Positions 1-64,000 of a stretch of 64,000 nucleotides of DNA are shown piece after piece. Source of the stretch: Nocardioides pocheonensis (lineage in GTDB: Bacteria > Actinomycetota > Actinomycetes > Propionibacteriales > Nocardioidaceae); NCBI RefSeq assembly GCF_003725535.1, contig NZ_RJSF01000040.1, positions 489,407 through 553,406 on the forward strand, read 5' to 3'. Each line of letters opens with the position of its first letter. The stretch's first letter is position 1. The notes below the pieces were generated by a model. That model worked only from the letters and a program-made list of their open reading frames with translations. It did no database searches and was not told where the DNA came from. The position numbers and the translations under genes were made by a program.

Positions 1-427
1 GAGCCCCGAGCAGGCGCTGGGGGAGTCCGCGTCGGGCGCCAGTGACCTCTACGCCCTCGGCGTGGTCGCGCACGAGCTGATCACCGGCAAGCGTCCGTTC
101 GACGGCGGTACGCCGATCGCGACCGCCCTGATGCACGTGCACGAGGCGCCGCCGCCGCTGCCCGACTTCGTCCCCGAGCCGCTGGCGATGGTGGTCACCG
201 ACCTGCTGGCCAAGAACCCCGCGGACCGGCCCCCCAACGCGCGCGCAGTCGCGGTCCGCCTCGGGCTGGCCGACCACGAGATCGCCGGGCTCGCCCTGGG
301 CCTCGCACGGACCGTGTACGGCGACGGTGACGAGCCGGACGAGGAGGTCAAGCCGCTGTCGCGGGCCCTCCTGGACCCGGCGCCGACGATGGCCACCGAC
401 GTCGCCGACCTCCTGGCCGAGGACTGA
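1..427 (+). CDS. Serine/threonine protein kinase, C-terminal fragment (5' end outside window)
   Basis: The reading frame is open from base 2 and ends at TGA 425-427. The visible start reads SPEQALGE...SDLYALGVVAHEL, which is the APE-like activation-segment motif (SPEQ) and the subdomain IX region (SDLYALG) of bacterial Hanks-type kinases. The next stretch, ITGKRPFDG...DLLAKNPADRPPNA, matches subdomains X-XI with the conserved late Arg. The ATP-binding lobe and catalytic loop lie before the window. No transmembrane segment or PASTA repeats follow the kinase core: only a short acidic tail of about 40 residues is present. It is therefore probably a soluble kinase or one with its other domains upstream. 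The downstream PIG-L gene converges on it with a 7-nt gap. Confidence 0.88.
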   Translation, partial: SPEQALGESASGASDLYALGVVAHELITGKRPFDGGTPIATALMHVHEAPPPLPDFVPEPLAMVVTDLLAKNPADRPPNARAVAVRLGLADHEIAGLALGLARTVYGDGDEPDEEVKPLSRALLDPAPTMATDVADLLAED

Positions 428-434
428 CGAGCCG

Positions 435-1181
435 CTAGTCGCCCCAGCCCATCGGGACCACCTCGAACGGCGCGGCGAACGCGACGCCGAGGCGCTGACC
501 CGTGGCACGCGCCATCCCCTCGAGGAACTCCCGGGGGTCCCAGTTCTCCCAGCCCAGGCCGTCGATGTACGCCGCGTGCGCCTTCAGTGACTCCACGCCC
601 TGGTCGAACGTGTCGGTGGTGTCCACGGCGTGCGTGGCCATCGGCGAGCCGAACACCCAGACCTGCTTGACGCCGCCCCACGGCTCGAGGCCGTCGTCGG
701 TGATCTGCTCGGGGAAGATCCACCGGTTGCCCGCGTCGCGCACCGCGTCGAGCACGGCCTTGCCGACGGCGATGTGGTCGGCCTGGTTGAGGTTCGACCC
801 GCCCCACGTGTCGCGGTGGTTGCCGGTGATCACCACGTCCGGGCGGTGCCGGCGCACCTCCGCGGCGAGCAGGCGGCGCATCGGGACGCCGTACTCGAGG
901 ATCCCGTCGGGCTGGCCGAGGAAGTCGACGGCGTCGACGCCGACGATGCGGGCCGACTCGACCTGCTCCTTCTCGCGGACGACGCGGCACTCGTCGGGTG
1001 CCATGCCGTCGATGCCGGCCTCGCCGCTGGTGACCATCGTGTAGCCGACCCACTTGCCCTGACCGGTCCAGCGGGCCACCGCCGCGGCGGCGCCGAACTC
1101 CATGTCGTCGGGGTGGGCGACGATGCAGAGCGCCCGCTCCCAGGTCTCGTCGAGCGGCTCGAAAAGCTCAGGTGCGTCCAT
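435..1181 (-). CDS. PIG-L family deacetylase (LmbE-like N-acetyl-sugar deacetylase)
   Basis: A 248-aa protein with the AHPDD zinc-binding motif at residues 22-26 and a second metal His in the segment SNLNQADHIAVG near residue 120. This is the signature of PIG-L/LmbE zinc deacetylases, which include the mycothiol enzymes MshB and Mca. Those act on GlcNAc-containing substrates in the cytoplasm, but which substrate this copy uses cannot be told from sequence. The frame stays open upstream to 1283. The start at 1181 was chosen because the upstream residues are Arg-rich and not family-like, and because MDAPELFEPL directly precedes the first strand. It is divergent from the phosphotransferase gene that starts at 1249, so 1182-1248 should hold promoters for both. 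Confidence 0.85.
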   Translation of the reverse strand: MDAPELFEPLDETWERALCIVAHPDDMEFGAAAAVARWTGQGKWVGYTMVTSGEAGIDGMAPDECRVVREKEQVESARIVGVDAVDFLGQPDGILEYGVPMRRLLAAEVRRHRPDVVITGNHRDTWGGSNLNQADHIAVGKAVLDAVRDAGNRWIFPEQITDDGLEPWGGVKQVWVFGSPMATHAVDTTDTFDQGVESLKAHAAYIDGLGWENWDPREFLEGMARATGQRLGVAFAAPFEVVPMGWGD

Positions 1182-1248
1182 GGGCGACAGCGTAGGCGCG
1201 CGCGATATCCACTGGCGACGACATTGCCGACGCAGCAGAGTGCGCTCC

Positions 1249-2229
1249 ATGGAAGTCGCGCCGACCACGCCGTACTGGGGCACCGACGAGTACGCCGCGG
1301 AGCTGCACGCATGGGTCGAGGACCAGGTCGGCCCGGCCCGGATGACGCGGGTGAAGCTGCGGCCCTGGTCGACGGTGTGGCGGGCCGAGGCGGGCGACCG
1401 GGTCTACTGGGCCAAGCAGAACTGTCCGACGCAGGCATTCGAAGGTGCGCTGACCCGCCTCCTCCACGAGCTCGTGCCGGACCGCGTGCTCGAGCCGCTC
1501 GCGGTGCGGGAGGACGGCACGTTCCTCCTCCCCGACGGCGGACCGGTGCTCCGCGACCTCGACCGCGGGCCGGGCGACCGCGAGGCCTGGCAACAGGTCG
1601 TCGGGGAGTGGGCCGGGCTGCAGCGGGACCTGGCGCCGCGCGCCGACGAGCTCGCCGCCGTCGGCGTGACGAGGGTGCCGCCGGAGCGGTTCGTGGCCGA
1701 CACCCTCGCCCGCGCCGACGAGCTGCACGCGCTCCACCCGTCCGACCCGCGCCACCTCGACACTCCTCGGTGGACCTCGCTCCGGAGCGCGGAGCCCGTG
1801 CTCGCGGAAGCCGCGGCCGCCGTCGTCGACCTCGGCCTCCCAATGACGCTGAACCACAACGACCTGCACGACGGCAACTCGTTCGTCGCAGCGGGCGCGC
1901 CGTTGCGGTTCTTCGACCTCGCCGACGCCGTGCTCGCAGAGCCGATGGGTGTGCTGCTCGTGCCGCTCGGCCAGCTCGCCGACCAGCCCAGGACGCGTGG
2001 CGCGGTGGTGCGCGCCTGGGTGGAGGCGTGGCGCGAGGTCGCCGACGAGAGCCGGCTCTGGCGGGCGCTCCCGCACGCGCTCCGGCTCGCGGCCCTGGCG
2101 CGGCACGAGGCCTGGTGGCGGGTGATGACATCGATGACGTCCGACGAGCTCGCCGAGTGGGGGATGGCGGCGCCGTACTGGCTGGCGCGGGTCGCGGAGC
2201 CGCCGCCGGAGGTGCTCGCACGACTCTGA
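1249..2229 (+). CDS. Phosphotransferase of the APH/choline-kinase fold
   Basis: A 326-aa cytoplasmic protein. The Brenner-type catalytic motif LNHNDLHDGNSF is near residue 204 and the metal-binding segment FFDLADAV follows about 20 residues later. This is the HxDxxxxN...D pattern of aminoglycoside phosphotransferase-family enzymes. The N-lobe Lys candidate is in VYWAKQN near residue 59. Family members phosphorylate antibiotics, sugars, choline or homoserine, and the substrate here is not predictable. The ATG at 1249 starts the part that looks like protein; the frame is open further upstream to 1102 but there overlaps the divergent PIG-L gene. The gene stands alone: 51 nt later a separate leaderless promoter begins the helicase transcript. 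Confidence 0.78.
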   Translation: MEVAPTTPYWGTDEYAAELHAWVEDQVGPARMTRVKLRPWSTVWRAEAGDRVYWAKQNCPTQAFEGALTRLLHELVPDRVLEPLAVREDGTFLLPDGGPVLRDLDRGPGDREAWQQVVGEWAGLQRDLAPRADELAAVGVTRVPPERFVADTLARADELHALHPSDPRHLDTPRWTSLRSAEPVLAEAAAAVVDLGLPMTLNHNDLHDGNSFVAAGAPLRFFDLADAVLAEPMGVLLVPLGQLADQPRTRGAVVRAWVEAWREVADESRLWRALPHALRLAALARHEAWWRVMTSMTSDELAEWGMAAPYWLARVAEPPPEVLARL

Positions 2230-2268
2230 TCCGCGCTCGTCGAATAGGCCGCGAGCAAGGGTCGCGAC

Positions 2269-2274
2269 TACCCT
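2269..2274 (+). promoter_or_regulatory. Putative -10 box of a leaderless promoter for the DEAD-box helicase
   Basis: TACCCT at 2269-2274 is followed by six bases and then GTG at 2281. This spacing places the transcription start on the first base of the GTG codon, and no Shine-Dalgarno sequence lies in between. That arrangement is typical of leaderless actinobacterial mRNAs. It is an inference from spacing only. Confidence 0.5.
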
Positions 2275-2280
2275 TGGCCG

Positions 2281-4008
2281 GTGACCGAGACACCCGACGC
2301 CGCCTCCTTCGACGACCTCGGTCTGGATCCCAAGGTGCTCAAGGCACTCAAGGACGTGGGCTACGAAACCCCCTCGCCGATCCAGGCGGAGGCGATCCCG
2401 CCGCTCCTCACCGGGCAGCACGTGGTCGGACTGGCCCAGACCGGCACCGGGAAGACGCTGGCGTTCGCGGCGCCGATCCTCTCGCGGATCGACCTCAGCC
2501 AGAAGACCCCGCAGGCGCTCGTGCTCGCCCCGACCCGTGAGCTGGCGCTCCAGGTCGCCGAGGCCTTCGAGCGGTACGCCGCGCACGTCAAGGGCCTGCA
2601 CGTCCTGCCCGTGTACGGCGGTCAGGGGTACGGCGTCCAGCTCTCCGCCCTCCGCCGCGGGGTCCACGTCGTCGTCGGCACGCCCGGGCGGGTGATGGAC
2701 CACCTCGAGAAGGGCACCCTGGACCTCAGCGAGCTGCGCTTCGTCGTGCTCGACGAGGCCGACGAGATGCTCAACATGGGCTTCGCCGAGGATGTCGAGC
2801 AGATCCTGTCGGGCACTCCGGAGTCCAAGCAGGTCGCGCTGTTCTCGGCGACGATGCCGCCGCAGATCCGCCGGATCGTCAAGCAGCACGCACCGAACGC
2901 GACCGAGATCAAGGTGCGCTCGACCTCGACGACCGCCGCGAACGTCGAGCAGCGCTACCTCAAGGTCGCGCACCCGCAGAAGCTCGACGCCCTCACCCGC
3001 ATCCTGGAGGTCGAGAACTTCGACGGGATGATCGTGTTCGTCCGCACGAAGAACGCCACGGAGGAGCTCGCCGAGCGGCTCCGCGCACGCGGCTTCTCCG
3101 CCGCGGCGATCAACGGAGACGTCGCCCAGGTGCAGCGCGAGCGCACGATCGAGCAGCTGCGCAAGGGCAAGCTCGACATCCTCGTCGCCACCGACGTCGC
3201 TGCGCGCGGCCTCGACGTCCCGCGGATCAGCCACGTGGTCAACCACGACATCCCCACCGACACCGAGTCCTACGTGCACCGGATCGGCCGCACCGGGCGC
3301 GCCGGCCGACCGGGTGTGGCGATCTCGTTCGTCACCCCGCGCGAGAACCACCTGCTCCGGGCGATCGAGAAGACCAACCGGACCACGCTGCAGGAGATGC
3401 GGCTGCCGACCGTCGAGGACGTCAACGCCTTCCGGGTCTCGAAGTTCACCGAGGCGATCGGGCAGGCGCTCGGCGACCCGCAGCTGAGCGTGTTCCGCGA
3501 CCTGGTGGCCGCCTACGAGGCCGAGCACGACGTGCCGGCGCTCGACATCGCCGCGGCGGTCGCGGTGCTCGCCCAGGACGGCGAGCCGCTGTTCCTCGAG
3601 GACGTGCCGGAGCCGGCCCGCTCGCCCCACCAGGAGCGCACGAAGGAGCGTCGCGGCAGCGGCAAGCCGATGGCGTCGTACCGGATCGAGGTGGGCAAGC
3701 GCCACCGCGTCGAGCCGCGGCAGATCGTCGGTGCGCTCGCCAACGAGGGCGGCCTGTCGCGCGAGGACTTCGGGAAGATCGACATCAAGCCGGCGTTCTC
3801 GATCGTCGAGCTCCCGGCCGACCTGTCCGCCGACACGCTCCGCAAGCTCGAGGACACCCGGATCTCCGGGGTGCTGATCGCCCTCAAGCCCGACCGGTTC
3901 TCGCGTGGCCGCTGGGCGGAGCGGCCGTCGTCGTACTCGCGCGGCGACCGCGGTGCCGGCCCGGCCGCGGGCGGCAAGAAGCCGCGGCACAAGCACCGCG
4001 CCCCGTAG
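2281..4008 (+). CDS. deaD: DEAD/DEAH-box ATP-dependent RNA helicase (DeaD/CsdA type)
   Basis: A 575-aa RNA helicase. The helicase motifs appear in order: Q motif (SFDDLGL...TPSPIQ, residues 9-34), Walker A AQTGTGKT (52-59), PTRELALQ, TPGR, DEAD at 158-161, SAT, and the C-terminal HRIGRTGRAGR motif VI. After residue 470 comes a DbpA/CsdA-type RNA-binding domain (YRIEVGKRHRVEPRQIVGAL...SIVELP), then a basic tail (GGKKPRHKHRAP). The family unwinds RNA duplexes with ATP and acts in ribosome assembly, mRNA turnover and cold adaptation. GTG 2281 is the best start because it sits six bases after a -10 box, giving a leaderless transcript. The gene appears monocistronic. Confidence 0.95.
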   Translation: MTETPDAASFDDLGLDPKVLKALKDVGYETPSPIQAEAIPPLLTGQHVVGLAQTGTGKTLAFAAPILSRIDLSQKTPQALVLAPTRELALQVAEAFERYAAHVKGLHVLPVYGGQGYGVQLSALRRGVHVVVGTPGRVMDHLEKGTLDLSELRFVVLDEADEMLNMGFAEDVEQILSGTPESKQVALFSATMPPQIRRIVKQHAPNATEIKVRSTSTTAANVEQRYLKVAHPQKLDALTRILEVENFDGMIVFVRTKNATEELAERLRARGFSAAAINGDVAQVQRERTIEQLRKGKLDILVATDVAARGLDVPRISHVVNHDIPTDTESYVHRIGRTGRAGRPGVAISFVTPRENHLLRAIEKTNRTTLQEMRLPTVEDVNAFRVSKFTEAIGQALGDPQLSVFRDLVAAYEAEHDVPALDIAAAVAVLAQDGEPLFLEDVPEPARSPHQERTKERRGSGKPMASYRIEVGKRHRVEPRQIVGALANEGGLSREDFGKIDIKPAFSIVELPADLSADTLRKLEDTRISGVLIALKPDRFSRGRWAERPSSYSRGDRGAGPAAGGKKPRHKHRAP

Positions 4009-4067
4009 CCGCGTGATCTTTCCGCGGCGGGCTCGTTGAGCAGGCGACGCCCACCCAGGAGGATCCC

Positions 4068-4985
4068 GTGCGCCGTTTCGCCGTTCTCGTCGCCTGCCTT
4101 GCCGCCGTCCTCGCCGGGTCACCGGCCCGCGCGGCCGACCCGCTGCCGGTCCCGTACCAGTTCATCCCGTCGGCACTGCTGGGCGGCGCGCCCGACGCGG
4201 ACGCCCCGGGGACCAACGACTGGAGCTGCCGGCCGACCGCGGCGCACCCCCGTCCGGTGGTCCTCGTGCACGGCACCGGCGGCAACCGCAGCACCAACTG
4301 GCAGACCTACGGCCCGCTGCTGAAGAACAACGGCTACTGCGTCTTCGCGCTCACCTACGGAGTCCTGCCCCGTACGGCGTACCCGTTCAATGCCCTCGGG
4401 GGCCTCACCAGCATCCCGGGCAGTGCTGCCGAGCTGGGCTCGTTCATCGACCGGGTGCTGGCCGCGACCGGTGCCGACAAGGTCGACCTGGTCGGCCACT
4501 CCCAGGGCACGCTGATGCCCGACTACTACGCGAAGTTCCTCGGCGGAGCCGACAAGATCGGCAGCTACATCTCCCTGGCCCCGCTCTGGCACGGCACCGG
4601 TCTCGGTGACATCAAGCCGCTCCTGGCCCTGGCCTTCGGCGACGCCGTCATGGACGCGCCGGTGCCCGGGTGCGAGGCGTGCGGCGAGATGTCGACCAGC
4701 TCGCCGTTCATCGCGAAGATGCGCGCCGGGGGAGTGGCCGTGCCGGGCATCCACTACGTCAACATCGTGACCACCCACGACGAGCTCGTGGTCCCGTACA
4801 CCAGCGGCATCGAGCCCGGCATGACCAACATCGTCCTGCAGGACCGGTGCCCGCTGGACCTCACCGACCACTTCGAGATCGCGGCCGACCCGAACGCCAG
4901 CGTGCTGGTGCTCAACGCGCTCGACCCGGCCCACCCGCGTGCGCTGCGGTGCGTGCCGGTGCTGCCGTTCGTCGGCGGGCTCTGA
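4068..4985 (+). CDS. Secreted lipase/esterase, alpha/beta hydrolase (lipase class 2-like)
   Basis: A 305-aa protein that begins with a clear Sec signal peptide (MRRFAVLVACLAAVLAGSPA, cleavage near ARA-AD at about residue 23). The mature part contains the oxyanion segment VLVHGTGGN near residue 66 and the nucleophile elbow VGHSQGT near residue 144. A late His candidate lies in LTDHFEI. The arrangement fits extracellular actinobacterial triacylglycerol lipases. Four Cys residues in the mature part (SCRP, GYCV, CEAC) could form disulfides. The GTG start at 4068 is supported by AGGAGG at 4057-4062. A strong hairpin downstream separates it from the convergent sialidase-like gene. Confidence 0.88.
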   Translation: MRRFAVLVACLAAVLAGSPARAADPLPVPYQFIPSALLGGAPDADAPGTNDWSCRPTAAHPRPVVLVHGTGGNRSTNWQTYGPLLKNNGYCVFALTYGVLPRTAYPFNALGGLTSIPGSAAELGSFIDRVLAATGADKVDLVGHSQGTLMPDYYAKFLGGADKIGSYISLAPLWHGTGLGDIKPLLALAFGDAVMDAPVPGCEACGEMSTSSPFIAKMRAGGVAVPGIHYVNIVTTHDELVVPYTSGIEPGMTNIVLQDRCPLDLTDHFEIAADPNASVLVLNALDPAHPRALRCVPVLPFVGGL

Positions 4986-5006
4986 CGCGACGGGCTCCGA
5001 CCCCGA

Positions 5007-5038
5007 GCCGGGCCCCGGTCGGTTGACCGGGGCCCGGC
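5007..5038. terminator. Bidirectional hairpin terminator between lipase and sialidase-like genes
   Basis: A perfect 14-bp GC-rich stem (5007-5020 with 5025-5038) closes a GGTT tetraloop just after the lipase stop at 4985. There is no U tract, which is normal for high-GC actinobacteria. The hairpin lies between two convergent genes and could end transcription from both sides. Confidence 0.75.
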
Positions 5039-5066
5039 CCTGGCTCAGGACGGGTCCGACGCAGGC

Positions 5067-6833
5067 TCAGAAGGCGCCGGCGACGGTGACCACGTCCTCC
5101 TGGTTGATCGGCGTCGGGGTGAACTCCGCGCCGTAGAACCACACCACGGTCTGCTTGTTGTTGCTGTCGGTCCAGAACGCGTGGAAGCGGCCGTCGGTCC
5201 CGACGGAGAGGTCGGTGTAGTCGCCGAAGAACGCGCCGCCGAACCCGTTGCGGGTGTTGATCGGGTGCGTGCTCACCGTCTGGGTCGTGGTCAGGTCGGT
5301 GACCACGTAGTCGAGCCGGGTGTTGTGGATGTAGTCACCGAGCGTGTCGCACGTGATCCGGCCGACCGGCGGCGGTGGCCCGGACGCGCACGTCTGCCAC
5401 GGCGACACCACGTCGCCCCGGTACGCCGAGAGGTACACGTGCCCGGTCGGGCCCACGGCCACCGCCGGGAAGATGTCCTCGACCGGTCCTGCCGGGTCGG
5501 GGGCGTTCAGGGTGCCGCCCGAGGGCTGGGCCACCGGGTAGCCGATCGGGGTCCGGGTGGCGGCGGCGAACACCGGGGCCGGGTCGGTCCAGTGCGTTCC
5601 ACCGTCGGTCGACGTGCTGTAGACCGCCGTGGAGCCGTTCGGCTCGATGTCGGAGGTCCACGTGGCGTAGAGGTCGCCGTTGGGCGCGGCTGCGGCAGCC
5701 GGGTAGCTGTTGTCGCGGAAGGCCGCGTCGGTCAGCTCCTCGCTGTCGTGCACCGCGGCGATGGCGACCGGCTTGCCCCACGTGGCACCGCCGTCGGTGG
5801 ACTTCACCACGTAGGTCGAGTTCAGCGACGCCAGCCGGGTCGACCCCTCCCAGAACACGTAGAGCGAGCCGTCCGGTCCCACCACGGGGCGAGAGCCCTG
5901 GCCGTAGAGCACGTTGCCGGAGATCGCCTTCGGAGCGGTGAACGTGGCGCCGCCGTCGCTCGAGGACGCGAAGAAGATCGGCGACTGGGTGTAGGCGCCG
6001 TTGTGGGCATTGAACAGGAACCGCGTCCAGCTCACGTAGATCCGGTCACGGTAGGGACCGCTGGTCCGGTCGACCGCGATCCACTCCTTGTCGTTGATCG
6101 TCGAGGGCGAGTTGGTCGCGTTGATGAACGTCGGCGCCGACCAGCTCAGCTGGCCACCGGTGAACGTGCCGCGGCTGACGGTCACGGCGTTGGGCGCGGA
6201 GGTCCGGTTGAACCCGAGGCCGGCGTAGAAGACGTGTCCCTGGGTGTCCCAGGCGACGGCCGGGTCGCCGCCCGCGTCGTACGGTCCGCCGGTGAGGTGC
6301 TCGACGCCGGGGATCAGCGTGCCGAGGTGCGACGGGTCGGTCGCCGTGCAGCACCAGGTCTGACCGCCGTCGTTGGAGAAGTAGGTCCCCGAGTAGGCGT
6401 CGCCCAGGGCGCTGCACGGCGTACCGGAGACGGTGCAGGGCCAGGTGCGGGTCACGTAGTCGTTGGCGCCGGCCACGATCCGCTGCGGGTTGCCCGGATC
6501 GACCGCGATCGCGGTCTCGTTCTGCGGGGCGGCCGCGGTGTCCTGGTTGACGGTCACGTCGGGCGCGAGGACGGTGTTGCCGTCCAGCGGGCTGCCGGGC
6601 ACGAACGTCGGCGTGATCGGAGCGGCGGGCGCGGCGCTGGTGTCCTGGGCCTCCTCCTCGAGGAACGAGGAGAACCGGACCTGCAGCCCGGCGGTGCCAC
6701 GCAGGGACGCGACCTTGCCGGCCAGCGTCGTGATGTCGTAGGTCTTCGCACTCGCCGCCTGGCTGGGAGCGGCCGCGATCGCGGCCGGGACGGAGAGGGC
6801 GACCGCAGCAAGTAGTGCCAGAGAACGCTTCAT
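5067..6833 (-). CDS. Secreted sialidase-like BNR-repeat protein
   Basis: A 588-aa protein starting MKRSLALLAAVALSVPAAIA with a Sec signal peptide (cleavage near AAPSQAAS). At least four Asp-box (BNR) motifs are visible: SNDGGQTWC, SSDGGATF, STDGGATWG and STDGGTHW. These define a six-bladed beta-propeller of the sialidase superfamily. The family includes exo-alpha-sialidases and many propellers of unknown substrate. The Arg triad of true sialidases was not identified, so enzymatic activity is uncertain. The start at 6833 was preferred over an open frame reaching 6905 because GGAG stands just upstream and the signal peptide begins there. It is divergent from the beta-helix gene, with about 200 nt of shared upstream DNA. 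Confidence 0.82.
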   Translation of the reverse strand: MKRSLALLAAVALSVPAAIAAAPSQAASAKTYDITTLAGKVASLRGTAGLQVRFSSFLEEEAQDTSAAPAAPITPTFVPGSPLDGNTVLAPDVTVNQDTAAAPQNETAIAVDPGNPQRIVAGANDYVTRTWPCTVSGTPCSALGDAYSGTYFSNDGGQTWCCTATDPSHLGTLIPGVEHLTGGPYDAGGDPAVAWDTQGHVFYAGLGFNRTSAPNAVTVSRGTFTGGQLSWSAPTFINATNSPSTINDKEWIAVDRTSGPYRDRIYVSWTRFLFNAHNGAYTQSPIFFASSSDGGATFTAPKAISGNVLYGQGSRPVVGPDGSLYVFWEGSTRLASLNSTYVVKSTDGGATWGKPVAIAAVHDSEELTDAAFRDNSYPAAAAAPNGDLYATWTSDIEPNGSTAVYSTSTDGGTHWTDPAPVFAAATRTPIGYPVAQPSGGTLNAPDPAGPVEDIFPAVAVGPTGHVYLSAYRGDVVSPWQTCASGPPPPVGRITCDTLGDYIHNTRLDYVVTDLTTTQTVSTHPINTRNGFGGAFFGDYTDLSVGTDGRFHAFWTDSNNKQTVVWFYGAEFTPTPINQEDVVTVAGAF

Positions 6834-7037
6834 GGTGTCTCCATGCTGGATCGTGACGGAGCACTTGTGGCGCGCCGTCGCACTCGTGCGCCCGAGTCCG
6901 GGCACTCATTCTTTCTAGACCCGGTGTCACGTGCTGGCAAGATCCCTCTGCCGTCGTAACGCCCGTCGCCAAGAGTCGTTGACCTCACGATGAGACTGCT
7001 CCGCTGCCGGCGGGGCGCCGACCCGACAGGACTCCAC

Positions 7038-9308
7038 ATGCGGCGAGCCATCCTGGTCCTTCTCCTTGCGGTTGCGGGCGTCCTGGTGGCCCCGCAGGTC
7101 GCCCAGGCGCACGTCGAGCGCCCGTCGTACTGGCCCGACCCGAGCGCGGACTGCTCGGTCTCGCCGTGCGCCGGGGGAGCGTTGCCCACGGCACGGTCCC
7201 TCGCCTCGGCGCTCGACCCGACGCAGCCGGGCACCACGCGCGTGGTGTGCCAGGCCGATTCGCTGGACCGCGTGAAGAAGGCGATCAGCGCGGCCGTCCT
7301 CAACGGGTACGACGTCCGGCCGACCGACCACCGCACGTTCACCAGCGCCGACGGCGACGCCCTGCTCAAGCTGAACCAGCGGCTCTTCGGCCGGTGTGCC
7401 TACCACGAGATCCAGCCCGCGGTGACGGCGTCGGGGAACGACGACCGCGTCGTGGTCATGCCGGGGGTCTACACGGAGCCGACCGCGCGGTCGCAGCCGA
7501 CCCACGACCCGGCCTGTGCGCAGTACACGACGACCTCGGACTCGGGTGACCCCGGCGCACTGACGCACGCGTACCAGGTGCACTGCCCCAACGACGCCAA
7601 CCTCGTCGCCGTGATCGGCCGGGGCGTCGGTCCGGGCACCGACCCCGTCCCGCCGCTCCCGGACCGGCACGGGATCCCGAACGCCGGCGCCTGCATCCGC
7701 TGCAACCTCCAGCTCGAGGGCTCCGGCGTCAGCGCCGACGACGTCGTGGTCGAGGCCGGCTCGGCGGCGGCCGGGAACGGCGGTCCCTCGGCGGTCGGCA
7801 ACGCCAAGGACGTCGGCATCTTCGTCGACCGCGCGGACGGGTTCGTGCTGCGCAACCTCACCGTGCGGCACGCCCGCGAGCACGACATCTACATGCTCGA
7901 GACCGACGGCTACCTCCTGGACCGCTTCAAGACGTTCTACGCCGGCGGGTACGGCGTGCTCACGTTCGTCGAGGACCACGGCCTCATGCAGAACTGCGAG
8001 GCGGCGGGCAACGGCGACTCCGGCATCTACCCCGGCTCCGGGGCGCCCACCAGCCTCGCGGCGGACAAGGCGTACTACCCGGACGCGCCGCGGTACAGCC
8101 AGGAGATCCGCAACTGCGACATCCACCACAACACCGGTGGGTTCTCCGGCACGGACAGCCACGGCACGCTGATCGACCACAACAACTTCTACGGCAACGC
8201 CCTCGGGTTCACGACCGACGTGTTCACGGCGGCCGGACACCCTGGCTTCCCGCAGGGCGGCAACGTGATCGCGGACAACAACTTCTACTCGAACAACTTC
8301 AACCCGTTCCAGGCGGGATCCGACGTCGAGCCGTTCATCGGCGCTCCGGTCGGCACCGGGCTCTGGTTCGCGGGCGGCAACGACAACGTCGTCCAGGGCA
8401 ACCACTTCTACGACAACTGGCGTCGCGGCATGATGCTGTTCGCCGTACCGGACGCGACCGTGTGCGGACCCCTCATCGGGGTCCCGATGACCGGCTGCGA
8501 CCCGACCAAGATCTCGACGTCGTACCGCAACCAGATGCACGACAACGTCATGGGCGTCTCGCCGACCGGTGCCGTGAAGCCGAACGGCACGGACTTCTGG
8601 TGGGACTCGTTCCCCGGCAACACCGGCAACTGCTGGTACCGCAACACCGCCGCGCCCGGGAAGACGGTCACGTCCTCGCCGCTCCTGCTGCCCTCGTGCA
8701 ACAACGGCGCCGACCCGTCGACCAGCATCGGGACGGGTGACCTGCCCAACGAGGCGGAGCTGGCCGCGTGCCTGGCCGGCTTCGACATCTCCGGCTACCC
8801 GAACGGGAACTCGACGCTCTGCAGCTGGACCACCACGCCGCCCCAGCCGGGCACCGGGGGAGGACTGCTCGGGACGATCGCGACCCTCACCGGCCTGACA
8901 GCCCAGGAGCAGTCCTTCGCCGACCTCTGCACGACGGCGACCGGCTCGCGCACGTGCACGCCGTTCCTGGGCGACCTCGGCATCACCAGCTGGGTGGCCT
9001 CGGCGCTCCAGACGCTGATGCCCGACCCGGCCGTGGCCGCGCCCACCGGCAACCTGCCGCTGAGCACCTACACCTGCAGCTGGTGGCGGCAGGCCGACGC
9101 CACCGCCCGGGCCGGCCTCGCCGACCGGATCCAGCACTGGGTCGGCGGGTCGGTCGACGGCAACACCCGGGTCGGCTACGGCTCGGTGCTGACGCGTGAC
9201 CAGGCCACCCGGCTGTTCGACGACCGCTGCAGCACCAGCTACGCCGGCACCCTCGCGCTCTACAAGATCTACGGGGCGGCCGCCGCCTTCATCAACGCCA
9301 ACCGCTGA
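7038..9308 (+). CDS. Secreted right-handed parallel beta-helix repeat protein
   Basis: A 756-aa protein. MRRAILVLLLAVAGVLVAPQVAQA is a Sec signal peptide followed by a mature domain starting HVERPSYWPDP. The middle (about residues 230-520) has repeated short strands with Asn/Gly turns (LRNLTVRHAREHDIYM, NNFYGNALGF, DNNFYSNNF, QGNHFYDNW). These are typical of the NosD/pectate-lyase-like beta-helix fold. Such proteins bind or cleave extracellular polysaccharides, and no catalytic residue could be assigned. The C-terminal about 150 residues (from TLTGLTAQEQSF) form a separate region of unknown role. The start at 7038 was chosen because the signal peptide begins there; 16 upstream codons in frame are Arg/Cys-rich and unlike a protein start. 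Confidence 0.8.
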   Translation: MRRAILVLLLAVAGVLVAPQVAQAHVERPSYWPDPSADCSVSPCAGGALPTARSLASALDPTQPGTTRVVCQADSLDRVKKAISAAVLNGYDVRPTDHRTFTSADGDALLKLNQRLFGRCAYHEIQPAVTASGNDDRVVVMPGVYTEPTARSQPTHDPACAQYTTTSDSGDPGALTHAYQVHCPNDANLVAVIGRGVGPGTDPVPPLPDRHGIPNAGACIRCNLQLEGSGVSADDVVVEAGSAAAGNGGPSAVGNAKDVGIFVDRADGFVLRNLTVRHAREHDIYMLETDGYLLDRFKTFYAGGYGVLTFVEDHGLMQNCEAAGNGDSGIYPGSGAPTSLAADKAYYPDAPRYSQEIRNCDIHHNTGGFSGTDSHGTLIDHNNFYGNALGFTTDVFTAAGHPGFPQGGNVIADNNFYSNNFNPFQAGSDVEPFIGAPVGTGLWFAGGNDNVVQGNHFYDNWRRGMMLFAVPDATVCGPLIGVPMTGCDPTKISTSYRNQMHDNVMGVSPTGAVKPNGTDFWWDSFPGNTGNCWYRNTAAPGKTVTSSPLLLPSCNNGADPSTSIGTGDLPNEAELAACLAGFDISGYPNGNSTLCSWTTTPPQPGTGGGLLGTIATLTGLTAQEQSFADLCTTATGSRTCTPFLGDLGITSWVASALQTLMPDPAVAAPTGNLPLSTYTCSWWRQADATARAGLADRIQHWVGGSVDGNTRVGYGSVLTRDQATRLFDDRCSTSYAGTLALYKIYGAAAAFINANR

Positions 9309-9317
9309 CCCGCGACC

Positions 9318-9350
9318 GCCCTGCAACGGCTACCCTCGCCGTTGCAGGGC
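9318..9350. other. 13-bp perfect inverted repeat overlapping the tRNA 5' end
   Basis: GCCCTGCAACGGC (9318-9330) and GCCGTTGCAGGGC (9338-9350) are exact reverse complements around a 7-nt loop. The loop holds TACCCT, a plausible -10 box for the tRNA. The right arm runs five bases into the tRNA acceptor stem. It could end transcription of the beta-helix gene 10 nt upstream or act as an operator; the sequence does not decide. Confidence 0.6.
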
Positions 9351-9422
9351 GGTAGCTCAGTCGGTCAGAGCAGAGGACTCATAATCCTTGGGTCGTGGGT
9401 TCGAGCCCCACCCGCCCTACCA
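9346..9422 (+). tRNA. tRNA with CAT anticodon (elongator Met or Ile2)
   Basis: A complete 77-nt cloverleaf with encoded CCA. The acceptor stem is AGGGCGG (9346-9352) with CCGCCCT (9412-9418), followed by discriminator A 9419 and CCA 9420-9422. The D stem is GCTC/GAGC. The anticodon stem 9373-9377/9385-9389 has one G-U pair and encloses the loop CTCATAA, giving anticodon CAT (9380-9382). The T arm is GTGGG-TTCGAGC-CCCAC. It is not an initiator-type tRNA, since the acceptor stem is fully paired. Elongator Met and lysidine-modified Ile2 cannot be told apart here. Its 3' half was used as an integration site, as repeats at 14.37 and 50.68 kb show. Confidence 0.95.
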
Positions 9423-9424
9423 AG
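9384..9424 (+). repeat. Attachment-site core, copy A (3' half of the intact tRNA)
   Basis: 41 bases from the anticodon loop (ATCCTTGGG...) to just past CCA are identical to 14367-14407. They are present with three mismatches at 50683-50721. Duplication of a tRNA 3' end is the hallmark of tyrosine-integrase integration. This copy restores the functional tRNA and is therefore the attL-like end. Confidence 0.85.
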
Positions 9425-9493
9425 GCAATATCGCAGGTCAGAGGCCACGTGCGTCCCCGAAGTCGATCGGAAGGATGTCCGATTCTCCGGCCC

Positions 9494-9517
9494 GAGTCCG
9501 CACACAGTCCGCACGCG
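9494..9517 (+). repeat. Putative integrase arm-type site near copy A
   Basis: Two direct copies of AGTCCGCA, 11 bp apart start to start, lie 70 bp inside the island from the tRNA. The same double motif occurs at 14235-14258 and 50551-50574, on the island side of the other two attachment cores. One-helical-turn spacing and position fit arm-type binding sites of a tyrosine integrase. This is an inference. Confidence 0.45.
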
Positions 9518-9548
9518 CTGCCGCAGACCCCAGCGACGATCACACGGG

Positions 9549-10493
9549 TCACAGCCGGCGCCGTGCCGGCGGGATGGGGCGCGCCTCGACGCCCTCGACG
9601 ATGCGCGCCGTCAAGGTCCCGAGTTGCTCGACGGTCACGGTGACGAGGTCGCCCGGCGCCAACGGGGGGTGGGCCTCGAACCCGTGGCGGCCCCAGAGCT
9701 CGGCAAGGCATCCGCCGCCACAGGTGCCGGAACCGAGGATGTCGCCGGGGCGGACCTCGGTCCCCCGGGAGGCGTACGCGACCATGTCGGCGTACGAGAA
9801 CGCCATCGAGGACCACCGGTCCTCACCGAGGCGGCGGCCGTTGATGTCGACGGTCATCGCGAGGTCATAGGCCGCGTCTCTGCGCCACGGTTCCAGCTCG
9901 TCGGGCGTGACGAACACGGGTCCCAGCGTGGTGGCCGAGTCCTTACCCTTCGTGGGGCCGAGCCGGACCTCCATCTCGGCGAACTGGAGGTCCCGGGCCG
10001 ACCAGTCCACGAGGATTGTGTAGCCCGCGATGTGGTTGTCGGCGTCGGCCGGGTCGATGTCGCGCCCGGCGCGACCGATCACCGCCGCCACCTCGAGCTC
10101 GAGGTCGAACAGCCGACTGCCCGGCGGGACGGGTACGTCTTCGTGCGGTCCGATGATCGCGTAGGGGTTGGTGAAGTAGAACGCCGGCGCCTCGTACCAA
10201 CGGGACGGCACGGTGGCGCCGTCCCCGGCGAGGAGAGCGACCCCCTGCACGTGCTGCTCGAAGGTCATGAAGTCCCGCACCGTGGGCGGGTCGGGGATCG
10301 GCGCGCGCAACCGTACGTCGGCAAGCGGCTGCACCGACTCGGGCTGTGCGAGCGCGTGCTCCCCGGCTTCACGGAGTGAGTCCGTCTCGAGGAGGCCGCG
10401 CAGCGTGCAGCCGACTGGCAGCGCGTGCACCAGGGAGTCAGCGAGGACCCCGACCCGGTCCCCGTCCACGTCGGCGTACGTCACGAACCTCAT
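9549..10493 (-). CDS. Fumarylacetoacetate hydrolase (FAH) family protein
   Basis: A 314-aa cytoplasmic enzyme. The FAH-fold metal ligands are visible in LFDLELEVAAVIG (ExE pattern, near residue 130), with a following Asp in YTILVDWSARDLQ. The glycine-rich segment ILGSGTCGGGCLAE is near residue 247. Family members cleave C-C bonds of acylpyruvates or hydrate dienoates at the end of aromatic or heterocycle catabolism. The gene is last in a minus-strand run LysR - amidohydrolase - MBL hydrolase - FAH, 10 nt after the MBL stop, so it is probably in an operon. The C-terminus differs from FAH proper and fits the short bacterial YcgM-like group. The substrate is unknown. Confidence 0.85.
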   Translation of the reverse strand: MRFVTYADVDGDRVGVLADSLVHALPVGCTLRGLLETDSLREAGEHALAQPESVQPLADVRLRAPIPDPPTVRDFMTFEQHVQGVALLAGDGATVPSRWYEAPAFYFTNPYAIIGPHEDVPVPPGSRLFDLELEVAAVIGRAGRDIDPADADNHIAGYTILVDWSARDLQFAEMEVRLGPTKGKDSATTLGPVFVTPDELEPWRRDAAYDLAMTVDINGRRLGEDRWSSMAFSYADMVAYASRGTEVRPGDILGSGTCGGGCLAELWGRHGFEAHPPLAPGDLVTVTVEQLGTLTARIVEGVEARPIPPARRRL

Positions 10494-10503
10494 CTGCTCT
10501 CCC

Positions 10504-11460
10504 TCACACCCACGTGTGCATCGGTCGGCCGAGCCAGGCGATGGCGTCGCCGAACGCGGCCGGGATGTCCAGCTCGCGGCCCTCGTGGTCGGCGTACAGG
10601 CGGTGCAGATTCAGCACGATGCGCTCCGCGTCCGCCCAGCCGGCGAACTCGCCCAGGTCCGCTTGGCGGGCCGCCTCCAACGCCGACCATCCGCGGGACC
10701 GCCCGTCCTCCGCGGTGTGGATCAGGAACCGGTAGTACCGCCGGTGCTGCTCGAGAACCTCGTCGATCGCCGGCCCCCTGAGGACCGGTCCGTGGCCGGG
10801 GACGAGCGCTTCGGCCGCGAACGACGCCAACCAGTCGAAGGCAGAGAGCGCTCCGGTCACCGACCCCATGAACACCAGGGGCGTGAGCCCGGCGAACACG
10901 AGGTCGCCGGAGAACAGGACCCGTTCCTCAGGGAGCCAGGCGACCAGGTCGCCGGTTGTGTGCGCGGGGGTGCCCGGGTGCAGCAGGTCGATGCGTCGGT
11001 CACCGAGGTGGAGGGTCAGGGCTGACTCGACGGTGACGTGCGGCAACCGCCTGGTCACCCCGCCCCAGTCGGGAACGGGATCCCACAGTGGCGGACACCC
11101 TTCGATCACGGGGTCCATCCGAAGTCCCTCGCGCATGTTCGGATGACCGAAGAGCACCGTCGAGGCCGGCAGCAGACTGTTGCCGTACGCGTGGTCGCCG
11201 TGCTGGTGGGTGTTGACCGCGAACCGCACGGGCAGCCCTCCCGTGGAGGTGTGGACGGCATCGAGGAACCTGCGGGTGCGCGCTTCGGTGGCACAGGTGT
11301 CCACGACGAGCACGCTGTCGCCGCCTGCGACCGCACCGGCGTTGTTCACCCACCACGAGCCGTCGGGCTGGACCCAGGCGTGCACTCCCGGGCACACCTC
11401 GTCCAGCGTCCCGGACCCGGGCCCGGGGGGAGTGGGAGTGGCCTGCGGACCGAGGATCAT
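10504..11460 (-). CDS. MBL-fold metallo-hydrolase
   Basis: A 318-aa protein carrying the metallo-beta-lactamase motif NTHQHGDHAYGN near residue 83 (HxHxDH). Further ligands are seen in PGTPAHTTGDLVAW and in SGDLVFAG, with a late His in LVPGHGP near residue 218. This is a glyoxalase-II-like binuclear zinc hydrolase, for which lactone, thioester and other substrates are known. Its ATG overlaps the amidohydrolase stop (11457-11460, ATGA), so the two are translationally coupled. In this context it may open a ring or hydrolyse an ester made by the amidohydrolase. That role is an inference. Confidence 0.82.
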   Translation of the reverse strand: MILGPQATPTPPGPGSGTLDEVCPGVHAWVQPDGSWWVNNAGAVAGGDSVLVVDTCATEARTRRFLDAVHTSTGGLPVRFAVNTHQHGDHAYGNSLLPASTVLFGHPNMREGLRMDPVIEGCPPLWDPVPDWGGVTRRLPHVTVESALTLHLGDRRIDLLHPGTPAHTTGDLVAWLPEERVLFSGDLVFAGLTPLVFMGSVTGALSAFDWLASFAAEALVPGHGPVLRGPAIDEVLEQHRRYYRFLIHTAEDGRSRGWSALEAARQADLGEFAGWADAERIVLNLHRLYADHEGRELDIPAAFGDAIAWLGRPMHTWV

Positions 11461-12878
11461 GCGGTCAGGTTGGCCGACGCCATGTCACGGATCACCCGGA
11501 ACCCGCCGGGCGGCACGGGCGGGAGCACCGGCACCGCTGCCCGAACCCGGGCGAGGACGTCGGCTGCCGAGGCGTCCGCCCTGCCGAGCAAGGCGGGCAG
11601 ATCAACGCCGGCCATCGCGCCGTCGCGCTTGACCATGCGCCCCGCCACCAGCACGGTCCGCACGTCGGAGGTCGTGGTCTGGAAGATCAAGGTGCCGGCG
11701 GCGTCGACCACCGGGTGCTGCGACGTACCCGGTCCACCCACGACGATCAGGTCGGCCTGCTTGCCCGGGGTGAGACTTCCGATCCGGTCACCCAGACCGA
11801 TCGCGTCGGCGGCGTTGACCGTCGACCAGCGCAGTGCCTCGAGCGCAGTGGTGGAGACCCGCTCGGGGTCGCCACCGGAGAGGTTGATCGCCTCCGCGTC
11901 GGCCCAGCGCTTGAAGCCGAGGCCCTGGCGCAGCTGGGCAAAGAGATCACCTGTGTTGAGCGAGATGATGTCGCACGACAGGGTCGGGGCGATGCCGTGC
12001 CGCTCGCAGGCGGCGAACGCCGGCCGGCCCATGCCCATATTGAGCTCGGTCTCCACCGAGATCGACACCTTCGCGCCGCGACGAGCCAGGATCTGCCACT
12101 CGTCCTCGGTGAGGGTGTTGCAGTGCACGTGCACCTGGTCCGGGCCGATCAAGCCTGCGGCGTCCAGCTCGTGGATGCCGTTCGGGAGTCCCCACACGCA
12201 GCCGGTGTGGGTGACCTGGATTGCCGAGCGCTCCCGCGCCACCGCGACCTCGGCGGCGGTGGCCGACAAGGGGATGACGCCGACTTCGGTCAGGGCAACG
12301 CCGAGTGTCACGAGCCCGGATGGCGAGGAGAAGTACTCGTCGGCGACGCGCTCAAAGTCCTTCAGACGCGCGCTGTGCTCGGCGAAGTGCGGCGGTGCCA
12401 TCGGGCTGGACTCGAAGAATCCGTAGCCGAACACCGCCCGGATCCCGGCGTCCAGGAGTCCGGTCACGGCAGCGTCGGCGTGCTCCGGGGTGTTGTTGCA
12501 GTGAGAGAAGTCCAGGATCGTCGTGACCCCGGACTCCAGCGCGTCCACTGCCCCCAGCAGGTTGCCCAGGTGCACGTCCTCCGGCGCGTACGCCGGCGAA
12601 ACCGAGAACCGCACGCCGAACAGGTAATCAGTCAACGTCCAGTCGGCGCACAGCGCTCGCATCTGGGTTTGCCAGGTGTGCCGGTGGGTGTCGATCAACC
12701 CGGGCGCCACGATGTGCCCGCTCGCGTCGATCACTTCCGCGTCGACCTCACCGAGCGACGGCGCCACCGCCACGATCACGCCGTCCTCGATGAGCACGTC
12801 GCCGTGCGGCAGCTCTCCGATGTCCGGGTCCATCGAGACAACGTGTCCGCCGCGGACGAGAGTTCGCTGAGTCGCCAT
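11457..12878 (-). CDS. Amidohydrolase-superfamily deaminase/chlorohydrolase (TrzA/AtzA/SsnA-like)
   Basis: A 473-aa cytoplasmic enzyme. The metal HxH motif is in APGLIDTHRHTWQ near residue 63. Further ligands lie in VTHTGCVWG and VHVHCNTL (His near residues 200-250), and the late Asp is in LSCDIISLNTGD. The C-terminal composite sandwich (LTPGKQADLIVV) is typical of cyclic deaminases such as guanine, 8-oxoguanine or triazine deaminases. The enzyme likely removes an amino or halide group from an N-heterocycle. It is preceded by the LysR gene on the same strand after 147 nt and overlaps the MBL hydrolase by 4 nt. The group resembles a small inducible catabolic operon. Confidence 0.82.
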   Translation of the reverse strand: MATQRTLVRGGHVVSMDPDIGELPHGDVLIEDGVIVAVAPSLGEVDAEVIDASGHIVAPGLIDTHRHTWQTQMRALCADWTLTDYLFGVRFSVSPAYAPEDVHLGNLLGAVDALESGVTTILDFSHCNNTPEHADAAVTGLLDAGIRAVFGYGFFESSPMAPPHFAEHSARLKDFERVADEYFSSPSGLVTLGVALTEVGVIPLSATAAEVAVARERSAIQVTHTGCVWGLPNGIHELDAAGLIGPDQVHVHCNTLTEDEWQILARRGAKVSISVETELNMGMGRPAFAACERHGIAPTLSCDIISLNTGDLFAQLRQGLGFKRWADAEAINLSGGDPERVSTTALEALRWSTVNAADAIGLGDRIGSLTPGKQADLIVVGGPGTSQHPVVDAAGTLIFQTTTSDVRTVLVAGRMVKRDGAMAGVDLPALLGRADASAADVLARVRAAVPVLPPVPPGGFRVIRDMASANLTA

Positions 12879-13025
12879 GACCGACCACCTGCTCCGAATC
12901 GATGCCTGTGCACGGCCCCCATGTGAGGACCGTCACCCGCAGTCCAACAGGGTCACGCGGAGAGATCATCAGCCAAGAATGTTGCGATCCCGGGTCTGCG
13001 CACCGGGAATGATGACCAGCGACGG

Positions 13026-13916
13026 TCAGGCTGTGTCCGCGAGCGGCCAGACCGCGTCGGCAGCCCGGACGACCGCCGCCGCACGCCGGAACGCGGCCAC
13101 GGTCGGGCGATCGTCCCCCGTGCGCGTCGCGAGTGCCACCCGGACCGGAGGCCCTTCTACCGGCACGAACCGCACATCAGGACGCGGGTAGTACTGGGCG
13201 GCAGCCGCAGCGTGCAACGACACCCGACCGGTTGTCGCCACCGCGGTCGGAATGCCGGCGGGGTGGCGCACGCTCAGCGCGTCCGCATCCGCCGCGGGGC
13301 CCATCCACGAGCGCAGCATCGGCTCGCGCGTGGCGACGTCGAGCCACGGCACACCGTCCAGGTCGCCCACGGTGAGGTACGACGCCTCGCTGAGCGCGCT
13401 CGACGCCGGCAGGACCGCAACCCGCGGCGACGCCAGGACAGGTTGAAGGTCGAGCCCGTCGAGGTCGCCGACGAACTGCACGATGGCCACGTCGACGTCA
13501 CCTCGCCGCAAGGCGTCGTACTGGTCGACCAGGTCCAGGTCGCGGTACTCCAGCGGGAGGTCCTGTTGCTGCACGTCCACCGCACAGCGCAGTGCCTCCC
13601 AGCGGTCGCCGATGCCGAACCCCAGGACGCCGACGCGCAGGGAGCCGACCGCTCGTCGATCCTCCTCGACGGCGATCTGGCGCAACTGGTCGAGCTCGGC
13701 CAGGATCATCCGCGCCCGGTCGACGAAACGCGCACCGGCCGGGGTCAGGCTCACCCGGCGGCTGGTCCGCTCGAACAGCCGCACTCCCAGCTCGCGCTCG
13801 AGGCGCTGCACCTGCTGACCAAAAGGCTGGGCGGAGATGAAATGCCGGCCGGCCGCCCTGCCGAAGTGCAGCTCCTCGGCGAGAGTCACCACGTAGCGCA
13901 GCGCGCGAATGTCCAT
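13026..13916 (-). CDS. LysR-family transcriptional regulator
   Basis: A 296-aa protein with an N-terminal winged HTH (MDIRALRYVVTLAEELHFGRAA...QVQRLERELGVRLFERTSRRVSLTPAG, residues 1-60). A periplasmic-binding-like effector domain follows from about residue 90. The start MDIRAL at 13916 matches the standard LysR N-terminus; the open frame continues upstream to 14291 only through repeat DNA. It lies upstream of and in the same orientation as the amidohydrolase, MBL and FAH genes. It likely controls them and senses their substrate, binding in 12879-13025. Confidence 0.9.
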   Translation of the reverse strand: MDIRALRYVVTLAEELHFGRAAGRHFISAQPFGQQVQRLERELGVRLFERTSRRVSLTPAGARFVDRARMILAELDQLRQIAVEEDRRAVGSLRVGVLGFGIGDRWEALRCAVDVQQQDLPLEYRDLDLVDQYDALRRGDVDVAIVQFVGDLDGLDLQPVLASPRVAVLPASSALSEASYLTVGDLDGVPWLDVATREPMLRSWMGPAADADALSVRHPAGIPTAVATTGRVSLHAAAAAQYYPRPDVRFVPVEGPPVRVALATRTGDDRPTVAAFRRAAAVVRAADAVWPLADTA

Positions 13917-14069
13917 CAGCCCTCCGTCAGCGGCCCGAGACGTGCACCGAGGATACGTGCTGACGCTTGCCTCAGGTAGGCCGTCCGAGGCGGCAGGCGA
14001 CGCCCCGGCAGCCTTCCGACGCCCGCCCAGGTCTCGGTGCGGCGATGAATGTCTGTACTGCGTCAATCC

Positions 14070-14405
14070 TCCGGCTCCGCCGGCGGAGCGGCTGCGGGCG
14101 GCGCTGGCGCGCCGTCCTCGCCGCATCGGAAGGAGACGTGGGCATGAGCGAGCCCGTCCCCGACGACCCGATTGTCCGGCCGCCGACCGACGCCCTGGTC
14201 GGGCTGGCTGTCGGGGACGGGGGAGAGGTGGGAGGAGTCCGCAATCAGTCCGCACGCGGACTGAGAACCACTCGAAAACGACGACGCCCACCAGACGGAA
14301 TGCCCTTGTTTCTAGGCGGATTCCGTCCGTCGACGTTCGTCTCCGTCCGCTCGGATCGGCCTCATGATCCTTGGGTCGTGGGTTCGAGCCCCACCCGCCC
14401 TACCA
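14070..14405 (+). repeat. Island-end repeat, copy B (336 bp, ends in tRNA 3' fragment)
   Basis: This block matches 50322-50721 almost base for base apart from one 65-nt gap and a few changes near its 3' end. It starts at a 16-bp palindrome (14073-14088, GCTCCGCCGGCGGAGC), then a short ORF start (MSEPVPDDP, preceded by AAGGAGA). The double AGTCCGCA motif (14235-14258) and a partial hairpin (GACGGAAT...ATTCCGTC, 14294-14327) follow, and it ends in the tRNA fragment. The stretch 13917-14589 otherwise holds no gene I can support. It probably preserves the end of an integrated element whose integrase was lost. Confidence 0.85.
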
Positions 14406-14407
14406 AG
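14367..14407 (+). repeat. Attachment-site core, copy B
   Basis: Identical over 41 bases to the 3' half of the intact tRNA at 9384-9424. The base just upstream in the anticodon differs (CATG for CATA), and the 5' half of a tRNA is absent, so this is a fragment and not a second tRNA gene. It marks the right end of island 1 and the left end of island 2. Confidence 0.88.
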
Positions 14408-14589
14408 AACGGCGAGGTCTGCGACGTGTCCCGGCGTGGACTGCTGCCGCGAAAGCGCGATCTGCTGCGGATCTGCCAACAGGGCCAATCTTCTCGCGAT
14501 AGCTGTTCGAGGAAGCGTCACTTCGCCCGGCTTGCGTCCGGCTACGAGGCGTGCCCGGGGTAGAGGTAACCCGGCATTGAGTCTCGAGG

Positions 14590-15277
14590 TCAGAGGCGCG
14601 GAGGATCGTCGGCACCCGCCATTCTGGCGTTCAGGTTCAGGGACGCCGTCCCCGTGATTCCGCCAGGCGTGACGAACGCTGCTCGGCCTACGAGATGCAA
14701 GCTCCCATAGCGGTCGCGCATCCAAATCCTGCCGGCAGCGTCTCGGAATCGGATGTCGACCTGCAATTGCGTCCATGAATCGTCGTGGACGGGCAGGCCA
14801 CGTTCGTCCATGCCAACGACACCCGGCTCGTAGTTCGGGAATGCGTACTGGTGATGCCCCGGAGGAATCAGCCGAACGTTCTCCCGCACAGTTTGCATTC
14901 GGGACCTCTGGGTCGTGGGCAGTCAGTTCGACGTCCCAGATCGGGAGGTTGCTGCCGTTTATGACCGTGAAGTCGCCATTGTTCCAGGCCGCGACTCTGT
15001 CGGCCTGCTCAGCACGTTCCGCCGCGGCTTGCCGCTCATCCTGAGCCTGGAGCGCCCGGTTCTCGCGGGCCTGCTCAAGCCTCAGGATGCCGATAGCGTG
15101 GCTAGCGGCTTTGCTGGCGTAGTAGAGCGCCACGACCGCGACTACACCAGCGAACCAGGTGGGCGCGTCTCCCCAGTTGATGCGCTCCCAATCCGGGTTG
15201 GCGGCGATGACGACGATGGCACCGAACATGAGGGCGGTACCAGTCAGCGCCCAAACAGGTTTCACCAAGTCCTCCAT
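14590..15277 (-). pseudogene. Frameshifted membrane protein gene, unknown family
   Basis: From ATG 15277 the frame reads MEDLVKPVWALTGTALMFGA..., with two hydrophobic segments (residues about 8-27 and 41-57). An Ala/Glu/Arg-rich coiled-coil-like stretch follows (LEQARENRALQAQDERQAAA), then ...DFTVINGSNLPIWDVELTAHDPEVPN. Near 14900 the sensible protein moves to another frame: MQTVRENVRLIPPGHHQYAFPNYEPGV... continues to the stop at 14590. Joining the two gives about 225 residues with a membrane anchor and a beta-rich outer domain. A one-base indel or a sequencing error explains it. The first frame beyond 14900 is low-complexity and runs into repeat DNA. Family not recognised. Confidence 0.6.
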
Positions 15278-15485
15278 GACCGCACGGTATCGGCCGCCAA
15301 CGCCACAGCGGCTGGCTCGATCTCGGTCAGAACCATGTCAAGGGAACCGTCCAGCTCGAGGCGGCGCCGCTCCGTTATCGGGCCAAGGTGCAGAGCTGAC
15401 GCGTTGCGCGTCAACGACCTGCTTCATTTCGCCGCGAACATGACCGACGCCCCAGCGATGCGCGTCCACTCGGACATCGGAAGCC

Positions 15486-16565
15486 TCACGGGACAGGGCA
15501 GGTGAGGGCGGAAGTGTAGACGGCGTACCGCCTGCCCTCGGGGTCGAACTTCATGCCGAGGTAGTTCTTGTAGAAGTTGAAGTGGGCGGTGAAGCCCGAG
15601 TACACGTTCATGAGCTTGTCCCCGGCGGTGTCGTACTCGGCGTACGTGCCGAGGGCGGCGGCGCGCACCTCGATGCCGGTCATCACGGTGAACACGTAGG
15701 CGTAGGACATCTGGTTCGCGACGAAGAAGGCCCAACGAAGGTACTTGAACTGCACCGCCAACGAGCTGCGGGACGGAAAGGTGCCGAGCTTCGGCGCCAG
15801 TATCTGCTCGAGGTACGCGACGTCGTCGGCGGTCACGGCCGGCATGTGCACGACGACGTCCTGTCCGAGCCCGGAGCTCTTGTAGTCCTTCGACTGCTCC
15901 ATGGCCCAGAGGGCGTGATGGATGACCTTCGGGAAGGCGCATCCCCAGAGCCAGGCGTAGCCGTCAGAGGCGAACGCGTCCTTGAACAGCTTGAGCGCCG
16001 GCGGGTCCATGGTGGGGGCGACGAAGTCGAGGTGGCCACGCGCGTCCTTGTCGTCCGGGTCGCGTGCGTTGCCGGTCACCGCCACAGTCATCGGCGTCGC
16101 GGGTCCGAATGGGTTCGGGATCATGAGCGTCATGAGCCGGTCGTCGTTGCTGTTCGCCAGGATCGGCCCGCCCATCCAGCCATGACTGAAGAAGCTGAGC
16201 TCGACCAGCGTCCCCGGGTCCTTGCTGCCGATGTCGCGCACGCGAGCGTAGACGTCGGTGATCGACATGACCGTGTACAGCGCTGGCTTCAAGCGCACCT
16301 GTCCTGCCGCGTTGGTGCCGTAGCTCGCCTGGGTGACCGGCGTGAACGGTGTCGTGGACGCGACGGTCTCGGTGCGCTTGCCACTGGGGAAGGTGATGTC
16401 GCGGACCTCGACCTGGCCCGAGCGCACGTCCATGGTGATGAACCGCAGGTCGTCGTGCTTGGTGTTCTTCCGCTCCAGGAGCGCGCGTCGATTGTCGGCC
16501 AGTGACCGGAAGTCGACCCCGTGGAACTCGAAGTCGACGCCGGCCACCAGCAGGATCTGCTTCAT
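15486..16565 (-). CDS. Unrecognised 359-aa protein, possible caspase-like His/Cys fold; second gene of a two-gene unit
   Basis: Starts MKQILLVAGVDFEFHGVDF and has no signal peptide or membrane segment. I do not recognise the family. Two segments stand out: VELSFFSHGWMGGP near residue 127 and GYAWLWGCAFPKVIHHAL near residue 207. A buried strand ending in SHG and a later strand ending in GC are the layout of caspase-like (CHAT/metacaspase) cysteine peptidases. This is a pattern-based guess only. The C-terminal third is rich in aromatic residues (YLRWAFFVANQMSYAYVF). The gene begins 28 nt after the stop of the 949-aa gene with GAAGGGG ahead of its ATG. The two are surely co-transcribed and probably work together. 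Confidence 0.72.
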   Translation of the reverse strand: MKQILLVAGVDFEFHGVDFRSLADNRRALLERKNTKHDDLRFITMDVRSGQVEVRDITFPSGKRTETVASTTPFTPVTQASYGTNAAGQVRLKPALYTVMSITDVYARVRDIGSKDPGTLVELSFFSHGWMGGPILANSNDDRLMTLMIPNPFGPATPMTVAVTGNARDPDDKDARGHLDFVAPTMDPPALKLFKDAFASDGYAWLWGCAFPKVIHHALWAMEQSKDYKSSGLGQDVVVHMPAVTADDVAYLEQILAPKLGTFPSRSSLAVQFKYLRWAFFVANQMSYAYVFTVMTGIEVRAAALGTYAEYDTAGDKLMNVYSGFTAHFNFYKNYLGMKFDPEGRRYAVYTSALTCPVP

Positions 16566-16593
16566 GGGATGCCCCTTCCCTCGGCAGCCGGCG

Positions 16594-19443
16594 TCAGTTC
16601 GCCGGCTGCCAGTCCTCCCCGACCTTGTGCCACTCGGGGAGGGCGTCGTCGGCACGCAGCTTGACCAGCGTGGTCGGCAGCCGGACCAGCCAGGGTTCGC
16701 CCTGGGCGACCTCGTCGCCGGGTGCACCCTGCGCCTCCTGGATCTCCTTGACGATCGGCACGTACGTCGACTGGCTGATGTCCGGCGGCGGTCCCCCGTT
16801 CCAGATCTCCCCTGTCTCGAGGTAGTGCACCACCGCCGCCTCGAAGCCCGGTCGGACGGGGAAGACCACCCGCCCGGCACCCGCCCGCAGAAAGTCCGCG
16901 AAGCCGGGGTCGACGTCGTCGAGCAGCATCCGGTGCTGCCACGCCGGCTTCCAGCCCCAGAAGTACGGGTAGAAGAAGTAGACGAGGTGCTCCCACTCGA
17001 AGGCCTGCTCGAAGAACCTGACGTAGGGCATCTGCGCGTCGGCACGGGCGAGGTTCGGTTGCGGGTAGCCCTGCGCTGAGACCTCGAGCGCACCGAACGC
17101 CTCGAACTGCTGGGCGGTGAGCATCGTCAGGCACTGCTTGCGCAGCTCGGTGGTGGTGATCCGCTGGTTCCACATCGGGTTGCGCCCGCTGATCGTGACC
17201 CCGGTGGCGGCCGCCGCCTCGGCGAGCTTGTTCTCGTAGTCCTGCAGCTTCGCCTGGTAGCCCTGGGTGATCGCGTCGTGCGCCTTGAGCTGCCAGGCCT
17301 TGACCGCCCGCGCGGTGCGCTCGCAGAACACCTCGACCGTCGCCGCGAAGTCGCGGATTCCGTGGGTCATGTAGGAGAACGCCACCGACCCGACCTCGCC
17401 GCTCATGTCCGCGTAGCCCTGCGGGCCCATCATGTCCACGAAGTTCGACCCGATCATCATCGGCCAGTAGGCGCCGTCGTAGTACCAGTAGCCGCACTGG
17501 ATCAACGCGTACTTCGCCTGGAACCCCTCGTCGATCGCCAGCTCCTCCGACTTCGACGACTCGTGCGGGTCCTCCGGCTGTACGCCGTCGAAGGACTTGG
17601 TGACCGTCTTGTAGGGAGGGGGCGGCGCCTCGACGCCGGTCACGTCGTACTTGGCGGCCCAGAACGTGTAGTTGGACTCGGTGATCTGGTCGGCGGTCAG
17701 GGTGAACGGCGCCGGCTTGACCAGTTGCTGGCCCTCCTGCTTGCTCGTCCCCTGGGCGACGATGAACGCGGTCGCCGGCTCGGGCAGGGTGACGTCGAAG
17801 AGCATCCGCTTGCCGTAGTTGTACACCTGCGCCTGCACGACCTTGTCGACCCACTGGTAGACGCCGCTGATGTTGACCGCGCCCTTGGTGTTGTCGAAGC
17901 CATGGCTGTACTTCTCCTCGAACTCGCTCAGCGTGGTCGTCGTACGCCGCTCGAGGACGCGCTCGACCACCTTGCTCACCGAGCGGGCGACGACATCCTT
18001 GCTGAACTCGGCAGCCTGCTTGGTGGACGACTCGCTCGAGCTGTTGGTGGCGAAGTCGGCATTGGCCTTCACCTCCACGAACGGGCCGTACTTCGCATCC
18101 ACGGACACGCCGGCCTTGAACTGGGTGTCCTGCTTGACGGTGTTGCTGGTCTCGCGCCGCAGCGAGAAGCGGTCGGTCGACTGGGTGTCTCGCTCCTCCT
18201 CCTTCGTCGTCTCGGACTCGGTGAGCACGGTGGTCTCGGTGCGCTCGAGGTGACGGGTGCGACGCTCCAGGTGCTCGGACTTGAGCACGTTCTCGACGTG
18301 CGCGAGCTCGCCACCCTCGTAGCGGAGCACGTGCTCCTTGACCATCAGCAGGTCGCCGACGCCGACGGGGTGGATGCTGCCGTGCCCGGTGGGCATGCCG
18401 CTGGCGGGACTGCCGACATAGTCGCCGGCCGGACCGCTCGGGGCGAACACGCCGCCGAGCTTGACGACGAGGTCGTCCTTGAAGACGGCGGCCTTGTCGA
18501 CCGACATCATCGCCTCGGTGCGGGCGGTGTGCAGGGACAGCATCACCTCGGGCAGCGCCGTGGTGCCGACGTCGATGTTCAGGTGTTCGAGGGTCTGCCG
18601 TACGGCGCCGGGCAGCTGGCCGACCCGCTCGGAGGCCAGCCGCCACGGCGTACCGACCTGGCTCGCACCGCTGGGCGTCTGCGTCCTCGGTTGCTCGCCG
18701 AGCTGGTGCTCCAGGTCGGCCACCCGTCCGGCCAGCCGGGCCACGGACTGGCTGTCCGTCCGGTCACCGGTGGGCGCCGTGTGGAAGTCCTCGGCACGGA
18801 CGGCCCCGAGCGCCTCGATCGCCGCGTCGATGCGGGTGACCAGCTGCCGGCGCGGGTCGTCCTCGGGCGGCTGCGGTGCCGGAGCCGACGGCTGGTCGGC
18901 CCCCTCGACGAGGCGGCGGCTGGGGAAGTCGGTGCCTTTGTCAGGGTCCCTGGCGTCCGTGCCGAAGTCCGGCATCTGCAGGGGCCGCAGCGCCACCGGG
19001 TCGGCGCCTTCGGCGGCACGTCGGATCGCGTCGTACCCCTGGGCGGCGGCAGCCAGGCCGCGGGCATCGGTGTCAGCGGAGTCGGAAACCAGCTTCGTCG
19101 CGACCAGAGTGTCGGCGAGGTGCTGCTCGTCGGCCTTGAAGTCGGCCTTGCCGACCAGGTCGTCGAGCGAGCCGTTCTCGAAGGTCCCGACGAGCGTGCG
19201 CACATCAGCGAGCGGCTGCGGCGCCTCGGTGAGGGCGGCGCGTACGGCGAGGGCTACCTCGGCGTGCGCGAGATCCTCGACGCGGACCACGTCGGGACCG
19301 GCGCGGAGCAGCTCGACCGCCTGACGCCGGGCGACGGCCTTGGTGGAGCCGGTGTCGATCTTCCGCGGCGCCAGGACCTGCACCGCATCGGGAGAGGGCA
19401 GGTCGGCCGGGCGAAGCATCAGGAAGCGAAACAGCTCGTTCAT
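16594..19443 (-). CDS. Unrecognised 949-aa protein, first gene of a two-gene unit
   Basis: A large soluble-looking protein without signal peptide or membrane helix; the start at 19443 follows GGAGGAGG. I do not recognise it. Regions: residues 1-190 alpha-helical with Ala/Asp-rich segments; about 190-260 Pro-rich linker then LAGRVADLEHQL coiled coil; about 390-520 a long charged and Ser/Thr-rich stretch (LERRTRHLERTETTVLTES, DTQFKAGVSVDAKYGPFVEV, ATNSSSESSTKQAAEFSKD). The latter alternates like the insertion region of beta-pore-forming proteins, which is speculative. The C-terminal 350 residues are Trp/Tyr-rich (QCGYWYYDGAYWPMMIG, LVYFFYPYFWGWKPAW). Such size and composition suggest a structural or effector protein acting with its 359-aa partner. 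Confidence 0.75.
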   Translation of the reverse strand: MNELFRFLMLRPADLPSPDAVQVLAPRKIDTGSTKAVARRQAVELLRAGPDVVRVEDLAHAEVALAVRAALTEAPQPLADVRTLVGTFENGSLDDLVGKADFKADEQHLADTLVATKLVSDSADTDARGLAAAAQGYDAIRRAAEGADPVALRPLQMPDFGTDARDPDKGTDFPSRRLVEGADQPSAPAPQPPEDDPRRQLVTRIDAAIEALGAVRAEDFHTAPTGDRTDSQSVARLAGRVADLEHQLGEQPRTQTPSGASQVGTPWRLASERVGQLPGAVRQTLEHLNIDVGTTALPEVMLSLHTARTEAMMSVDKAAVFKDDLVVKLGGVFAPSGPAGDYVGSPASGMPTGHGSIHPVGVGDLLMVKEHVLRYEGGELAHVENVLKSEHLERRTRHLERTETTVLTESETTKEEERDTQSTDRFSLRRETSNTVKQDTQFKAGVSVDAKYGPFVEVKANADFATNSSSESSTKQAAEFSKDVVARSVSKVVERVLERRTTTTLSEFEEKYSHGFDNTKGAVNISGVYQWVDKVVQAQVYNYGKRMLFDVTLPEPATAFIVAQGTSKQEGQQLVKPAPFTLTADQITESNYTFWAAKYDVTGVEAPPPPYKTVTKSFDGVQPEDPHESSKSEELAIDEGFQAKYALIQCGYWYYDGAYWPMMIGSNFVDMMGPQGYADMSGEVGSVAFSYMTHGIRDFAATVEVFCERTARAVKAWQLKAHDAITQGYQAKLQDYENKLAEAAAATGVTISGRNPMWNQRITTTELRKQCLTMLTAQQFEAFGALEVSAQGYPQPNLARADAQMPYVRFFEQAFEWEHLVYFFYPYFWGWKPAWQHRMLLDDVDPGFADFLRAGAGRVVFPVRPGFEAAVVHYLETGEIWNGGPPPDISQSTYVPIVKEIQEAQGAPGDEVAQGEPWLVRLPTTLVKLRADDALPEWHKVGEDWQPAN

Positions 19444-19805
19444 GCGAGCCTCCTCCGAGCAGTGCGTGACGTGGCGCGCGATGGGTGGATATCTCTACGA
19501 GGAGGGCGCGGGAGTGCGTCAGATACCGCGCCGGCCGAGCGACCGTCAGCGGGGTTTGCGCCGCGGCACACCTGAGGCACACGGTGCTGACGGGTCTCGC
19601 GTCGGCCGTGGGACCTGGCACGCAGGTGTCCACCTGGCCCGGCGAGCGGCGAGCGGCGAGCGGTGAGCAGTCAGCACGTCGTCCCGGCGAGCGTTCATGA
19701 CGTTGGCGGATGGTCTGCCTCCGTGCCGCCGTTGATGTGCGTCTTCCACCGCGGGCCGGACGCACTCGTGGCGAGGCGACCGGACCAGCTCGCGCCTCTG
19801 TTCGG
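19444..19805. other. Intergenic region upstream of the 949-aa gene
   Basis: No gene supported. It must hold the minus-strand promoter of the 949/359-aa unit. A short tandem run of GCGAGCG units lies near 19642-19665. I see no convincing -35/-10 pair and no strong hairpin. Confidence 0.5.
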
Positions 19806-20102
19806 CTACGCGTCGAGGAGAACGTTGCAGTCGAAGAACTCAGGCGGCCCGCTCAACACATCCCCCATCGCTGCGCGGATGCGCTGAAGCGGTTCCTGGC
19901 GCCTGGGATCCTGCTCGCGGGCGCGAGCCTTCTCCTCGCTCTCGAACACGACAACGACGAACACCTCCGTCGGATCCTTCTGGCTACGCATGACCAGGGT
20001 CTGCAGAAGACCGGAGTCTTTCTGTCCAGTACCGGCCCGCGACGGCTCGCGGTGTCGTCGCTCGGGGTCGAAGGTGTCCCAGCTCGTGGCCATGGCGCGC
20101 AC
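19806..20102 (-). pseudogene. Remnant of a dimeric alpha/beta-barrel (ABM-like) protein
   Basis: The last 65 residues look real: LLQTLVMRSQKDPTEVFVVVVFESEEKARARE...IRAAMGDVLSGPPEFFDCNVLLDA. The strand-helix pattern fits a small antibiotic-biosynthesis-monooxygenase-like barrel. The first 30 residues (MRAMATSWDTFDPERRHREPSRAGTGQK) lack the expected first strand and helix. No frame upstream supplies them intact, so the gene is probably truncated or frameshifted at its 5' end. Function unknown. Confidence 0.4.
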
Positions 20103-20243
20103 ACATCCGCGTCGATCTTCGACGCAGAATGTGGCGCAGGCGCAGAGATGCGTCTTTCCTTCGCTTGCCGGCGCATGGTCTCGACCGTGAGCGGACGGTT
20201 CTATTCGTAACTGCGCGTCGAGAACGCGGCCAAGATCCGTGGC

Positions 20244-20669
20244 TCAGTTCGTGGGACGAAGAGGACCGTCGGGATGCGGTGTCGTCAGGGGGTCGGCATG
20301 CCGACTGACTACTCTCCACCCATCGCTCTCGCGACGAAACGTGGTCGTCACGCGCAGGTGAAATGGCAACACCTCGGTACGGCCGGCCACCTTGACCTGC
20401 CAGTGCTCGAGTTCGAAAAGGGTGACGAGATCCGCACCGGTGTAGCGCGTGACCTCCTCGGTCTCGACGGGTGTGCCATCGCGGAAGTTCGATGACGCGA
20501 AGTCCAGCGCCTTCGACACTGCATCCCAGCCGCGCGAGGAGCCGCCAAACGGATTCGCGAGCAGCACGTCGTCGCTCCGTGCGTACAGTGCTTTGACAGG
20601 CGCCGGATCGCCCCCGGCGAAAGCGTCCATCGACGAGTGGTACTGCTCGATGACTGACTCGATGTCCAT
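20244..20669 (-). CDS. Nuclear transport factor 2-like (SnoaL/DUF4440) protein
   Basis: A 141-aa protein: MDIESVIEQYHSSMDAFAGGDPAPVKALYARSDDVLLANPFGGSSRGWDAV... ends in RVTTTFRREDGWRVVSRHADPL-like text. This is the standard cone-shaped alpha+beta fold of NTF2-like proteins of the YybH/ketosteroid isomerase-like group. The closing strand WRVVSRHAD is diagnostic of the family. Members range from isomerases to ligand-binding proteins, and no specific activity is predictable. It stands alone on the minus strand, flanked by long non-coding stretches, in a region that looks decayed. Confidence 0.8.
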   Translation of the reverse strand: MDIESVIEQYHSSMDAFAGGDPAPVKALYARSDDVLLANPFGGSSRGWDAVSKALDFASSNFRDGTPVETEEVTRYTGADLVTLFELEHWQVKVAGRTEVLPFHLRVTTTFRRESDGWRVVSRHADPLTTPHPDGPLRPTN

Positions 20670-21196
20670 GGCGGTCCTGCCGAATCTCTAGGTCGGTCCC
20701 CGCTGCTCGGTCTACACCGCCGCCGCTGGTCGCACAATGCTGCCGCGGCGGTCTCGGGTCGTATCGAACGCGTATCTGAAGTCGGGCAGCATCGCGTGAG
20801 TGCTTCATGCCGATACCCGCGCCGCGACAGGGATGCGCCTTGCCACCTTCCAAGCGCACGTCCGCTCATGCGGAGATGGGGGATGTGCCGACGCGGGGCC
20901 GTTCTGCCTTCATGGCTCCGGGGGGACGATGCAGCCGAAGCACCCCGCCTGCGCCCCGACGGTCCCTCGCGGAGATGGAGGGGCTGGGCCTGCACCAGAT
21001 GAGACAAGGCGCAGGACTCCTTCCTGCCGGACCTCGACCTTTCGCCTGCACCTGGTGCGGCGACGAACCGCGAGGGGTGAACTAGACCAGTTGGCATTGT
21101 TACTAGACCAGTTGCTCGTTCCGTGTCAGGACGGCTGCCGACCGCCGTTTCCTTCCCGAACGGCCCACCACGGGCCCGGACATCCGGGGGCAACAC
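20670..21196. other. 527-bp region without a supported gene
   Basis: All open frames here are overlapping and of low protein quality (Arg/Ser/Pro-rich in every frame). The right end contains a tandem ACTAGACCAGTTG repeat described separately and the start region of the SsgA-like gene. The remainder may be decayed DNA. Confidence 0.5.
21081..21114 (+). promoter_or_regulatory. Tandem 13-bp direct repeat upstream of the SsgA-like gene
   Basis: ACTAGACCAGTTG occurs at 21081-21093 and again at 21102-21114, 21 bp apart (two helical turns), ending 82 nt before the ATG at 21197. Each copy contains CTAGACCAGT, which equals one half of the GntR-family DasR-type operator (ACTGGTCTAGACCAST). A regulator binding site for the SsgA-like gene is likely; the factor is inferred. 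Confidence 0.5.
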
Positions 21197-21625
21197 ATGA
21201 ACGGCGAGCACACCACCACCATGACCGCGGTCCAGATCACCGGGGCCGAGACCGAAGTCGACCTCGCGTTCAGTGCCGAGTTCCACTACGACCCGGCCGA
21301 CCCGTTGGCGGTGAGCATGGTGATCGAGTCGATCTCCGGTCCAGTGCGGTGGACCTTCGCGCGCGACCTGATCCTGCACGGGCAGTTCGAGCCGACCGGT
21401 GACGGCGACGTCCACGTCTGGCCCTGCCTCGACACCGCCGGTACCGCGGTGGTCATCGTCGAGCTCGACTCACCCGACGGCTGCACGATGCTCCAGTTCC
21501 CCTCACGCGCTGTCCACAACTTCGTCTCGGCCTCACTGGCCACCGTGCCCGAAGGCACCGAGCACCACGACATCGACGCATGGATCGGGCAACTGCTCAC
21601 CAGCGCCGACACCGCCACGAACTGA
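21197..21625 (+). CDS. SsgA-family sporulation/cell-division regulator (SsgA-like protein)
   Basis: A 142-aa protein matching the SALP family along its length. VDLAFSAEFHYDPADPLAVSMVI, GPVRWTFARDLILHG, GDGDVHVWPC, LDSPDGCTMLQFP and VPEGTEHHDIDAWI follow the conserved order of SsgA/SsgB. These small cytoplasmic proteins position septa and recruit FtsZ in sporulating actinomycetes. Here no division genes are nearby, and it sits inside the putative island as a single gene, so it is more likely an accessory paralogue than the main SsgB. The start ATG 21197 follows GGGGG. A tandem operator-like repeat stands upstream. Confidence 0.85.
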   Translation: MNGEHTTTMTAVQITGAETEVDLAFSAEFHYDPADPLAVSMVIESISGPVRWTFARDLILHGQFEPTGDGDVHVWPCLDTAGTAVVIVELDSPDGCTMLQFPSRAVHNFVSASLATVPEGTEHHDIDAWIGQLLTSADTATN

Positions 21626-21629
21626 CACC

Positions 21630-21847
21630 TCAATCGGTCACCGTCAGGTGCACGCCGCGCCCGTCGCCCGAGACCGGCGCGACAGGGCCGAGTCTGACGG
21701 CGTCGCCGGCGTACGACAGCTCGTGGTGGACCGTGACCCAGGTGTGTCGCCGGTCCTCGGAATCGAGCGTGATCCTGATCCGGTGCGGTCGGCCCGGACG
21801 CGCACTGCAACGAAGCAACCCTCGACCGCCGCGACACGCGACGTCAC
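21630..21847 (-). pseudogene. Short gene, possibly frameshifted, unknown
   Basis: Two frames together give one plausible small beta-rich protein. From 21847 MTSRVAAVEGCFVAVRVRADR reads well. The better continuation PHRIRITLDSEDRRHTWVTV...GRGVHLTVTD is in the frame that ends at 21630. Joined, this is about 72 residues. It converges on the SsgA-like gene with a 4-nt gap. It is not recognised and may be simply non-coding. Confidence 0.3.
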
Positions 21848-21899
21848 CGGCCGGCGCGGTCAGCGCACTAACCCAGCCCAGCGTGATCGGTTGTGCTGG

Positions 21900-22220
21900 T
21901 CACGGCTTGGACTGCTGGCGAACCTCGTGGAGCAGTCGTTCGAACCCTTCCTTGGCTCGCGACCTGACGCGCCCGGTCGGATCCTCAAAGGTGATGGTCA
22001 CCGTGACCCGGGGATCGGTCTTGCTGAACGGCTCGCTGACCGTGACCTTGGCTCGCACACCCAGCAACCGCCCGGCCTGGAGCGCGGCCCAGTGGACGTC
22101 GACGAGCTGTTGGTGCGGGCTCGGGTTGACGACGAACAGGTGCTCGCCGTAGTACCAGAGCTTCGAGGCGATCTCGAGGACCAGGTCCCACTGCGGATCG
22201 TCATCGGTCTGTCTATGCAT
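21900..22220 (-). CDS. 106-aa protein of unknown function, paralogue of the gene at 57492-57812
   Basis: Starts MHRQTDDDPQWDLVLEIASKLWYYGEHLFVV and ends ITFEDPTGRVRSRAKEGFERLLHEVRQQSKP. The open frame continues to 22298, but start 22220 gives 106 residues, exactly the length of its paralogue. Shared blocks include EIASKLWY-G, HQQLVD--WAA--AG-LLGVR, DPR-TV-ITFEDP-GRVR and E--LL-E-R-Q. These suggest an alpha/beta domain with a hydrophobic core and amphipathic last helix. It is cytoplasmic with no known motif. It is divergent from a secreted protein gene (22582) that also has a paralogue beside the second copy, so the two families travel together. Confidence 0.72.
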   Translation of the reverse strand: MHRQTDDDPQWDLVLEIASKLWYYGEHLFVVNPSPHQQLVDVHWAALQAGRLLGVRAKVTVSEPFSKTDPRVTVTITFEDPTGRVRSRAKEGFERLLHEVRQQSKP

Positions 22221-22581
22221 CGCGTCACCCCCGTGACCCGAGTTGTGTTCCGCCGGCCAGAGCTTGATTCGCTCACGCAGGCGGATTGGGAGGAACAACC
22301 ATCATGCTCCATTTGTGACCCGTGGGGAAGGCGCGCATCAAGGGGCTCCAGAGGCTGCCGCGCGCGTTCCGGCATCGCGGGGGTAGCGGCCCCTCTTCTT
22401 CGTCGAGGTTTCGTCCGGGTGGCCCATGCTGCCCATCGCTGGTAGCACCTACGGGTGATAGGCGGCATGCCGCGAGGGCCATACGTTGCTTGGTATCACT
22501 CATTGATCGGCGACCACACCTGCTCACTCGCATGGTGCCTCGGGCCCGAGAGCTGGGGCCGCCCTGACGAAGGGGGCTCAC
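22221..22581. other. Divergent promoter region between the 106-aa gene and the secreted-protein gene
   Basis: 361 bp with no supported gene. It should carry the promoters of both divergent genes. I see no clear hairpin, riboswitch or repeated operator. Confidence 0.5.
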
Positions 22582-23205
22582 ATGAGACGAGTCATGAAGC
22601 TGCTTGGCACAACCGCGGCGTACGTTCTGGTGGTCGGGGTGGGTGTCGCTGCCCCGGCGACGTCGGGAAGCCTGCCGAGCGGCGAGCGGATGCTGGGTCA
22701 CGGTCACGCCGCGGTCGAGCCGGCGTACAACGCCGACACTGGCGGGTTGATGTATCTGCTCACACCGACGGGTGCGCCGTTCCCGTCGGTTTCCAACAGC
22801 CATGCACAGTCGCCGCTGTACCTGGTGGAGTACCCGCCGGGATACTCCGGGACCCTGAACTGCATGGGCGTGCCCGGCAACTGCCCGGACCACGACGGAA
22901 TTGTCGCGGGTGTTGCCACCGGCGCGATGCCTTCGGTCTACGGCACTGACCCGAGCGCCGTGCCGGGCCACGACCACATCGCCGACCCGCCCGGAGCGCC
23001 GGACTTCAACATCGCCTGGTACGTCGTCGAGGTGCTGTGGACACCCGCAGCGGTGGAAGCCGATGCGATCACCCACCTCACCACCGACCAGCAGATCCAG
23101 GACGCGGTCGATGCCGGTTATGCCATCAAGATCAACCTCGGGTTCGCATTCAACTGCTCGGTCGTTCCTGCGACCACCTACTGGCGCGGTACGCCGGTCG
23201 GATGA
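22582..23205 (+). CDS. Secreted protein of unknown function, paralogue of the gene at 55315-55917
   Basis: A 207-aa protein. MRRVMKLLGTTAAYVLVVGVGVAAPATSG is a Sec signal peptide. The mature part shares a clear pattern with the 55.3-kb paralogue: GxLPSGxRxLG, VEPxYxADxxG, SPLYLxxYPxGY, CPDHDGIVAGVA, PxVYG, GHDHIAxxxGAPDF, LTTDxxIxxAxxxGxAI. The conserved CPDH and GHDH histidines could bind metal or form a catalytic site, which is an inference. Similar start sequences (PSG-R-LG) point to one family, but I do not recognise it. The start at 22582 follows AGGGGG; a second Met four codons later is possible. Confidence 0.75.
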   Translation: MRRVMKLLGTTAAYVLVVGVGVAAPATSGSLPSGERMLGHGHAAVEPAYNADTGGLMYLLTPTGAPFPSVSNSHAQSPLYLVEYPPGYSGTLNCMGVPGNCPDHDGIVAGVATGAMPSVYGTDPSAVPGHDHIADPPGAPDFNIAWYVVEVLWTPAAVEADAITHLTTDQQIQDAVDAGYAIKINLGFAFNCSVVPATTYWRGTPVG

Positions 23206-23479
23206 GTCACTGAGCCGGGTCCGCGCTCGCGTCGACCCGGCCACACTCACCCGCGCCGAAGCGCGGGATCTCGATACCGCACGGCGCGGGCGTGGTCGTG
23301 GGTCGACTGCGCGACCCGCGTCAGACCGGCGCGACTCGGACGCACGTTGGATCTGCGGGTCAGCGACCAAGCATGCGCAGACGGCTGGTCACCGGTTGCC
23401 GTGGAGTCAGTCACGCGCGCGGCCGAACATTCTGCGTCGGCGGCGTAACGCGGCGGCGGTTCCGTGACATGTACTGGGT

Positions 23480-24088
23480 ATGGGACGTCGTCGATCACGC
23501 CATGAGCTCGCGGCGCTGCTGCGCAGCGAACCACCGGCGGCACCCGTCGAGGACGCATTCTTCGGTGTGCTCGCCGATCTGGCGGCCGCATCCGGTCCCC
23601 CGACGCGAGGAGGTACAGCAGTGCGCACGACCAGGATTGGCGTACGAGTAGCCGCAGGCGCCGCAGCGGTGGTCCTGCTCGGCGTCGGCGGAGCGTACGC
23701 CGCCGGCAAGATCACCAGTGAGGACCCGAAGCCGCCGACCCCAGCAAACGTCGTGACTCCCCAGGACGAACCCTCGGAGACACCCGAGACCGACGAGCCG
23801 ACACCGACCATCGCGCCGACTCCGGAGGACACCAAGTCCCAGGAACCCGGCGACGACGTGAGTGAGTCGGCGGACGACCAGAGCGGCGACGACCAGGGCG
23901 AGAACGCCGACGACCAGGGTGAGGACCAGAGCGGCGACCAGAGCGGAGACCAGTCCGAGGACCAGAGCACTGGCTCCGGAGACACAGGCACCAGTGATCA
24001 CTCCGGCGACAGCTCGCACGACAGCTCCGGCGACTCCGGCGACTCGGGCGACGGCGGTTCCTCCGGGTCCGACGGTGGCGACGGCTGA
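23480..24088 (+). CDS. Membrane-anchored protein with acidic low-complexity extracellular tail
   Basis: A 202-aa protein in three parts. A cytoplasmic N-terminus (MGRRRSRHELAALLRSEPPA..., residues 1-50) is followed by one transmembrane helix (VAAGAAAVVLLGVGGAYAAG, about 56-75). The tail of about 125 residues is almost only Asp, Gln, Gly, Ser, Glu and Thr, with imperfect repeats such as DDQSGDDQGE and DQSGDQSEDQS. A second start, GTG 23621, has a perfect GAGGAGG seven bases upstream. It would yield a shorter 155-aa form lacking the cytoplasmic part. A strong terminator follows, then a sigma factor gene in the same direction. A link as anti-sigma or sensor is possible but not shown. Confidence 0.65.
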   Translation: MGRRRSRHELAALLRSEPPAAPVEDAFFGVLADLAAASGPPTRGGTAVRTTRIGVRVAAGAAAVVLLGVGGAYAAGKITSEDPKPPTPANVVTPQDEPSETPETDEPTPTIAPTPEDTKSQEPGDDVSESADDQSGDDQGENADDQGEDQSGDQSGDQSEDQSTGSGDTGTSDHSGDSSHDSSGDSGDSGDGGSSGSDGGDG

Positions 24089-24097
24089 GACGCCCAA

Positions 24098-24135
24098 GAC
24101 GACGGCGACCTGCATCCACGCAGGTCGCCGTCGTC
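24098..24135 (+). terminator. Strong hairpin terminator after the acidic repeat protein
   Basis: A perfect 16-bp stem pairs 24098-24113 with 24120-24135 around a 6-nt loop (ATCCAC), starting 10 nt after the stop at 24088. A U tract is lacking. It separates the acidic protein gene from the sigma factor gene 92 nt further on. Confidence 0.85.
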
Positions 24136-24227
24136 GTCTGAACCACCATGTGGTCGGATCCGTAGAACGGGAGGACGGTGGCGCGGAGTCCGTCGAGAGG
24201 GCAGCAGCAGAACCGCAGGAGGTTCAG

Positions 24228-24824
24228 ATGACCGGCTCGGAGGCGGACGACATCGTCGCGCGAGCCGGCGCCGGTGACCCGTCCGCCTGGCGAGAGCTGT
24301 ACGAGGCGAACGCCGGTCGCCTGCTTCTCTGGTTGAGAACCACCCCGGGCTCAGCGGACGCCGACGACATCGCCGCCGAGGCCTGGCTGGTCGCCGCCCG
24401 GAAGGTTTCCTCGTTCACTGGTGGGCGTCACGAGTTCACCGGCTGGCTCTTCGGGATCGCCCGCAACCTCTCGCGCAACAGCGGCCGCCGAGAGAGCCGC
24501 CGCGGAACCTCGCCGTACCCGTTGGAGGATGACACCATCGCGTTGTGGGGGGTCGCCGAGGACCGCTTCGGCGAAGTCGATGGGCGTGACCTCGCCGTGC
24601 GCCTGCTGGCGACGCTGCCTCAGCGGGAGGCCGAGACGATCGCGTGCGTGGACGTCGTCGGGCTCGACATCGCGACCACCGCGCGGGCGCTGGGCATCAG
24701 TGCGCCTGCGGTACGCGTCGCTCGCCACCGCGGCCTGCGACGCCTGCGCAGCCTGCTGGCGGCCGCCGAGTCCCAGGCGCAGCCCAAGGTCGCAGAGAAG
24801 GTGGACAGGTCGGGTCACGCCTAG
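24228..24824 (+). CDS. ECF-type RNA polymerase sigma factor
   Basis: A 198-aa protein starting at ATG 24228 with AGGAGG at 24217-24222. Region 2 is seen in DPSAWRELYEANAGRLLLWLRTTPGSADADDIAAEAWLVAARKV...FTGWLFGIARNLSRN (residues 17-85). Region 4 is PQREAETIACVDVVGLDIATTARALGISAPAVRVARHRGLRRLRSLL (about 130-180), with the HTH recognition helix in its second half. ECF sigma factors direct polymerase to small stress or envelope regulons. No classic anti-sigma gene (zinc-finger type) follows; the next gene is on the opposite strand. The anchored acidic protein upstream may be a partner, although a terminator lies between. Confidence 0.9.
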   Translation: MTGSEADDIVARAGAGDPSAWRELYEANAGRLLLWLRTTPGSADADDIAAEAWLVAARKVSSFTGGRHEFTGWLFGIARNLSRNSGRRESRRGTSPYPLEDDTIALWGVAEDRFGEVDGRDLAVRLLATLPQREAETIACVDVVGLDIATTARALGISAPAVRVARHRGLRRLRSLLAAAESQAQPKVAEKVDRSGHA

Positions 24825-24914
24825 ATGCGCAGACCCTGGGCCCGACCCACTCCACGAGTCGCGCAACGTAGGCGACCGGTCGTGGGCCGCCACGCCAGGT
24901 TCGACGTGGTCCGG

Positions 24915-25403
24915 CTACCGGCGTAGAACCGGAGCAGGGTGCACTGGTGTGCCGGGGCGGTAGCGGTCCGATGCGGCGGAAGCAGTGTCGGTGGCCTTCG
25001 GCCAGGTCCACGCGTAGTAGACGACTCCTGCCAGCAGAGCGGCCTCAACGAGGCTGCCGAGAATGTAGTAGTAGTTCGACTCACCGATGGCGCCCCCCGC
25101 GATCGTGACTGCGTAGAGGGCGGCCAGGACAACGTTCGCCATCCGGGCGACCCTCGCTGGCAGGACAAGGCTGAGGAACACCATCAGACTGGGAACCATG
25201 ATGTAGATGGTCACGCCCAGCAAGAACCCTTGTCCGATGGTGAAAGCGAACATCTTGCCGGCCTCGATGTCGGCACGAATGTCGGATCGGTACAAGCTGA
25301 ACAAGTCCACGTACACGAAGATGAACAGCATGGATGCCCACAGTGCGGCGATCTTGATCCGCGGGCTGACCCAGGAGTCCTGATAGTCGGTAGTCGCGGA
25401 CAT
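24915..25403 (-). CDS. DUF6326-like four-helix membrane protein
   Basis: A 162-aa protein with about four hydrophobic segments. The N-terminal IKIAALWASMLFIFVYVDLFSLYRSDI is characteristic of the DUF6326 group, and later segments include FLLGVTIYIMVPSLMVFLSLVL and VVLAALYAVTIAGG. The C-terminal tail is soluble. Function is unknown for the family. It is the last gene of a minus-strand run with two DUF4386 proteins and a small membrane protein. Together they form a set of integral membrane proteins of unknown role. Confidence 0.75.
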   Translation of the reverse strand: MSATTDYQDSWVSPRIKIAALWASMLFIFVYVDLFSLYRSDIRADIEAGKMFAFTIGQGFLLGVTIYIMVPSLMVFLSLVLPARVARMANVVLAALYAVTIAGGAIGESNYYYILGSLVEAALLAGVVYYAWTWPKATDTASAASDRYRPGTPVHPAPVLRR

Positions 25404-25541
25404 TCGCGCCTCCCAAAGGCTGTTCGGCTCTGCGGGACCCGACGCCGGGACACGGAGGATTCCGCCTCCAGCTCAAGCCTCCACGGTGGTTCTGTGGGTC
25501 GGTAGAGGCGCAGGTCCCCATGCGTTGACTGCTCGGCCTAT

Positions 25542-26300
25542 CTAGATCTCGGAGGGATTCGAGACGGCCGCCGGACGGAAGCCGCGCGCGATCATCCAGA
25601 CCGCCAGCACCATCTCCTGAACGGCCAGCGGCAGGCTGAGCAGGTTCACCTCGGCGGAGTTGATCCCGACCACTCCGTACATCGCGAGCAGGTAGGCGGC
25701 CGCGTAGAGCGGGACCCCGATGAGACCCCATGACGCGATCCAGCGAGGGACGATCCGCGACCGGTACAGCAGGACGTAGAACAGGGCGCCGCCAAAGCAG
25801 AACACCAGCGACATGATGGCGCTGGCGCCATCCGAATCGATCACCAGGGTGCCCAGGCGCACTCCTGCTGGCGAGGCCGTGCCCGGTCCGGCCGACATGG
25901 TTTCGGCCAGGGGCACGAGCAGCAGCCATGCGGTGGCGACGATGACGTAGGTGGTCGCCTCGACCGCACCCCGGATGATCAGGTAGCCCGTAGCCAGCAC
26001 TCCGTCCAGGCGGCGCAACATGGGGAAGAGCACCGCGGGCACCAATGCGAGCGAGAGGCCCATGACAAGCACCAGGAGCGCCCCTGTCGCGACGGCGTCA
26101 GGGTGCTTCGCGGCATACGCGAGCGGGTCGTCCGCGTTGTGCACCGGGAAGTAGGTGATGGCCTTGCTGAGGACCCCGGACGCCGTCCCGATGATGTACA
26201 GGATCCCCGCTGTCGTGGCCACTGCCCTGTGCTCACGCAAACGCGTGCCGGTCCGAGAGTCGATCTGGATGTGTGGTGAATGCAACGTCGTGGACGACAT
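25542..26300 (-). CDS. DUF4386 family membrane protein (first of two)
   Basis: A 252-aa integral membrane protein with six to seven helices (TTAGILYIIGTASGVL, GALLVLVMGLSLALVPAVLFPML, TYVIVATAWLLLVPLA, FCFGGALFYVLLYRSRIVPRWIASWGLIGVPLYAAAYLLAMYG). The motif LYRSRIVPRWIASWGLIG matches the DUF4386 signature. Start 26300 is supported by GAGGAGG in the leader. Function unknown. A second DUF4386 gene lies 80 nt upstream in the same direction, so this looks like an old tandem duplication within an operon. Confidence 0.8.
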   Translation of the reverse strand: MSSTTLHSPHIQIDSRTGTRLREHRAVATTAGILYIIGTASGVLSKAITYFPVHNADDPLAYAAKHPDAVATGALLVLVMGLSLALVPAVLFPMLRRLDGVLATGYLIIRGAVEATTYVIVATAWLLLVPLAETMSAGPGTASPAGVRLGTLVIDSDGASAIMSLVFCFGGALFYVLLYRSRIVPRWIASWGLIGVPLYAAAYLLAMYGVVGINSAEVNLLSLPLAVQEMVLAVWMIARGFRPAAVSNPSEI

Positions 26301-26380
26301 GGCCCACACGCCTCCTCTCAATCTGAGTTGTTCATCTAGAAGCCCGGCGAGGGGACGTCGGGAGCAGGCAGTCGGTGTCA

Positions 26381-27133
26381 CTAGCCAGCGGCGATCCGCG
26401 TGCTGCCCGCATCCGAACGGGCGCCGTCGCGGAGCCCGAAGAGGATCAGGTATCCGACGATCCAGAGCTCGCCGACGGTCGCGGGGACGATCAGCAATCC
26501 GGCAACGAGATCTGCGTTCGCGAATATGTAGCTGACGAACGTGCTCAGGACGTAGCCGGCTCCGCCGAGCATGAGCAGCTGGCCCAGCGTCCGCGGCAGC
26601 CATCGTGACTGGAGCGCGAGCCAGCCCATCGGGATCAGCCAGAGGCCGAAGAACAGGCCCCCGACTCCCCAGAGGTGGCCGCTGATGACGTACAGAAGTT
26701 GCACGGTCGCTGCGGTGCCGCCTGAGACGGCCAACGACTTGTCACCCGACACGTCGAGAGCTGTGGCGAGTAGCGCGGCGCTCCCCAGGATTGCCACCGC
26801 GTTGACCATCCCGAAGACGGCGATGAGACCCGCGGCGAACATGTCGATGCCGCGGAACAAGCGGTAGAACCACACGGCCGCCAGCGCCTGCGTCAGCACG
26901 ATGCCCAGCTCGAGCACGATGCCCAGACGCGTCATCGACGTGTGGTCGACCCGGTTCGACAGTGTGCTCTCCGGGTCGTCGGCGACGTAGAGCTGACCGC
27001 GAACGAGCTGGTACCCGAGGGCTCCGGTGACCGCCAGTCCCAGGTACAGAAGTCCGGTGGTGCGTGCCGTGCCGGCAAGCCCGACTGGAGACCGCTCGGA
27101 GCCCGTCCCGGCGCTCGTGTTCGTCGTGGTCAT
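26381..27133 (-). CDS. DUF4386 family membrane protein (second of two)
   Basis: A 250-aa protein. RTTGLLYLGLAVTGALGYQLVRGQLYVADDPESTL...LGIVLELGIVLTQALAAVWFYRLFRG...LWGVGGLFFGLWLIPMGWLALQSRWLPRTLGQLLMLGGAGYVL follows the DUF4386 layout, with six helices and an extracellular loop after helix 1. It is diverged from the neighbouring DUF4386 copy and clearly not a recent duplicate. It is probably co-transcribed with the 113-aa membrane protein upstream (33-nt gap). Function unknown. Confidence 0.82.
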   Translation of the reverse strand: MTTTNTSAGTGSERSPVGLAGTARTTGLLYLGLAVTGALGYQLVRGQLYVADDPESTLSNRVDHTSMTRLGIVLELGIVLTQALAAVWFYRLFRGIDMFAAGLIAVFGMVNAVAILGSAALLATALDVSGDKSLAVSGGTAATVQLLYVISGHLWGVGGLFFGLWLIPMGWLALQSRWLPRTLGQLLMLGGAGYVLSTFVSYIFANADLVAGLLIVPATVGELWIVGYLILFGLRDGARSDAGSTRIAAG

Positions 27134-27166
27134 TGCAGACTCCTCTCAAGACAGAGTGAAGTTGGG

Positions 27167-27508
27167 TCAGAACTTGCCCAGCGCGATCTCCGAGAGCAAG
27201 AGGACCAGGGGAAGGACGCCGACAGCCGTGGACACTGCCACCAAACGGGCACGCTCCCGGTGCCGAACGATCGCAATGAGTCCCGTGACGAAGGCCCCGA
27301 CCGCGCACGCCCAGATGCCCACGCCCCACACCGTTTGTGCCCAGCTGTCGGAGTAACTGTCCGCTGGCTCGACGATGTCGAGCGCAAAACCGAGCACGAG
27401 CAGAACAATGCCCGTGAGGCTCAGACCTGCAAGCGTGACCGCCCGTCGGCCGAGGCGAGTGCCAGGCCACCCCCACACTCCGAGACGGGTGCCTGACGGC
27501 GTCGTCAT
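27167..27508 (-). CDS. Small three-to-four-helix membrane protein
   Basis: A 113-aa protein: MTTPSGTRLGVWGWPGTRLGRRAVTLAGLSLTGIVLLVLGFAL..., then WAQTVWGVGIWACAVGAFVTGLIAIV and LVAVSTAVGVLPLVLLLSEIAL. Three clear transmembrane segments are visible, with a basic loop RHRERAR between the last two. Not recognised. It is the first gene of the minus-strand membrane-protein run and lies 33 nt before the second DUF4386 gene. Confidence 0.65.
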   Translation of the reverse strand: MTTPSGTRLGVWGWPGTRLGRRAVTLAGLSLTGIVLLVLGFALDIVEPADSYSDSWAQTVWGVGIWACAVGAFVTGLIAIVRHRERARLVAVSTAVGVLPLVLLLSEIALGKF

Positions 27509-27850
27509 ATTCCTAATCTCGCCGTGACGTGGTCGGGCAGCCAGAGTCCAAAGGCCTCAGGTCCAGTGCCGCCCAGGTCTTGGCCTCATGGCTGACACGG
27601 CTGCTTCAAATCGGGTAAGGCAGCACCGGCCAGCGTGCCACCAGCGGGTGCGACCGAAGCGGCCGGCTCCGCCGCGACCCCGTCGGCTCCGATGAGCGTC
27701 ATACGGCCGCTTGTCCGCGCGGGCCATGGCGGACGTGCGCCAAGACCGCCTGGTGTCTCGCGTCACCCACTTCGACAGCTGAGTTGTGAGCGCGCAGTCT
27801 CCCAGGCTGGCGTCGAACGATGTGTCTGGTCGACGCGATACGTTGCACCC
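27509..27850. other. Divergent intergenic region, no gene seen
   Basis: 342 bp between the minus-strand membrane-protein operon and the plus-strand SRPBCC gene. Open frames here are Arg/Pro-rich and overlap on both strands. It should contain both promoters; GATACG at 27837-27842 stands 8 nt before the SRPBCC start and may be its -10 region, but this is weak. Confidence 0.45.
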
Positions 27851-28285
27851 ATGCCCACTGTGCAGCGCAGCATCACGATCGATCGGCCAATCGCAGAGGT
27901 CTTTGCGTTCTTCGCCGACGTGAGCAACGACCCGAAGTGGCGCGGTCACGGCGTGAAGGAGATCTCGCTCGAGGGCGAGATGCGCCAGGGTGCGCACGTC
28001 CACCAGAAGATCGCAGCCGGGCCTTTCGGTGCTGCTGTGAAGGCCGACATGGACGTCGTCGCCTACCAGCTGGACAGAGCCCTCGGGTTCCAGGTGACCA
28101 CCGGCCCCTTGCGTCCCCGCGTTGACTTCACCTTCACGCGGGCCGACACCGGCACCACGGTCGACTTCTCGATCACTGCGCCCCTGACCGGGATCAAGAA
28201 AGCGTTCATGGGCACAATGGTTGAGAAGAACATGGCCCAGGAAGCCGCAGCGCTCGACGAGGCGAAGCGCCTGCTCGAGGGCTAG
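27851..28285 (+). CDS. SRPBCC-family (polyketide cyclase-like) protein
   Basis: A 144-aa protein: MPTVQRSITIDRPIAEVFAFFADVSNDPKWRGHGVKEI...TTVDFSITAPLTGIKKAFMGTMVEKNMAQEAAALDEAKRLLEG. The START/Bet v1 helix-grip pattern is complete, with PIAEVFAFFADVSNDPKW at the N-terminus and a long C-terminal helix. Members bind hydrophobic ligands; no catalytic residue is apparent. Start ATG 27851 gives the canonical N-terminal strand. The frame upstream to 27635 is not protein-like. It is a single-gene transcript. Confidence 0.85.
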   Translation: MPTVQRSITIDRPIAEVFAFFADVSNDPKWRGHGVKEISLEGEMRQGAHVHQKIAAGPFGAAVKADMDVVAYQLDRALGFQVTTGPLRPRVDFTFTRADTGTTVDFSITAPLTGIKKAFMGTMVEKNMAQEAAALDEAKRLLEG

Positions 28286-28558
28286 AACGCGCCTGTCTGG
28301 GTCACGAGCGCGAACGCGACGAGCGCCCGGCAACACACTCAGGCAATGTGTGCATTCGCAGGCAGCGTCACGTTCTGACGCGGGCCCGGGCTGGTTCCGG
28401 CCGGTGGCCGGTGACCTGCTGTTCGCATTGCTGATCGCCGTCATGCTGACCTCGGCAGGCTGGTACATCAGTAAGAACGGTTGGACGGCTACGGGCGGCT
28501 ACTGACAGGGACGTCCGCGAGGGTACGGCGACTTCGGTGCTGACCGGGCACGCTTCGG

Positions 28559-29617
28559 TCAGGCCGCGTCGACCCGGTGGGACGATCCGGAACTGCCGGC
28601 GGTCCAGGCGTTCGGGAGGGCGGCAGCGAGCGCGTGCTGCGCGCGCCAGCCGGTGCAGTGTCCGGGTACGACCAGGCTGGGTGCCATCGCGGTCAGCGCT
28701 TCGATCGTTGGTGCGATCACGGGCTCAAAGGCGAGGCCGCTCAGATGCAGGCCTCCGACCAGCGCCGCCACATCAGAGACTCCGGTAAGCCGCTGGGCAT
28801 GTCGCACGATGTTGACGGCTCCGGCATGACCGCAGCCGGTAAGGACCACCAGCCCGCGACCACGCACGTGGACCACCAGTGCCTGGTCGTCCACCACGTC
28901 GGGATCATGGCGCCACGCGGTCCCGGTCCATGCCTCGTGCGCTGCCGGCATGCCTCGCTCGAACTCCGTGGTCCGGTCGACCTCACCAGTGATCAAGACA
29001 CAGTCGTCAACCAACAGCGACGGTTGGCGCCTCTCCACGAGCGCAAAGCCTTCGGCCTCCAACGCTCGCCGGCTGAGCGTCGGCATCTCCAGGGGGTCCG
29101 CACCAGGAACGGCCAATCGGCGACGGGTCCACGCCATCGGGTGCACCACCATGGGCATCGACCGACCAGCGCACCTCGTCGCCAGCCCCGCGAGCCCACC
29201 GACGTGATCGAAGTGACCGTGACTGAGGACCACACCTTGAACCCCGCGCAGGTCGATCCCCAGACGGTCGGCATTGACCATCATCGCGTCGGGCGACAGG
29301 CCGGCGTCGAACAGCAGCGACGTCGTGGACGCGTCACGTCGCACGGTCACCAGCGCCGAGAAACCGTGCTCGGCCCGAAGACCAACCACCGTCTCACCGC
29401 CCTCAAACTGAGGTGCCTCGGCGTGACCTGCGCCGAAGGACACGCGGGTGGTCCGCTCATCGCCCTGCAACAGCGCGTCGTACACGTTGTCGACCAGGGT
29501 GGTCACGATCACCTCGTCGACGGGTTCCAACCCGATCGGGTCGATCGCATCACCCAGAGCCGGTCGAGGCGCAACGAGTGCCACATCCAACCCTGTCCCG
29601 CTGGCTCCCTCACACAT
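28559..29617 (-). CDS. MBL-fold hydrolase (RFAP-synthase-like group)
   Basis: A 352-aa protein beginning MCEGASGTGLDVALV; start 29617 was preferred to 29680 because AGAAGG precedes it at good spacing. The motif GVVLSHGHFDHVGG near residue 129 is the HxHxDH zinc site. Further ligands are in VVLTGCGHAGAVNIVRHA and LVVPGHCTGW. The order SHGHFDH...GCGHAG...GGLHL...PGHCTG is typical of the MBL subgroup related to archaeal beta-RFAP synthase and various uncharacterised hydrolases. The substrate is unknown. It is divergent from the cobalamin riboswitch and cobN that follow, and it is not obviously part of the B12 pathway. Confidence 0.8.
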   Translation of the reverse strand: MCEGASGTGLDVALVAPRPALGDAIDPIGLEPVDEVIVTTLVDNVYDALLQGDERTTRVSFGAGHAEAPQFEGGETVVGLRAEHGFSALVTVRRDASTTSLLFDAGLSPDAMMVNADRLGIDLRGVQGVVLSHGHFDHVGGLAGLATRCAGRSMPMVVHPMAWTRRRLAVPGADPLEMPTLSRRALEAEGFALVERRQPSLLVDDCVLITGEVDRTTEFERGMPAAHEAWTGTAWRHDPDVVDDQALVVHVRGRGLVVLTGCGHAGAVNIVRHAQRLTGVSDVAALVGGLHLSGLAFEPVIAPTIEALTAMAPSLVVPGHCTGWRAQHALAAALPNAWTAGSSGSSHRVDAA

Positions 29618-29794
29618 GCGCAAACCTTCTCTCCCAGCTCGGCAAAGGCCCATCCGAATCGGGTCAATCACAACTCTCACACACCATCAAGGCCTGGACA
29701 CGACACCGACGAGCGCCCGCGTCTTTCAGGTCGGCATGACCCGCCAGCGGTGCGGGGGTCGTCCGGGTCGGCGCGCCTGGGTCGCCTAGGCTGG

Positions 29795-29925
29795 GCGCAC
29801 AGTTCCCGTGTGACCAGGAACCCGGTGCGAGTCCGGGGCGGTTCCGCCACTGTGACGCCGACGTCCACGAGAGTCGGCGCAGCCAGACACTGGGCACGGG
29901 AATCCCGACCACGAGGGGCGAGAAC
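29795..29925 (+). promoter_or_regulatory. Cobalamin riboswitch controlling cobN-cobF-cobK
   Basis: The conserved B12 box core GCCACTGTGA is at 29846-29855, preceded by GAACCCGGTGCGAGTCCGG. The trailing element AGCCAGAC lies at 29881-29888. A -10-like TAGGCT at 29787-29792 would start the leader. A second hairpin region (GAGGGGCGAGAACCCC) overlaps the Shine-Dalgarno GAGGAGGA at 29929-29936, so control of translation start by adenosylcobalamin is likely. It is the only element between the divergent MBL gene and cobN. Confidence 0.92.
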
Positions 29926-29939
29926 CCCGAGGAGGACCC

Positions 29940-32900
29940 GTGCGCATCGCGCTCCTGTCGACATCCGATACCGATCTGCTCTCCGCCCGGGCCTCCGGCG
30001 CCGACTACGTCTGGGCGAACCCGTCGCGACCAGGGCACCAGTCGATGGCCGAGACCATCGACGGTGCAGACCTCGTGATCGGCCGCATCCTCGGGTCGCC
30101 CTACGACCTCTGCGAGGGGTTCGCGCGGATCCGCGGGTCGCGGATGCCGGTCGTGATGCTCGGCGGTGAACAACAGCCCAGCGCCGAGCTGATGGAGCTG
30201 TCCACCGTGCCGATGGGCGTGGCCGCCGAGGCCCATCGCTACCTCGCCGAGGGCGGGCCTGCGAACCTCGCTCAGCTGCACGCTTTTCTGTCCGACACCG
30301 TGCTGCTCACCGGCGAAGGATTTGAGCCGCCGGCCGAGATCCCGGCCTGGGGTGTCCTCGGTCGGCCGGACGCCGACCCGGACAAGCTTCGGGTCGGGGT
30401 GCTGTTCTACCGGGCCCACCAGGCGAGCGGGAACAACGCGTTCGCGCACGCACTCGCCGATGCCGTCGACGCCACCGGTCTGGCTGTCGGCGTACCGATC
30501 TTCAGCTCGTCACTGCGAGCCGCGCCCGACGACCTGTATGCCGAGCTCGGCACCCTTGACGCACTGGTCGTGACCGTCCTCGCAGCCGGGGGGAGCGTGC
30601 CCGCCTCTGCCTCGGCCGGCGGGGACGACGAGTCCTGGGACATCGCCCGGATGGCGGCCCTGGACATCCCGATCCTCCAGGGGCTGTGCCTGACCAGCAG
30701 CCGCGACGAGTGGGCCGCGTCGGACGACGGTGTGACTCCGCTGGACTCCGCCAGCCAGATCGCGATCCCCGAGTTCGACGGGCGCATCATCACGGTGCCG
30801 TTCTCCTTCAAGGAGATCGACGAAGACGGGCTGCCGCGCTACGTCGCCGACCCCGAGCGCTGTGCCCGGGTTGCCGCGATCGCCGTCAACCACGCCCGGC
30901 TGAGGGCGCTGCCGCCTGCGCAGCGCAAGGTCGCCCTGGTGCTGAGCGCCTACCCGACCAAGCACGCGCGGGTCGGCAACGCGGTCGGGCTGGACACTCC
31001 GGTCTCGGCGATCAGGCTGCTGCGGCGGATGCGCGCCGAGGGCTACGACCTCGGCGCCCCGGGGGACATCCCGGGTCTGGACGAGCCCGATGACACGATC
31101 GCCGGCGACACCTTGATCCATGCACTGATCGCTGCTGGCGGACAGGACGAGGAGTGGCTCACCTCGGCTCAGCTCGACGGCAGCCACGTCCGGATCGCCG
31201 CCGAGGACTACCGGCGCTGGACGGCTGAGCTGCCGGCCAGGCTGATGGACCAGGTCGTCGCGGCGTGGGGTCCGGCGCCGGGGTCCCTCTTCGTCAACGG
31301 CCGGCGTGAGATCGTGCTCGCCACCCTTCGGGCCGGCAACATCGTCTTGCTCATCCAGCCGCCGCGCGGCTTCGGGGAGAACCCGGTCGCGATCTACCAC
31401 GACCCCGATCTCGCGCCGTCGCACCACTACCTGGCGGCGTACCGGTGGCTGGAGAGCCCCGTCGAGGGTGGGGGCTTCGGTGCGCACGCGGTCGTCCACC
31501 TCGGCAAGCACGGCTCCCTGGAGTGGCTGCCCGGCAAGAACGCAGCGCTGTCCGCAGGCTGTGCCACCGACGCCGCGATCGGCAGCCTGCCGCTGATCTA
31601 CCCCTTCCTCGTCAACGATCCGGGGGAAGGCGCGCAGGCCAAGCGCCGCGCGCACGCGACCATCGTCGACCACCTGGTCCCGCCGATGGCCCGGGCCGAG
31701 ACGTACGGCGACATCGCCCGGCTCGAGCAGCTCCTGGACGAGCACGCCCAGATCGCCTCGATGGACCCTGCCAAGCTGCCGGCCGTCCGTGGCGAGATCT
31801 GGACGCTCATGCACGCCGCGGAGATGCATCGCGACCTCGGGCTCGATGAGCGTCCCGGCGACGAGGAGTTCGACGACTTCCTGCTGCACGTCGACGGCTG
31901 GCTGTGCGAGATCAAGGACGCCCAGATCCGCGACGGCCTGCACGTGCTGGGCCAGCCGCCGGCCGGCGAGGCCCGGGTCAACCTGGTGCTCGCCATCCTC
32001 CGCGCGGCCCAGGTGTGGGGCGGTGAGTCCGCGTCGGTTCCCGGTCTGCGCGCGGCCCTCGGTCTCAAGGAAGGAGCTGAGCCGACCACCGCCGTGGACG
32101 AGATCGAGCGCCAGGCCCGCGAGCTCGTCGAGCGGATGGAGGCGCTCGACTGGGACCCCGCCGCGGCCGGAGACCTGCACGACGACCCGGAGGTATGCCG
32201 GGTGCTGGCGTTCGCGGCGACCCAGGTGGTGCCGCGGCTTGGCCGAACCACCGACGAGCTGGACGCGTTGCTGCACGCCCTGGGCGGCGGCTTCGTCCCC
32301 GCGGGACCCTCGGGCTCGCCCCTGCGGGGCCTGGTCAACGTGCTCCCGACCGGCCGGAACTTCTACACCGTCGATCCGCGCGCGGTGCCGTCGCGACTGG
32401 CCTGGCAGACCGGCCAGGCGATGGCCGAGTCGCTGATCCGGCGCTACCTCGACGACACCGGCGACTACCCGTCCTCGGTAGGTCTGTCGGTGTGGGGCAC
32501 CTCGGCGATGCGCACCTCGGGCGACGACGTGGCGGAGGTGCTCGCGCTGCTCGGCGTGCGCCCGGAGTGGGACGAGGCTTCCCGGCGGGTCAGGGAGCTG
32601 ACCGTGATCCCGCTCGACGAGCTCGGCCGGCCACGGATCGACGTCACCGTGCGGATCTCGGGCTTCTTCCGCGACGCCTTCCCCCACGTGGTCGCCATGC
32701 TCGACGACGCGGTGCGGCTGGTGGCCGGCCTCGATGAGCCGGACGACCAGAACTTCGTGCGCGCGCACGCACGTGCCGACCTGGCCGAGCACGGCGACGA
32801 GCGCCGGGCCACCACGCGGATCTTCGGCTCGAAGCCGGGGTCGTACGGCGCGGGCATCCTCCAGCTGGTCGAGTCCGGCAGCTGGCGTGACGACAACGAC

Positions 32901-33533
32901 CTCGCCGAGGTCTACACCGCATGGGGTGGCTTCGCCTACGGCCGTGGTCTCGACGGCGCCCCGGCGGCTGACGACATGCGCGCCAGCTACCGGCGCATCA
33001 AGGTGGCCGCGAAGAACGTCGACACCCGCGAACACGACATCGCGGACTCCGACGACTACTTCCAGTACCACGGCGGCATGGTCGCGACCGTGCGTGCCCT
33101 GACCGGGACGGACCCCCGCGCGTACGTCGGTGACTCCACGTCGCCCGACGCCGTACGCACGCGGACCCTGCAGGAGGAGACCAACCGCGTCTTCCGTGCC
33201 CGGGTGGCCAATCCGCGCTGGATCGGTGCGATGCAGCGGCACGGCTACAAGGGCGCCTTCGAGCTTGCGGCGACCGTCGACTACCTCTTCGGCTTCGACG
33301 CCACCACCGGCGTGGTGCACGACTGGATGTACGAGACCCTCGCTCGCGAGTACGTCCTCGACGAGACCAACCAGGCCTTCATGCGCCGGTCGAACCCGTG
33401 GGCCCTGCGGGGCATCGTCGAGCGGCTGCACGAGGCGGCCGACCGGGGTCTCTGGGCCGAGCCCGACCCCGAGGTGGTGGCGGCGATGCAGCAGGTCTAC
33501 CTGGAGCTCGAGGGCGACCTGGAGGACCGGTGA
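29940..33533 (+). CDS. cobN: Cobaltochelatase subunit CobN
   Basis: A 1197-aa large subunit of the aerobic ATP-dependent cobaltochelatase, which inserts cobalt into hydrogenobyrinic acid a,c-diamide. Family landmarks include LVIGRILGSPYDLCEGFARI, KVALVLSAYPTKHARVGNAVGLDTP, AVVHLGKHGSLEWLPGKNAALS, LPLIYPFLVNDPGEGAQAKRRAHA, IYHDPDLAPSHHYLAAYRW and TNRVFRARVANPRWIGAMQRHGYKGAFELAATVDYLFGFDATTG. GTG 29940 follows GAGGAGGA. It overlaps cobF by 4 nt. Its ATPase partners are not CobS/CobT but probably the ChlI/ChlD-like fusion at 38903-40906, as in other actinobacteria. Confidence 0.97.
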   Translation: MRIALLSTSDTDLLSARASGADYVWANPSRPGHQSMAETIDGADLVIGRILGSPYDLCEGFARIRGSRMPVVMLGGEQQPSAELMELSTVPMGVAAEAHRYLAEGGPANLAQLHAFLSDTVLLTGEGFEPPAEIPAWGVLGRPDADPDKLRVGVLFYRAHQASGNNAFAHALADAVDATGLAVGVPIFSSSLRAAPDDLYAELGTLDALVVTVLAAGGSVPASASAGGDDESWDIARMAALDIPILQGLCLTSSRDEWAASDDGVTPLDSASQIAIPEFDGRIITVPFSFKEIDEDGLPRYVADPERCARVAAIAVNHARLRALPPAQRKVALVLSAYPTKHARVGNAVGLDTPVSAIRLLRRMRAEGYDLGAPGDIPGLDEPDDTIAGDTLIHALIAAGGQDEEWLTSAQLDGSHVRIAAEDYRRWTAELPARLMDQVVAAWGPAPGSLFVNGRREIVLATLRAGNIVLLIQPPRGFGENPVAIYHDPDLAPSHHYLAAYRWLESPVEGGGFGAHAVVHLGKHGSLEWLPGKNAALSAGCATDAAIGSLPLIYPFLVNDPGEGAQAKRRAHATIVDHLVPPMARAETYGDIARLEQLLDEHAQIASMDPAKLPAVRGEIWTLMHAAEMHRDLGLDERPGDEEFDDFLLHVDGWLCEIKDAQIRDGLHVLGQPPAGEARVNLVLAILRAAQVWGGESASVPGLRAALGLKEGAEPTTAVDEIERQARELVERMEALDWDPAAAGDLHDDPEVCRVLAFAATQVVPRLGRTTDELDALLHALGGGFVPAGPSGSPLRGLVNVLPTGRNFYTVDPRAVPSRLAWQTGQAMAESLIRRYLDDTGDYPSSVGLSVWGTSAMRTSGDDVAEVLALLGVRPEWDEASRRVRELTVIPLDELGRPRIDVTVRISGFFRDAFPHVVAMLDDAVRLVAGLDEPDDQNFVRAHARADLAEHGDERRATTRIFGSKPGSYGAGILQLVESGSWRDDNDLAEVYTAWGGFAYGRGLDGAPAADDMRASYRRIKVAAKNVDTREHDIADSDDYFQYHGGMVATVRALTGTDPRAYVGDSTSPDAVRTRTLQEETNRVFRARVANPRWIGAMQRHGYKGAFELAATVDYLFGFDATTGVVHDWMYETLAREYVLDETNQAFMRRSNPWALRGIVERLHEAADRGLWAEPDPEVVAAMQQVYLELEGDLEDR

Positions 33534-34249
33534 GGCGGGTCCGCGTCGTCGGCATCGGGATGGGCCCGCAGCACGTCACCGCCGAGGCAGCTGAGGCCCT
33601 GCGCTCGCTCGACCGGGTGCTGGCGTTCGGGAAGGGCGAGGACGACCCGCTGCTGGCGATCCGGGCCGAGGTGTGCCGCCAGTACGGCGATCCGCCGCTC
33701 GTCCACGTCCCCGACCCGCCGCGCGACCGGGTCGATCCGGAGGACTACCCGGCCGCCGTGCGCACCTGGCACGCGGCTCGGGTCGCCGCTCTCCGGTCGG
33801 CAATCGACGAGCGACCCGGAGTGGTCGGGATGCTGGTCTGGGGCGACCCGTCGCTCTACGACTCGACGCTGCGGCTGCTCGACGCGCTCGACGACGTCGC
33901 CTACGACGTGGTGCCGGGCATCTCCGCGCCCCAGCTGCTCGCCGCCCGCCACCGGGTCGTGCTGCACGGGATCGGCGAGCCCGTGCACCTGACGACCGGG
34001 AGACGGCTCGGCGAGGCGATCGCCGCCGGACACGACAATGTGCTCGCGATGCTCAACCGCGACGTCGATCTGACCGGACTCGAGGAGTGGCAGATCTGGT
34101 GGGGCGCGAACCTGGGAGCCCCCGGCGAACAGCTCGTCAGCGGTCGGGTCGGCGACGTGGCCGACGAGATCGGCACCGCACGGGAGCGGGCCCGCTCCGC
34201 CGACGGCTGGATGATGGACCTCTTCCTGCTGCGGCGGACCCCGCGATGA
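33530..34249 (+). CDS. cobF: Precorrin-6A synthase (deacetylating) CobF
   Basis: A 239-aa SAM-dependent methyltransferase that methylates C-1 of precorrin-5 and releases acetate. The start RRVRVVGIGMGPQHVTAEAAEAL, the SAM-loop VGMLVWGDPSLYDST, and VVPGISAPQLLAARH with HGIGEPVHLTTGRRL are family landmarks. GTG 33530 overlaps the cobN stop as GTGA, so translation is coupled. CobF is specific to the aerobic pathway, which agrees with cobN, cobG and cobK here. Confidence 0.95.
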   Translation: MRRVRVVGIGMGPQHVTAEAAEALRSLDRVLAFGKGEDDPLLAIRAEVCRQYGDPPLVHVPDPPRDRVDPEDYPAAVRTWHAARVAALRSAIDERPGVVGMLVWGDPSLYDSTLRLLDALDDVAYDVVPGISAPQLLAARHRVVLHGIGEPVHLTTGRRLGEAIAAGHDNVLAMLNRDVDLTGLEEWQIWWGANLGAPGEQLVSGRVGDVADEIGTARERARSADGWMMDLFLLRRTPR

Positions 34250-35007
34250 GCGTCCTGCTGCTCGGCGGCACGTCGGAGGCTCGGGCGCTGGCCGCCGTAC
34301 TCGTGGAGACCGGGGTCCCGGTGCTCTCTTCGCTTGCCGGCCGGGTGGCTGGCCCCCGGTTGCCGGTCGGGGACGTGCGCATCGGTGGGTTCGGCGGAGT
34401 CGCCGGTCTCGTCGCACACCTGGCCACCGAAGGGCATGTCGCAGTCGTCGACGCGACCCATCCGTTCGCGACCGGCATGAGTGCCAACGCCGTCGCAGCG
34501 TGCGCGGCGGCCGGCGTGCCGCTGCTGCGGCTGGAGCGGCCTGGCTGGTCCGCGGCACCGGGTGCGGAGCTGTGGCACTGGGTCCCCGGGCACGACGAGG
34601 CAGCCACCGCGTCGGCTGTGCTCGGGAGGCGACCATTCCTCACCGTCGGGCGGCAGGCGCTCAGCTCCTTCGTGGGTCCCCTGGCCCACCGACACACGCT
34701 CGTCAGGGTCGTCGACGCCCCGGGCGTCGAGCTGCCGGCGACGTGGACCGTGCTGCGATCGAGAGGCCCCTACCGGCTGGAGGACGAGCTGTCACTGCTG
34801 CGCGCGCACGAGGTCGACGTGCTCGTCACGAAGGACTCAGGCGGTGACTACACGTGGCCCAAGATGGCGGCAGCCGCGGCTCTCGACATTCCGGTGGTCG
34901 TGGTGCGTCGTGACCAGCCCGACGGCGGCATCCCGACAGTGCCCGACGTCACGGCCGCCCTGGACTGGGTCCGGGCGCTCCTCGGCGCCGGGGGCGCAGA
35001 GCGATGA
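34246..35007 (+). CDS. cobK: Precorrin-6A reductase CobK
   Basis: A 253-aa protein: MSVLLLGGTSEARALAAVL is the NADPH-binding start, followed by VAVVDATHPFATGMSANAVAAC, LLRLERPGW, FLTVGRQALSSF and LVTKDSGGDYTWPKMAAA. The enzyme reduces precorrin-6A to dihydro-precorrin-6A. Its ATG overlaps the cobF stop (ATGA at 34246-34249). The last 59 nt overlap the 3' end of convergent cobD. Confidence 0.95.
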   Translation: MSVLLLGGTSEARALAAVLVETGVPVLSSLAGRVAGPRLPVGDVRIGGFGGVAGLVAHLATEGHVAVVDATHPFATGMSANAVAACAAAGVPLLRLERPGWSAAPGAELWHWVPGHDEAATASAVLGRRPFLTVGRQALSSFVGPLAHRHTLVRVVDAPGVELPATWTVLRSRGPYRLEDELSLLRAHEVDVLVTKDSGGDYTWPKMAAAAALDIPVVVVRRDQPDGGIPTVPDVTAALDWVRALLGAGGAER

Positions 35008-35914
35008 GGACTGCGATCGCCGTGGCTCCGGCCTCGACGGCGCGTGCCAGGGTGCGAGCTCGCGAGATGTCGTGACGCGCCGCAGGCCGCCCGCATCCGA
35101 GCACGTGCCGGTCCTCGACGCGGCCTGAGTAGGTGTTCTCGCCGCCGAGCCGAACCGCCAGGGCACCGGCGAACGCTGCCTCGACGGGCCCGGCGTTCGG
35201 GCTCGGATGCCCGGCGGCGTCCCGACGCCACGCGAGCAACGCCTCGTGCGGATCTCCGCCGACCACGGGCGCAAGGGCGGCCGCCAGCAGCGCCGCGACG
35301 CGCGAGCCCGGCAGGTTGACCAGGTCGTCGAGACGAGCCGCCGCCCAGCCGAACCGCTCGTAGCGCTCGTCGCGGTGGCCGACCATCGCGTCGAGCGTGT
35401 TGACCGCGCGGTACCCCAGCAGCGCCGGGATGCCGCCCACCGCCCCGAGTACCAGTGGCGCGACCACCGCGTCCGAGGTGTTCTCGGCGACCGACTCGAT
35501 CACCGCGCGGGCGACCTCGCCCTCGTCGAGGCGGCGGGTGTCGCGACCGACGAGATGGGTCAGCCGCACCCGTGCGTCCGGAAGCCGGTCGTCGGCCAGC
35601 AGCCGGTCGACAGCGGCCGCTTCGCGGTCCAGGGAGGTGCCGCCGAGCACGGCCCAGGTCGCGATCGCCGTCGCCAGGGCGTGCGGCACCGGCCGCTTGC
35701 GGGTGGCGCGCTCGATCGCCGCTCCGGCCAACGCGGTTGTACCGACGAGCACAGTGACGTGAAGGGCGCCGGCGCTGCGATCGTCGGCGTACGTTCGGTG
35801 CTCGAGGGTCCCGGCCAGCCGGCCGAACCCCGCAACCGGGTGGAAGCGGGCGGGGTCGGCGAGCAGTCGGTCGGCCGCGCAGCCGAGGCCCAGGCCCAGC
35901 GCGCGGCTCAGCAC
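34949..35914 (-). CDS. cobD: Adenosylcobinamide-phosphate synthase CobD/CbiB
   Basis: A 321-aa integral membrane protein. ADRLLADPARFHPVAGFGRLAGTLE, VARAVIESVAENTSDAVVAPLVLGAVGGIPALLGYRAVNTLDAMVGHRDERYERFGWAAARLDDLVNL and AGHPSPNAGPVEAAFAGALAVRLGG are the conserved blocks. With ATP it attaches aminopropanol (or its phosphate) to adenosylcobyric acid. GTG start at 35914, 15 nt after the cobBC stop. It is the last gene of the riboswitch-controlled minus-strand operon, and its 3' end overlaps cobK by 59 nt. Confidence 0.93.
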   Translation of the reverse strand: MLSRALGLGLGCAADRLLADPARFHPVAGFGRLAGTLEHRTYADDRSAGALHVTVLVGTTALAGAAIERATRKRPVPHALATAIATWAVLGGTSLDREAAAVDRLLADDRLPDARVRLTHLVGRDTRRLDEGEVARAVIESVAENTSDAVVAPLVLGAVGGIPALLGYRAVNTLDAMVGHRDERYERFGWAAARLDDLVNLPGSRVAALLAAALAPVVGGDPHEALLAWRRDAAGHPSPNAGPVEAAFAGALAVRLGGENTYSGRVEDRHVLGCGRPAARHDISRARTLARAVEAGATAIAVLIALRPRRRGAPGPSPGRP

Positions 35915-35929
35915 GCCGGCCGCCGGAGG

Positions 35930-38275
35930 TCACGCATCGGCGGTCAGGGCCTCGAGGAGCCGGGTCGTCGTGGTCTCGTCGCGGACGGCGATCCGCACCC
36001 AGGATTCGTCGAGACCGGGGAACGTGTCGGCACGGCGTACGGCGATGCCGTGGTCGCGCAACCGGGCGTGCACTCCCGCGCCCACCCGGGCCAGCACGAA
36101 CGCCGTCGAGGACGGAATGTGCGTGATGGCGAGCTTTCGCAAACCGGCCTCGAGGATGCGGCGCCGGTCGCCGATCTCGCTGGTGCGGCGCTGGGCCTCG
36201 GTCGCTGCCGACGGATCCGCACAGGCGACCATCGCGGCGACCGCCGCCGTGCTCACCGACCAGGGAGGCTGCAGCGCGCGCAGGCCCGCGACGACGTCGG
36301 CGTCGGCCAGCAGGTAGCCGGCGCGGACGCCGGGGATCCCCCAGTGCTTGGTGAGGCTGCGCACCACGACGAGCCCGGGCTCGGCGTGCTCGACCAGCGA
36401 CTCGGACTCCCCGGCGACGGCGTCCATGAATGCCTCGTCGACGACCACCAGGCGGCCCGGGCGGAGCAGCTCCTTGAGGGCGGCGGCCGGGTGCAGGACG
36501 CCGGTCGGGTTCGTGGGGTTGCCGACCACGACCAGGTCGGCCTGCTCGGGGACCGCATCGGGGTCGAGCGCGAAGCCGGTGTCCGCAGGGCAGCGCACCT
36601 CGAGCACGCGACGACCGGCCTGGAGCAGCGCGGTGTGCGGCTCGGTGAACTGCGGGTGCACCACGACGGGGCACTGCCAGTCACGCAGGCGGGCGACCAG
36701 AGAGAACGCTTCCGCCGCACCGGCGGTGGGGAGCACCTCGGCGGCGGATCGCCCGTGCCGGCGCCCGATCGCCTCGGCTGCGGGTCGTGCGTCCGGGTAG
36801 CGGCCGACGTCCTCGAGGCTTCCACGGAGGGCCTCGTCGAGCCAGGCCGGCGGCGGGCCGGCGTACACGTTCACGGCGAAGTCGAGCAGGCCCGCGGTCG
36901 CCTCCGTGTCGCCGTGGTGTCGCAGGGTCTCGGCTCTGGACGCGGTGGCGTGCACGGCGTCGGCGAAGCGCTGCGCCAGCCAGGGGTGGCCGACCCAGTG
37001 CGTGTGCAGGTACGACGCGTGCAGCGTCGCCGAGGCGAACCCGGAGGGGACGCCGTCGATCAACCAGGCCGGTGTGGGTCCGGCCTCGGGCGCCGTCGCG
37101 GTCCGGTGGAACTCGTGGCCGGTGACCTCTTCGTCCTTCCGGGTCAGCAGCGAGTCGGACGCGGCGATGGCGACGGGGTAGCGCAGTGTGAGCCGCTCGG
37201 TCATGGCCGCGGTGGCCGGCAGCGCGCCGACCATTGGGTGGCCGTCGACCTGCTCGGCGAGGTAGAGCAGTCCGGCGCACTCGGCCACCGTCGGTGTGCC
37301 CGCGGACAGCGCCGCGGCGAGGTCCGCGCGAAGCGACGTGTTGGCAGTGAGCTCGTGGGCGTGCACCTCCGGGAAGCCGCCCCCGAGGTAGATCCCGGCG
37401 GTGTCCTCGGGCAGCCGCGTGTCGGTCAGCGGGTCGAAGGTGACCACGTCGCACCCGGCGGCGCGGAGCAGCTCCTCGGTCTCGGCGTACCGGAAGGTGA
37501 AGGCGCGGCCGCCGGCCATGGCGACGACCGGTCGCCGTTCGCTGGGCGCGCTGACCTGGTGCGCCGGGTCCCATGGCTCGACGTCGATCGCCGGCGCGGA
37601 CGTCGCGATCCGGAGCAGCTGCTCGAGGTCGACCAGCTCGGCGATCCGGTCGGCCAGTCGGTCCAGGTCGGCACCGGCGCGGTCGCGCTCGGCCGCGGGG
37701 ACCAGCCCGAGGTGCCGCGACGGCGTCGCGAACGAGGTGTCCCGGTCGATCACGCCGAGCACCGGCAGGTCGATCGCGCCGGCCGCCTCGGCGGCGTGAC
37801 GGGCGGAGCCGGCCTTGTTCAGGATGACGCCGGCGATCTCGACCGACGGGTCGAAGGTGGTCATGCCGTGGACCACGGCGCCGACGGACCGCGAGGCCAT
37901 CGCGATGTCGACCACGAGGACCACGGGACTCGACGTGAGCGTCGCCACGTGCGCGGTGGACGCAAAGCCGTTGCCGCCGATGCGCCCGTCGAAGAGGCCC
38001 ATCACGCCCTCGATGACGGCAACGTCGGCGCCGCGGGCTCCGTGCAGCAGCAGCGGAGCGACGCGCTCCTCGCCGACGAGGTGCGGGTCGAGGTTGCGCC
38101 CCGGTCGCCCGGTGGCGAGCGCGTGGTAGCCCGGGTCTATGTAGTCCGGGCCGACCTTGTGCCCGCTGACCTCGAGGCCGGTACGGCGCAACGCGGCCAT
38201 CAGGCCGGTCGCGATCGTGGTCTTGCCCTGTCCCGACGAGGGCGCGGCGATCACGAGGCGGGGGAGTGCGGTCAC
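35930..38275 (-). CDS. cobB: Fusion of cobyrinate a,c-diamide synthase (CobB) and threonine-phosphate decarboxylase-like CobC
   Basis: A 781-aa two-domain protein. Residues 1 to about 440 are CobB/CbiA: P-loop LVIAAPSSGQGKTT, KVGPDYIDPGYHALATGRPGRNLDP, VAVIEGVMGLFDG, and the glutaminase-like half with GIYLGGGFPEVHAHELTAN and the Cys in TVAECAGLLYLAEQ. Residues from about 455 are a class-I aminotransferase domain (LDFAVNVYAGPPPAWLDEAL, VVVGNPTNPTGVLHP, VVDEAFMDAVAG, VVRSLTKHWGIPGVRAGYLLA) with PLP Lys in SLTKHWG. This is CobC/CobD-type L-threonine-O-3-phosphate decarboxylase. The frame starts with TTG at 38299, but GTG 38275 gives the usual N-terminus. Confidence 0.92.
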   Translation of the reverse strand: MTALPRLVIAAPSSGQGKTTIATGLMAALRRTGLEVSGHKVGPDYIDPGYHALATGRPGRNLDPHLVGEERVAPLLLHGARGADVAVIEGVMGLFDGRIGGNGFASTAHVATLTSSPVVLVVDIAMASRSVGAVVHGMTTFDPSVEIAGVILNKAGSARHAAEAAGAIDLPVLGVIDRDTSFATPSRHLGLVPAAERDRAGADLDRLADRIAELVDLEQLLRIATSAPAIDVEPWDPAHQVSAPSERRPVVAMAGGRAFTFRYAETEELLRAAGCDVVTFDPLTDTRLPEDTAGIYLGGGFPEVHAHELTANTSLRADLAAALSAGTPTVAECAGLLYLAEQVDGHPMVGALPATAAMTERLTLRYPVAIAASDSLLTRKDEEVTGHEFHRTATAPEAGPTPAWLIDGVPSGFASATLHASYLHTHWVGHPWLAQRFADAVHATASRAETLRHHGDTEATAGLLDFAVNVYAGPPPAWLDEALRGSLEDVGRYPDARPAAEAIGRRHGRSAAEVLPTAGAAEAFSLVARLRDWQCPVVVHPQFTEPHTALLQAGRRVLEVRCPADTGFALDPDAVPEQADLVVVGNPTNPTGVLHPAAALKELLRPGRLVVVDEAFMDAVAGESESLVEHAEPGLVVVRSLTKHWGIPGVRAGYLLADADVVAGLRALQPPWSVSTAAVAAMVACADPSAATEAQRRTSEIGDRRRILEAGLRKLAITHIPSSTAFVLARVGAGVHARLRDHGIAVRRADTFPGLDESWVRIAVRDETTTTRLLEALTADA

Positions 38276-38288
38276 GGACGGACCGGTC

Positions 38289-38903
38289 TCACCACTCAAT
38301 GCCCCGCTGGCCCTTCTGCCCGGCGTCCATCGGATGCTTGAGCTTGGTCATCTCGGTGACCAGGTCGGACACCTCGACCAGGCGAGGGTCGGCACGGCGG
38401 CCGGTGACCACGACGTACTGACGGCCGGGCCGGTTCGCCAGGGTCTCCACGACGTCGTCGACGTCGACCCAGCCCCACTGCATCGGGTAGGTGAACTCGT
38501 CGAGCACCAGGAGGTCATGGGTCTCGTCGGCCAGCCGGCGCTTCACCTCGGCCCAGCCCTCCGCAGCCTCGGCGGCGTGGTCCTCCTCGCCGCCCGCCTT
38601 GCGCGACCACGACCAGCCGGCGCCCATCTTGTGCCACTCGACGGGACCGCCCTCGCCGGTCTCGTCGTGCAGGCGGCCGAGGCGCTCGAGCACGGTCTGC
38701 TCGCCGATCCGCCACTTGGCGGACTTCACGAACTGGAAGACACCGATGTTCCAGCCCTGGTTCCACGCCCGGATCGCGAGTCCGAAGGCGGCGGTGGACT
38801 TTCCCTTCCCGTCGCCGGTGTGCACCATCAGCAGTGGCCGGTTGCGACGCTCCCGCGTGGTCAGGCCGTCGTCGGGAACGGTGAGTGGCTGGCCCTGGGG
38901 CAT
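38289..38903 (-). CDS. cobO: Cob(I)yrinic acid a,c-diamide adenosyltransferase CobO
   Basis: A 204-aa BtuR/CobO/CobP-type ATP:corrinoid adenosyltransferase. Walker A is HTGDGKGKSTAAFGLA (residues about 29-44). Later motifs are GVFQFVKSAKWRIGEQ, LLVLDEFTYPMQWGWVD (Walker B) and YVVVTGRRADPRLVEVSDLVTEM. It transfers the adenosyl group to cobalt. ATG 38903 overlaps the chelatase stop by one base (TGATG). The stop lies 14 nt before the preferred start of cobBC, so these genes are tightly coupled. Confidence 0.96.
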   Translation of the reverse strand: MPQGQPLTVPDDGLTTRERRNRPLLMVHTGDGKGKSTAAFGLAIRAWNQGWNIGVFQFVKSAKWRIGEQTVLERLGRLHDETGEGGPVEWHKMGAGWSWSRKAGGEEDHAAEAAEGWAEVKRRLADETHDLLVLDEFTYPMQWGWVDVDDVVETLANRPGRQYVVVTGRRADPRLVEVSDLVTEMTKLKHPMDAGQKGQRGIEW

Positions 38904-40906
38904 CAGGCTGCTCCTTGTCGGATCGATCGCTGGACGGTCCCGGTCAGCGCGTCGGCGCTGACCTCGGCGAGCGGGAGGTACTCCGCGGCGAGGTCGTCGG
39001 CCAGGTGGCGGGCCAAGCCGAGACGCAGGGCACCGGTCTCGCAGTCGACGAGCACCGTGGTGACGCCGCGCGCGGCGAGCAGAGCCGCTGCCCGGCGCGA
39101 CCGCGCAACGGCGTCCGGTCCCGCGGTGGCGCGCCCGTCGGTGACCAGCACCAGCAGCGGGCGTCGGCGCGGGTCGCGGATGCGCTCGAGGTCGAGCACG
39201 CGGGTGACTTCGAGGAGTCCTTCCGCGAGCGGCGTGCGGCCGCCCGCAGGCAGGTCTCGCAAGCGTCTCGCGGCGACGTCGACCGAGCCGGTCGGAGGCA
39301 GCGCGAGCTCGGCACCGGTGCCGCGGAACGTCACCAGGCCGACCTTGTCGCGGCGCTGGTAGGCGTCGAGCAGCAGCGACAGCACGGCGGTCTTCACCTG
39401 CTCCATCCGCGTGCGCGCCGCCATCGAGCCGGACGCGTCGACGCAGAAGAGGACGAGGTTGGACTCCCGACCCTCGCGGACGGCGACCCGGAGGTCCTCA
39501 CCCCGGAAGCGGATCGGCCCGGATTCGCGACCGCGACCGCGCTGGTGCGGCGCCGCGGCACGTAGCGTCTCGGTGAGGTGCGGCGCGCCGAACCGGTCGA
39601 CCGGGCGCGCGGCGCCGACGCGGCGACCGCTCGCGGTGAGCGCACGGCTGCGCCGGCCGGCCTCTCCGGCACCGACGCCCGACACCGCGAGCAGTCGGGT
39701 CCGGTACGTCGCTCCCGGGGTCGCCGGAGTGCCCGGGGCCGATCGCCCCGCAGACTGCGCGGACTGGCCCGCGGCCGGATCGACCTCGGTCGCGTCGGCC
39801 TCGGAACGATCGCCGTGGGCGGACTCGCCGGGGCTGTCCGATCCCCCGCCCGGGCCCGGATCGGGATCGGGGTCCGGCTCGTCGTCGCCGAGGATCTCGG
39901 CGAGCAGGTCGTCGTCGAGGCCCGGCGCGTCGAACGGGTTGCGGCGGCGCCGGTGGGGCAGCGCCAGCCTGGCCGCTGCGCGGATGTCGTCGGTGGTCAC
40001 CTCGGACCGCTCGTGCCAGGCGGCATGGGCGACGGCGGTCCGGGCCATGACGATGTCGGCGCGCATCCCGTCGACCTCGAGCGCGGCACAGATCTCGGCG
40101 ATCCGGAGCAGCGCGACGTCGGAGAGCTCGACCTGGTCGACGAGCTTCTGTGCCGCCAGGATCCGGTCGGTCAGTGCGCGCTCGTCCTCGGCGTACGACG
40201 CCACGAAGGCGTCCGGATCCGCGTCGAAGGCCATCCGACGCCGGACCACCTCGACCCGCAGGGCCGGGTCCCGCGGCGCGGCCACCTCGACGGTCAGGCC
40301 GAACCGGTCGAGCAGCTGCGGGCGCAGCTCGCCCTCCTCGGGGTTCATCGTGCCGACCATGACGAAGCGGGCGGCGTGCTCGACGGAGACGCCGTCGCGC
40401 TCGACGGTCGATCGGCCCATCGCGGCCGCGTCGAGGAGTACGTCGACCAGGTGGTCGTGCAGCAGGTTCACCTCGTCGACGTACAGGATGCCGCGGTGGG
40501 CGCGGGCCAGCAGGCCGGGCTCGTACTCGGTGCGACCTTCGGACAGCGCGCGCTCCAGGTGCAGCGACCCCAGCACCCGGTCCTCGGTGGCGCCGACCGG
40601 CAGCTCGACCAGCCGCACAGGTCGTGTCTCGCTCGCCGCGTCGGCGGCGAAGGGACCGTCGGGTGACAGCGGGGCGGGGTCGCGGGGATCGCTGGAGAAC
40701 CGGTCGCCGGCGATCACCTCGATCGGCGGCAGCACGGCCGCCAGCGCGCGGACGATGGTGGACTTCGCGGTGCCCTTCTCGCCCCGCACCAGCACGCCGC
40801 CGACCTCGGGGGAGATCGTCGTGAGGATCAGGGCCAGCGCCATGGGGTTCGAGTCCAACCCCGCGTCGGACCCGACGACGGCACTGAAGGGGAAGTGCTT
40901 CGGCAT
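38903..40906 (-). CDS. ChlI/ChlD-type chelatase AAA+ - VWA fusion (putative cobaltochelatase ATPase subunits)
   Basis: A 667-aa protein. Residues 1-330 are a magnesium-chelatase BchI-like AAA+ module: Walker A LVRGEKGTAKSTIVRAL (near 40), Walker B GILYVDEVNLLHDHLVDVLLDAA, sensor FVMVGTMNPEEGELRPQLLDRFGL. A long Asp/Pro/Gly-rich linker follows (DDEPDPDPDPGPGGG). Then comes a C-terminal VWA domain with MIDAS DASGSMAARTRM near residue 489 and LVTDGRATAG. In actinobacteria lacking CobS/CobT, this fusion is the likely partner of CobN for cobalt insertion; that role is inferred from context. It is the first gene of the riboswitch-2 operon, ATG 40906. Confidence 0.88.
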   Translation of the reverse strand: MPKHFPFSAVVGSDAGLDSNPMALALILTTISPEVGGVLVRGEKGTAKSTIVRALAAVLPPIEVIAGDRFSSDPRDPAPLSPDGPFAADAASETRPVRLVELPVGATEDRVLGSLHLERALSEGRTEYEPGLLARAHRGILYVDEVNLLHDHLVDVLLDAAAMGRSTVERDGVSVEHAARFVMVGTMNPEEGELRPQLLDRFGLTVEVAAPRDPALRVEVVRRRMAFDADPDAFVASYAEDERALTDRILAAQKLVDQVELSDVALLRIAEICAALEVDGMRADIVMARTAVAHAAWHERSEVTTDDIRAAARLALPHRRRRNPFDAPGLDDDLLAEILGDDEPDPDPDPGPGGGSDSPGESAHGDRSEADATEVDPAAGQSAQSAGRSAPGTPATPGATYRTRLLAVSGVGAGEAGRRSRALTASGRRVGAARPVDRFGAPHLTETLRAAAPHQRGRGRESGPIRFRGEDLRVAVREGRESNLVLFCVDASGSMAARTRMEQVKTAVLSLLLDAYQRRDKVGLVTFRGTGAELALPPTGSVDVAARRLRDLPAGGRTPLAEGLLEVTRVLDLERIRDPRRRPLLVLVTDGRATAGPDAVARSRRAAALLAARGVTTVLVDCETGALRLGLARHLADDLAAEYLPLAEVSADALTGTVQRSIRQGAA

Positions 40907-40941
40907 GTGAGGCTCCCGCTCGTCAGCCAGCGAATACGTTG

Positions 40942-41082
40942 GCGCGAGGCCGGTCTTCGGACTTCCAGGATCATGCGTCCTGGTTACCGCAGCGGGCCTG
41001 TGCCGGACTTTCACCGGCTTCCCAGATTCTCCCGTCGGTCCGCTGTGCGAGCCGGACCTCGGGGCACCTCGTGCCTGTCGCG
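40942..41082 (-). promoter_or_regulatory. Cobalamin riboswitch controlling the chelatase-cobO-cobBC-cobD operon
   Basis: On the minus strand the leader reads GGGAAGCCGGTGAAAGTCCGG, then GCCCGCTGCGGTAACC (the B12-box region, with a GCGGTAACC variant). The conserved AGTCCGAAGACCGGCC follows at 40963-40948. All elements are in the right order upstream of ATG 40906. Extent of the outer stem is approximate. Confidence 0.9.
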
Positions 41083-41087
41083 GGTCA

Positions 41088-41096
41088 CGATAGCGT
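41088..41096. promoter_or_regulatory. Overlapping divergent -10 boxes between the chelatase operon and cobL
   Basis: TATCGT on the minus strand (41093-41088) is placed to start the riboswitch leader. TAGCGT on the plus strand (41091-41096) lies 8 nt before the cobL ATG at 41105, implying a leaderless or nearly leaderless cobL transcript. The two hexamers share three base pairs, so polymerase could not occupy both at once. Assignment is by position and sequence only. Confidence 0.45.
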
Positions 41097-41104
41097 CTGC
41101 GCCC

Positions 41105-42322
41105 ATGACCAGCAGCGGCCGTCCGAGGATCACGGTCGTCGGCATCGGCGCCGACGGCTGGAACGGCCTGCCCGAGGCGGTCCGCACGATCGTCGAGGGT
41201 GCGCCCGTGCTCCTCGGCGGCCGCCGGCACCTCGGCATGGTGCCGCCGGTCGCGGGCCAGCGTCGTGAGCGTTGGCCGTCGCCGCTGCGCGCCGGCGTGG
41301 CGGACCTCCTCGACCGGCATGGCGATGTCCCGGTGGTGGCGCTGGCCTCCGGCGACCCGCTGCTCTCGGGAGTCGGTACGACGCTCGTCGAGTTGCTCGG
41401 CGCCGACGCGGTCGACGTGGTCCCGGCGATCTCCTCGGTCGCTCTCGCGCGTGCCCGGATGGGGTGGGCGGCCGAGTCCAGTGACGTGCTCACGCTGGTC
41501 GGCCGCGACGCGGAGCTGCTCGTCCGCGAGCTCGCCCCCGAGCGACGGCTGCTGGTGCTCTCCTCGGACGAGTCGACGCCGGCGCGGGTCGCCCGGCTCC
41601 TGACGGCTCGCGGATACTCCGAGAGCCGGATGACGGTGCTGGGCGACCTCGGCTCCCCCGAGGAGACCCGGGTCGAGGGGACGGCCGGCACCTGGAGCGC
41701 CACCGTGTCGCGGCTGCACGTGCTCGCCCTCGACCTGTCGGGTCCCGTGGTCGGCTCGTGGACCGCGGGGCTGCCGGACTCGGCGTACGAGCACGACGGC
41801 CAGCTGACCAGGCGCGACCTGCGCGCCTCGGCCCTCGCCCGGCTCGCCCCGCAGCCGGGGCAGCTGCTCTGGGACATCGGCGCCGGAGCCGGCTCGGTCG
41901 GCATCGAGTGGATGCGTGCCCACCCGACCTGCCGTGCCGTGGCGATCGAAGCCGACGCGACCCGCGCAGCCCGGATCACCCGCAACGCGGTGACGCTCGG
42001 TGTGCCGGGGCTCGACGTGGTCGAGGGACGCGCCCCAGAGGCGCTCACCGACCTGCCCGCCCCGGACGCGGTCTTCGTCGGCGGCGGGGCCACGACGCCG
42101 GGCCTTCTCGGGCTCTGCCTCGCCGCGCTGCGGTCGGGCGGACGGCTCGTCGTGCACGGCGTGACGCTCGAGACCGAGTCGCTCCTGGCAAGGGCGTACG
42201 CCGACCACGGCGGCGAGCTGACCAGGATCGCGGTCGAGTCAGCCGCCCCTCTCGGCTCCTTCACCGGCTGGACCCCGGCCCGTGCCGTGATCCAGTGGGC
42301 CATGACGAAGGAACAGCCATGA
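41105..42322 (+). CDS. cobL: Precorrin-6Y C5,15-methyltransferase (decarboxylating) CobL
   Basis: A 405-aa CbiE-CbiT fusion. The N-terminal half (ITVVGIGADGWNGLPEAVRTIVEGAPVLLGGRRHLGM, VVALASGDPLLSGVGTTL) is the CbiE tetrapyrrole methylase. The C-terminal half (LLWDIGAGAGSVGIEWMRAHPTCRAVAIEADATRAARI) is the CbiT Rossmann-fold methyltransferase with the SAM-binding GAGAGS. It methylates C-5 and C-15 of precorrin-6B and decarboxylates the acetate side chain. There is no riboswitch on this side; the promoter box is 8 nt upstream. The ATG of cobM overlaps its stop. Confidence 0.95.
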   Translation: MTSSGRPRITVVGIGADGWNGLPEAVRTIVEGAPVLLGGRRHLGMVPPVAGQRRERWPSPLRAGVADLLDRHGDVPVVALASGDPLLSGVGTTLVELLGADAVDVVPAISSVALARARMGWAAESSDVLTLVGRDAELLVRELAPERRLLVLSSDESTPARVARLLTARGYSESRMTVLGDLGSPEETRVEGTAGTWSATVSRLHVLALDLSGPVVGSWTAGLPDSAYEHDGQLTRRDLRASALARLAPQPGQLLWDIGAGAGSVGIEWMRAHPTCRAVAIEADATRAARITRNAVTLGVPGLDVVEGRAPEALTDLPAPDAVFVGGGATTPGLLGLCLAALRSGGRLVVHGVTLETESLLARAYADHGGELTRIAVESAAPLGSFTGWTPARAVIQWAMTKEQP

Positions 42323-43071
42323 CCGTCCACTTCGTCGGCGCCGGACCGGGCGCGGCCGACCTGATCACCCTGCGCGCCGCGGCGATGCTCTCCGCCGCGG
42401 ACGTGGTGCTCTACCCGGGCACCTACCTCGACACCGAGGTGCTCGGCCACTGCCATCAGAGCGCCCGGATCGTCGACACCCAGCACCTCGACCTCGACCA
42501 GATCGTCGACGAGCTCGCGACCGCGCACGGCGCCGGGCACGACGTGGTGCGACTGACCTCGGGAGACCCCTCGCTGTACTCCGCCGTGGCCGAGCAGACC
42601 CGGCGCCTCGACGAGCTCGGGATCGACTGGGACGTCACGCCCGGCGTGCCGGCGTACGCGGCTGCGGCGGCGATCGTCGGGCGCGAGCTCACCGTCCCCC
42701 TGGTGTCCCAGTCCGTCGTCCTGACCCGCGTCCGGGCCCGCTCCACGGCGATGCCGGCGACCGAGGCACTGGCCGGCTTCGCGGCAACCCACGCCACCCT
42801 GGCGCTGCATCTCGCCATCACTCGCACCCGTGAGGTGATGGCTGAGCTGGAAACCGAGTACGGCGCGGACTGCCCGGTCGTCGTCGTCCACCGGGCCTCC
42901 CAGCCAGAGCAGCTCGTGCTTCGGGGCACTGTTGCCGAGATCGCCGACCAGGTCGAGGCGGCCGAGCTGCGCCAGGCCGCGATCATCCTCGTCGGGCGCG
43001 CACTGGACCCCGGCGCCGGAGGCGAGTCCTACCTCTACGACCCGACCCGCAACCGCACCCTCAAGGGCTGA
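42319..43071 (+). CDS. cobM: Precorrin-4 C11-methyltransferase CobM
   Basis: A 250-aa tetrapyrrole methylase. MTVHFVGAGPGAADLITLRAAAMLSAADVVLYPGTYLD, VVRLTSGDPSLYSAVAEQTRRL, VTPGVPAYAAAAAIVGRELTVP and ATLALHLAI are conserved CobM/CbiF blocks. It methylates C-11 of precorrin-4 with SAM. It is coupled to cobL by ATGA at 42319-42322 and converges on cobIJ with an 11-nt 3' overlap. Confidence 0.95.
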   Translation: MTVHFVGAGPGAADLITLRAAAMLSAADVVLYPGTYLDTEVLGHCHQSARIVDTQHLDLDQIVDELATAHGAGHDVVRLTSGDPSLYSAVAEQTRRLDELGIDWDVTPGVPAYAAAAAIVGRELTVPLVSQSVVLTRVRARSTAMPATEALAGFAATHATLALHLAITRTREVMAELETEYGADCPVVVVHRASQPEQLVLRGTVAEIADQVEAAELRQAAIILVGRALDPGAGGESYLYDPTRNRTLKG

Positions 43072-44563
43072 CGAATCGCGCGGTCCACACCCGGCCCGCT
43101 TCGGTCACCCGGGTGTGGGACGAGCCGACGATCAGCAGGCACTTCATGTCGATCGAGCCCGCGTCGAGATCGGCGAGCGTGGTCGCGACCAGCGACTCCT
43201 CGGCCCGGCCGACGTCCCTGCCGACAACCACCACGCGGTCGGCCGGCAGGATCTCGAGGAGCAGCTTCTGCGCCCGCACGACCTGTTCGGTCCGGGTGCG
43301 CGACGCCGGGTTGTAGATCGCCAGCACCAGGTCGGCCTCGGCGATCGCGCGCAGGCGCTGCTCCACCACCGGCCACGGCTTGAGCCGGTCGGACAGGCTG
43401 ACCACCGCGAAGTCACCGCCGATCGGCGCTCCCGCCCGCGCAGCGACGGCCTGGACGGCACTGACCCCGGGCAGCACCCGGACCGGCACATCGGCGTACT
43501 CGGCGGCTGCCTCGAAGACGGCGGCCGCCATGCCGAACACCCCGGCGTCACCACCCGACACGACGGCGACACGCTCGCCGGCACGGGCCAGCTCGAGGGC
43601 GTGCCGTGCTCGGTCGACCTCGACGGTGTTGCCCGAGGCGTGGCGGGTGAGGCCGGCGCGCTGGGGCACCCGGTCGACGTACGGCGCATATCCGACGACG
43701 TGGTCGACCTCTGCCAGTGCGGCCGCGACCTCGGGGGTGAGCCAACGGTCCGGGCCGGGCCCGAGCCCGACGACGAGCAGCTCGCCGGGCCGGCCGGTCG
43801 GGCGCGGCGTCGGCACCGGTGCCCGGCGGCCGGTGGGCTCGTCCTGGACCGAGTCCCCGGGCACGACGACCAGCGAGAAGTAGGGCACCGAGGTCGGGTC
43901 CACGTCAGCCACGGGCAGCCACCGCTCGGCAGGCATCGAGGCGCGCTCGACGTACATCGCGTGCTCCAGCCGACCCGCCTGGCGGAGCGCCTCGACGACC
44001 CCGGGGAAGCGGCGGCCGAGCTTCATGATGATCGCCCCGTCGGTGTCGGCCAGGCGCCGGGTCAGTTCGGGCACGGTCAGGGTGCCGGGAAGCACGGTGA
44101 GGACGTCGGTCTGCCGCACCAGGGGCGCGGCAAGGACGGCCGTCGCCGCAGCGAACGCCGGTACGCCGGGCACCACCTCGGTGGGGAACCGGTCGGAGAG
44201 TCGGTCGTGCAGGTACATGAACGATCCGTAGAACAGCGGGTCGCCCTCGGCGAGAACCACGACGTCGCGGCCCGCCTCCAGGTGCGTTGCCAGACGCGAC
44301 GCGCACTCTTCGTAGAACTCGGTGATCAGACCGGCGTACCCGCCCGGGTGGTCGGTGCTGCCCGTGGTGATCGGGTAGCGCAACTCCTCCTCGACCGCGC
44401 TGTCCGGGATCAGGGAGGCGGCGATCCGGCGGGCGTTGGACTCCTTGCCCACGCCGGCGTGGAAGGCGATCACGTCGGCCGACTCGATCAGCCGGGCCGC
44501 CTTGCGCGTGATCAGCTCCGGGTCGCCGGGGCCGAGTCCGACCCCGTAGAGGTGTCCGGTCAC
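43061..44563 (-). CDS. cobJ: Fusion of precorrin-2 C20-methyltransferase (CobI) and precorrin-3B C17-methyltransferase (CobJ)
   Basis: A 500-aa protein with two tetrapyrrole-methylase domains. Residues 1-240 are CobI (MTGHLYGVGLGPGDPELITRKAARLI, VVVLAEGDPLFYGSFMYL, VVPGVPAFAAATAVL). Residues from about 262 are CobJ (LLVVGLGPGPDRWLTPEVAAALAEVDHVVGYAPYVDRV, VAVVSGGDAGVFGMAAAVFEAA, LPGVSAVQAVAARAGAPIGGDFAVVSLSDRLKPW). The enzyme makes precorrin-3A and, after CobG action, precorrin-4. It overlaps cobH by 4 nt in the riboswitch-3 operon. CobIJ fusions are common in actinobacteria. Confidence 0.95.
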   Translation of the reverse strand: MTGHLYGVGLGPGDPELITRKAARLIESADVIAFHAGVGKESNARRIAASLIPDSAVEEELRYPITTGSTDHPGGYAGLITEFYEECASRLATHLEAGRDVVVLAEGDPLFYGSFMYLHDRLSDRFPTEVVPGVPAFAAATAVLAAPLVRQTDVLTVLPGTLTVPELTRRLADTDGAIIMKLGRRFPGVVEALRQAGRLEHAMYVERASMPAERWLPVADVDPTSVPYFSLVVVPGDSVQDEPTGRRAPVPTPRPTGRPGELLVVGLGPGPDRWLTPEVAAALAEVDHVVGYAPYVDRVPQRAGLTRHASGNTVEVDRARHALELARAGERVAVVSGGDAGVFGMAAAVFEAAAEYADVPVRVLPGVSAVQAVAARAGAPIGGDFAVVSLSDRLKPWPVVEQRLRAIAEADLVLAIYNPASRTRTEQVVRAQKLLLEILPADRVVVVGRDVGRAEESLVATTLADLDAGSIDMKCLLIVGSSHTRVTEAGRVWTARFVSP

Positions 44564-45219
44564 TCTTCCTCCTGGGCGAGGGCGTTGAGGGCCGAGGCGG
44601 TCATCGCTGAGCCGCCGCGCCGTCCACGGACGGTCAGGAACGGGATGTCCAGACCGTGGTCGTCGGCCAGCGCCGCGAGTGCCTCCTTGGACTCAGCGGC
44701 CCCGATGAAACCGACTGGACAGCCGATGATCGCCGCCGGCCGCGGGGCACCGTCGAGGAGCATCTCGAGGAGGTGGAACAACGCGGTCGGTGCGTTGCCG
44801 ATGGCGACCACGGCCCCTTCGAGCATCGGCTCCCACAGGGACACCGCGGCCGCGGAGCGGGTGGTGGCCCAGTCGCGGGCGAGCACGACGGCACGCGGGT
44901 CGCGGAGGGTGCAGACCACGTCGTTGTCCCGGGGCAGCCGGGCTCGTGTGACGCCCGAGGCGACCATGTGTGCGTCGACGAGGACAGGGGCTCCGCTCTG
45001 GAGGGCGGTGCGGGCAGCCTTGACGAGCCCGGGATGAACGACGAGGTCGCGGGCCAGGTCGATCTGCCCGGTGCCGTGCACCATGCGGACCACGACCCGT
45101 TCGGCGTCGGCGGGCAAAGAGGTGAGGTCGGTCTCGCGGCGGATGGTCGCGAACGAGTCGCGGTAGATCGCCGGACCGTCGGCCTCGTAGGGATAGCGCC
45201 GGGTCGGGGGCGCGTTCAT
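44560..45219 (-). CDS. cobH: Precorrin-8X methylmutase CobH
   Basis: A 219-aa protein. RRYPYEADGPAIYRDSFATIRRETDL, VVRMVHGTGQIDLARDLVVHPG (catalytic His in VHGTG), LVDAHMVASGVTRARLP, AAIIGCPVGFIGAAESKEAL and PFLTVRGRRGGSAMTASALNAL are all conserved. It moves the methyl group from C-11 to C-12, giving hydrogenobyrinic acid. Its ATG overlaps the cobG stop (ATGA at 45216-45219), and its stop overlaps the cobIJ start. Confidence 0.96.
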   Translation of the reverse strand: MNAPPTRRYPYEADGPAIYRDSFATIRRETDLTSLPADAERVVVRMVHGTGQIDLARDLVVHPGLVKAARTALQSGAPVLVDAHMVASGVTRARLPRDNDVVCTLRDPRAVVLARDWATTRSAAAVSLWEPMLEGAVVAIGNAPTALFHLLEMLLDGAPRPAAIIGCPVGFIGAAESKEALAALADDHGLDIPFLTVRGRRGGSAMTASALNALAQEEE

Positions 45220-46067
45220 GTCGGCACCACGACTCCGCGCCAGGGCGTGATCACGAGCTCGGTCTCGCTACCGGCGAGCTCGGTGACGAGGGCTGGTGTG
45301 AGCACTCCCTCGGGTACGGCGACGTGCTCGGCGCCAGGATGGGATCCGAAGCCCAGCGGCGGCCCCGGCTCAGGCAGGCGCGGGTCGGGTGCGACCTGCC
45401 GACCCAGGGGAGTGGCCAGCTCGGCCACGTGCCACGGTGCTCCCGCGCCGGTTCCCCGCGCGGCGAGGAACTCACGGGCGAGGGACGCGAGCGCCTGGGA
45501 CGAATCGTCCAGCGAGACCACCGGTCCGAAGGCCGCACCGATTCTGAGCTGCGCAGACCGTCCGTCGAGCGCGACCAGGCCGAGATCCTGCTCACGGGTC
45601 AGGAGGTCGCCGCGGCCGTCGTCGAGAGCGAACAGGAACCGGCCGGGCAGGTCCCCGAGACCGGGGTCGGCCAGGAGTGCGGCGTCCAGGGACGCGGCCA
45701 CCAGCCGCAGGTCGGCACGCCCGCCCGCGATCCCGGTCAGCGGCGACACCAGCACGTTGCGCGCGAGGTCGTGAGGACGCGAGGGCAGCAGCCCGGTGTT
45801 CTCGATCGCAGCCACGACCGTCGTCGACAGGGAGCCGCTGTCGAGCGGAAGGGCGCGCAGCTGCAGGTTGGCCCGCGCGGTCAGGTGCAGGTCCCCGTCG
45901 CCGTACTCCTCAGCCACCCCGCTCAGTGCGACGAGCGAGGTCGACGAGATCCGTCCACCGACGAGACGCACCCGGACCAGGCCGCCGTCCGCGGCCGGCC
46001 ACGGGCGGAGGACGCCGGGGCAGCGGTCGCGTCGGGTCCGCGTCGGGCGGGTGCGGAGAGGAGCCAC
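45216..46067 (-). CDS. cobG: Precorrin-3B synthase-like CobG, short form lacking Fe-S cysteines
   Basis: A 283-aa protein. The start RRDRCPGVLRPWPAADGGLVRVRLVGGRIS, then LHLTARANLQLRALP, ARNVLVSPLTGIAGGRADLR and DLPGRFLFALDDGRGDLLTREQDLGLVAL are the ferredoxin-like sulfite/nitrite-reductase half of CobG. It ends at ELVITPWRGVVVPT, the point where longer actinobacterial CobG proteins continue into the region with the 4Fe-4S cysteines. The protein holds a single Cys (residue 16). CobG hydroxylates precorrin-3A with O2 using an Fe-S centre, so activity of this form is doubtful or unusual. The stop is embedded in the cobH start. It is preceded by riboswitch 3. Confidence 0.82.
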   Translation of the reverse strand: MAPLRTRPTRTRRDRCPGVLRPWPAADGGLVRVRLVGGRISSTSLVALSGVAEEYGDGDLHLTARANLQLRALPLDSGSLSTTVVAAIENTGLLPSRPHDLARNVLVSPLTGIAGGRADLRLVAASLDAALLADPGLGDLPGRFLFALDDGRGDLLTREQDLGLVALDGRSAQLRIGAAFGPVVSLDDSSQALASLAREFLAARGTGAGAPWHVAELATPLGRQVAPDPRLPEPGPPLGFGSHPGAEHVAVPEGVLTPALVTELAGSETELVITPWRGVVVPT

Positions 46068-46137
46068 GCGAGGTTCCTTCGAGGTCTGGGGCTCGTGCGC
46101 GAAGCCCGCGGGTGACCCGACGGCGGTTGCCGCAAGG

Positions 46138-46222
46138 GCCAGCAGGTCTTCGGACTCGGGACAGGTCCCATACCGCTGCGCGTCAGTCCCGGACTCTCAC
46201 CGGGTTCCCACTGCTGGCGTGC
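46138..46222 (-). promoter_or_regulatory. Cobalamin riboswitch controlling cobG-cobH-cobIJ
   Basis: On the minus strand GGGAACCCGGTGAGAGTCCGG is followed by GCGCAGCGGTATGGG and then AGTCCGAAGACCTG at 46156-46143. This is the ordered core of a B12 riboswitch. A -10-like TAGCCT on the minus strand (46230-46225) would start the leader. CobG begins at 46067. Confidence 0.9.
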
Positions 46223-46265
46223 GCAGGCTACCAAGCCGGCGCGGACGACGAACGTCGAGGACTCC

Positions 46266-46271
46266 TACACT
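46266..46271 (+). promoter_or_regulatory. Putative -10 box for bluB-cobT
   Basis: TACACT at 46266-46271 stands eight bases before ATG 46280, with no ribosome-binding site between. This implies a leaderless or nearly leaderless transcript without the riboswitch that serves the divergent cobG operon. Confidence 0.45.
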
Positions 46272-46279
46272 CCGGGCTC

Positions 46280-47968
46280 ATGACCTGGAACCGGCCTGTC
46301 CCGCTGATCGGCGATCGGACGTCGGCGGCCGAGCGCGCTGCCGAGGTCCGGGCGTGGGCGTTCCCCGAGGCCGAGCGGCAGGCGTTCTACGACGTGCTCC
46401 GGGAGCGGCGCGACATCCGCCGCTACCGGCCGGACGCGGTGCCGGACGACGTCCTCGACCGGGTGCTCACCGCGGCCCACGTCGCTCCGTCGGTGGGCCA
46501 CAGCCAGCCGTGGCGATTCATCGTCGTCGCCGATCCCGGCACCCGCGAGCGCGCCGCCCGGATGGCCGACGAGCAGCGCCTCCGCCAGGCGGCCCAGCTC
46601 GAGCCGGACGCGGCCCGGCGGCTGCTCGACCTCCAGCTGGAGGGCATCCGGGAGGCACCGCTGGGGATCGTCGTGACCTGCGACCGACGTACCTCCGCGG
46701 AGGGAGTGCTCGGGCGGGCGACGTTCCCCGACGCGGACCTGTGGTCGTGTGCCTGCGCGATCGAGAACCTCTGGCTGGCCGCCCGCGCCGAGGGACTCGG
46801 CGTCGGCTGGGTGACCTTGTTCGACCCGCTCGAGCTCGAGGCGCTCGTCGGTGTCCCCGACGGCGTGGTCACGCTCGGCTGGCTCTGCCTCGGCTGGCCC
46901 GACGAGCGGCCGCCCGAGCCTGGCCTGGAACGGGCCGGCTGGTCCCGTCGCCAGCCGGTGGGCGAGGTCGTGCTCCGAGAGCGGTGGAGCGAGGACACCG
47001 CGGCCCCGGTCTCGCACCTGCGCGCGCCCGACAGCCGGGAGGTCGTCGGCGCCCGCGACCGGGCCGATGCGCTGCTCACCACACCGGGGTCGCTCGGCAT
47101 CCTCGACCGGTACGTCGACCGGGTCGAGGCCGCGGCGGCGGCTCGTTCGGACCGCGCTCTCGCCGGGACACTGCTGCTCGTCGCCGGGCGGCATCCGGTC
47201 GTGGCTCACGGCGTCTCCGCCTACGGACCCAGCGTCACCGACGACGTGCTCGCCGCCTCCGACGTCGGCCAGTCCGCGGGCGCCGCTGCCGCGCGTGCGG
47301 CCGGCCTGACGTTCGCGGCTGTCGACGCGGGCTCCGCCACCGGTGACCTGGCGCACACCGACCCCCTCCCTGCCGAGGAGGTCGCCAGGCTGCTGGCGTG
47401 GGGCCGCGCACTCGGTGCCGAGGCAGCGGCCGAGCACGTACTGCTGGCACTCGGCGAGGTCGGCATCGGCAACACCACGGTCGCTGCGGCCCTTGCAGCG
47501 GGGCTTCTCGGGCTGTCGCCCGACGAAGCGGTCGGCCTCGGCGCCGGCGCCGACACGGCCATGGTGCAACGCAAGACCGCGGTGGTCGCGCAGGCGCTCG
47601 CCCGTGTCGGCTCGGGACCACTCACCCCCGAGCAGGCGCTCGCGGCCCTGGGCGGTCCGGAGTTCTGCGTGCTGGCGGGAGCCGTGCTGGGCGCTGCGGA
47701 GGCGCGAGCGGTCACCGTCCTCGACGGCCTGGCCACCTCCGTCGCCGGCCTCGTCGCGGTCCGGCTGGAGCCAGGTGCGGCGGCCTACCTCGTCGGTGGC
47801 CAGCGCAGCCGGGAGCGCGCGCACGAACGCGTGCTCGAGCACCTCGGCCTCGAGCCGCTGCTCGACGTGCGACTGCGCGCTGGGGAAGGCGTCGGCGCAG
47901 CCTTGGCCTCGGGCTTGTTGCTCAGCGCCCTGCAGGTACGCCGCACCATCGGTCGCACGTCTCCGTGA
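46280..47968 (+). CDS. Fusion of DMB synthase (BluB) and nicotinate-nucleotide:DMB phosphoribosyltransferase (CobT)
   Basis: A 562-aa protein. Residues 1-215 are BluB, a flavin-destroying nitroreductase-fold enzyme that makes 5,6-dimethylbenzimidazole from FMNH2 and O2: FYDVLRERRDIRRYRPDAVPDDVLDRVLTAAHVAPSVGHSQPWRFI, LWSCACAIENLWLAARAEGLGVGWVTLFD. Residues from about 260 are CobT (GTLLLVAGRHPVVAHGVSAYGPSVTDDVL, ALGEVGIGNTTVAAALAAGLLGL with catalytic Glu expected near the C-terminus, GGPEFCVLAGAVLGAA), which activates DMB to alpha-ribazole phosphate. Fusing both puts lower-ligand synthesis and activation in one chain. The start is supported by the -10 box spacing. Confidence 0.93.
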   Translation: MTWNRPVPLIGDRTSAAERAAEVRAWAFPEAERQAFYDVLRERRDIRRYRPDAVPDDVLDRVLTAAHVAPSVGHSQPWRFIVVADPGTRERAARMADEQRLRQAAQLEPDAARRLLDLQLEGIREAPLGIVVTCDRRTSAEGVLGRATFPDADLWSCACAIENLWLAARAEGLGVGWVTLFDPLELEALVGVPDGVVTLGWLCLGWPDERPPEPGLERAGWSRRQPVGEVVLRERWSEDTAAPVSHLRAPDSREVVGARDRADALLTTPGSLGILDRYVDRVEAAAAARSDRALAGTLLLVAGRHPVVAHGVSAYGPSVTDDVLAASDVGQSAGAAAARAAGLTFAAVDAGSATGDLAHTDPLPAEEVARLLAWGRALGAEAAAEHVLLALGEVGIGNTTVAAALAAGLLGLSPDEAVGLGAGADTAMVQRKTAVVAQALARVGSGPLTPEQALAALGGPEFCVLAGAVLGAAEARAVTVLDGLATSVAGLVAVRLEPGAAAYLVGGQRSRERAHERVLEHLGLEPLLDVRLRAGEGVGAALASGLLLSALQVRRTIGRTSP

Positions 47969-48586
47969 CGGTACCGAGGGCGGGCTGCTGCTCGTCCGGC
48001 ACGGCGAGTCCACCTGGAACCGCTCCCGCCGGGTCCAGGGCCAGACCGCCCACCCGCGCCTGACCCGGCGCGGCCGTGCCCAGGCCCGGGCGCTGGCCGC
48101 CACCCTCGGGCCGCTCGAGGTGACCCGGATCCTGACCTCGGACTGCGGCGCGCGACCCAGACGGCGGCCGTCCTCGGCATCACCGTGGGGATCACCCCGG
48201 AGCCGACGCCGCTGCTCCGCGAGCGCCACTGGGACGCGTGGCAGGGCCGCTCCCGATGTGCCGCCGAAGCACAGGCGCACACCCTCGCGCCCCACGAACG
48301 CCTCGCCGGCGGTGAGTCGGTCTGCGACGTGCGCGAGCGGGTGGAAGGCCTGCCGCGGCAGCTCGGCGATCAGATCGGGGTCGTCGTACTCGTCACGCAC
48401 GGCGACGTGATCGCGAGCCTGCTCGGCACCGAGGTTCCGTCGAACGCCTCGGTCCATCGCCTGTCTCTCGCACCCTGGGACACTCCGGCCCCTGCCGCCA
48501 CCCTGGTGCCGGAATGTGCAAGGGTGTGCCCACGTCGTAGTGCACGGGAAGCCGGTGAAATTCCGGCGTGGTCCTCGCCACTGTGA
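47965..48586 (+). pseudogene. Frameshifted histidine-phosphatase gene (alpha-ribazole phosphatase-like)
   Basis: The catalytic start LLLVRHGESTWNRSRRVQGQTAHPRLTRRGRAQARALA is in frame 3 of the window, up to ...VTRILTSDCG near 48148. The continuation ATQTAAVLGITVGITPEPTPLLRERHWDAWQGRS...GVVVLVTHGDVIASLLG is in another frame, which ends at 48586. The only proper start, GTG 47965 overlapping the bluB-cobT stop as GTGA, is in the third frame. At least two indels are therefore needed for a complete protein. Context suggests alpha-ribazole-5'-phosphate phosphatase. Its 3' end runs into the next riboswitch (the TGA lies in the GCCACTGTGA box). Confidence 0.72.
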
Positions 48587-48690
48587 CCGGGGAGCCCCCT
48601 CCCACCCATGTCACTGGCACCGCAAGGTGCCGGGAAGACGGGAGACGGGTGTCGATCCGGAAGCCAGGAGACCGGCTATGACGCGATCTG
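48505..48690 (+). promoter_or_regulatory. Cobalamin riboswitch controlling cbtB-cbtA
   Basis: CGGGAAGCCGGTGAAATTCC is followed by the B12 box GCCACTGTGA at 48577-48586, then an expansion hairpin (GGCACCGCAAGGTGCC). The closing GCCAGGAGACCGGC is at 48664-48677. The cbtB ATG is at 48721. This places cobalt uptake under B12 feedback. Confidence 0.92.
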
Positions 48691-48720
48691 TCCACGAGGC
48701 ATGGAAGGAAGGGTCATCTC

Positions 48721-48921
48721 ATGGCCGACATCTCCCCGGCATCCGCCACCACCCCCGTCACGCACGTGCCCGCCTGGGCCTGGGCACTCGCCGCCGTCGC
48801 GGTGTTCGTGCTGTACCTGCTCACCCAGGAGAACGGCGCACTGCTCAGCGCCGACAAGGCGATGTACCTGCACGAGCTCACCCACGACGCCCGTCACGCG
48901 CTCGGCGTGCCCTGCCACTGA
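48721..48921 (+). CDS. cbtB: Cobalt transporter subunit CbtB
   Basis: A 66-aa protein with one transmembrane helix (WAWALAAVAVFVLYLLTQENG) and a C-terminal His-rich motif (YLHELTHDARHALGVPCH), the proposed metal-binding site of CbtB. It works with CbtA as a small cobalt importer regulated by B12. AAGGAAGG precedes ATG 48721. The stop is 4 nt before cbtA. Confidence 0.93.
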   Translation: MADISPASATTPVTHVPAWAWALAAVAVFVLYLLTQENGALLSADKAMYLHELTHDARHALGVPCH

Positions 48922-48925
48922 GCCG

Positions 48926-49660
48926 ATGACCTTCCCCGCCTTCTTGAGGCGAGGGGCCGCTGCCGGGGCTGCCGGGGGATTCTCCGCTGCCCTGGTGGAG
49001 TGGCTCGTCGTCGAACCTGTCATCCGCCGCGCCCTGCTCGTCGAGGACGCCCGCGCCGCCCGCCACCACGAGCATGAGGTGCCGTTGGTGACGCGCACTG
49101 CCCAGTTCGGGGCCGGCGGCGTCACCGCGATCGTCGTCGGCGTGATCTTCGGCGTCGTGTTCACCGTGGTCTTCGTCCGGTTGCGCGATCGCATCCCCGG
49201 TACGACGGACCTCGGCCGTGCGCTGGTCCTCGCGGTCACCGGCTTCGCCGTGCTCACGCTCCTGCCCGCCCTGCACATCCCGGCCAACCCGCCGGGCGTA
49301 GGGGACCACGAGACCGTCAACGAGCGCACGCTGATCTACGTGCTGACGCTGCTGGTCGGCCTGCTCGGCGTCGGGGCAGTGAGTGCGGTCGACCGTCGTC
49401 TGCGCCGACGGGCCACCGACCCGGTGCGCCAGGCGCTCGACATCGTCGTCGGAGTCATCTGGGCTGGTGGCGCCCTGTTGCTGCTCCCAGACTCACCCGA
49501 CGCTGTGCCCGCCGACGTACCGGCCGGGCTGCTCTGGGACTTCCGGCTGGCCTCGCTCGCCCAGCTCTCGATGATGTGGCTCGTCGTCGGCGTGGTCTTC
49601 GGACTCCTCGTGGACGCCCGCACCCTGCGGCCTCAGCGAGTTCCGCAGCTGACCGCGTGA
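48926..49660 (+). CDS. cbtA: Cobalt transporter subunit CbtA
   Basis: A 244-aa integral membrane protein with about five to six helices: FLRRGAAAGAAGGFSAALVEWLVVEPVIRRAL, VTAIVVGVIFGVVFTVVFV, LVLAVTGFAVLTLLPALHIPANPPGVGD and LLVGLLGVGAVSAV. Conserved features are the early Glu-rich helix and the PALHIPANPPGVG loop. It pairs with CbtB. It is co-transcribed under riboswitch 4; its stop overlaps the [2Fe-2S] protein start as GTGA. Confidence 0.92.
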   Translation: MTFPAFLRRGAAAGAAGGFSAALVEWLVVEPVIRRALLVEDARAARHHEHEVPLVTRTAQFGAGGVTAIVVGVIFGVVFTVVFVRLRDRIPGTTDLGRALVLAVTGFAVLTLLPALHIPANPPGVGDHETVNERTLIYVLTLLVGLLGVGAVSAVDRRLRRRATDPVRQALDIVVGVIWAGGALLLLPDSPDAVPADVPAGLLWDFRLASLAQLSMMWLVVGVVFGLLVDARTLRPQRVPQLTA

Positions 49661-50058
49661 CGGTGCGGATCCGGGTGTGTCACGACTGCTGTTGTGGCAC
49701 ACCCGAGAAGCATCCCGATGTCGACCACGATGCTCTGCTGAACGACCTCGTCGAAGGAACCCGCGGTCTGGCCGAGGTGAGCGTGACCAGCTGCCTGCTT
49801 GCCTGCGACCGCTCCAACGTCGTCGTGGTCTCACCAGGGCCGTACTGGTTCGGGCGAGTCGTGACGCGCCAAACGATCGCCGAGCTCGTGGCATGGGTCG
49901 GCGCGGGCGGGCCGAAGGCCCCACTCCCTGACGCGCTTCAACAGCACAGGTTCCAGCCGAGGCCGGTCGACGCGACGGTGGCCGGCCTCGGCGCAGCACC
50001 GGGAGGCCGAAACGGTAGGTGGGCCTCCTGCTCTGAGGCGAACGCAGCCGGCGCGTAG
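49657..50058 (+). CDS. (2Fe-2S) ferredoxin-domain protein of cobalamin loci
   Basis: A 133-aa cytoplasmic protein. VRIRVCHDCCCGTPEKHPDVDHDALLNDLVEG...VSVTSCLLACDRSNVVVVSPGPYWFGRVV shows the thioredoxin-like [2Fe-2S] pattern, with ligands likely in CHDCCC and SCLLAC. Proteins of this kind often sit after cbtAB in actinobacteria and may take part in redox steps of corrin synthesis; the exact role is unknown. GTG 49657 overlaps the cbtA stop. The final 35 residues are probably disordered. It is the last B12-associated gene; 263 nt of DNA without a supported gene follow before the repeat. Confidence 0.8.
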   Translation: MTVRIRVCHDCCCGTPEKHPDVDHDALLNDLVEGTRGLAEVSVTSCLLACDRSNVVVVSPGPYWFGRVVTRQTIAELVAWVGAGGPKAPLPDALQQHRFQPRPVDATVAGLGAAPGGRNGRWASCSEANAAGA

Positions 50059-50596
50059 GTCGGAGCGAGCTGTCGTCGCGAGGGCGACGCCTCAGCCATT
50101 TACGGGCGCGCGCCACAAGGTCTCCGGTCGCGGATCGACTCCCGCCCGTGGGCGACTCGCCTCGAGCACGGGACACACAGGTATTCGCCGTCCGAAGGAC
50201 GCGATCTCCCAAGCCATCTCGATGGTGTGCCGTCGTGCCGCCGAGGCGCGCTTTCCCAGACCGGATCCTGGCTCGTGACGAGTTCCTCCACTTCGTCAAG
50301 CCGCCAGCTCCGCCAGCTCCGCCGGCTCCGCCGGCGGAGCGGCTGCGGGCGGCGCTGGCGCGCCGTCCTCGCCGCATCGGAAGGAGACGTGGGCATGAGC
50401 GAGCCCGTCCCCGACGACCCGATTGTCCGGCCGCCGACCGACGCGTCAAGGCCGCATTCGCGTCGCTACGCGATCGAGCAAGCTCGAGCCTTGACCCGTC
50501 GACCGGCGCCCTGGTCGAGCTGGCTGTCGGGGACGGGGGAGAGGTGGGAGGAGTCCGCAATCAGTCCGCACGCGGACTGAGAACCACTCGAAAACG

Positions 50597-50656
50597 ACGA
50601 CCCCCACCAGACGGAATGCCCTTGTTTCTAGGCGGATTCCGTCTGGTGGGGGTCGT
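50597..50656. other. Perfect 21-bp-stem hairpin
   Basis: 50597-50617 and 50636-50656 are exact reverse complements with an 18-nt loop (CCTTGTTTCTAGG within it). In copy B only 8 bp of this stem survive. It may be the terminator of the lost integrase or a structural part of the attachment site. Confidence 0.8.
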
Positions 50657-50682
50657 CTCCGTCCGCTCGGATCGGCCTCATG

Positions 50683-50721
50683 ATCCTTGGGTCGGGGGCT
50701 CGAGCACCACCCGCCCTACCA
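50683..50721 (+). repeat. Attachment-site core, copy C (degraded)
   Basis: 39 bases aligned with the tRNA 3' half with three substitutions (GTGGGTT to GGGGGCT, and one C to A in the T stem). The changes break T-stem pairing, so it is not functional as a tRNA part. It marks the right end of island 2. Confidence 0.82.
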
Positions 50722-50783
50722 GCGCAGGTGGATCATCACCTCGAGAAGGTGGAGACTCAGCCCACCGACACGAAGGACGCACG

Positions 50784-51221
50784 ATGCCGACAACAAGGTT
50801 CACGGTCCACACGAGCATGTCCCAGGCCGACGTGTTGGGTCTGCTGACCGACTTCGGGCCCGACCGAGCCAAGCACTGGCCGAACGTCGACGAGGCGCAC
50901 TTCACGGTGCACGAGCTGGGCACCGACTGGGCCGACGTCACCGAAGGCACCGCGATGGGCTGGGAGCGAGAGCGATACACCTGGGACTCCGTCGCGGCCA
51001 CCGTCTCGATCGACACCGTCGACTCGAACCTGTGGGGGCCGGGCAGCGGCTGGCGTTATCAGCTCACGCCGACCGACGGAGGGACCGACGTGCACGTGAC
51101 GCTGACCCGCACACCCAAGTCGTGGCGCGGCAAGCTCGTCGGAGCGTTGATCCCGATCGTCGGAGCGCGCGTCCTCGGGCGACAGTTCCAGTCGGTGCTG
51201 AGGAACGCAGAGTCACGCTGA
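50784..51221 (+). CDS. SRPBCC-family protein
   Basis: A 145-aa protein: MPTTRFTVHTSMSQADVLGLLTDFGPDRAKHWPNVDEAHFTVHELGTDWADVTEGT... with the closing helix KLVGALIPIVGARVLGRQFQSVLRNAE. The helix-grip (START-like) pattern is clear, including the Trp in the KHWPN segment. Ligand unknown. It is the first gene after island 2 and may be part of the original chromosome. Its 3' end overlaps the next, convergent gene by 9 nt. Confidence 0.82.
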   Translation: MPTTRFTVHTSMSQADVLGLLTDFGPDRAKHWPNVDEAHFTVHELGTDWADVTEGTAMGWERERYTWDSVAATVSIDTVDSNLWGPGSGWRYQLTPTDGGTDVHVTLTRTPKSWRGKLVGALIPIVGARVLGRQFQSVLRNAESR

Positions 51222-51491
51222 CGGCGACGGTCCCGCACCGGGGCCGGAGTGCTCGCCCGAGCGTGCATACCGCGCGCACCAGACCACGACGGCACCTACC
51301 TGCACCACCATCGCGAGCGCGATGACGGCGGCCACACCGGTCGGCCAGCCCCTCGCCTCTACCCCCACCATCCCGACCACGAGGAAGAGCAGCAGGACAG
51401 TGCCGCGGACGATGCGCACCACGAGGAACGTCCGCAGGATCCGCCGGCTCGTCTCGGCGTCGAGGCCGTCCGGGACATCCCGGTGCGTCAT
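51213..51491 (-). CDS. Small two-helix membrane protein
   Basis: A 92-aa protein: MTHRDVPDGLDAETSRRILRTFLVVRIVRGTVLLLFLVVGMVG... and GVAAVIALAMVVQVGAVVVWCARYARSGEHSG. Two transmembrane segments are clear, with a cytoplasmic N-terminal amphipathic helix. Family not recognised. It is convergent with the SRPBCC gene. Confidence 0.6.
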   Translation of the reverse strand: MTHRDVPDGLDAETSRRILRTFLVVRIVRGTVLLLFLVVGMVGVEARGWPTGVAAVIALAMVVQVGAVVVWCARYARSGEHSGPGAGPSPSA

Positions 51492-51662
51492 CCGTCGATC
51501 CTAGTTCGCGCCGGCGCCGCCCCGACGGTCCCAGGCGCCGGAACGGGGCGGACCGCTTCCTGCGTGCGGTGCCCGTCGGCATGCGATCTGGTGCCCTTCG
51601 ACTCTGGGACAAGGTGCCGGCACGAGGGACAGTGGCCTCGTCGACGGATGCGGGTGAGCGTG

Positions 51663-52661
51663 ATGACGCAGGTCGTGCCCGACAGGTTGGTGCCCGAGCG
51701 ATTGCTGCTGGGGCAGATGAGGTTGCCGGGCTGGAGGCGGTGGGCGCTCCCCGCTGCTCTTGCCTGGGCCTTGTGCTACGGATCGTTGCGTGCCGTCTGG
51801 GCCCTGACGGGTGCCCCGTCCCCGCCCCCGGTCGACAGCGACCTCATCGGGTTCACCGGCTGGTGGGCGGTCGGGCTGTGTGCCGCCGCGGCAGTGGTCG
51901 TGGTTGCGCTCGAGCGCTCCGGGTGGTCGCTCGCGCTTGCCCTGGCGGCCTGGGCGGTGGCAATCGCCCTGGCGGTGGCGAGCGGGGTGGTGCTGCTGGA
52001 CGTCGTTGGCCTGCTCTTGCCCGGTGTCGGCGTGAAGGTGTCCCTGGCTGCGTTTGCCAGCCGCGTGGCGTGCCTCTCCGGCGCTGCGCTGGTCGGCACG
52101 AACGTGCTGTCCTACCAGCGTCATTGGCACGACGCCTGCCTCGTGTGCGGCAGCACTCCGGGAACGGTCCGCCTGACGCGGCCGCCGCGCTGGGCGTGGG
52201 TGGCGGTGTGGGCCGCGGTTGCCGGCTGCGTGGTGCGGCTGCTGGCGCAGCTCGCCGTGGGGTTCGGCAGCGAGCTGCTGGAGGGCGGTGCTCCGGCGCT
52301 GATGTTCGAGGTGGGATTCCTCCTGGCCGGGACGGTGTTGCCACTGGCGCTGGTCTGTCGCTGGGGTCGTGTGTTCCCCGGGTGGCTGCCGGTCCTGGCA
52401 GGTCGACGCGTGGCGCGCTGGTGGGTGCTGGCTCCCGCGGCAAGCCTGGGTGTGGGCATGACCGCCTACTTCGGGATCTCGATCGTGAAGCTGGCCGGCC
52501 AGACCCTGACCGGCACCTGGGACCAGGGCTTCGACGGGTATCCGTTGTGGTTCTTCTGGCTCGCCGTGCCGGCCTACCTGACCTGGGGGCTGGGGCTGGG
52601 TGTTGCCGCATTCGCGTACCAACGGATCACTCGACCGGTGTGCAACGTCTGCGGCAGGTGA
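51663..52661 (+). CDS. Multi-pass membrane protein with Cys pairs, linked to the ABC exporter
   Basis: A 332-aa protein with about seven to eight helices (WALPAALAWALCYGSL, AVGLCAAAAVVVVALE, LALALAAWAVAIALAVASGVVLLDVVGLLL, WVAVWAAVAGCVVRLLAQLAV, VGFLLAGTVLPLALVC, WVLAPAASLGVGMTAYFG, FFWLAVPAYLTWGLGLGVAAFAY). Cys pairs CLVC in the central loop and CNVCGR at the C-terminus could bind metal. Start could be ATG 51648 or 51663; the latter follows GGGTGA. It ends 15 nt before the ABC ATPase gene, so it is part of that operon, possibly as an accessory to the exporter. Confidence 0.72.
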   Translation: MTQVVPDRLVPERLLLGQMRLPGWRRWALPAALAWALCYGSLRAVWALTGAPSPPPVDSDLIGFTGWWAVGLCAAAAVVVVALERSGWSLALALAAWAVAIALAVASGVVLLDVVGLLLPGVGVKVSLAAFASRVACLSGAALVGTNVLSYQRHWHDACLVCGSTPGTVRLTRPPRWAWVAVWAAVAGCVVRLLAQLAVGFGSELLEGGAPALMFEVGFLLAGTVLPLALVCRWGRVFPGWLPVLAGRRVARWWVLAPAASLGVGMTAYFGISIVKLAGQTLTGTWDQGFDGYPLWFFWLAVPAYLTWGLGLGVAAFAYQRITRPVCNVCGR

Positions 52662-52676
52662 GGAAGAGGTGAAGAG

Positions 52677-53624
52677 ATGAGCAGTGGCCCGAACGTCGAC
52701 ACGACCGATCGCACCTCCGCGATCGCTGCTCGCGGCCTGGTCAAGGACTTCGGTTCCACGAGGGCGCTGGACGGCCTCGACCTCAAGGTCCTCACCGGGG
52801 AGGTCCACGGCTTCCTCGGCCCGAACGGAGCCGGGAAGACGACGACGATGCGCATCCTGCTCGGGATGCTGCACCCCTCCGGCGGCGGGGTGACCCTCCT
52901 CGGCGGCAACCCCTGGCGCGACACTGCGGCCCTGCACCGTCGGCTGGCCTATGTTCCGGGCGAGGTGAACCTGTGGCCGAACCTCACCGGGGGCGAGGTG
53001 ATCGACCTGCTGGCTGACCTGCGTGGCGGCCTGGTGCCCGCACGCCGTACGGCGCTCCTCGAGCAGTTCGAGCTCGACCCCACCAAGCAGATCCGGTCCT
53101 ACTCCAAGGGGAACCGGCAGAAGGTCGCGCTGGTGGCGGCGTTCGCCTCGGACGTCGAGCTCTACCTTCTGGACGAGCCGACCTCGGGTCTGGACCCCCT
53201 GATGGAGACGGTGTTCCAGGACGTCGTGCGGGCGGCGCGCGACCGCGGGCGCACGGTGCTGCTGTCGAGCCACATCCTCTCCGAGGTCGAGGCCCTGTGC
53301 GACCGGGTCACGATCATCCGCAACGGGCGCGCCGCCGAGACCGGGACCTTCGCCGAGCTGCGGCACCTCACCCGCACCACCGTGGAGGTCGAGACGACCC
53401 GACCGCCCGAAGACCTGGCGGCTCTCGCCGCGGTGCACGACCTGGCCGTCGAGGAGAACAAGGCCCGGTTCAGCGTCGACCCGGGCGACCTGAACACGGT
53501 GCTCGAGACACTGGTCCGGTACGACGTCCAGAGCCTCGTCAGCACGCCCCCGACTCTGGAGGAGCTGTTCCTGCGCCACTACGGTGACCAGCTCGACCGG
53601 TCGGCGACCCTCCAGGCGGTGTGA
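52677..53624 (+). CDS. ABC transporter ATP-binding protein (exporter type)
   Basis: A 315-aa ATPase. Walker [11 protein letters not shown] is at residues 48-57, Q-loop near GMLHP, signature [12 protein letters not shown] (a variant of LSGGQ) near residue 141, Walker [14 protein letters not shown] near 163, and the switch His in LLSSHILSE. The C-terminal about 85 residues ([17 protein letters not shown]...) are the extra domain of DrrA/NatA-type drug or lipid exporters. It pairs with the permease that follows, whose start overlaps its stop. Confidence 0.93.
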
Positions 53625-55267
53625 TCGCGATGCGCATCCTCACCAGAGCCGACTTCGCAGGCACCGTGCGTCTCACCCGCCTCGCCGCACGCCGAGACCG
53701 GTACACCCTCGGCGCGTGGTGCGTCGGGCTCGGGCTGTTCGTCGCGGCGACCACAGCGATGTTCACCACCAGCCTGGCCCTGCACGAGGACCTCGTGCGG
53801 GAGACCCGAATGGTGGCGACCAACACCGGCATGCGCCTGCTCGGGCTGACCTCCGGCCCCTCCGCGGGCGGGTACATGCTGCACCGAGAGTTCGTGACCC
53901 TGGCCGTGCTCGCCGCGCTGATGAGCACCTTCGCCATCATCCGGCACACGCGTCAGAACGAGGAGCTCGGCCGCGCCGAGATGCTCGACTCCACCGTGGT
54001 CGGCCGGTACGCCGGCCTCACCGCAGGCGTCCTGGTCGCCGTGGCCGCCGACCTCGTCCTCGCCGGGGTCCTCGGTGTCGCGATCCTGGTCGCCGGACAG
54101 CCCGTCGAGGGAGCGTTCCTGGCCGGCGCCTCGGTGGCCGCGGTCGGTCTGGTCTGGGTCGGCGTCGCCGCTGTCACCTGCCAGCTGTCCTCGACCACCC
54201 GGGGCGCCTCCGGCATGGCCGCTGGCGCCCTCGCCATCGCCTTCCTGCTCTCCGGAATCGGCAACATGGCGGGCACCGTGGACAGGACCGGTATGCGGGT
54301 GACCAGCGATTGGCCGGCGTGGCTCTCGCCGATCGGCTGGGGTCAGCAGACCCGACCGTTCGGGGGCGCCCACTGGGCCCCCTTGCTCCTCGCGGTCCTC
54401 GCCCTCGTGGTCATGCTGATCGTTGCCGTCCTGCTCGAGTCCCGTCGCGACGTCGGCCGCGGCCTGTGGCCCGAGCGTCGCGGCCACCCCGCCGCTGCTC
54501 GTACCCTGCTCAGCCCGGTCGGGCTGACCTGGCGGCTCCAGCGCGGCGCGTTCCTCGGCTGGGCCACGGTCCTGACGATGTTCGGCCTGATCTTCGGCAA
54601 CCTCACCGAGCAGATCCAGGGTCTCACCGGCCACGCCAAGGACTGGTGGACGCAGACGGGCGGCACCGACCAGGTCGTCGACGCCTACCAGGTCTCGATC
54701 ATCCAGATGGCCGGCATGTTCGTGGCCATCTACGTGGTCCAGGTGCTGCTGCGGATGCGGGTCGACGAGACCGGCGGCACGCTGGAGTCCGTGCTGGCCT
54801 CCGGGGTCACCCGGGCGGGCTGGCTGTGGGGCCACGTGGTCAATGCCGTCCTCGGAGCGGTGGCCCTCATGGTGCTGTTCGCGGTCAGCATGGGCCTGAC
54901 CACCGGACAGGTGCTCGGCGGTACCGGCCGACAGGTCGTCGACCTCGTGTGGGCAGGCCTGGTGCAGATACCCGGAGTCCTGGTGGTCGGCGCCGCCGTG
55001 GTGGCCGTCGGCTGTGTGCTGCCACGCTGGTCGGTCCCGGTCAGCTGGGCGCTGATGCTCTTCATGTTCGTCGCGGGTCCCATGTTCGGACCGAGCCTGA
55101 AGCTGCCGCAGGTCGTCCAGGACCTGTCGCCGTTCACCCACAGCCCGCAGGCGCCCGCCGTGGACGTCACGGCCGGACCGGTACTGGCCCTGAGCGCGAT
55201 CGCCCTGGGCCTCGCCGTGGCCGGGCTACTGGTGCTGCGACGGCGCAACCTGGCGCTGCCTGCCTGA
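53621..55267 (+). CDS. ABC exporter permease (polyketide-antibiotic exporter type)
   Basis: A 548-aa membrane protein with about twelve helices, arranged as two six-helix halves in one chain. The second half restarts at [31 protein letters not shown]. This long form is the Streptomyces-type exporter of polyketide antibiotics permease. GTG 53621 overlaps the ATPase stop (GTGA); ATG 53630 three codons later is an alternative. Substrate is unknown and no biosynthetic or self-resistance genes are adjacent. Confidence 0.88.
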
Positions 55268-55314
55268 CGGAGTGGCTGCGCGGCCCGCCCTCGGCTCGGC
55301 GGGCCGCGCCTGCG

Positions 55315-55917
55315 TCACTGCACCGGGTTCGCCAGGTTCCAGACCCGGTGACTCACCTGCTCTCCGTGGAGCGCCGCGGCCTCGAGCGGCACCGCGATCG
55401 CGTCCCCTCGGGTGATGGCTGCATCGATCGCTGCCCGCGTGGTCAGGTGCTCGTCGGCGGCGGCCCTGGACGTGAACAGCACGACGATGGGCTCGAGCGC
55501 GACGTGGAAGCCTGCCCCGCGCAGCTGCGCCACGTGGTCGTGCCCGATGACCCCGGCTCCGTAGACGCCAGGCTCCATGGCTTGGGCGACTCCGGCGATA
55601 CCGGGCCCGTGGTCGGGGCAGGTGTCCACCGGCGTGTGCGGGCAGATGAGCTGACCGACGGTCGAGCCGGTCGGGTAGACCGGCAGGTACAGCGGCGCCT
55701 GCGCCTCGGCGTCGCTGTGCAGCCCGGCGTGCTGCGGGGTGCTGATGAACCCGATCGCCCCGGCGTTGTCGGCGTCGTACACCGGCTCGACCACGCTCTG
55801 GCCGAGGACCCGCTGGCCGCTCGGTACGCCGCTCGCGACCGCGACCCCGCCGATCGTCGCGGCGGCGAGGGTTAGGGCCAGCAGGCCGGCGGCCATGATC
55901 TTCCTGAGGTGCTTCAC
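55315..55917 (-). CDS. Secreted protein of unknown function, paralogue of the gene at 22582-23205
   Basis: A 200-aa protein starting at GTG 55917 (VKHLRKIMAAGLLALTLAAATIGGVAVASG, Sec signal peptide), supported by AGGAG five bases upstream. An earlier ATG at 55950 overlaps the VOC stop but gives an unlikely N-terminus. The mature part shares SGVPSGQRVLG, VEPVYDADNAG, APLYLPVYPTG, CPDHGPGIAGVAQAMEPGVYG, GHDHVAQLRGAGF and LTTRAAIDAAITRGDAIAV with its paralogue. The function is unknown. It is 29 nt downstream of the VOC gene and may share its transcript. Confidence 0.75.
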   Translation of the reverse strand: MKHLRKIMAAGLLALTLAAATIGGVAVASGVPSGQRVLGQSVVEPVYDADNAGAIGFISTPQHAGLHSDAEAQAPLYLPVYPTGSTVGQLICPHTPVDTCPDHGPGIAGVAQAMEPGVYGAGVIGHDHVAQLRGAGFHVALEPIVVLFTSRAAADEHLTTRAAIDAAITRGDAIAVPLEAAALHGEQVSHRVWNLANPVQ

Positions 55918-55946
55918 TGGTGCTCCTGTGGTCTTGACGGGACGGA

Positions 55947-56345
55947 TCATGCGGGCGGCGCGAAGAACTCGAGGGCGATGCCGTCGGGATCACGGAACGA
56001 CACCCCGGACCCGTAAGAGGCGTCTTTCACGGCGCCGTGCTCGATGCCGAGCTCGTCGAGGCGTGCAGCCCACTTCTCGAGCTCGCTGCGGTCCGCGACG
56101 CCGAACGCGACGTGGTCGAGGCCGACGCGGAACTCGCTGAAGGCCTCGGCCGGGGCGGCAGTGCCGTGCTGGTGCAGGCCGATCAGGGTGCCGGTGCCGA
56201 CGACCCACACGGTGTGGTGCAGGTCGGGGTCGGTGTCCTCGTCGATCGCTGGTTCGGCACCGAACAGCGCGCCGTACCACGGGCCGCTCACGGTCAGGTC
56301 GCGCACGGTCAGAGCGACGTGGTTGAGGGGCGGAAATGCAGTCAT
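55947..56345 (-). CDS. VOC-family (glyoxalase/bleomycin-resistance-like) protein
   Basis: A 132-aa protein with two beta-alpha-beta-beta-beta modules: LNHVALTVRDLTVSGPWYGALFG (metal His in NHVAL) and GLDHVAFGVADRSELEKW (His in DHVAF), ending in SFRDPDGIALEFFAPP (Glu in ALEFF). These residues would form the H-H-E metal site. Members include dioxygenases and lyases; the substrate is unknown. It is divergent from the AraC regulator, which likely controls it. Confidence 0.85.
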   Translation of the reverse strand: MTAFPPLNHVALTVRDLTVSGPWYGALFGAEPAIDEDTDPDLHHTVWVVGTGTLIGLHQHGTAAPAEAFSEFRVGLDHVAFGVADRSELEKWAARLDELGIEHGAVKDASYGSGVSFRDPDGIALEFFAPPA

Positions 56346-56453
56346 GTCAGTCCTTCATTCGGTGGAATAGTGGTTCCACCGAGTCTGCTGACGAACTCTC
56401 GGACGGCCCATGACCGGGCAACCGCTTCGGCTAGCAGGGACACCGAACCTGCG

Positions 56454-57455
56454 ATGGGTGAGCGCGTGGACGACCTGACCGAGAGTCTGCCGACGACCGC
56501 ACTCGACTCCACCCTCGAGCAGCTCCGCCTCGAGGGTGCCATCTTCTTCCGGGCCGAGTTCACCGACGAGTTCGCCTTCGAATCGGCTCCGTTGGCGTTC
56601 GCCGCAGCCCTCACGCCGCATGCCGATCGGATGATCCTCTTCCACATCGTCGCGGCCGGCTCGTGCTGGGTGGCGGTCGACGACGGCGTCCGGCACTGGG
56701 CGTCGGAGGGCGACGTGATCGTGATGCCGTACGGCGACCGCTACGTGCTGGGTGGCCGCACGCCTGTCGATGCGCCCACGTTGCTGGACCTGCCGCAGCC
56801 TCCGCCGTGGGACGACATCCCGGTGGTGCGTCAAGGCGGCGGCGGCGAGCGTACCGACGTCGTGTGCGGTTACCTGCACTCCGAGCACCCCCTCTTCGAT
56901 CCGGCGATGAAGGCTCTCCCTCCTGTCTTCGTGGTCCGCCTGCCCGACGGACCTGCCGCGAGCTGGGTGCGGGCGAGTGTCGCCTACGCCGTGGAGGCGG
57001 CTGCCCCGTCGAACCGGAGCCCCACGGTGCTCTCCACCCGGCTGCCCGAGCTTGTCCTCATGGAGGTGCTCCGTGCGCACCTGTCCACGGCGCCGTCGAG
57101 CGACCGCGGCTGGCTCGCGGCTCTTCGCGACCCGGTGCTGGCACCTGCGCTGTCGGTCATCCACGGAGCACCCGAGCATCCCTGGACCGTCACCGAGCTC
57201 GCCCGGCGTACCGCGGTGTCGCGCTCGGTGCTTGACGACCGGTTCCGCCAGGTACTGCACCAGTCTCCGATCCGCTATCTCACCGGGTGGCGCATGCACC
57301 TGGCCGAGGACCTGCTCGGCAGCACCGACCTCACGGTCTACGACGTCGCCCGGCGCGTCGGGTACCGGTCGGAGGAGGCGTTCAGCCGAGCTTTCAAGCG
57401 CGAGCGCGGTGAGGCGCCCGCCCACTGGCGGGCTCGACGTGCGCACCTCGCATAG
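56454..57455 (+). CDS. AraC-family transcriptional regulator with cupin-like sensor domain
   Basis: A 333-aa protein. The N-terminal about 200 residues (FRAEFTDEFAFESAPLAFAAALTPHADRMILFHIVAAGSCWVAVDDGVRHWASEGDVIVMPYGDRYVLGG) form the AraC_binding_2/cupin_6 sensor domain. The C-terminal double HTH is HPWTVTELARRTAVSRSVLDDRFRQVLHQSPIRYLTGWRMHLAEDLL...VYDVARRVGYRSEEAFSRAFKRERGEAPAHWR. ATG 56454 was chosen as the first start that begins protein-like sequence. Divergent from the VOC gene across 108 nt. Confidence 0.9.
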   Translation: MGERVDDLTESLPTTALDSTLEQLRLEGAIFFRAEFTDEFAFESAPLAFAAALTPHADRMILFHIVAAGSCWVAVDDGVRHWASEGDVIVMPYGDRYVLGGRTPVDAPTLLDLPQPPPWDDIPVVRQGGGGERTDVVCGYLHSEHPLFDPAMKALPPVFVVRLPDGPAASWVRASVAYAVEAAAPSNRSPTVLSTRLPELVLMEVLRAHLSTAPSSDRGWLAALRDPVLAPALSVIHGAPEHPWTVTELARRTAVSRSVLDDRFRQVLHQSPIRYLTGWRMHLAEDLLGSTDLTVYDVARRVGYRSEEAFSRAFKRERGEAPAHWRARRAHLA

Positions 57456-57491
57456 GCGACGAACAGCGCCCGTACCGGCGACTGATCGGAT

Positions 57492-57812
57492 CTAGTGCTG
57501 CTGGTCCCGGGTTTCGCGGAGAAGCTCTTCCAGGCCCTCTTCGGCCCCCTCGCGTACGCGACCGTCGGGGTCTTCGAACGTGATGGACACCGTGGCCCTC
57601 GGATCGGCCCTTCCCATCGGGGTGACCTGCACCTCGACGCGGACGCCGAGCAGGCTTCCGGCTCGGTGCGCCGCCCACTGGAGATCGACGAGTTGCTGGT
57701 GCCTGGTCGGGTGGATCACGTACAGAGCGTCGCCGTCGTACCAGAGCTTCGAGGCGATCTCGATCACCAGTTCCTGCTGTGGGTCCTTGCCTCGGCCCGT
57801 GAAACGACGCAC
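57492..57812 (-). CDS. 106-aa protein of unknown function, paralogue of the gene at 21900-22220
   Basis: Starts MRRFTGRGKDPQQELVIEIASKLWYDGDALYVIHPTRHQQLVDLQWAAHRAGSLLGVRVEVQVTPMG and ends ITFEDPDGRVREGAEEGLEELLRETRDQQH. It aligns end to end with the 22-kb copy, with no gaps needed in the core. Conserved blocks cover about half of all positions. It is soluble and without known motifs. It converges on the AraC gene (36-nt gap). The secreted-protein paralogue is 1.6 kb away on the same strand. Confidence 0.72.
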   Translation of the reverse strand: MRRFTGRGKDPQQELVIEIASKLWYDGDALYVIHPTRHQQLVDLQWAAHRAGSLLGVRVEVQVTPMGRADPRATVSITFEDPDGRVREGAEEGLEELLRETRDQQH

Positions 57813-57898
57813 GCCGCAACCCCCTACGGCGGCCCCGGGAGTCCGCCGTGCCTGGGTCGATACCCAACGAGACAGAGGACATGCCGTTCTCAGCCCGG

Positions 57899-58005
57899 GT
57901 CCGGATGCTCGCGTGTCCGTCTACAACCCCGACCTGGACACTGACGGCCGCGACGGTCGCGCCGTGGTCGAGCTCATCGCCCACGTGGCCAGGATGCTCG
58001 CCTGA
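57899..58005 (+). pseudogene. C-terminal remnant of an arginase-family gene
   Basis: The frame GPDARVSVYNPDLDTDGRDG...VVELIAHVARMLA, ending at TGA 58003-58005, looks like the last 35 residues of actinobacterial arginase/agmatinase-like proteins (the SVYNPDLDxDG strand-turn and final helix). Upstream in this frame the text is not protein-like, and no metal-binding motifs are present. It may be a deletion remnant. Confidence 0.4.
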
Positions 58006-58035
58006 GCGCTGAGCAGGGCCGGCATGCTCGGTGGC

Positions 58036-58884
58036 TCACGGCCAGCCGGCTCCCGGCACGTCGACGTCGACGGTGAGCACCTGACCGCTCCCGGGACCGA
58101 CCAGCTCGGACATGCCCCGCCACTCGGCGGTCACCACGCACAACGTGCGACCGTCGGGTCCGCCGAGAGCACATGCGAACGCGCCCCGGTCGACCTCGAC
58201 CCTCTCCAGGACGGCGCCACCCTCGGCGACCCGGGCACAGACGCGGTGGGGGACGTCGGCGTACCAGACGGCACCCTCGGCGTCGATGCAGATCCCGTCC
58301 GGCGTCCCGTCGCCGAGGTCGGCCCAGGTACGGCGCGCGGACAGGACGCCGTCCGCGCCGATGTCGAACGCGACGAGCTCGTGCCGGTAGGAGTCGGCGA
58401 CGATCAGCGTGCCGTTGTCGGGTGTCACAGCCATGCCGTTGGGAAAGGCGACGTCAGCGGCGACCTCGACCACCGCTCCCGTCGGGCGGACGAGCACGAT
58501 CCCGCCGGGACGGAACTCCTCGCCGGACATCGGGTCGAACCCCGCCCCGTTGACGTAGCAGTTGCCACGCCCGTCCACCACGACGTCGTTCCAGCCGGGC
58601 TTGCCGAGGTCGGCGTACGTCGTCAACGAGCCGTCGCGCTCCAGCGCGAGCACCTTGCCCTCCCGCGAGGACACGATCAGCATCCGCCCTTCGGGGTGCC
58701 ACGCGGTGCACAACGGCAACGAGTCGACGCGAGCGGCCACCTCGACCTCGCCGTCCGGCGTGACCGCGAGCACCTCGCCGGCCGACCAGTCGGAGACGTA
58801 CCACCGGCCGAGGTGCCACCGGGGCGACTCGACCAGACCTCTGCCGTCCACCAGCACACGAGGATCTCTCATCCGTGCCACCAC
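58036..58884 (-). CDS. SMP-30/gluconolactonase/LRE family protein
   Basis: A 282-aa six-bladed propeller. LVESPRWHLGRWYVSDWSAGEVLAV holds the metal Glu, GWNDVVVDGRGNCYVNG the Asn, and FPNGMAVTPDNGTLIVADSYRHELVAFDI the catalytic Asp-type segment. TPDGICIDAEGAVWYADVPHRVCARV closes the site. Family members hydrolyse sugar lactones using one divalent metal. Start GTG 58884 is preceded by GAGG; ATG 58872 four codons later is possible. It is a single gene with no sugar genes beside it. Confidence 0.88.
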   Translation of the reverse strand: MVARMRDPRVLVDGRGLVESPRWHLGRWYVSDWSAGEVLAVTPDGEVEVAARVDSLPLCTAWHPEGRMLIVSSREGKVLALERDGSLTTYADLGKPGWNDVVVDGRGNCYVNGAGFDPMSGEEFRPGGIVLVRPTGAVVEVAADVAFPNGMAVTPDNGTLIVADSYRHELVAFDIGADGVLSARRTWADLGDGTPDGICIDAEGAVWYADVPHRVCARVAEGGAVLERVEVDRGAFACALGGPDGRTLCVVTAEWRGMSELVGPGSGQVLTVDVDVPGAGWP

Positions 58885-59104
58885 CTGTCCTCGATCCGGA
58901 TCCGTCAGGCAGAGGAACGATCGACCTCGACCCCGATCGACATGGTGCCTCGCGTTTCTCCGGGCTGGCCTGGTGCTGAGGAGGCCTCGGCCCCGCGATC
59001 CCGCCCAGCAGGCGGTAGGTCGCCGTGGGTCGCTGGAGCGGCCCGGCTAGCATGTGCGCGGGTCAAGCAGGGGCTCGCAGACTTCGGTCAAGAGGGGCCT
59101 TGGC

Positions 59105-59440
59105 GTGCCCGAAGAGCCACGCCGCGGGACGCGGCGCGCGAGCCGGTTGATGATCGACGTGCTGCACGCGGTCGCCGCATGCGAAGGCGTCATCCACTAC
59201 TGGGACGTCGCCAAGCAGCCGGGGGGCACCGTGCTGTTGCGCGCGAGCTCGGTCAGCCACTTCTCGAGCGAGGAGGAGGCCGTGCAGGTCGCGCGCCGGA
59301 TCGCCGAGGAGCTGCCGCCCTCGGGATACGAGGCCCACACCGTCAGCGCCCTGGCCCGCGCCGACAACGGTTCCCGTGACGAGTGGCACGCGTTCGCAGA
59401 GGTGCTGATCGGCGCCAAGGTGGGTACCGGCAGGGGATGA
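59105..59440 (+). CDS. 111-aa protein of unknown function coupled to a GAF-ANTAR regulator
   Basis: Starts GTG 59105 (VPEEPRRGTRRASRLMIDVLHAVAACEGVIHYWDVAKQ) and ends FAEVLIGAKVGTGRG. The middle has an alpha/beta pattern with SSVSHFSSEEEAVQVARRIAEELPPSGYEAHTVSALARA. Not recognised. The 4-nt ATGA overlap with the GAF-ANTAR gene means coupled translation and a likely joint role, for example as a sensor or modulator of the regulator. The frame is open upstream to 59054, so the start is uncertain. Confidence 0.6.
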   Translation: MPEEPRRGTRRASRLMIDVLHAVAACEGVIHYWDVAKQPGGTVLLRASSVSHFSSEEEAVQVARRIAEELPPSGYEAHTVSALARADNGSRDEWHAFAEVLIGAKVGTGRG

Positions 59441-60123
59441 GCGACCAACACGCCCTCGAGGTGCTCAGGCGGCTCTCGGAGTCCCTGACTCCCGGAGACC
59501 TCGACCACACGCTGGACCGGATCACGGCCGCGGCGGTCGAGGTGCTGCCCGGGGTGCACTACGCGAGCATCACGGTGCGGCACGCCGACGGCCACCTCTC
59601 CACCGCTGCGCCCTCCGACCCGATGCTGCTCGGTCTCGATGCGGCGCAGTACGAGTTCCGGGAAGGGCCGTGCTACGAGGCCGCGACCGACGCGGCGTAC
59701 GTCGTGTCGCCGCACCTCGCGGCCGACGAGCGGTTCCCGCGGTACGCGGCCGTGGCGGTCGAGGCCGGCATCCGGGCGCAGGCGGGCATCCGCCTCTTCG
59801 ACACCCCGAACGAGGCCGCTCAGGGCGCGCTCAACCTGTACTCACGAGACGTCGGCAGCTTCACCGACCTCAGTGTGGTCGGCCAGCTGTTCGCGCACCA
59901 GTCGGCGATGGCCCTCGACTACGCCCGCGAGATCCAGAACCTCCAGCAGGCCATGAAGACCCGACAGCTCATCGGACGGGCCGTCGGCATCGCCATGGAG
60001 CGCTACGGGCTCAGCGAGGAACGTGCGTTCGCCTTCCTCGCCCGCGTCTCGCAGGCGCGCAACGTCAAGCTGCGCGTGGTCGCCGAGGAGCTGGTCGGGG
60101 AGACCGGCGCCCCGGAGGCCTGA
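59437..60123 (+). CDS. GAF and ANTAR domain transcription antitermination regulator
   Basis: A 228-aa protein. The GAF domain spans about residues 20-160 (TPGDLDHTLDRITAAAVEVLPGVHYASITVRHADGHLSTAAPSD...FREGPCYEAATDAAYVVSPHLAADERFPRYAAVAVEAGIRAQAGIRLF). The ANTAR domain is at the C-terminus (NLQQAMKTRQLIGRAVGIAMERYGLSEERAFAFLARVSQARNVKLRVVAEELV), with the three-helix arrangement and the conserved Ala/aromatic positions. ANTAR proteins bind paired hairpins in nascent RNA to prevent termination. ATG 59437 overlaps the preceding gene. Confidence 0.9.
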   Translation: MSDQHALEVLRRLSESLTPGDLDHTLDRITAAAVEVLPGVHYASITVRHADGHLSTAAPSDPMLLGLDAAQYEFREGPCYEAATDAAYVVSPHLAADERFPRYAAVAVEAGIRAQAGIRLFDTPNEAAQGALNLYSRDVGSFTDLSVVGQLFAHQSAMALDYAREIQNLQQAMKTRQLIGRAVGIAMERYGLSEERAFAFLARVSQARNVKLRVVAEELVGETGAPEA

Positions 60124-60304
60124 GCACGAGCGGTCCGCCGCGCCTCTGGCTGGACGCGGCGGACCTCAACCCCCGTGAGAGCCGTCTGCAGCCGGCCCCG
60201 GGTCTGTGATTTCACTACCCGCCCGCGGGTCCCGCCATGCGGCAGGGACAGGTGAGGCGGGGCACACCCCTGGATCTGTCGGTGCGCCGTTCCATACTGG
60301 CCCG

Positions 60305-60637
60305 ATGGCGTACGACGAGGAGCTGGCTGACCGCATCCGCGAGGCCGTCGAGGGCGAGCCGGGCCTCAGCGAGAAGCGCATGTTCGGCGGCCTGGCCTTC
60401 CTGGTGCGCGGCAACATGGCGGTCGCAGCGAGCGGTCAGGGCGGGCTGCTGCTGCGCTGCGACCCCGCCGAGTCGGACGAGCTCGTCCAGCGTCCCGGGG
60501 TGTCGCGCATGGAGATGCGCGGTCGCGAGATGGACGGCTGGCTGCGGGTGGGGCAGGAGGTCGTCGACGACGACGGCGCGCTGCGCCACTGGGTCGACGT
60601 GGGCCTGGCGTTCGCACGCTCGCTGCCGCCGAAGTGA
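60305..60637 (+). CDS. TfoX N-terminal domain protein
   Basis: A 110-aa protein: MAYDEELADRIREAVEGEPGLSEKRMFGGLAFLVRGNMAVAASGQGGLLLRCDPAESDELVQRPGVSRMEMRGREMDGWLRV... The EKRMFGGLAFLVRGNMA segment is diagnostic of TfoX/Sxy N-terminal domain proteins. In gammaproteobacteria TfoX controls competence; stand-alone actinobacterial copies have unknown function. The -10-like CATACT stands about 8 nt upstream, so the transcript may be leaderless. Confidence 0.85.
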   Translation: MAYDEELADRIREAVEGEPGLSEKRMFGGLAFLVRGNMAVAASGQGGLLLRCDPAESDELVQRPGVSRMEMRGREMDGWLRVGQEVVDDDGALRHWVDVGLAFARSLPPK

Positions 60638-60662
60638 TCGACCCGCTGCCCGTTCACCGTAC

Positions 60663-60678
60663 TCGAACAGGTGTTCTA
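60663..60678 (+). promoter_or_regulatory. LexA-type SOS box with adjacent -10 element
   Basis: TCGAACAGGTGTTCTA matches the actinobacterial LexA consensus CGAACRNRYGTTYG at 13 of 14 positions. TATCCT at 60677-60682 overlaps its right edge and is six bases before GTG 60689. LexA bound here would block a leaderless transcript of the 89-aa gene. Confidence 0.75.
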
Positions 60679-60688
60679 TCCTGCCCTC

Positions 60689-60958
60689 GTGCAGTCCTTC
60701 CACCAGGCTCCCGACGCTCCGGCCCGGGTCTTCCACGTCTGGGTCAAGCTGGACCTCGACGGCCCGCGGCCGCCGCTGCCGGGTCTGGTGCTGGACTGGC
60801 GGCAGACGTCCTCCGGGTGGGAGGCGTGGGTGGTGACCGTCGAGACCTACAGCACGGGCGTCGGTCACGCCTCGATGGTCCGGCAGGGGTGGCGCCCGGT
60901 CGCCTACCTGCGGCCGGCGGGTTCGGCGCCTCCCGACCGGCGGGAGTGGCGCCACTGA
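60689..60958 (+). CDS. 89-aa protein of unknown function under a LexA box
   Basis: Starts GTG 60689 (VQSFHQAPDAPARVFHVWVKLDLDGPRPPLPGLVLDWRQTSSGWEAWVVTVETYSTGVGHASMVRQGWRPVAYLRPAG). GTG 60671 in the same frame is inside the operator and therefore unlikely. The protein is beta-rich with many Trp. Family not recognised. The SOS box and leaderless spacing suggest a DNA-damage-induced protein. In actinobacteria, small proteins of this sort are sometimes near mutasome genes (imuA/imuB/dnaE2), but none are in this window. Confidence 0.65.
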   Translation: MQSFHQAPDAPARVFHVWVKLDLDGPRPPLPGLVLDWRQTSSGWEAWVVTVETYSTGVGHASMVRQGWRPVAYLRPAGSAPPDRREWRH

Positions 60959-60978
60959 GCGCCTGCCACGAGGTCAGG

Positions 60979-61128
60979 TCACTTGAGCGGGTTGATCCCG
61001 TACCCGTAGTACAGGACCGCGATGGCGCCCCCGCCGACGTAGAACCCGAGCACCACGATCAGCAGGAAGCGTGCGGCGAGGAAACGACTGAGGCCCGGGT
61101 TGTCCGGGCCGATCGGCTGTTGGCGCAT
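60979..61128 (-). CDS. Small single-helix membrane protein
   Basis: A 49-aa protein: MRQQPIGPDNPGLSRFLAARFLLIVVLGFYVGGGAIAVLYYGYGINPLK. It has one transmembrane helix (LLIVVLGFYVGGGAIAVLYYG) after a short cytoplasmic part. Start ATG 61128; an upstream Met at 61200 would add Arg-rich residues. Not recognised. It converges on the SOS-box gene. Confidence 0.55.
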   Translation of the reverse strand: MRQQPIGPDNPGLSRFLAARFLLIVVLGFYVGGGAIAVLYYGYGINPLK

Positions 61129-61235
61129 GGCTGACCTGCTTGCTGAACGGCGGGACGCGAGCGCGTCCCTAGGCCGTAATGGTGCGGCATGGCGCGGCAA
61201 AAAGGAAGAACTATCACCAAATCGGCATAAATCGG

Positions 61236-62732
61236 TCAGGCGCGAGACAGGATCTCACCCGCCGCCCGCTCGCCGGCGCGGACCGCGCCATCCATGTAGC
61301 CGGTCCAGTACGTCGAGGTCTCCGTGCCGGCCCAGTGCACCCGGTGGAACGGCTCGCGGATCGCCGAGCCGAAGGTGGACAGGGTGCCCGGCCCCATGAT
61401 CGGCACCGGGCCGCCGCCGGTCCAGCGCTCGGTGGTCCAGTCGTGCTCGGTGTACTCGATCGGGTCCAGTGCCTGCGCGCCGAACATCTCCGCGAACCCG
61501 GCGAGCACGTTCCGGCGGCGGTCGTCGGCGGACATCGCGTCGTACGTGCGCAGGGTCGCCCCTCCGACGAACGCGAGCAGCACGCCGGGGCTCCCGTCGG
61601 CGGGGGAGTTGTCGAAGACCGTCCGCGTCGCCCCGCGGTCGCTCAGGGCCGAACCGCTCAACCCCGCGTCGCGCCAGAACGGGCGCTCGTAGACCGCGTC
61701 GCACTTCATCAGCTGGCCCATCGGCATCTGGGACAGGAGGGCGTGCCGGCGGACCGGCAGCTGGGGGTACCAGTCGATGCCGAGCACGAGCGGAGGCGGC
61801 GCAGCGACGATCACCCGGTCACAGCGCACCGACCCGCGCTCGGTGCGCACCACCGCGCCCGTGTCGCTCTGCTCGATCCGGTACGCCGCGGCCGCGAGGG
61901 CGACCCGGTCGCCGAGCTCCTCGGCCAGCCGGAGGGGGACCAGCTGCGACCCGCCCACGAAGCGCCGCTCCTGGGCGCCGCCGACGGTGCCGGAGTTCCG
62001 CTCGAACGTGCCGGGGTTGGCCTCGTCGCCCGAGCAGGCCAGGTAGTGGAGGACGAACAGCAGCGAGAGCTGGTCCGGGTCGGCCCCGAACCCGGGCTGC
62101 GTCCAGCACCCGATGAGGTTCTCGATGCCGGCGGAGTTCACCGTGTGCGTGCGGATGTACTGGGCGAGCGTCATCGAGTCCCAGGTCGCCGCCTTGGGGT
62201 GCGACCAGGGGGCGGCGACGTCGATCTGGGCCGCGTAGCCGTCCAGCTCCTGCAGCAGCAGGGCCGCGTCGAGCAGGACGGTCGGGTCCGGCGGCACCGT
62301 GCCGGTGTAGGTCTGGCGCACCGCCCGGCCGAGCAGGTGGGAGATGTAGACGTTCTTGCCCTGCGCGTACTCCGGGAAGGTCGCGACCCCGAGCTCCGCG
62401 GCCAGGGCGAGGATGTGGTCCTGCGTCGGCCCGACGAACGCCCCTCCGGCCTCCACGACCGCGCCGGAGGCGAGCTGGTGGTTGAGCAGCCTGCCGCCGA
62501 CCCGGTCCCGCGCCTCGACCACGAGGACGGAGCGACCGGCGCGAGCCACCTGCCGTGCGGCGACCAGGCCGGACAGTCCGCCGCCGACGACCACCACGTC
62601 GACCGTGGCGGGCAGCGAGCCTTGCAGCGTGGCCGCGGTGGCGGTGTCCTCGAAGGCGCCGACGGCGAGGGCGCCCAGCCCGGAGAGCGCGGCGCCCTTC
62701 AGGAGCGTGCGTCGGTCGAGCGGCAGCGGCAT
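61236..62732 (-). CDS. Tat-exported flavin monoamine oxidase family protein
   Basis: A 498-aa FAD-dependent amine oxidase. The N-terminus MPLPLDRRTLLKGAALSGLGALA is a twin-arginine signal (DRRTLLK). The Rossmann motif is VVVVGGGLSGLVAARQVARAGRSVLVVEARDRVGGR. EAGGAFVGPTQDHILALAAELG follows, and the FAD-binding C-terminus is HWAGTETSTYWTGYMDGAVRAGERAAGEIL. These are hallmarks of MAO/LAAO-type enzymes that oxidise amines to aldehydes with H2O2. It is divergent from the TetR gene with a 58-nt gap, so TetR probably regulates it. The substrate is unknown. Confidence 0.92.
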   Translation of the reverse strand: MPLPLDRRTLLKGAALSGLGALAVGAFEDTATAATLQGSLPATVDVVVVGGGLSGLVAARQVARAGRSVLVVEARDRVGGRLLNHQLASGAVVEAGGAFVGPTQDHILALAAELGVATFPEYAQGKNVYISHLLGRAVRQTYTGTVPPDPTVLLDAALLLQELDGYAAQIDVAAPWSHPKAATWDSMTLAQYIRTHTVNSAGIENLIGCWTQPGFGADPDQLSLLFVLHYLACSGDEANPGTFERNSGTVGGAQERRFVGGSQLVPLRLAEELGDRVALAAAAYRIEQSDTGAVVRTERGSVRCDRVIVAAPPPLVLGIDWYPQLPVRRHALLSQMPMGQLMKCDAVYERPFWRDAGLSGSALSDRGATRTVFDNSPADGSPGVLLAFVGGATLRTYDAMSADDRRRNVLAGFAEMFGAQALDPIEYTEHDWTTERWTGGGPVPIMGPGTLSTFGSAIREPFHRVHWAGTETSTYWTGYMDGAVRAGERAAGEILSRA

Positions 62733-62790
62733 GGCGTCTCCTCAAAGATGAACATGTGTCAGATTCAGGTCCGGATGATACGGTCCCGCC

Positions 62791-63534
62791 ATGTCCGGTG
62801 TCACCCCCTCGCCCGCCGTTCCCGGACGCCGGCGCCGCCCCGCGCAGGTCCGCTCGCGCGAGCGCGTCGAGAAGGTGCTGGAGGCCGCGTCGCGGATCGT
62901 CGTGACCAGCGGCGTCGAAGCGCTGACCACGCGCTCGATCGCGGTGGCGGCGGGCATCCCGGTCGCCTCGCTCTACCAGTACTTCGCCGACCGTGACGCA
63001 ATCCTGCTGGCGCTGGTGGAGCGCGACACCGCGGAGATGGACGAGCAGGTGCGCACCGACCTCGCCGAGCTCGAGGTGCTCTCGATCGAGTCGATCGTCG
63101 CCACGACGATGCGCGCGTACACCAAGGTCTACGCCCGCCGCGCCGACTTCATGGAGATCTGGCTGCGGGGCCGCACCAACCCCGCGGTGCACGACTACGG
63201 CCGACGCCACAACCGGCGCACCGCGGCCGAGCTGCGTGAGCTCGCGATCGGCGCCGGCCTGGCCCGGCCGGACCTGCCGCCCGCGGCCGCCGAGCTCGCG
63301 GTCGAGATCGGTGACCGGGTCTTCCAGCTGGCCTACGAGACCGATCGTCGGGGCGACGAGTTCCTGATCAGAGAGGGGATCGCGATGGTCACGGCCTACC
63401 TCCGGCAGTACGCGACCCCCGCCGGTCGCGAGGGAGTACGCCGGCCCGCCGGCCCGGACGGCGCGCGCCCGCCTCGCGACGGCGCCGCACCGACCGCTCC
63501 CGAGACCGCCCCACGCGAGGAGGATCAGCCATGA
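62791..63534 (+). CDS. TetR/AcrR-family transcriptional regulator
   Basis: A 247-aa protein with N-terminal HTH RERVEKVLEAASRIVVTSGVEALTTRSIAVAAGIPVASLYQYFADRDAILLALVERD (residues about 24-80). The C-terminal ligand domain ends in a disordered Pro/Arg/Ala tail. It is divergent from the amine oxidase gene. The 58-nt gap contains TGA-N7-TCA, a weak dyad that could be an operator. Its stop overlaps the kinase start (ATGA), so kinase and regulator are coupled. Confidence 0.9.
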   Translation: MSGVTPSPAVPGRRRRPAQVRSRERVEKVLEAASRIVVTSGVEALTTRSIAVAAGIPVASLYQYFADRDAILLALVERDTAEMDEQVRTDLAELEVLSIESIVATTMRAYTKVYARRADFMEIWLRGRTNPAVHDYGRRHNRRTAAELRELAIGAGLARPDLPPAAAELAVEIGDRVFQLAYETDRRGDEFLIREGIAMVTAYLRQYATPAGREGVRRPAGPDGARPPRDGAAPTAPETAPREEDQP

Positions 63535-64000
63535 GCCCGTCCCGGACCGTCGCCGTCGTCGGCGTGCACGTGCTCGACACCCACGTCCTCGGGGTCGAGC
63601 AGATCCCGGCGGGCTCCGACGGCGCTCTGGTCGACGCCATCCGGATGTCTCCCGCCGGCACCGCGGGTGGCACCGGCATCGTCCTGAGCCGCCTCGGTGC
63701 GCAGGTGCACAGCATCGGAGCCGTCGGGGTCGACCCGATCGGCGACACGTTGCTCGCGCTCCTCGCGCGTGAGGGCGTGGACACGAGCAGGCTGGTCCGC
63801 AGGCCCGAGGTGCAGACCTCGGCGAGCGTGCTGCCGGTGCGGCCCAACGGCGACCGTCCGGCCTGGCACTGCATCGGCGCGAACGGCGCCTTCACGGCCG
63901 ACGACGTCGACCTGGCCTCGGTGCCCGGGCTGGGGCAGGTGCACCTCGGCGGACCGGAGTTCCTGGGCGGCCCGGCGGCGGCCGAGCTCCTGGCGGCCGC
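63531..64000 (+). CDS. PfkB-family carbohydrate kinase, 5' part (3' end outside window)
   Basis: The first 156 residues are visible: SRTVAVVGVHVLDTHVLGVEQIPAGSD...SPAGTAGGTGIVLSRLGAQVHSIGAVGVDPIGDTLLALLAREGVDTSRLVRR. The GG-rich segment near residue 45 and GAVGVDPIGD near 63 are the N-terminal PfkB signature. The ATP-binding anion hole lies beyond the window. The sugar or nucleoside substrate is unknown. ATG 63531 overlaps the TetR stop, with AGGAGGATC upstream. Confidence 0.88.
   Translation, partial: MSPSRTVAVVGVHVLDTHVLGVEQIPAGSDGALVDAIRMSPAGTAGGTGIVLSRLGAQVHSIGAVGVDPIGDTLLALLAREGVDTSRLVRRPEVQTSASVLPVRPNGDRPAWHCIGANGAFTADDVDLASVPGLGQVHLGGPEFLGGPAAAELLAA

Follow-up and report, generated by a model that had tools for sequence, protein, structure and literature searches.

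In B12 synthesis CobG acts as a monooxygenase, hydroxylating C20 and forming a lactone, according to an excerpt of PMC7242693 that also cites work on the Fe-S centre and the non-heme iron of this enzyme. The same excerpt describes CobZ of Rhodobacter capsulatus as a quite distinct enzyme for the same step. Within open-licence PMC papers we found no description of a CobG without the cluster, no published activity for any short CobG, and no established B12 production by organisms that carry the short form. A CobG of this short kind is encoded in the window, the whole 64,000-nucleotide stretch of Nocardioides pocheonensis DNA analysed here.

The short cobG gene encodes a protein of 283 amino acids with a single cysteine (Cys16), and its stop codon overlaps the start of cobH as ATGA. 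A frameshift concealing a longer C-terminus was ruled out by this overlap. The NCBIfam CobG model TIGR02435 aligned over model positions 1-297 of 388 (126.5 bits, E 1.3e-36), with homology in the N-terminal and middle domains, and the N-terminal three quarters of CobG can be aligned confidently with the short protein. Unlike CobG as defined by this model, however, the short form scored below the curated cut-off for the whole protein (234.8 bits). A Pfam search returned one ferredoxin-like half domain of nitrite/sulfite reductases at residues 30-76. The gene order cobG-cobH-cobIJ is shared with CobG, and the short gene stands before cobH and cobIJ within a cob operon of the aerobic pathway (Table 1).

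Table 1. Features of the cob region, with positions numbered within the window.
Feature	Position	Strand	Remarks
cobN	29940..33533	plus	over cut-off
cobF, precorrin-6A synthase	33545..34249	plus	aerobic-route marker; over cut-off
cobK, precorrin-6A reductase	34246..35007	plus	
cobD/cbiB	34949..35914	minus	
cobBC fusion	35930..38299	minus	
cobO, adenosyltransferase	38289..38903	minus	
ChlI/ChlD-type cobaltochelatase subunit	38903..40909	minus	
ORF with cobL (CbiE and CbiT domains)	40895..42322	plus	true start probably within the ORF
cobM, precorrin-4 C11-methyltransferase	42319..43071	plus	
cobIJ fusion, C20- and C17-methyltransferases	43061..44563	minus	steps before and after CobG
cobH, precorrin-8X methylmutase	44560..45219	minus	overlaps the cobG stop by ATGA
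short cobG	46067 (GTG start) to 45216 (TGA stop)	minus	CobG-like, 283 aa, cluster domain absent
cobalamin riboswitch upstream of short cobG	46255-46124	minus	RF00174, 54.2 bits
bluB-cobT fusion	46280..47968	plus	

Four cobalamin riboswitches were observed within this one cob region, two on the plus strand (29772-29912 and 48521-48694) and two on the minus strand (40931-41076 and 46124-46255). Past the bluB-cobT fusion, a histidine-phosphatase-like gene (47980-48500, plus strand) reads LVRHGESTWN and then HWDAWQG...VTHGD in another frame, with an apparent frameshift near 48150 that is either real or an assembly slip. A 373-aa protein (28559-29680, minus strand) lies divergent from cobN across a riboswitch and had no NCBIfam match; its motifs suggest a metallo-beta-lactamase fold.

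The window protein was aligned with five long CobGs from plasmid records (Streptantibioticus, Tsukamurella, Nonomuraea, Granulicella and Phaeobacter). All five continue after a TPWR motif with the cysteine pattern C-x5-C...C-x3-C, and the window protein ends just past the TPWR. In a larger alignment of 103 proteins (48 short and 55 long; rows L090 and L091 were removed before tree building as copies of L010 and L024), the four cluster cysteines were invariant in 55 of 55 long CobGs, and these columns held no cysteine in any of the 48 short forms. The short form differs from CobG in lacking the C-terminal domain with the four-cysteine 4Fe-4S motif. Cys16 sits in a CPG motif that is invariant across all 103 short and long proteins, and is thus no remnant of the cluster site. 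The first-pass annotation had stated that this CobG has one Cys, stops where longer CobGs go on into the Fe-S cysteine region, and joins cobH through ATGA; each of these statements was borne out, and the alignments placed no cluster ligands in the retained part. The CPG, TxRxNxQxR, RN..SP and TPW motifs of CobG are all present in the short form, with the TxRxNxQxR stretch and conserved arginines invariant across the 103-protein alignment.

A structural model of short CobG was predicted from 45 aligned sequences (mean pLDDT 92.6, pTM 0.89). Model residues 5-283 aligned to residues 21-385 of Mycobacterium tuberculosis NirA (Z 22.9, rmsd 3.6, 271 aligned), and the model aligned to residues 81-402 of the Escherichia coli sulfite reductase hemoprotein (SiRHP) with a Z of about 18-19, so that the end of short CobG is the equivalent of SiRHP 402 and NirA 385. 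The core fold over model residues 5-283 is common to these siroheme nitrite/sulfite reductases, but unlike short CobG they run on into a further cluster-binding part. As the model covers only SiRHP 81-402, it indicates that the cluster domain is absent while the fold core is kept; the end position and the single Cys likewise leave short CobG without the C-terminal cluster-binding domain of siroheme reductases. For this comparison we assume the positions of the SiRHP and NirA cluster ligands relative to the short CobG end. In a phmmer alignment the RN..P and LPgRf stretches matched those of a nitrite reductase, and from sulfite reductase work we presume that these stretches face the tetrapyrrole.

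Within the host family, the window protein found matches in 83 of 149 genomes (11 of 26 genera), nearly all of which end at query residue 280-283. Exceptions with partial or split matches were observed in genomes G046, G057, G062, G091, G102, G114, G143 and G146; of these, the split ones in G143 and G114 point to frameshifts in a few short cobG copies. Two short cobG copies on contig 1 of G143 (about 9465-10318 and 89807-90588) are each split over two frames, being duplicated and apparently frameshifted. A survey of the class (393 genomes), using a profile of five long and two short proteins with no short-form Trp pattern, gave short matches in further families among the matches listed. We also scanned genome contigs for named loci, with patterns that include the short-form Trp, and kept the best 80 of 235 loci. 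The cluster cysteines were missing in 80 of these 80 loci, a proportion that is biased to the short form by the scan pattern, while the breadth of its occurrence is unbiased. The best 80 of 235 belonged to Nocardioidaceae (42), Mycobacteriaceae (14), Nocardiopsidaceae (9), Dietziaceae (4), Streptomycetaceae (3) and Intrasporangiaceae (2), with one each in Propionibacteriaceae, Streptosporangiaceae, Gordoniaceae and Pseudonocardiaceae and two without a family placement; the short form is thus observed in named genomes of about ten actinobacterial families. Some loci appear to come from the same genome by their equal contig coordinates (L123 with L073, L155 with L023). The genome of Thermocrispum municipale (L157, G512) has a duplicated cob region, with two short CobGs ~25 kb apart and two CobFs ~20 kb apart.

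Among the best 80 of 235 named loci, 64 have ATGA or GTGA at the end of the short cobG frame, and in seven short CobG reads directly into CobH (L135, L139, L149, L155, L156, L165 and L172), these fusions being mostly from Nocardioides and once from Micropruina. Nei-Gojobori dN/dS values ranged from 0.18 to 0.47 in all 14 pairs tried, and on these sequence comparisons short CobG is under purifying selection. Named Mycolicibacter-type relatives were found by the named-locus scan to have short CobG, and we take these to be grouped with Mycobacterium terrae in Mycolicibacter. M. terrae JCM 12143 is among the strains assayed for B12 in an excerpt of PMC8192938, whose gene table, as excerpted, has a mostly blank column for M. 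terrae. As a possible short-form B12 producer this species is a lead only.

A quick tree of the shared part of the 48 short and 55 long CobGs placed the short forms inside CobG. Forty-four rows with five family labels, including the window protein, formed a main short clade (SH-aLRT 98), and four rows of a single family (f14) formed a separate one (SH-aLRT 99). A single clade of all 48 short forms was rejected on this quick tree (p-AU 0.026), and together these results suggest that the short form arose twice. At position 23, the residue after CPGxLxx, 51 of 55 long CobGs have His, in contrast to Trp in the short forms of both the main clade (44 of 44) and f14 (4 of 4). The main clade further differs from CobG in the additional His213 and His248, both present in 44 of 44 rows; neither is present in the four f14 rows. 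Because the same His-to-Trp change accompanies the same domain loss in both clades, residue 23 appears to be linked to the cluster, and the parallel change suggests that the two worked together.

A search of the full genome for a second CobG or a CobZ found neither. The other TIGR02435 matches were an assimilatory sulfite reductase with a cysH-like gene next to it (L001) and NirB (L003), names that rest on a reading of sequence and neighbours, and a profile of the lost domain retrieved just this sulfite reductase and NirB, even at E 10. With these two profiles no second full CobG was observed in the genome, and the lost-domain profile likewise ruled out a detached C-terminal domain elsewhere. 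An anaerobic route through CbiG was ruled out by the absence of the CbiG_C/CobE domain (PF01890) from the genome. CobF was over its cut-off here and in 15 of 15 named genomes, each of which has a short CobG and no long CobG. Further CobG-profile matches in these 15 genomes were sulfite-reductase-like, plus one 313-aa frame in Dietzia alimentaria (L137, G509; contig 17, 467658-468542), a CobG/sulfite-reductase-like match of 100 bits over profile positions 28-316. CobZ (TIGR02485), which shares its pathway step with CobG, reached at best 70.5 bits in the host genome against a cut-off of 372.55 and passed the cut-off in none of the 15 named genomes, the nearest being Nocardiopsis alba with 274.8 bits; CobZ was ruled out as a substitute on these scores, and the short-form genomes examined differ in this from R. 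capsulatus.

When the genes near 21 short and 20 long loci were clustered, the groups were the usual cob genes with no partner gene common to the short loci, and no 2[4Fe-4S] ferredoxin motif was observed in 101 short-form neighbourhoods, some of which are loci of the same genome. A conserved redox neighbour was ruled out on both counts. Looser ferredoxin patterns were set aside, as they were also observed in long-form loci (the commonest in 15 of 20) and look like shadow frames. MetH was over its cut-off in the host genome, while MetE gave only partial, weak matches within a 397-aa frame, so that the cell probably needs B12; the dependence on MetH could be satisfied by B12 uptake.

From the letters of the window, the first-pass annotation had offered three readings: a pathway broken at this step, hydroxylation by another enzyme, or a short form that works differently. 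The last fits best. A decaying remnant in a pathway broken at CobG would account for the missing cluster cysteines and for the split matches in a few relatives, but such decay is very improbable given the purifying selection seen in all 14 pairs, the spread over about ten families, the two origins, the upstream riboswitch with the cobH overlap, and a host genome with no MetE over cut-off. The wide conservation, the purifying selection and the CobH fusions together argue that short cobG is not a broken gene. As for another enzyme, CobZ is the known candidate and is unsupported in the host genome and in the 15 named genomes. An unrecognised oxygenase might instead make precorrin-3B, with short CobG acting as a tetrapyrrole binding or handover protein among CobI, CobJ and CobH. 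Channelling of this kind would fit the seven fused CobG-CobH loci among the best 80 of 235, and the cluster domain was lost twice; however, the clusters hold no conserved new gene, and neither the conserved arginines nor the TxRxNxQxR stretch varies, which along with the CobZ scores makes this role improbable.

Somewhat less improbable, though still unlikely, is a two-part enzyme in which short CobG is one half and a separate Fe-S protein (such as NirB, a ferredoxin or the sulfite reductase) would occupy the site of the lost domain and give the cluster in trans. The invariance of the cluster cysteines in all 55 long CobGs speaks for a need of this kind, and the sulfite reductase and NirB are both encoded in the host genome. 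Against it stand the absence of a stand-alone cluster domain from that genome, of the 2[4Fe-4S] motif from the 101 neighbourhoods, and of a conserved extra gene beside the 21 short loci as compared with the 20 long ones.

Since the short protein retains both the fold and the invariant residues on the substrate side, we read it as a working precorrin-3B synthase with an outside reductant. Alongside the observed domain loss, conservation, two origins, gene context and lack of known substitutes, we consider it probable (about 0.7) that short CobG is a complete, cluster-free enzyme fed electrons from outside, with an activity, a metal and a donor that we infer. In this reading the tetrapyrrole-cradling part of the sulfite-reductase-like fold is retained together with its invariant arginines, and the C-terminal domain, the site of the 4Fe-4S cluster in long CobG, is lost. 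Short CobG would most likely still hydroxylate precorrin-3A with O2 and form the lactone. The outside donor may be a general ferredoxin, a flavin or an NAD(P)H reductase, whose electrons would reach a mononuclear iron, or else the bound substrate, directly and not via a built-in cluster. Several points weigh against this reading: no published activity for a short CobG among the papers searched, a score under the curated CobG cut-off, no conserved redox partner in the neighbourhoods compared, a two-origin result from a quick tree at p-AU 0.026, the few copies that look frameshifted, and a MetH requirement that B12 uptake could cover. More speculatively, Actinobacteria may have twice evolved an Fe-S-free precorrin-3B synthase for O2 chemistry on a tetrapyrrole, in which the rewired site of the main clade (Trp23 for His, with the newly invariant His213 and His248) has another way of binding the iron or allows oxygen to be activated by the reduced tetrapyrrole itself.

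The conservation of a CobG with no cluster hints that the enzyme may be able to dispense with it, and how electrons are delivered for the use of O2 in a protein that lacks a cluster site becomes a question. The short form offers a smaller system for testing the role of each iron centre, and aerobic B12 production might be simpler with an enzyme that has no cluster. For annotation, a short form that falls under the curated CobG cut-off means that probable B12 makers may be scored as being without the precorrin-3B step.
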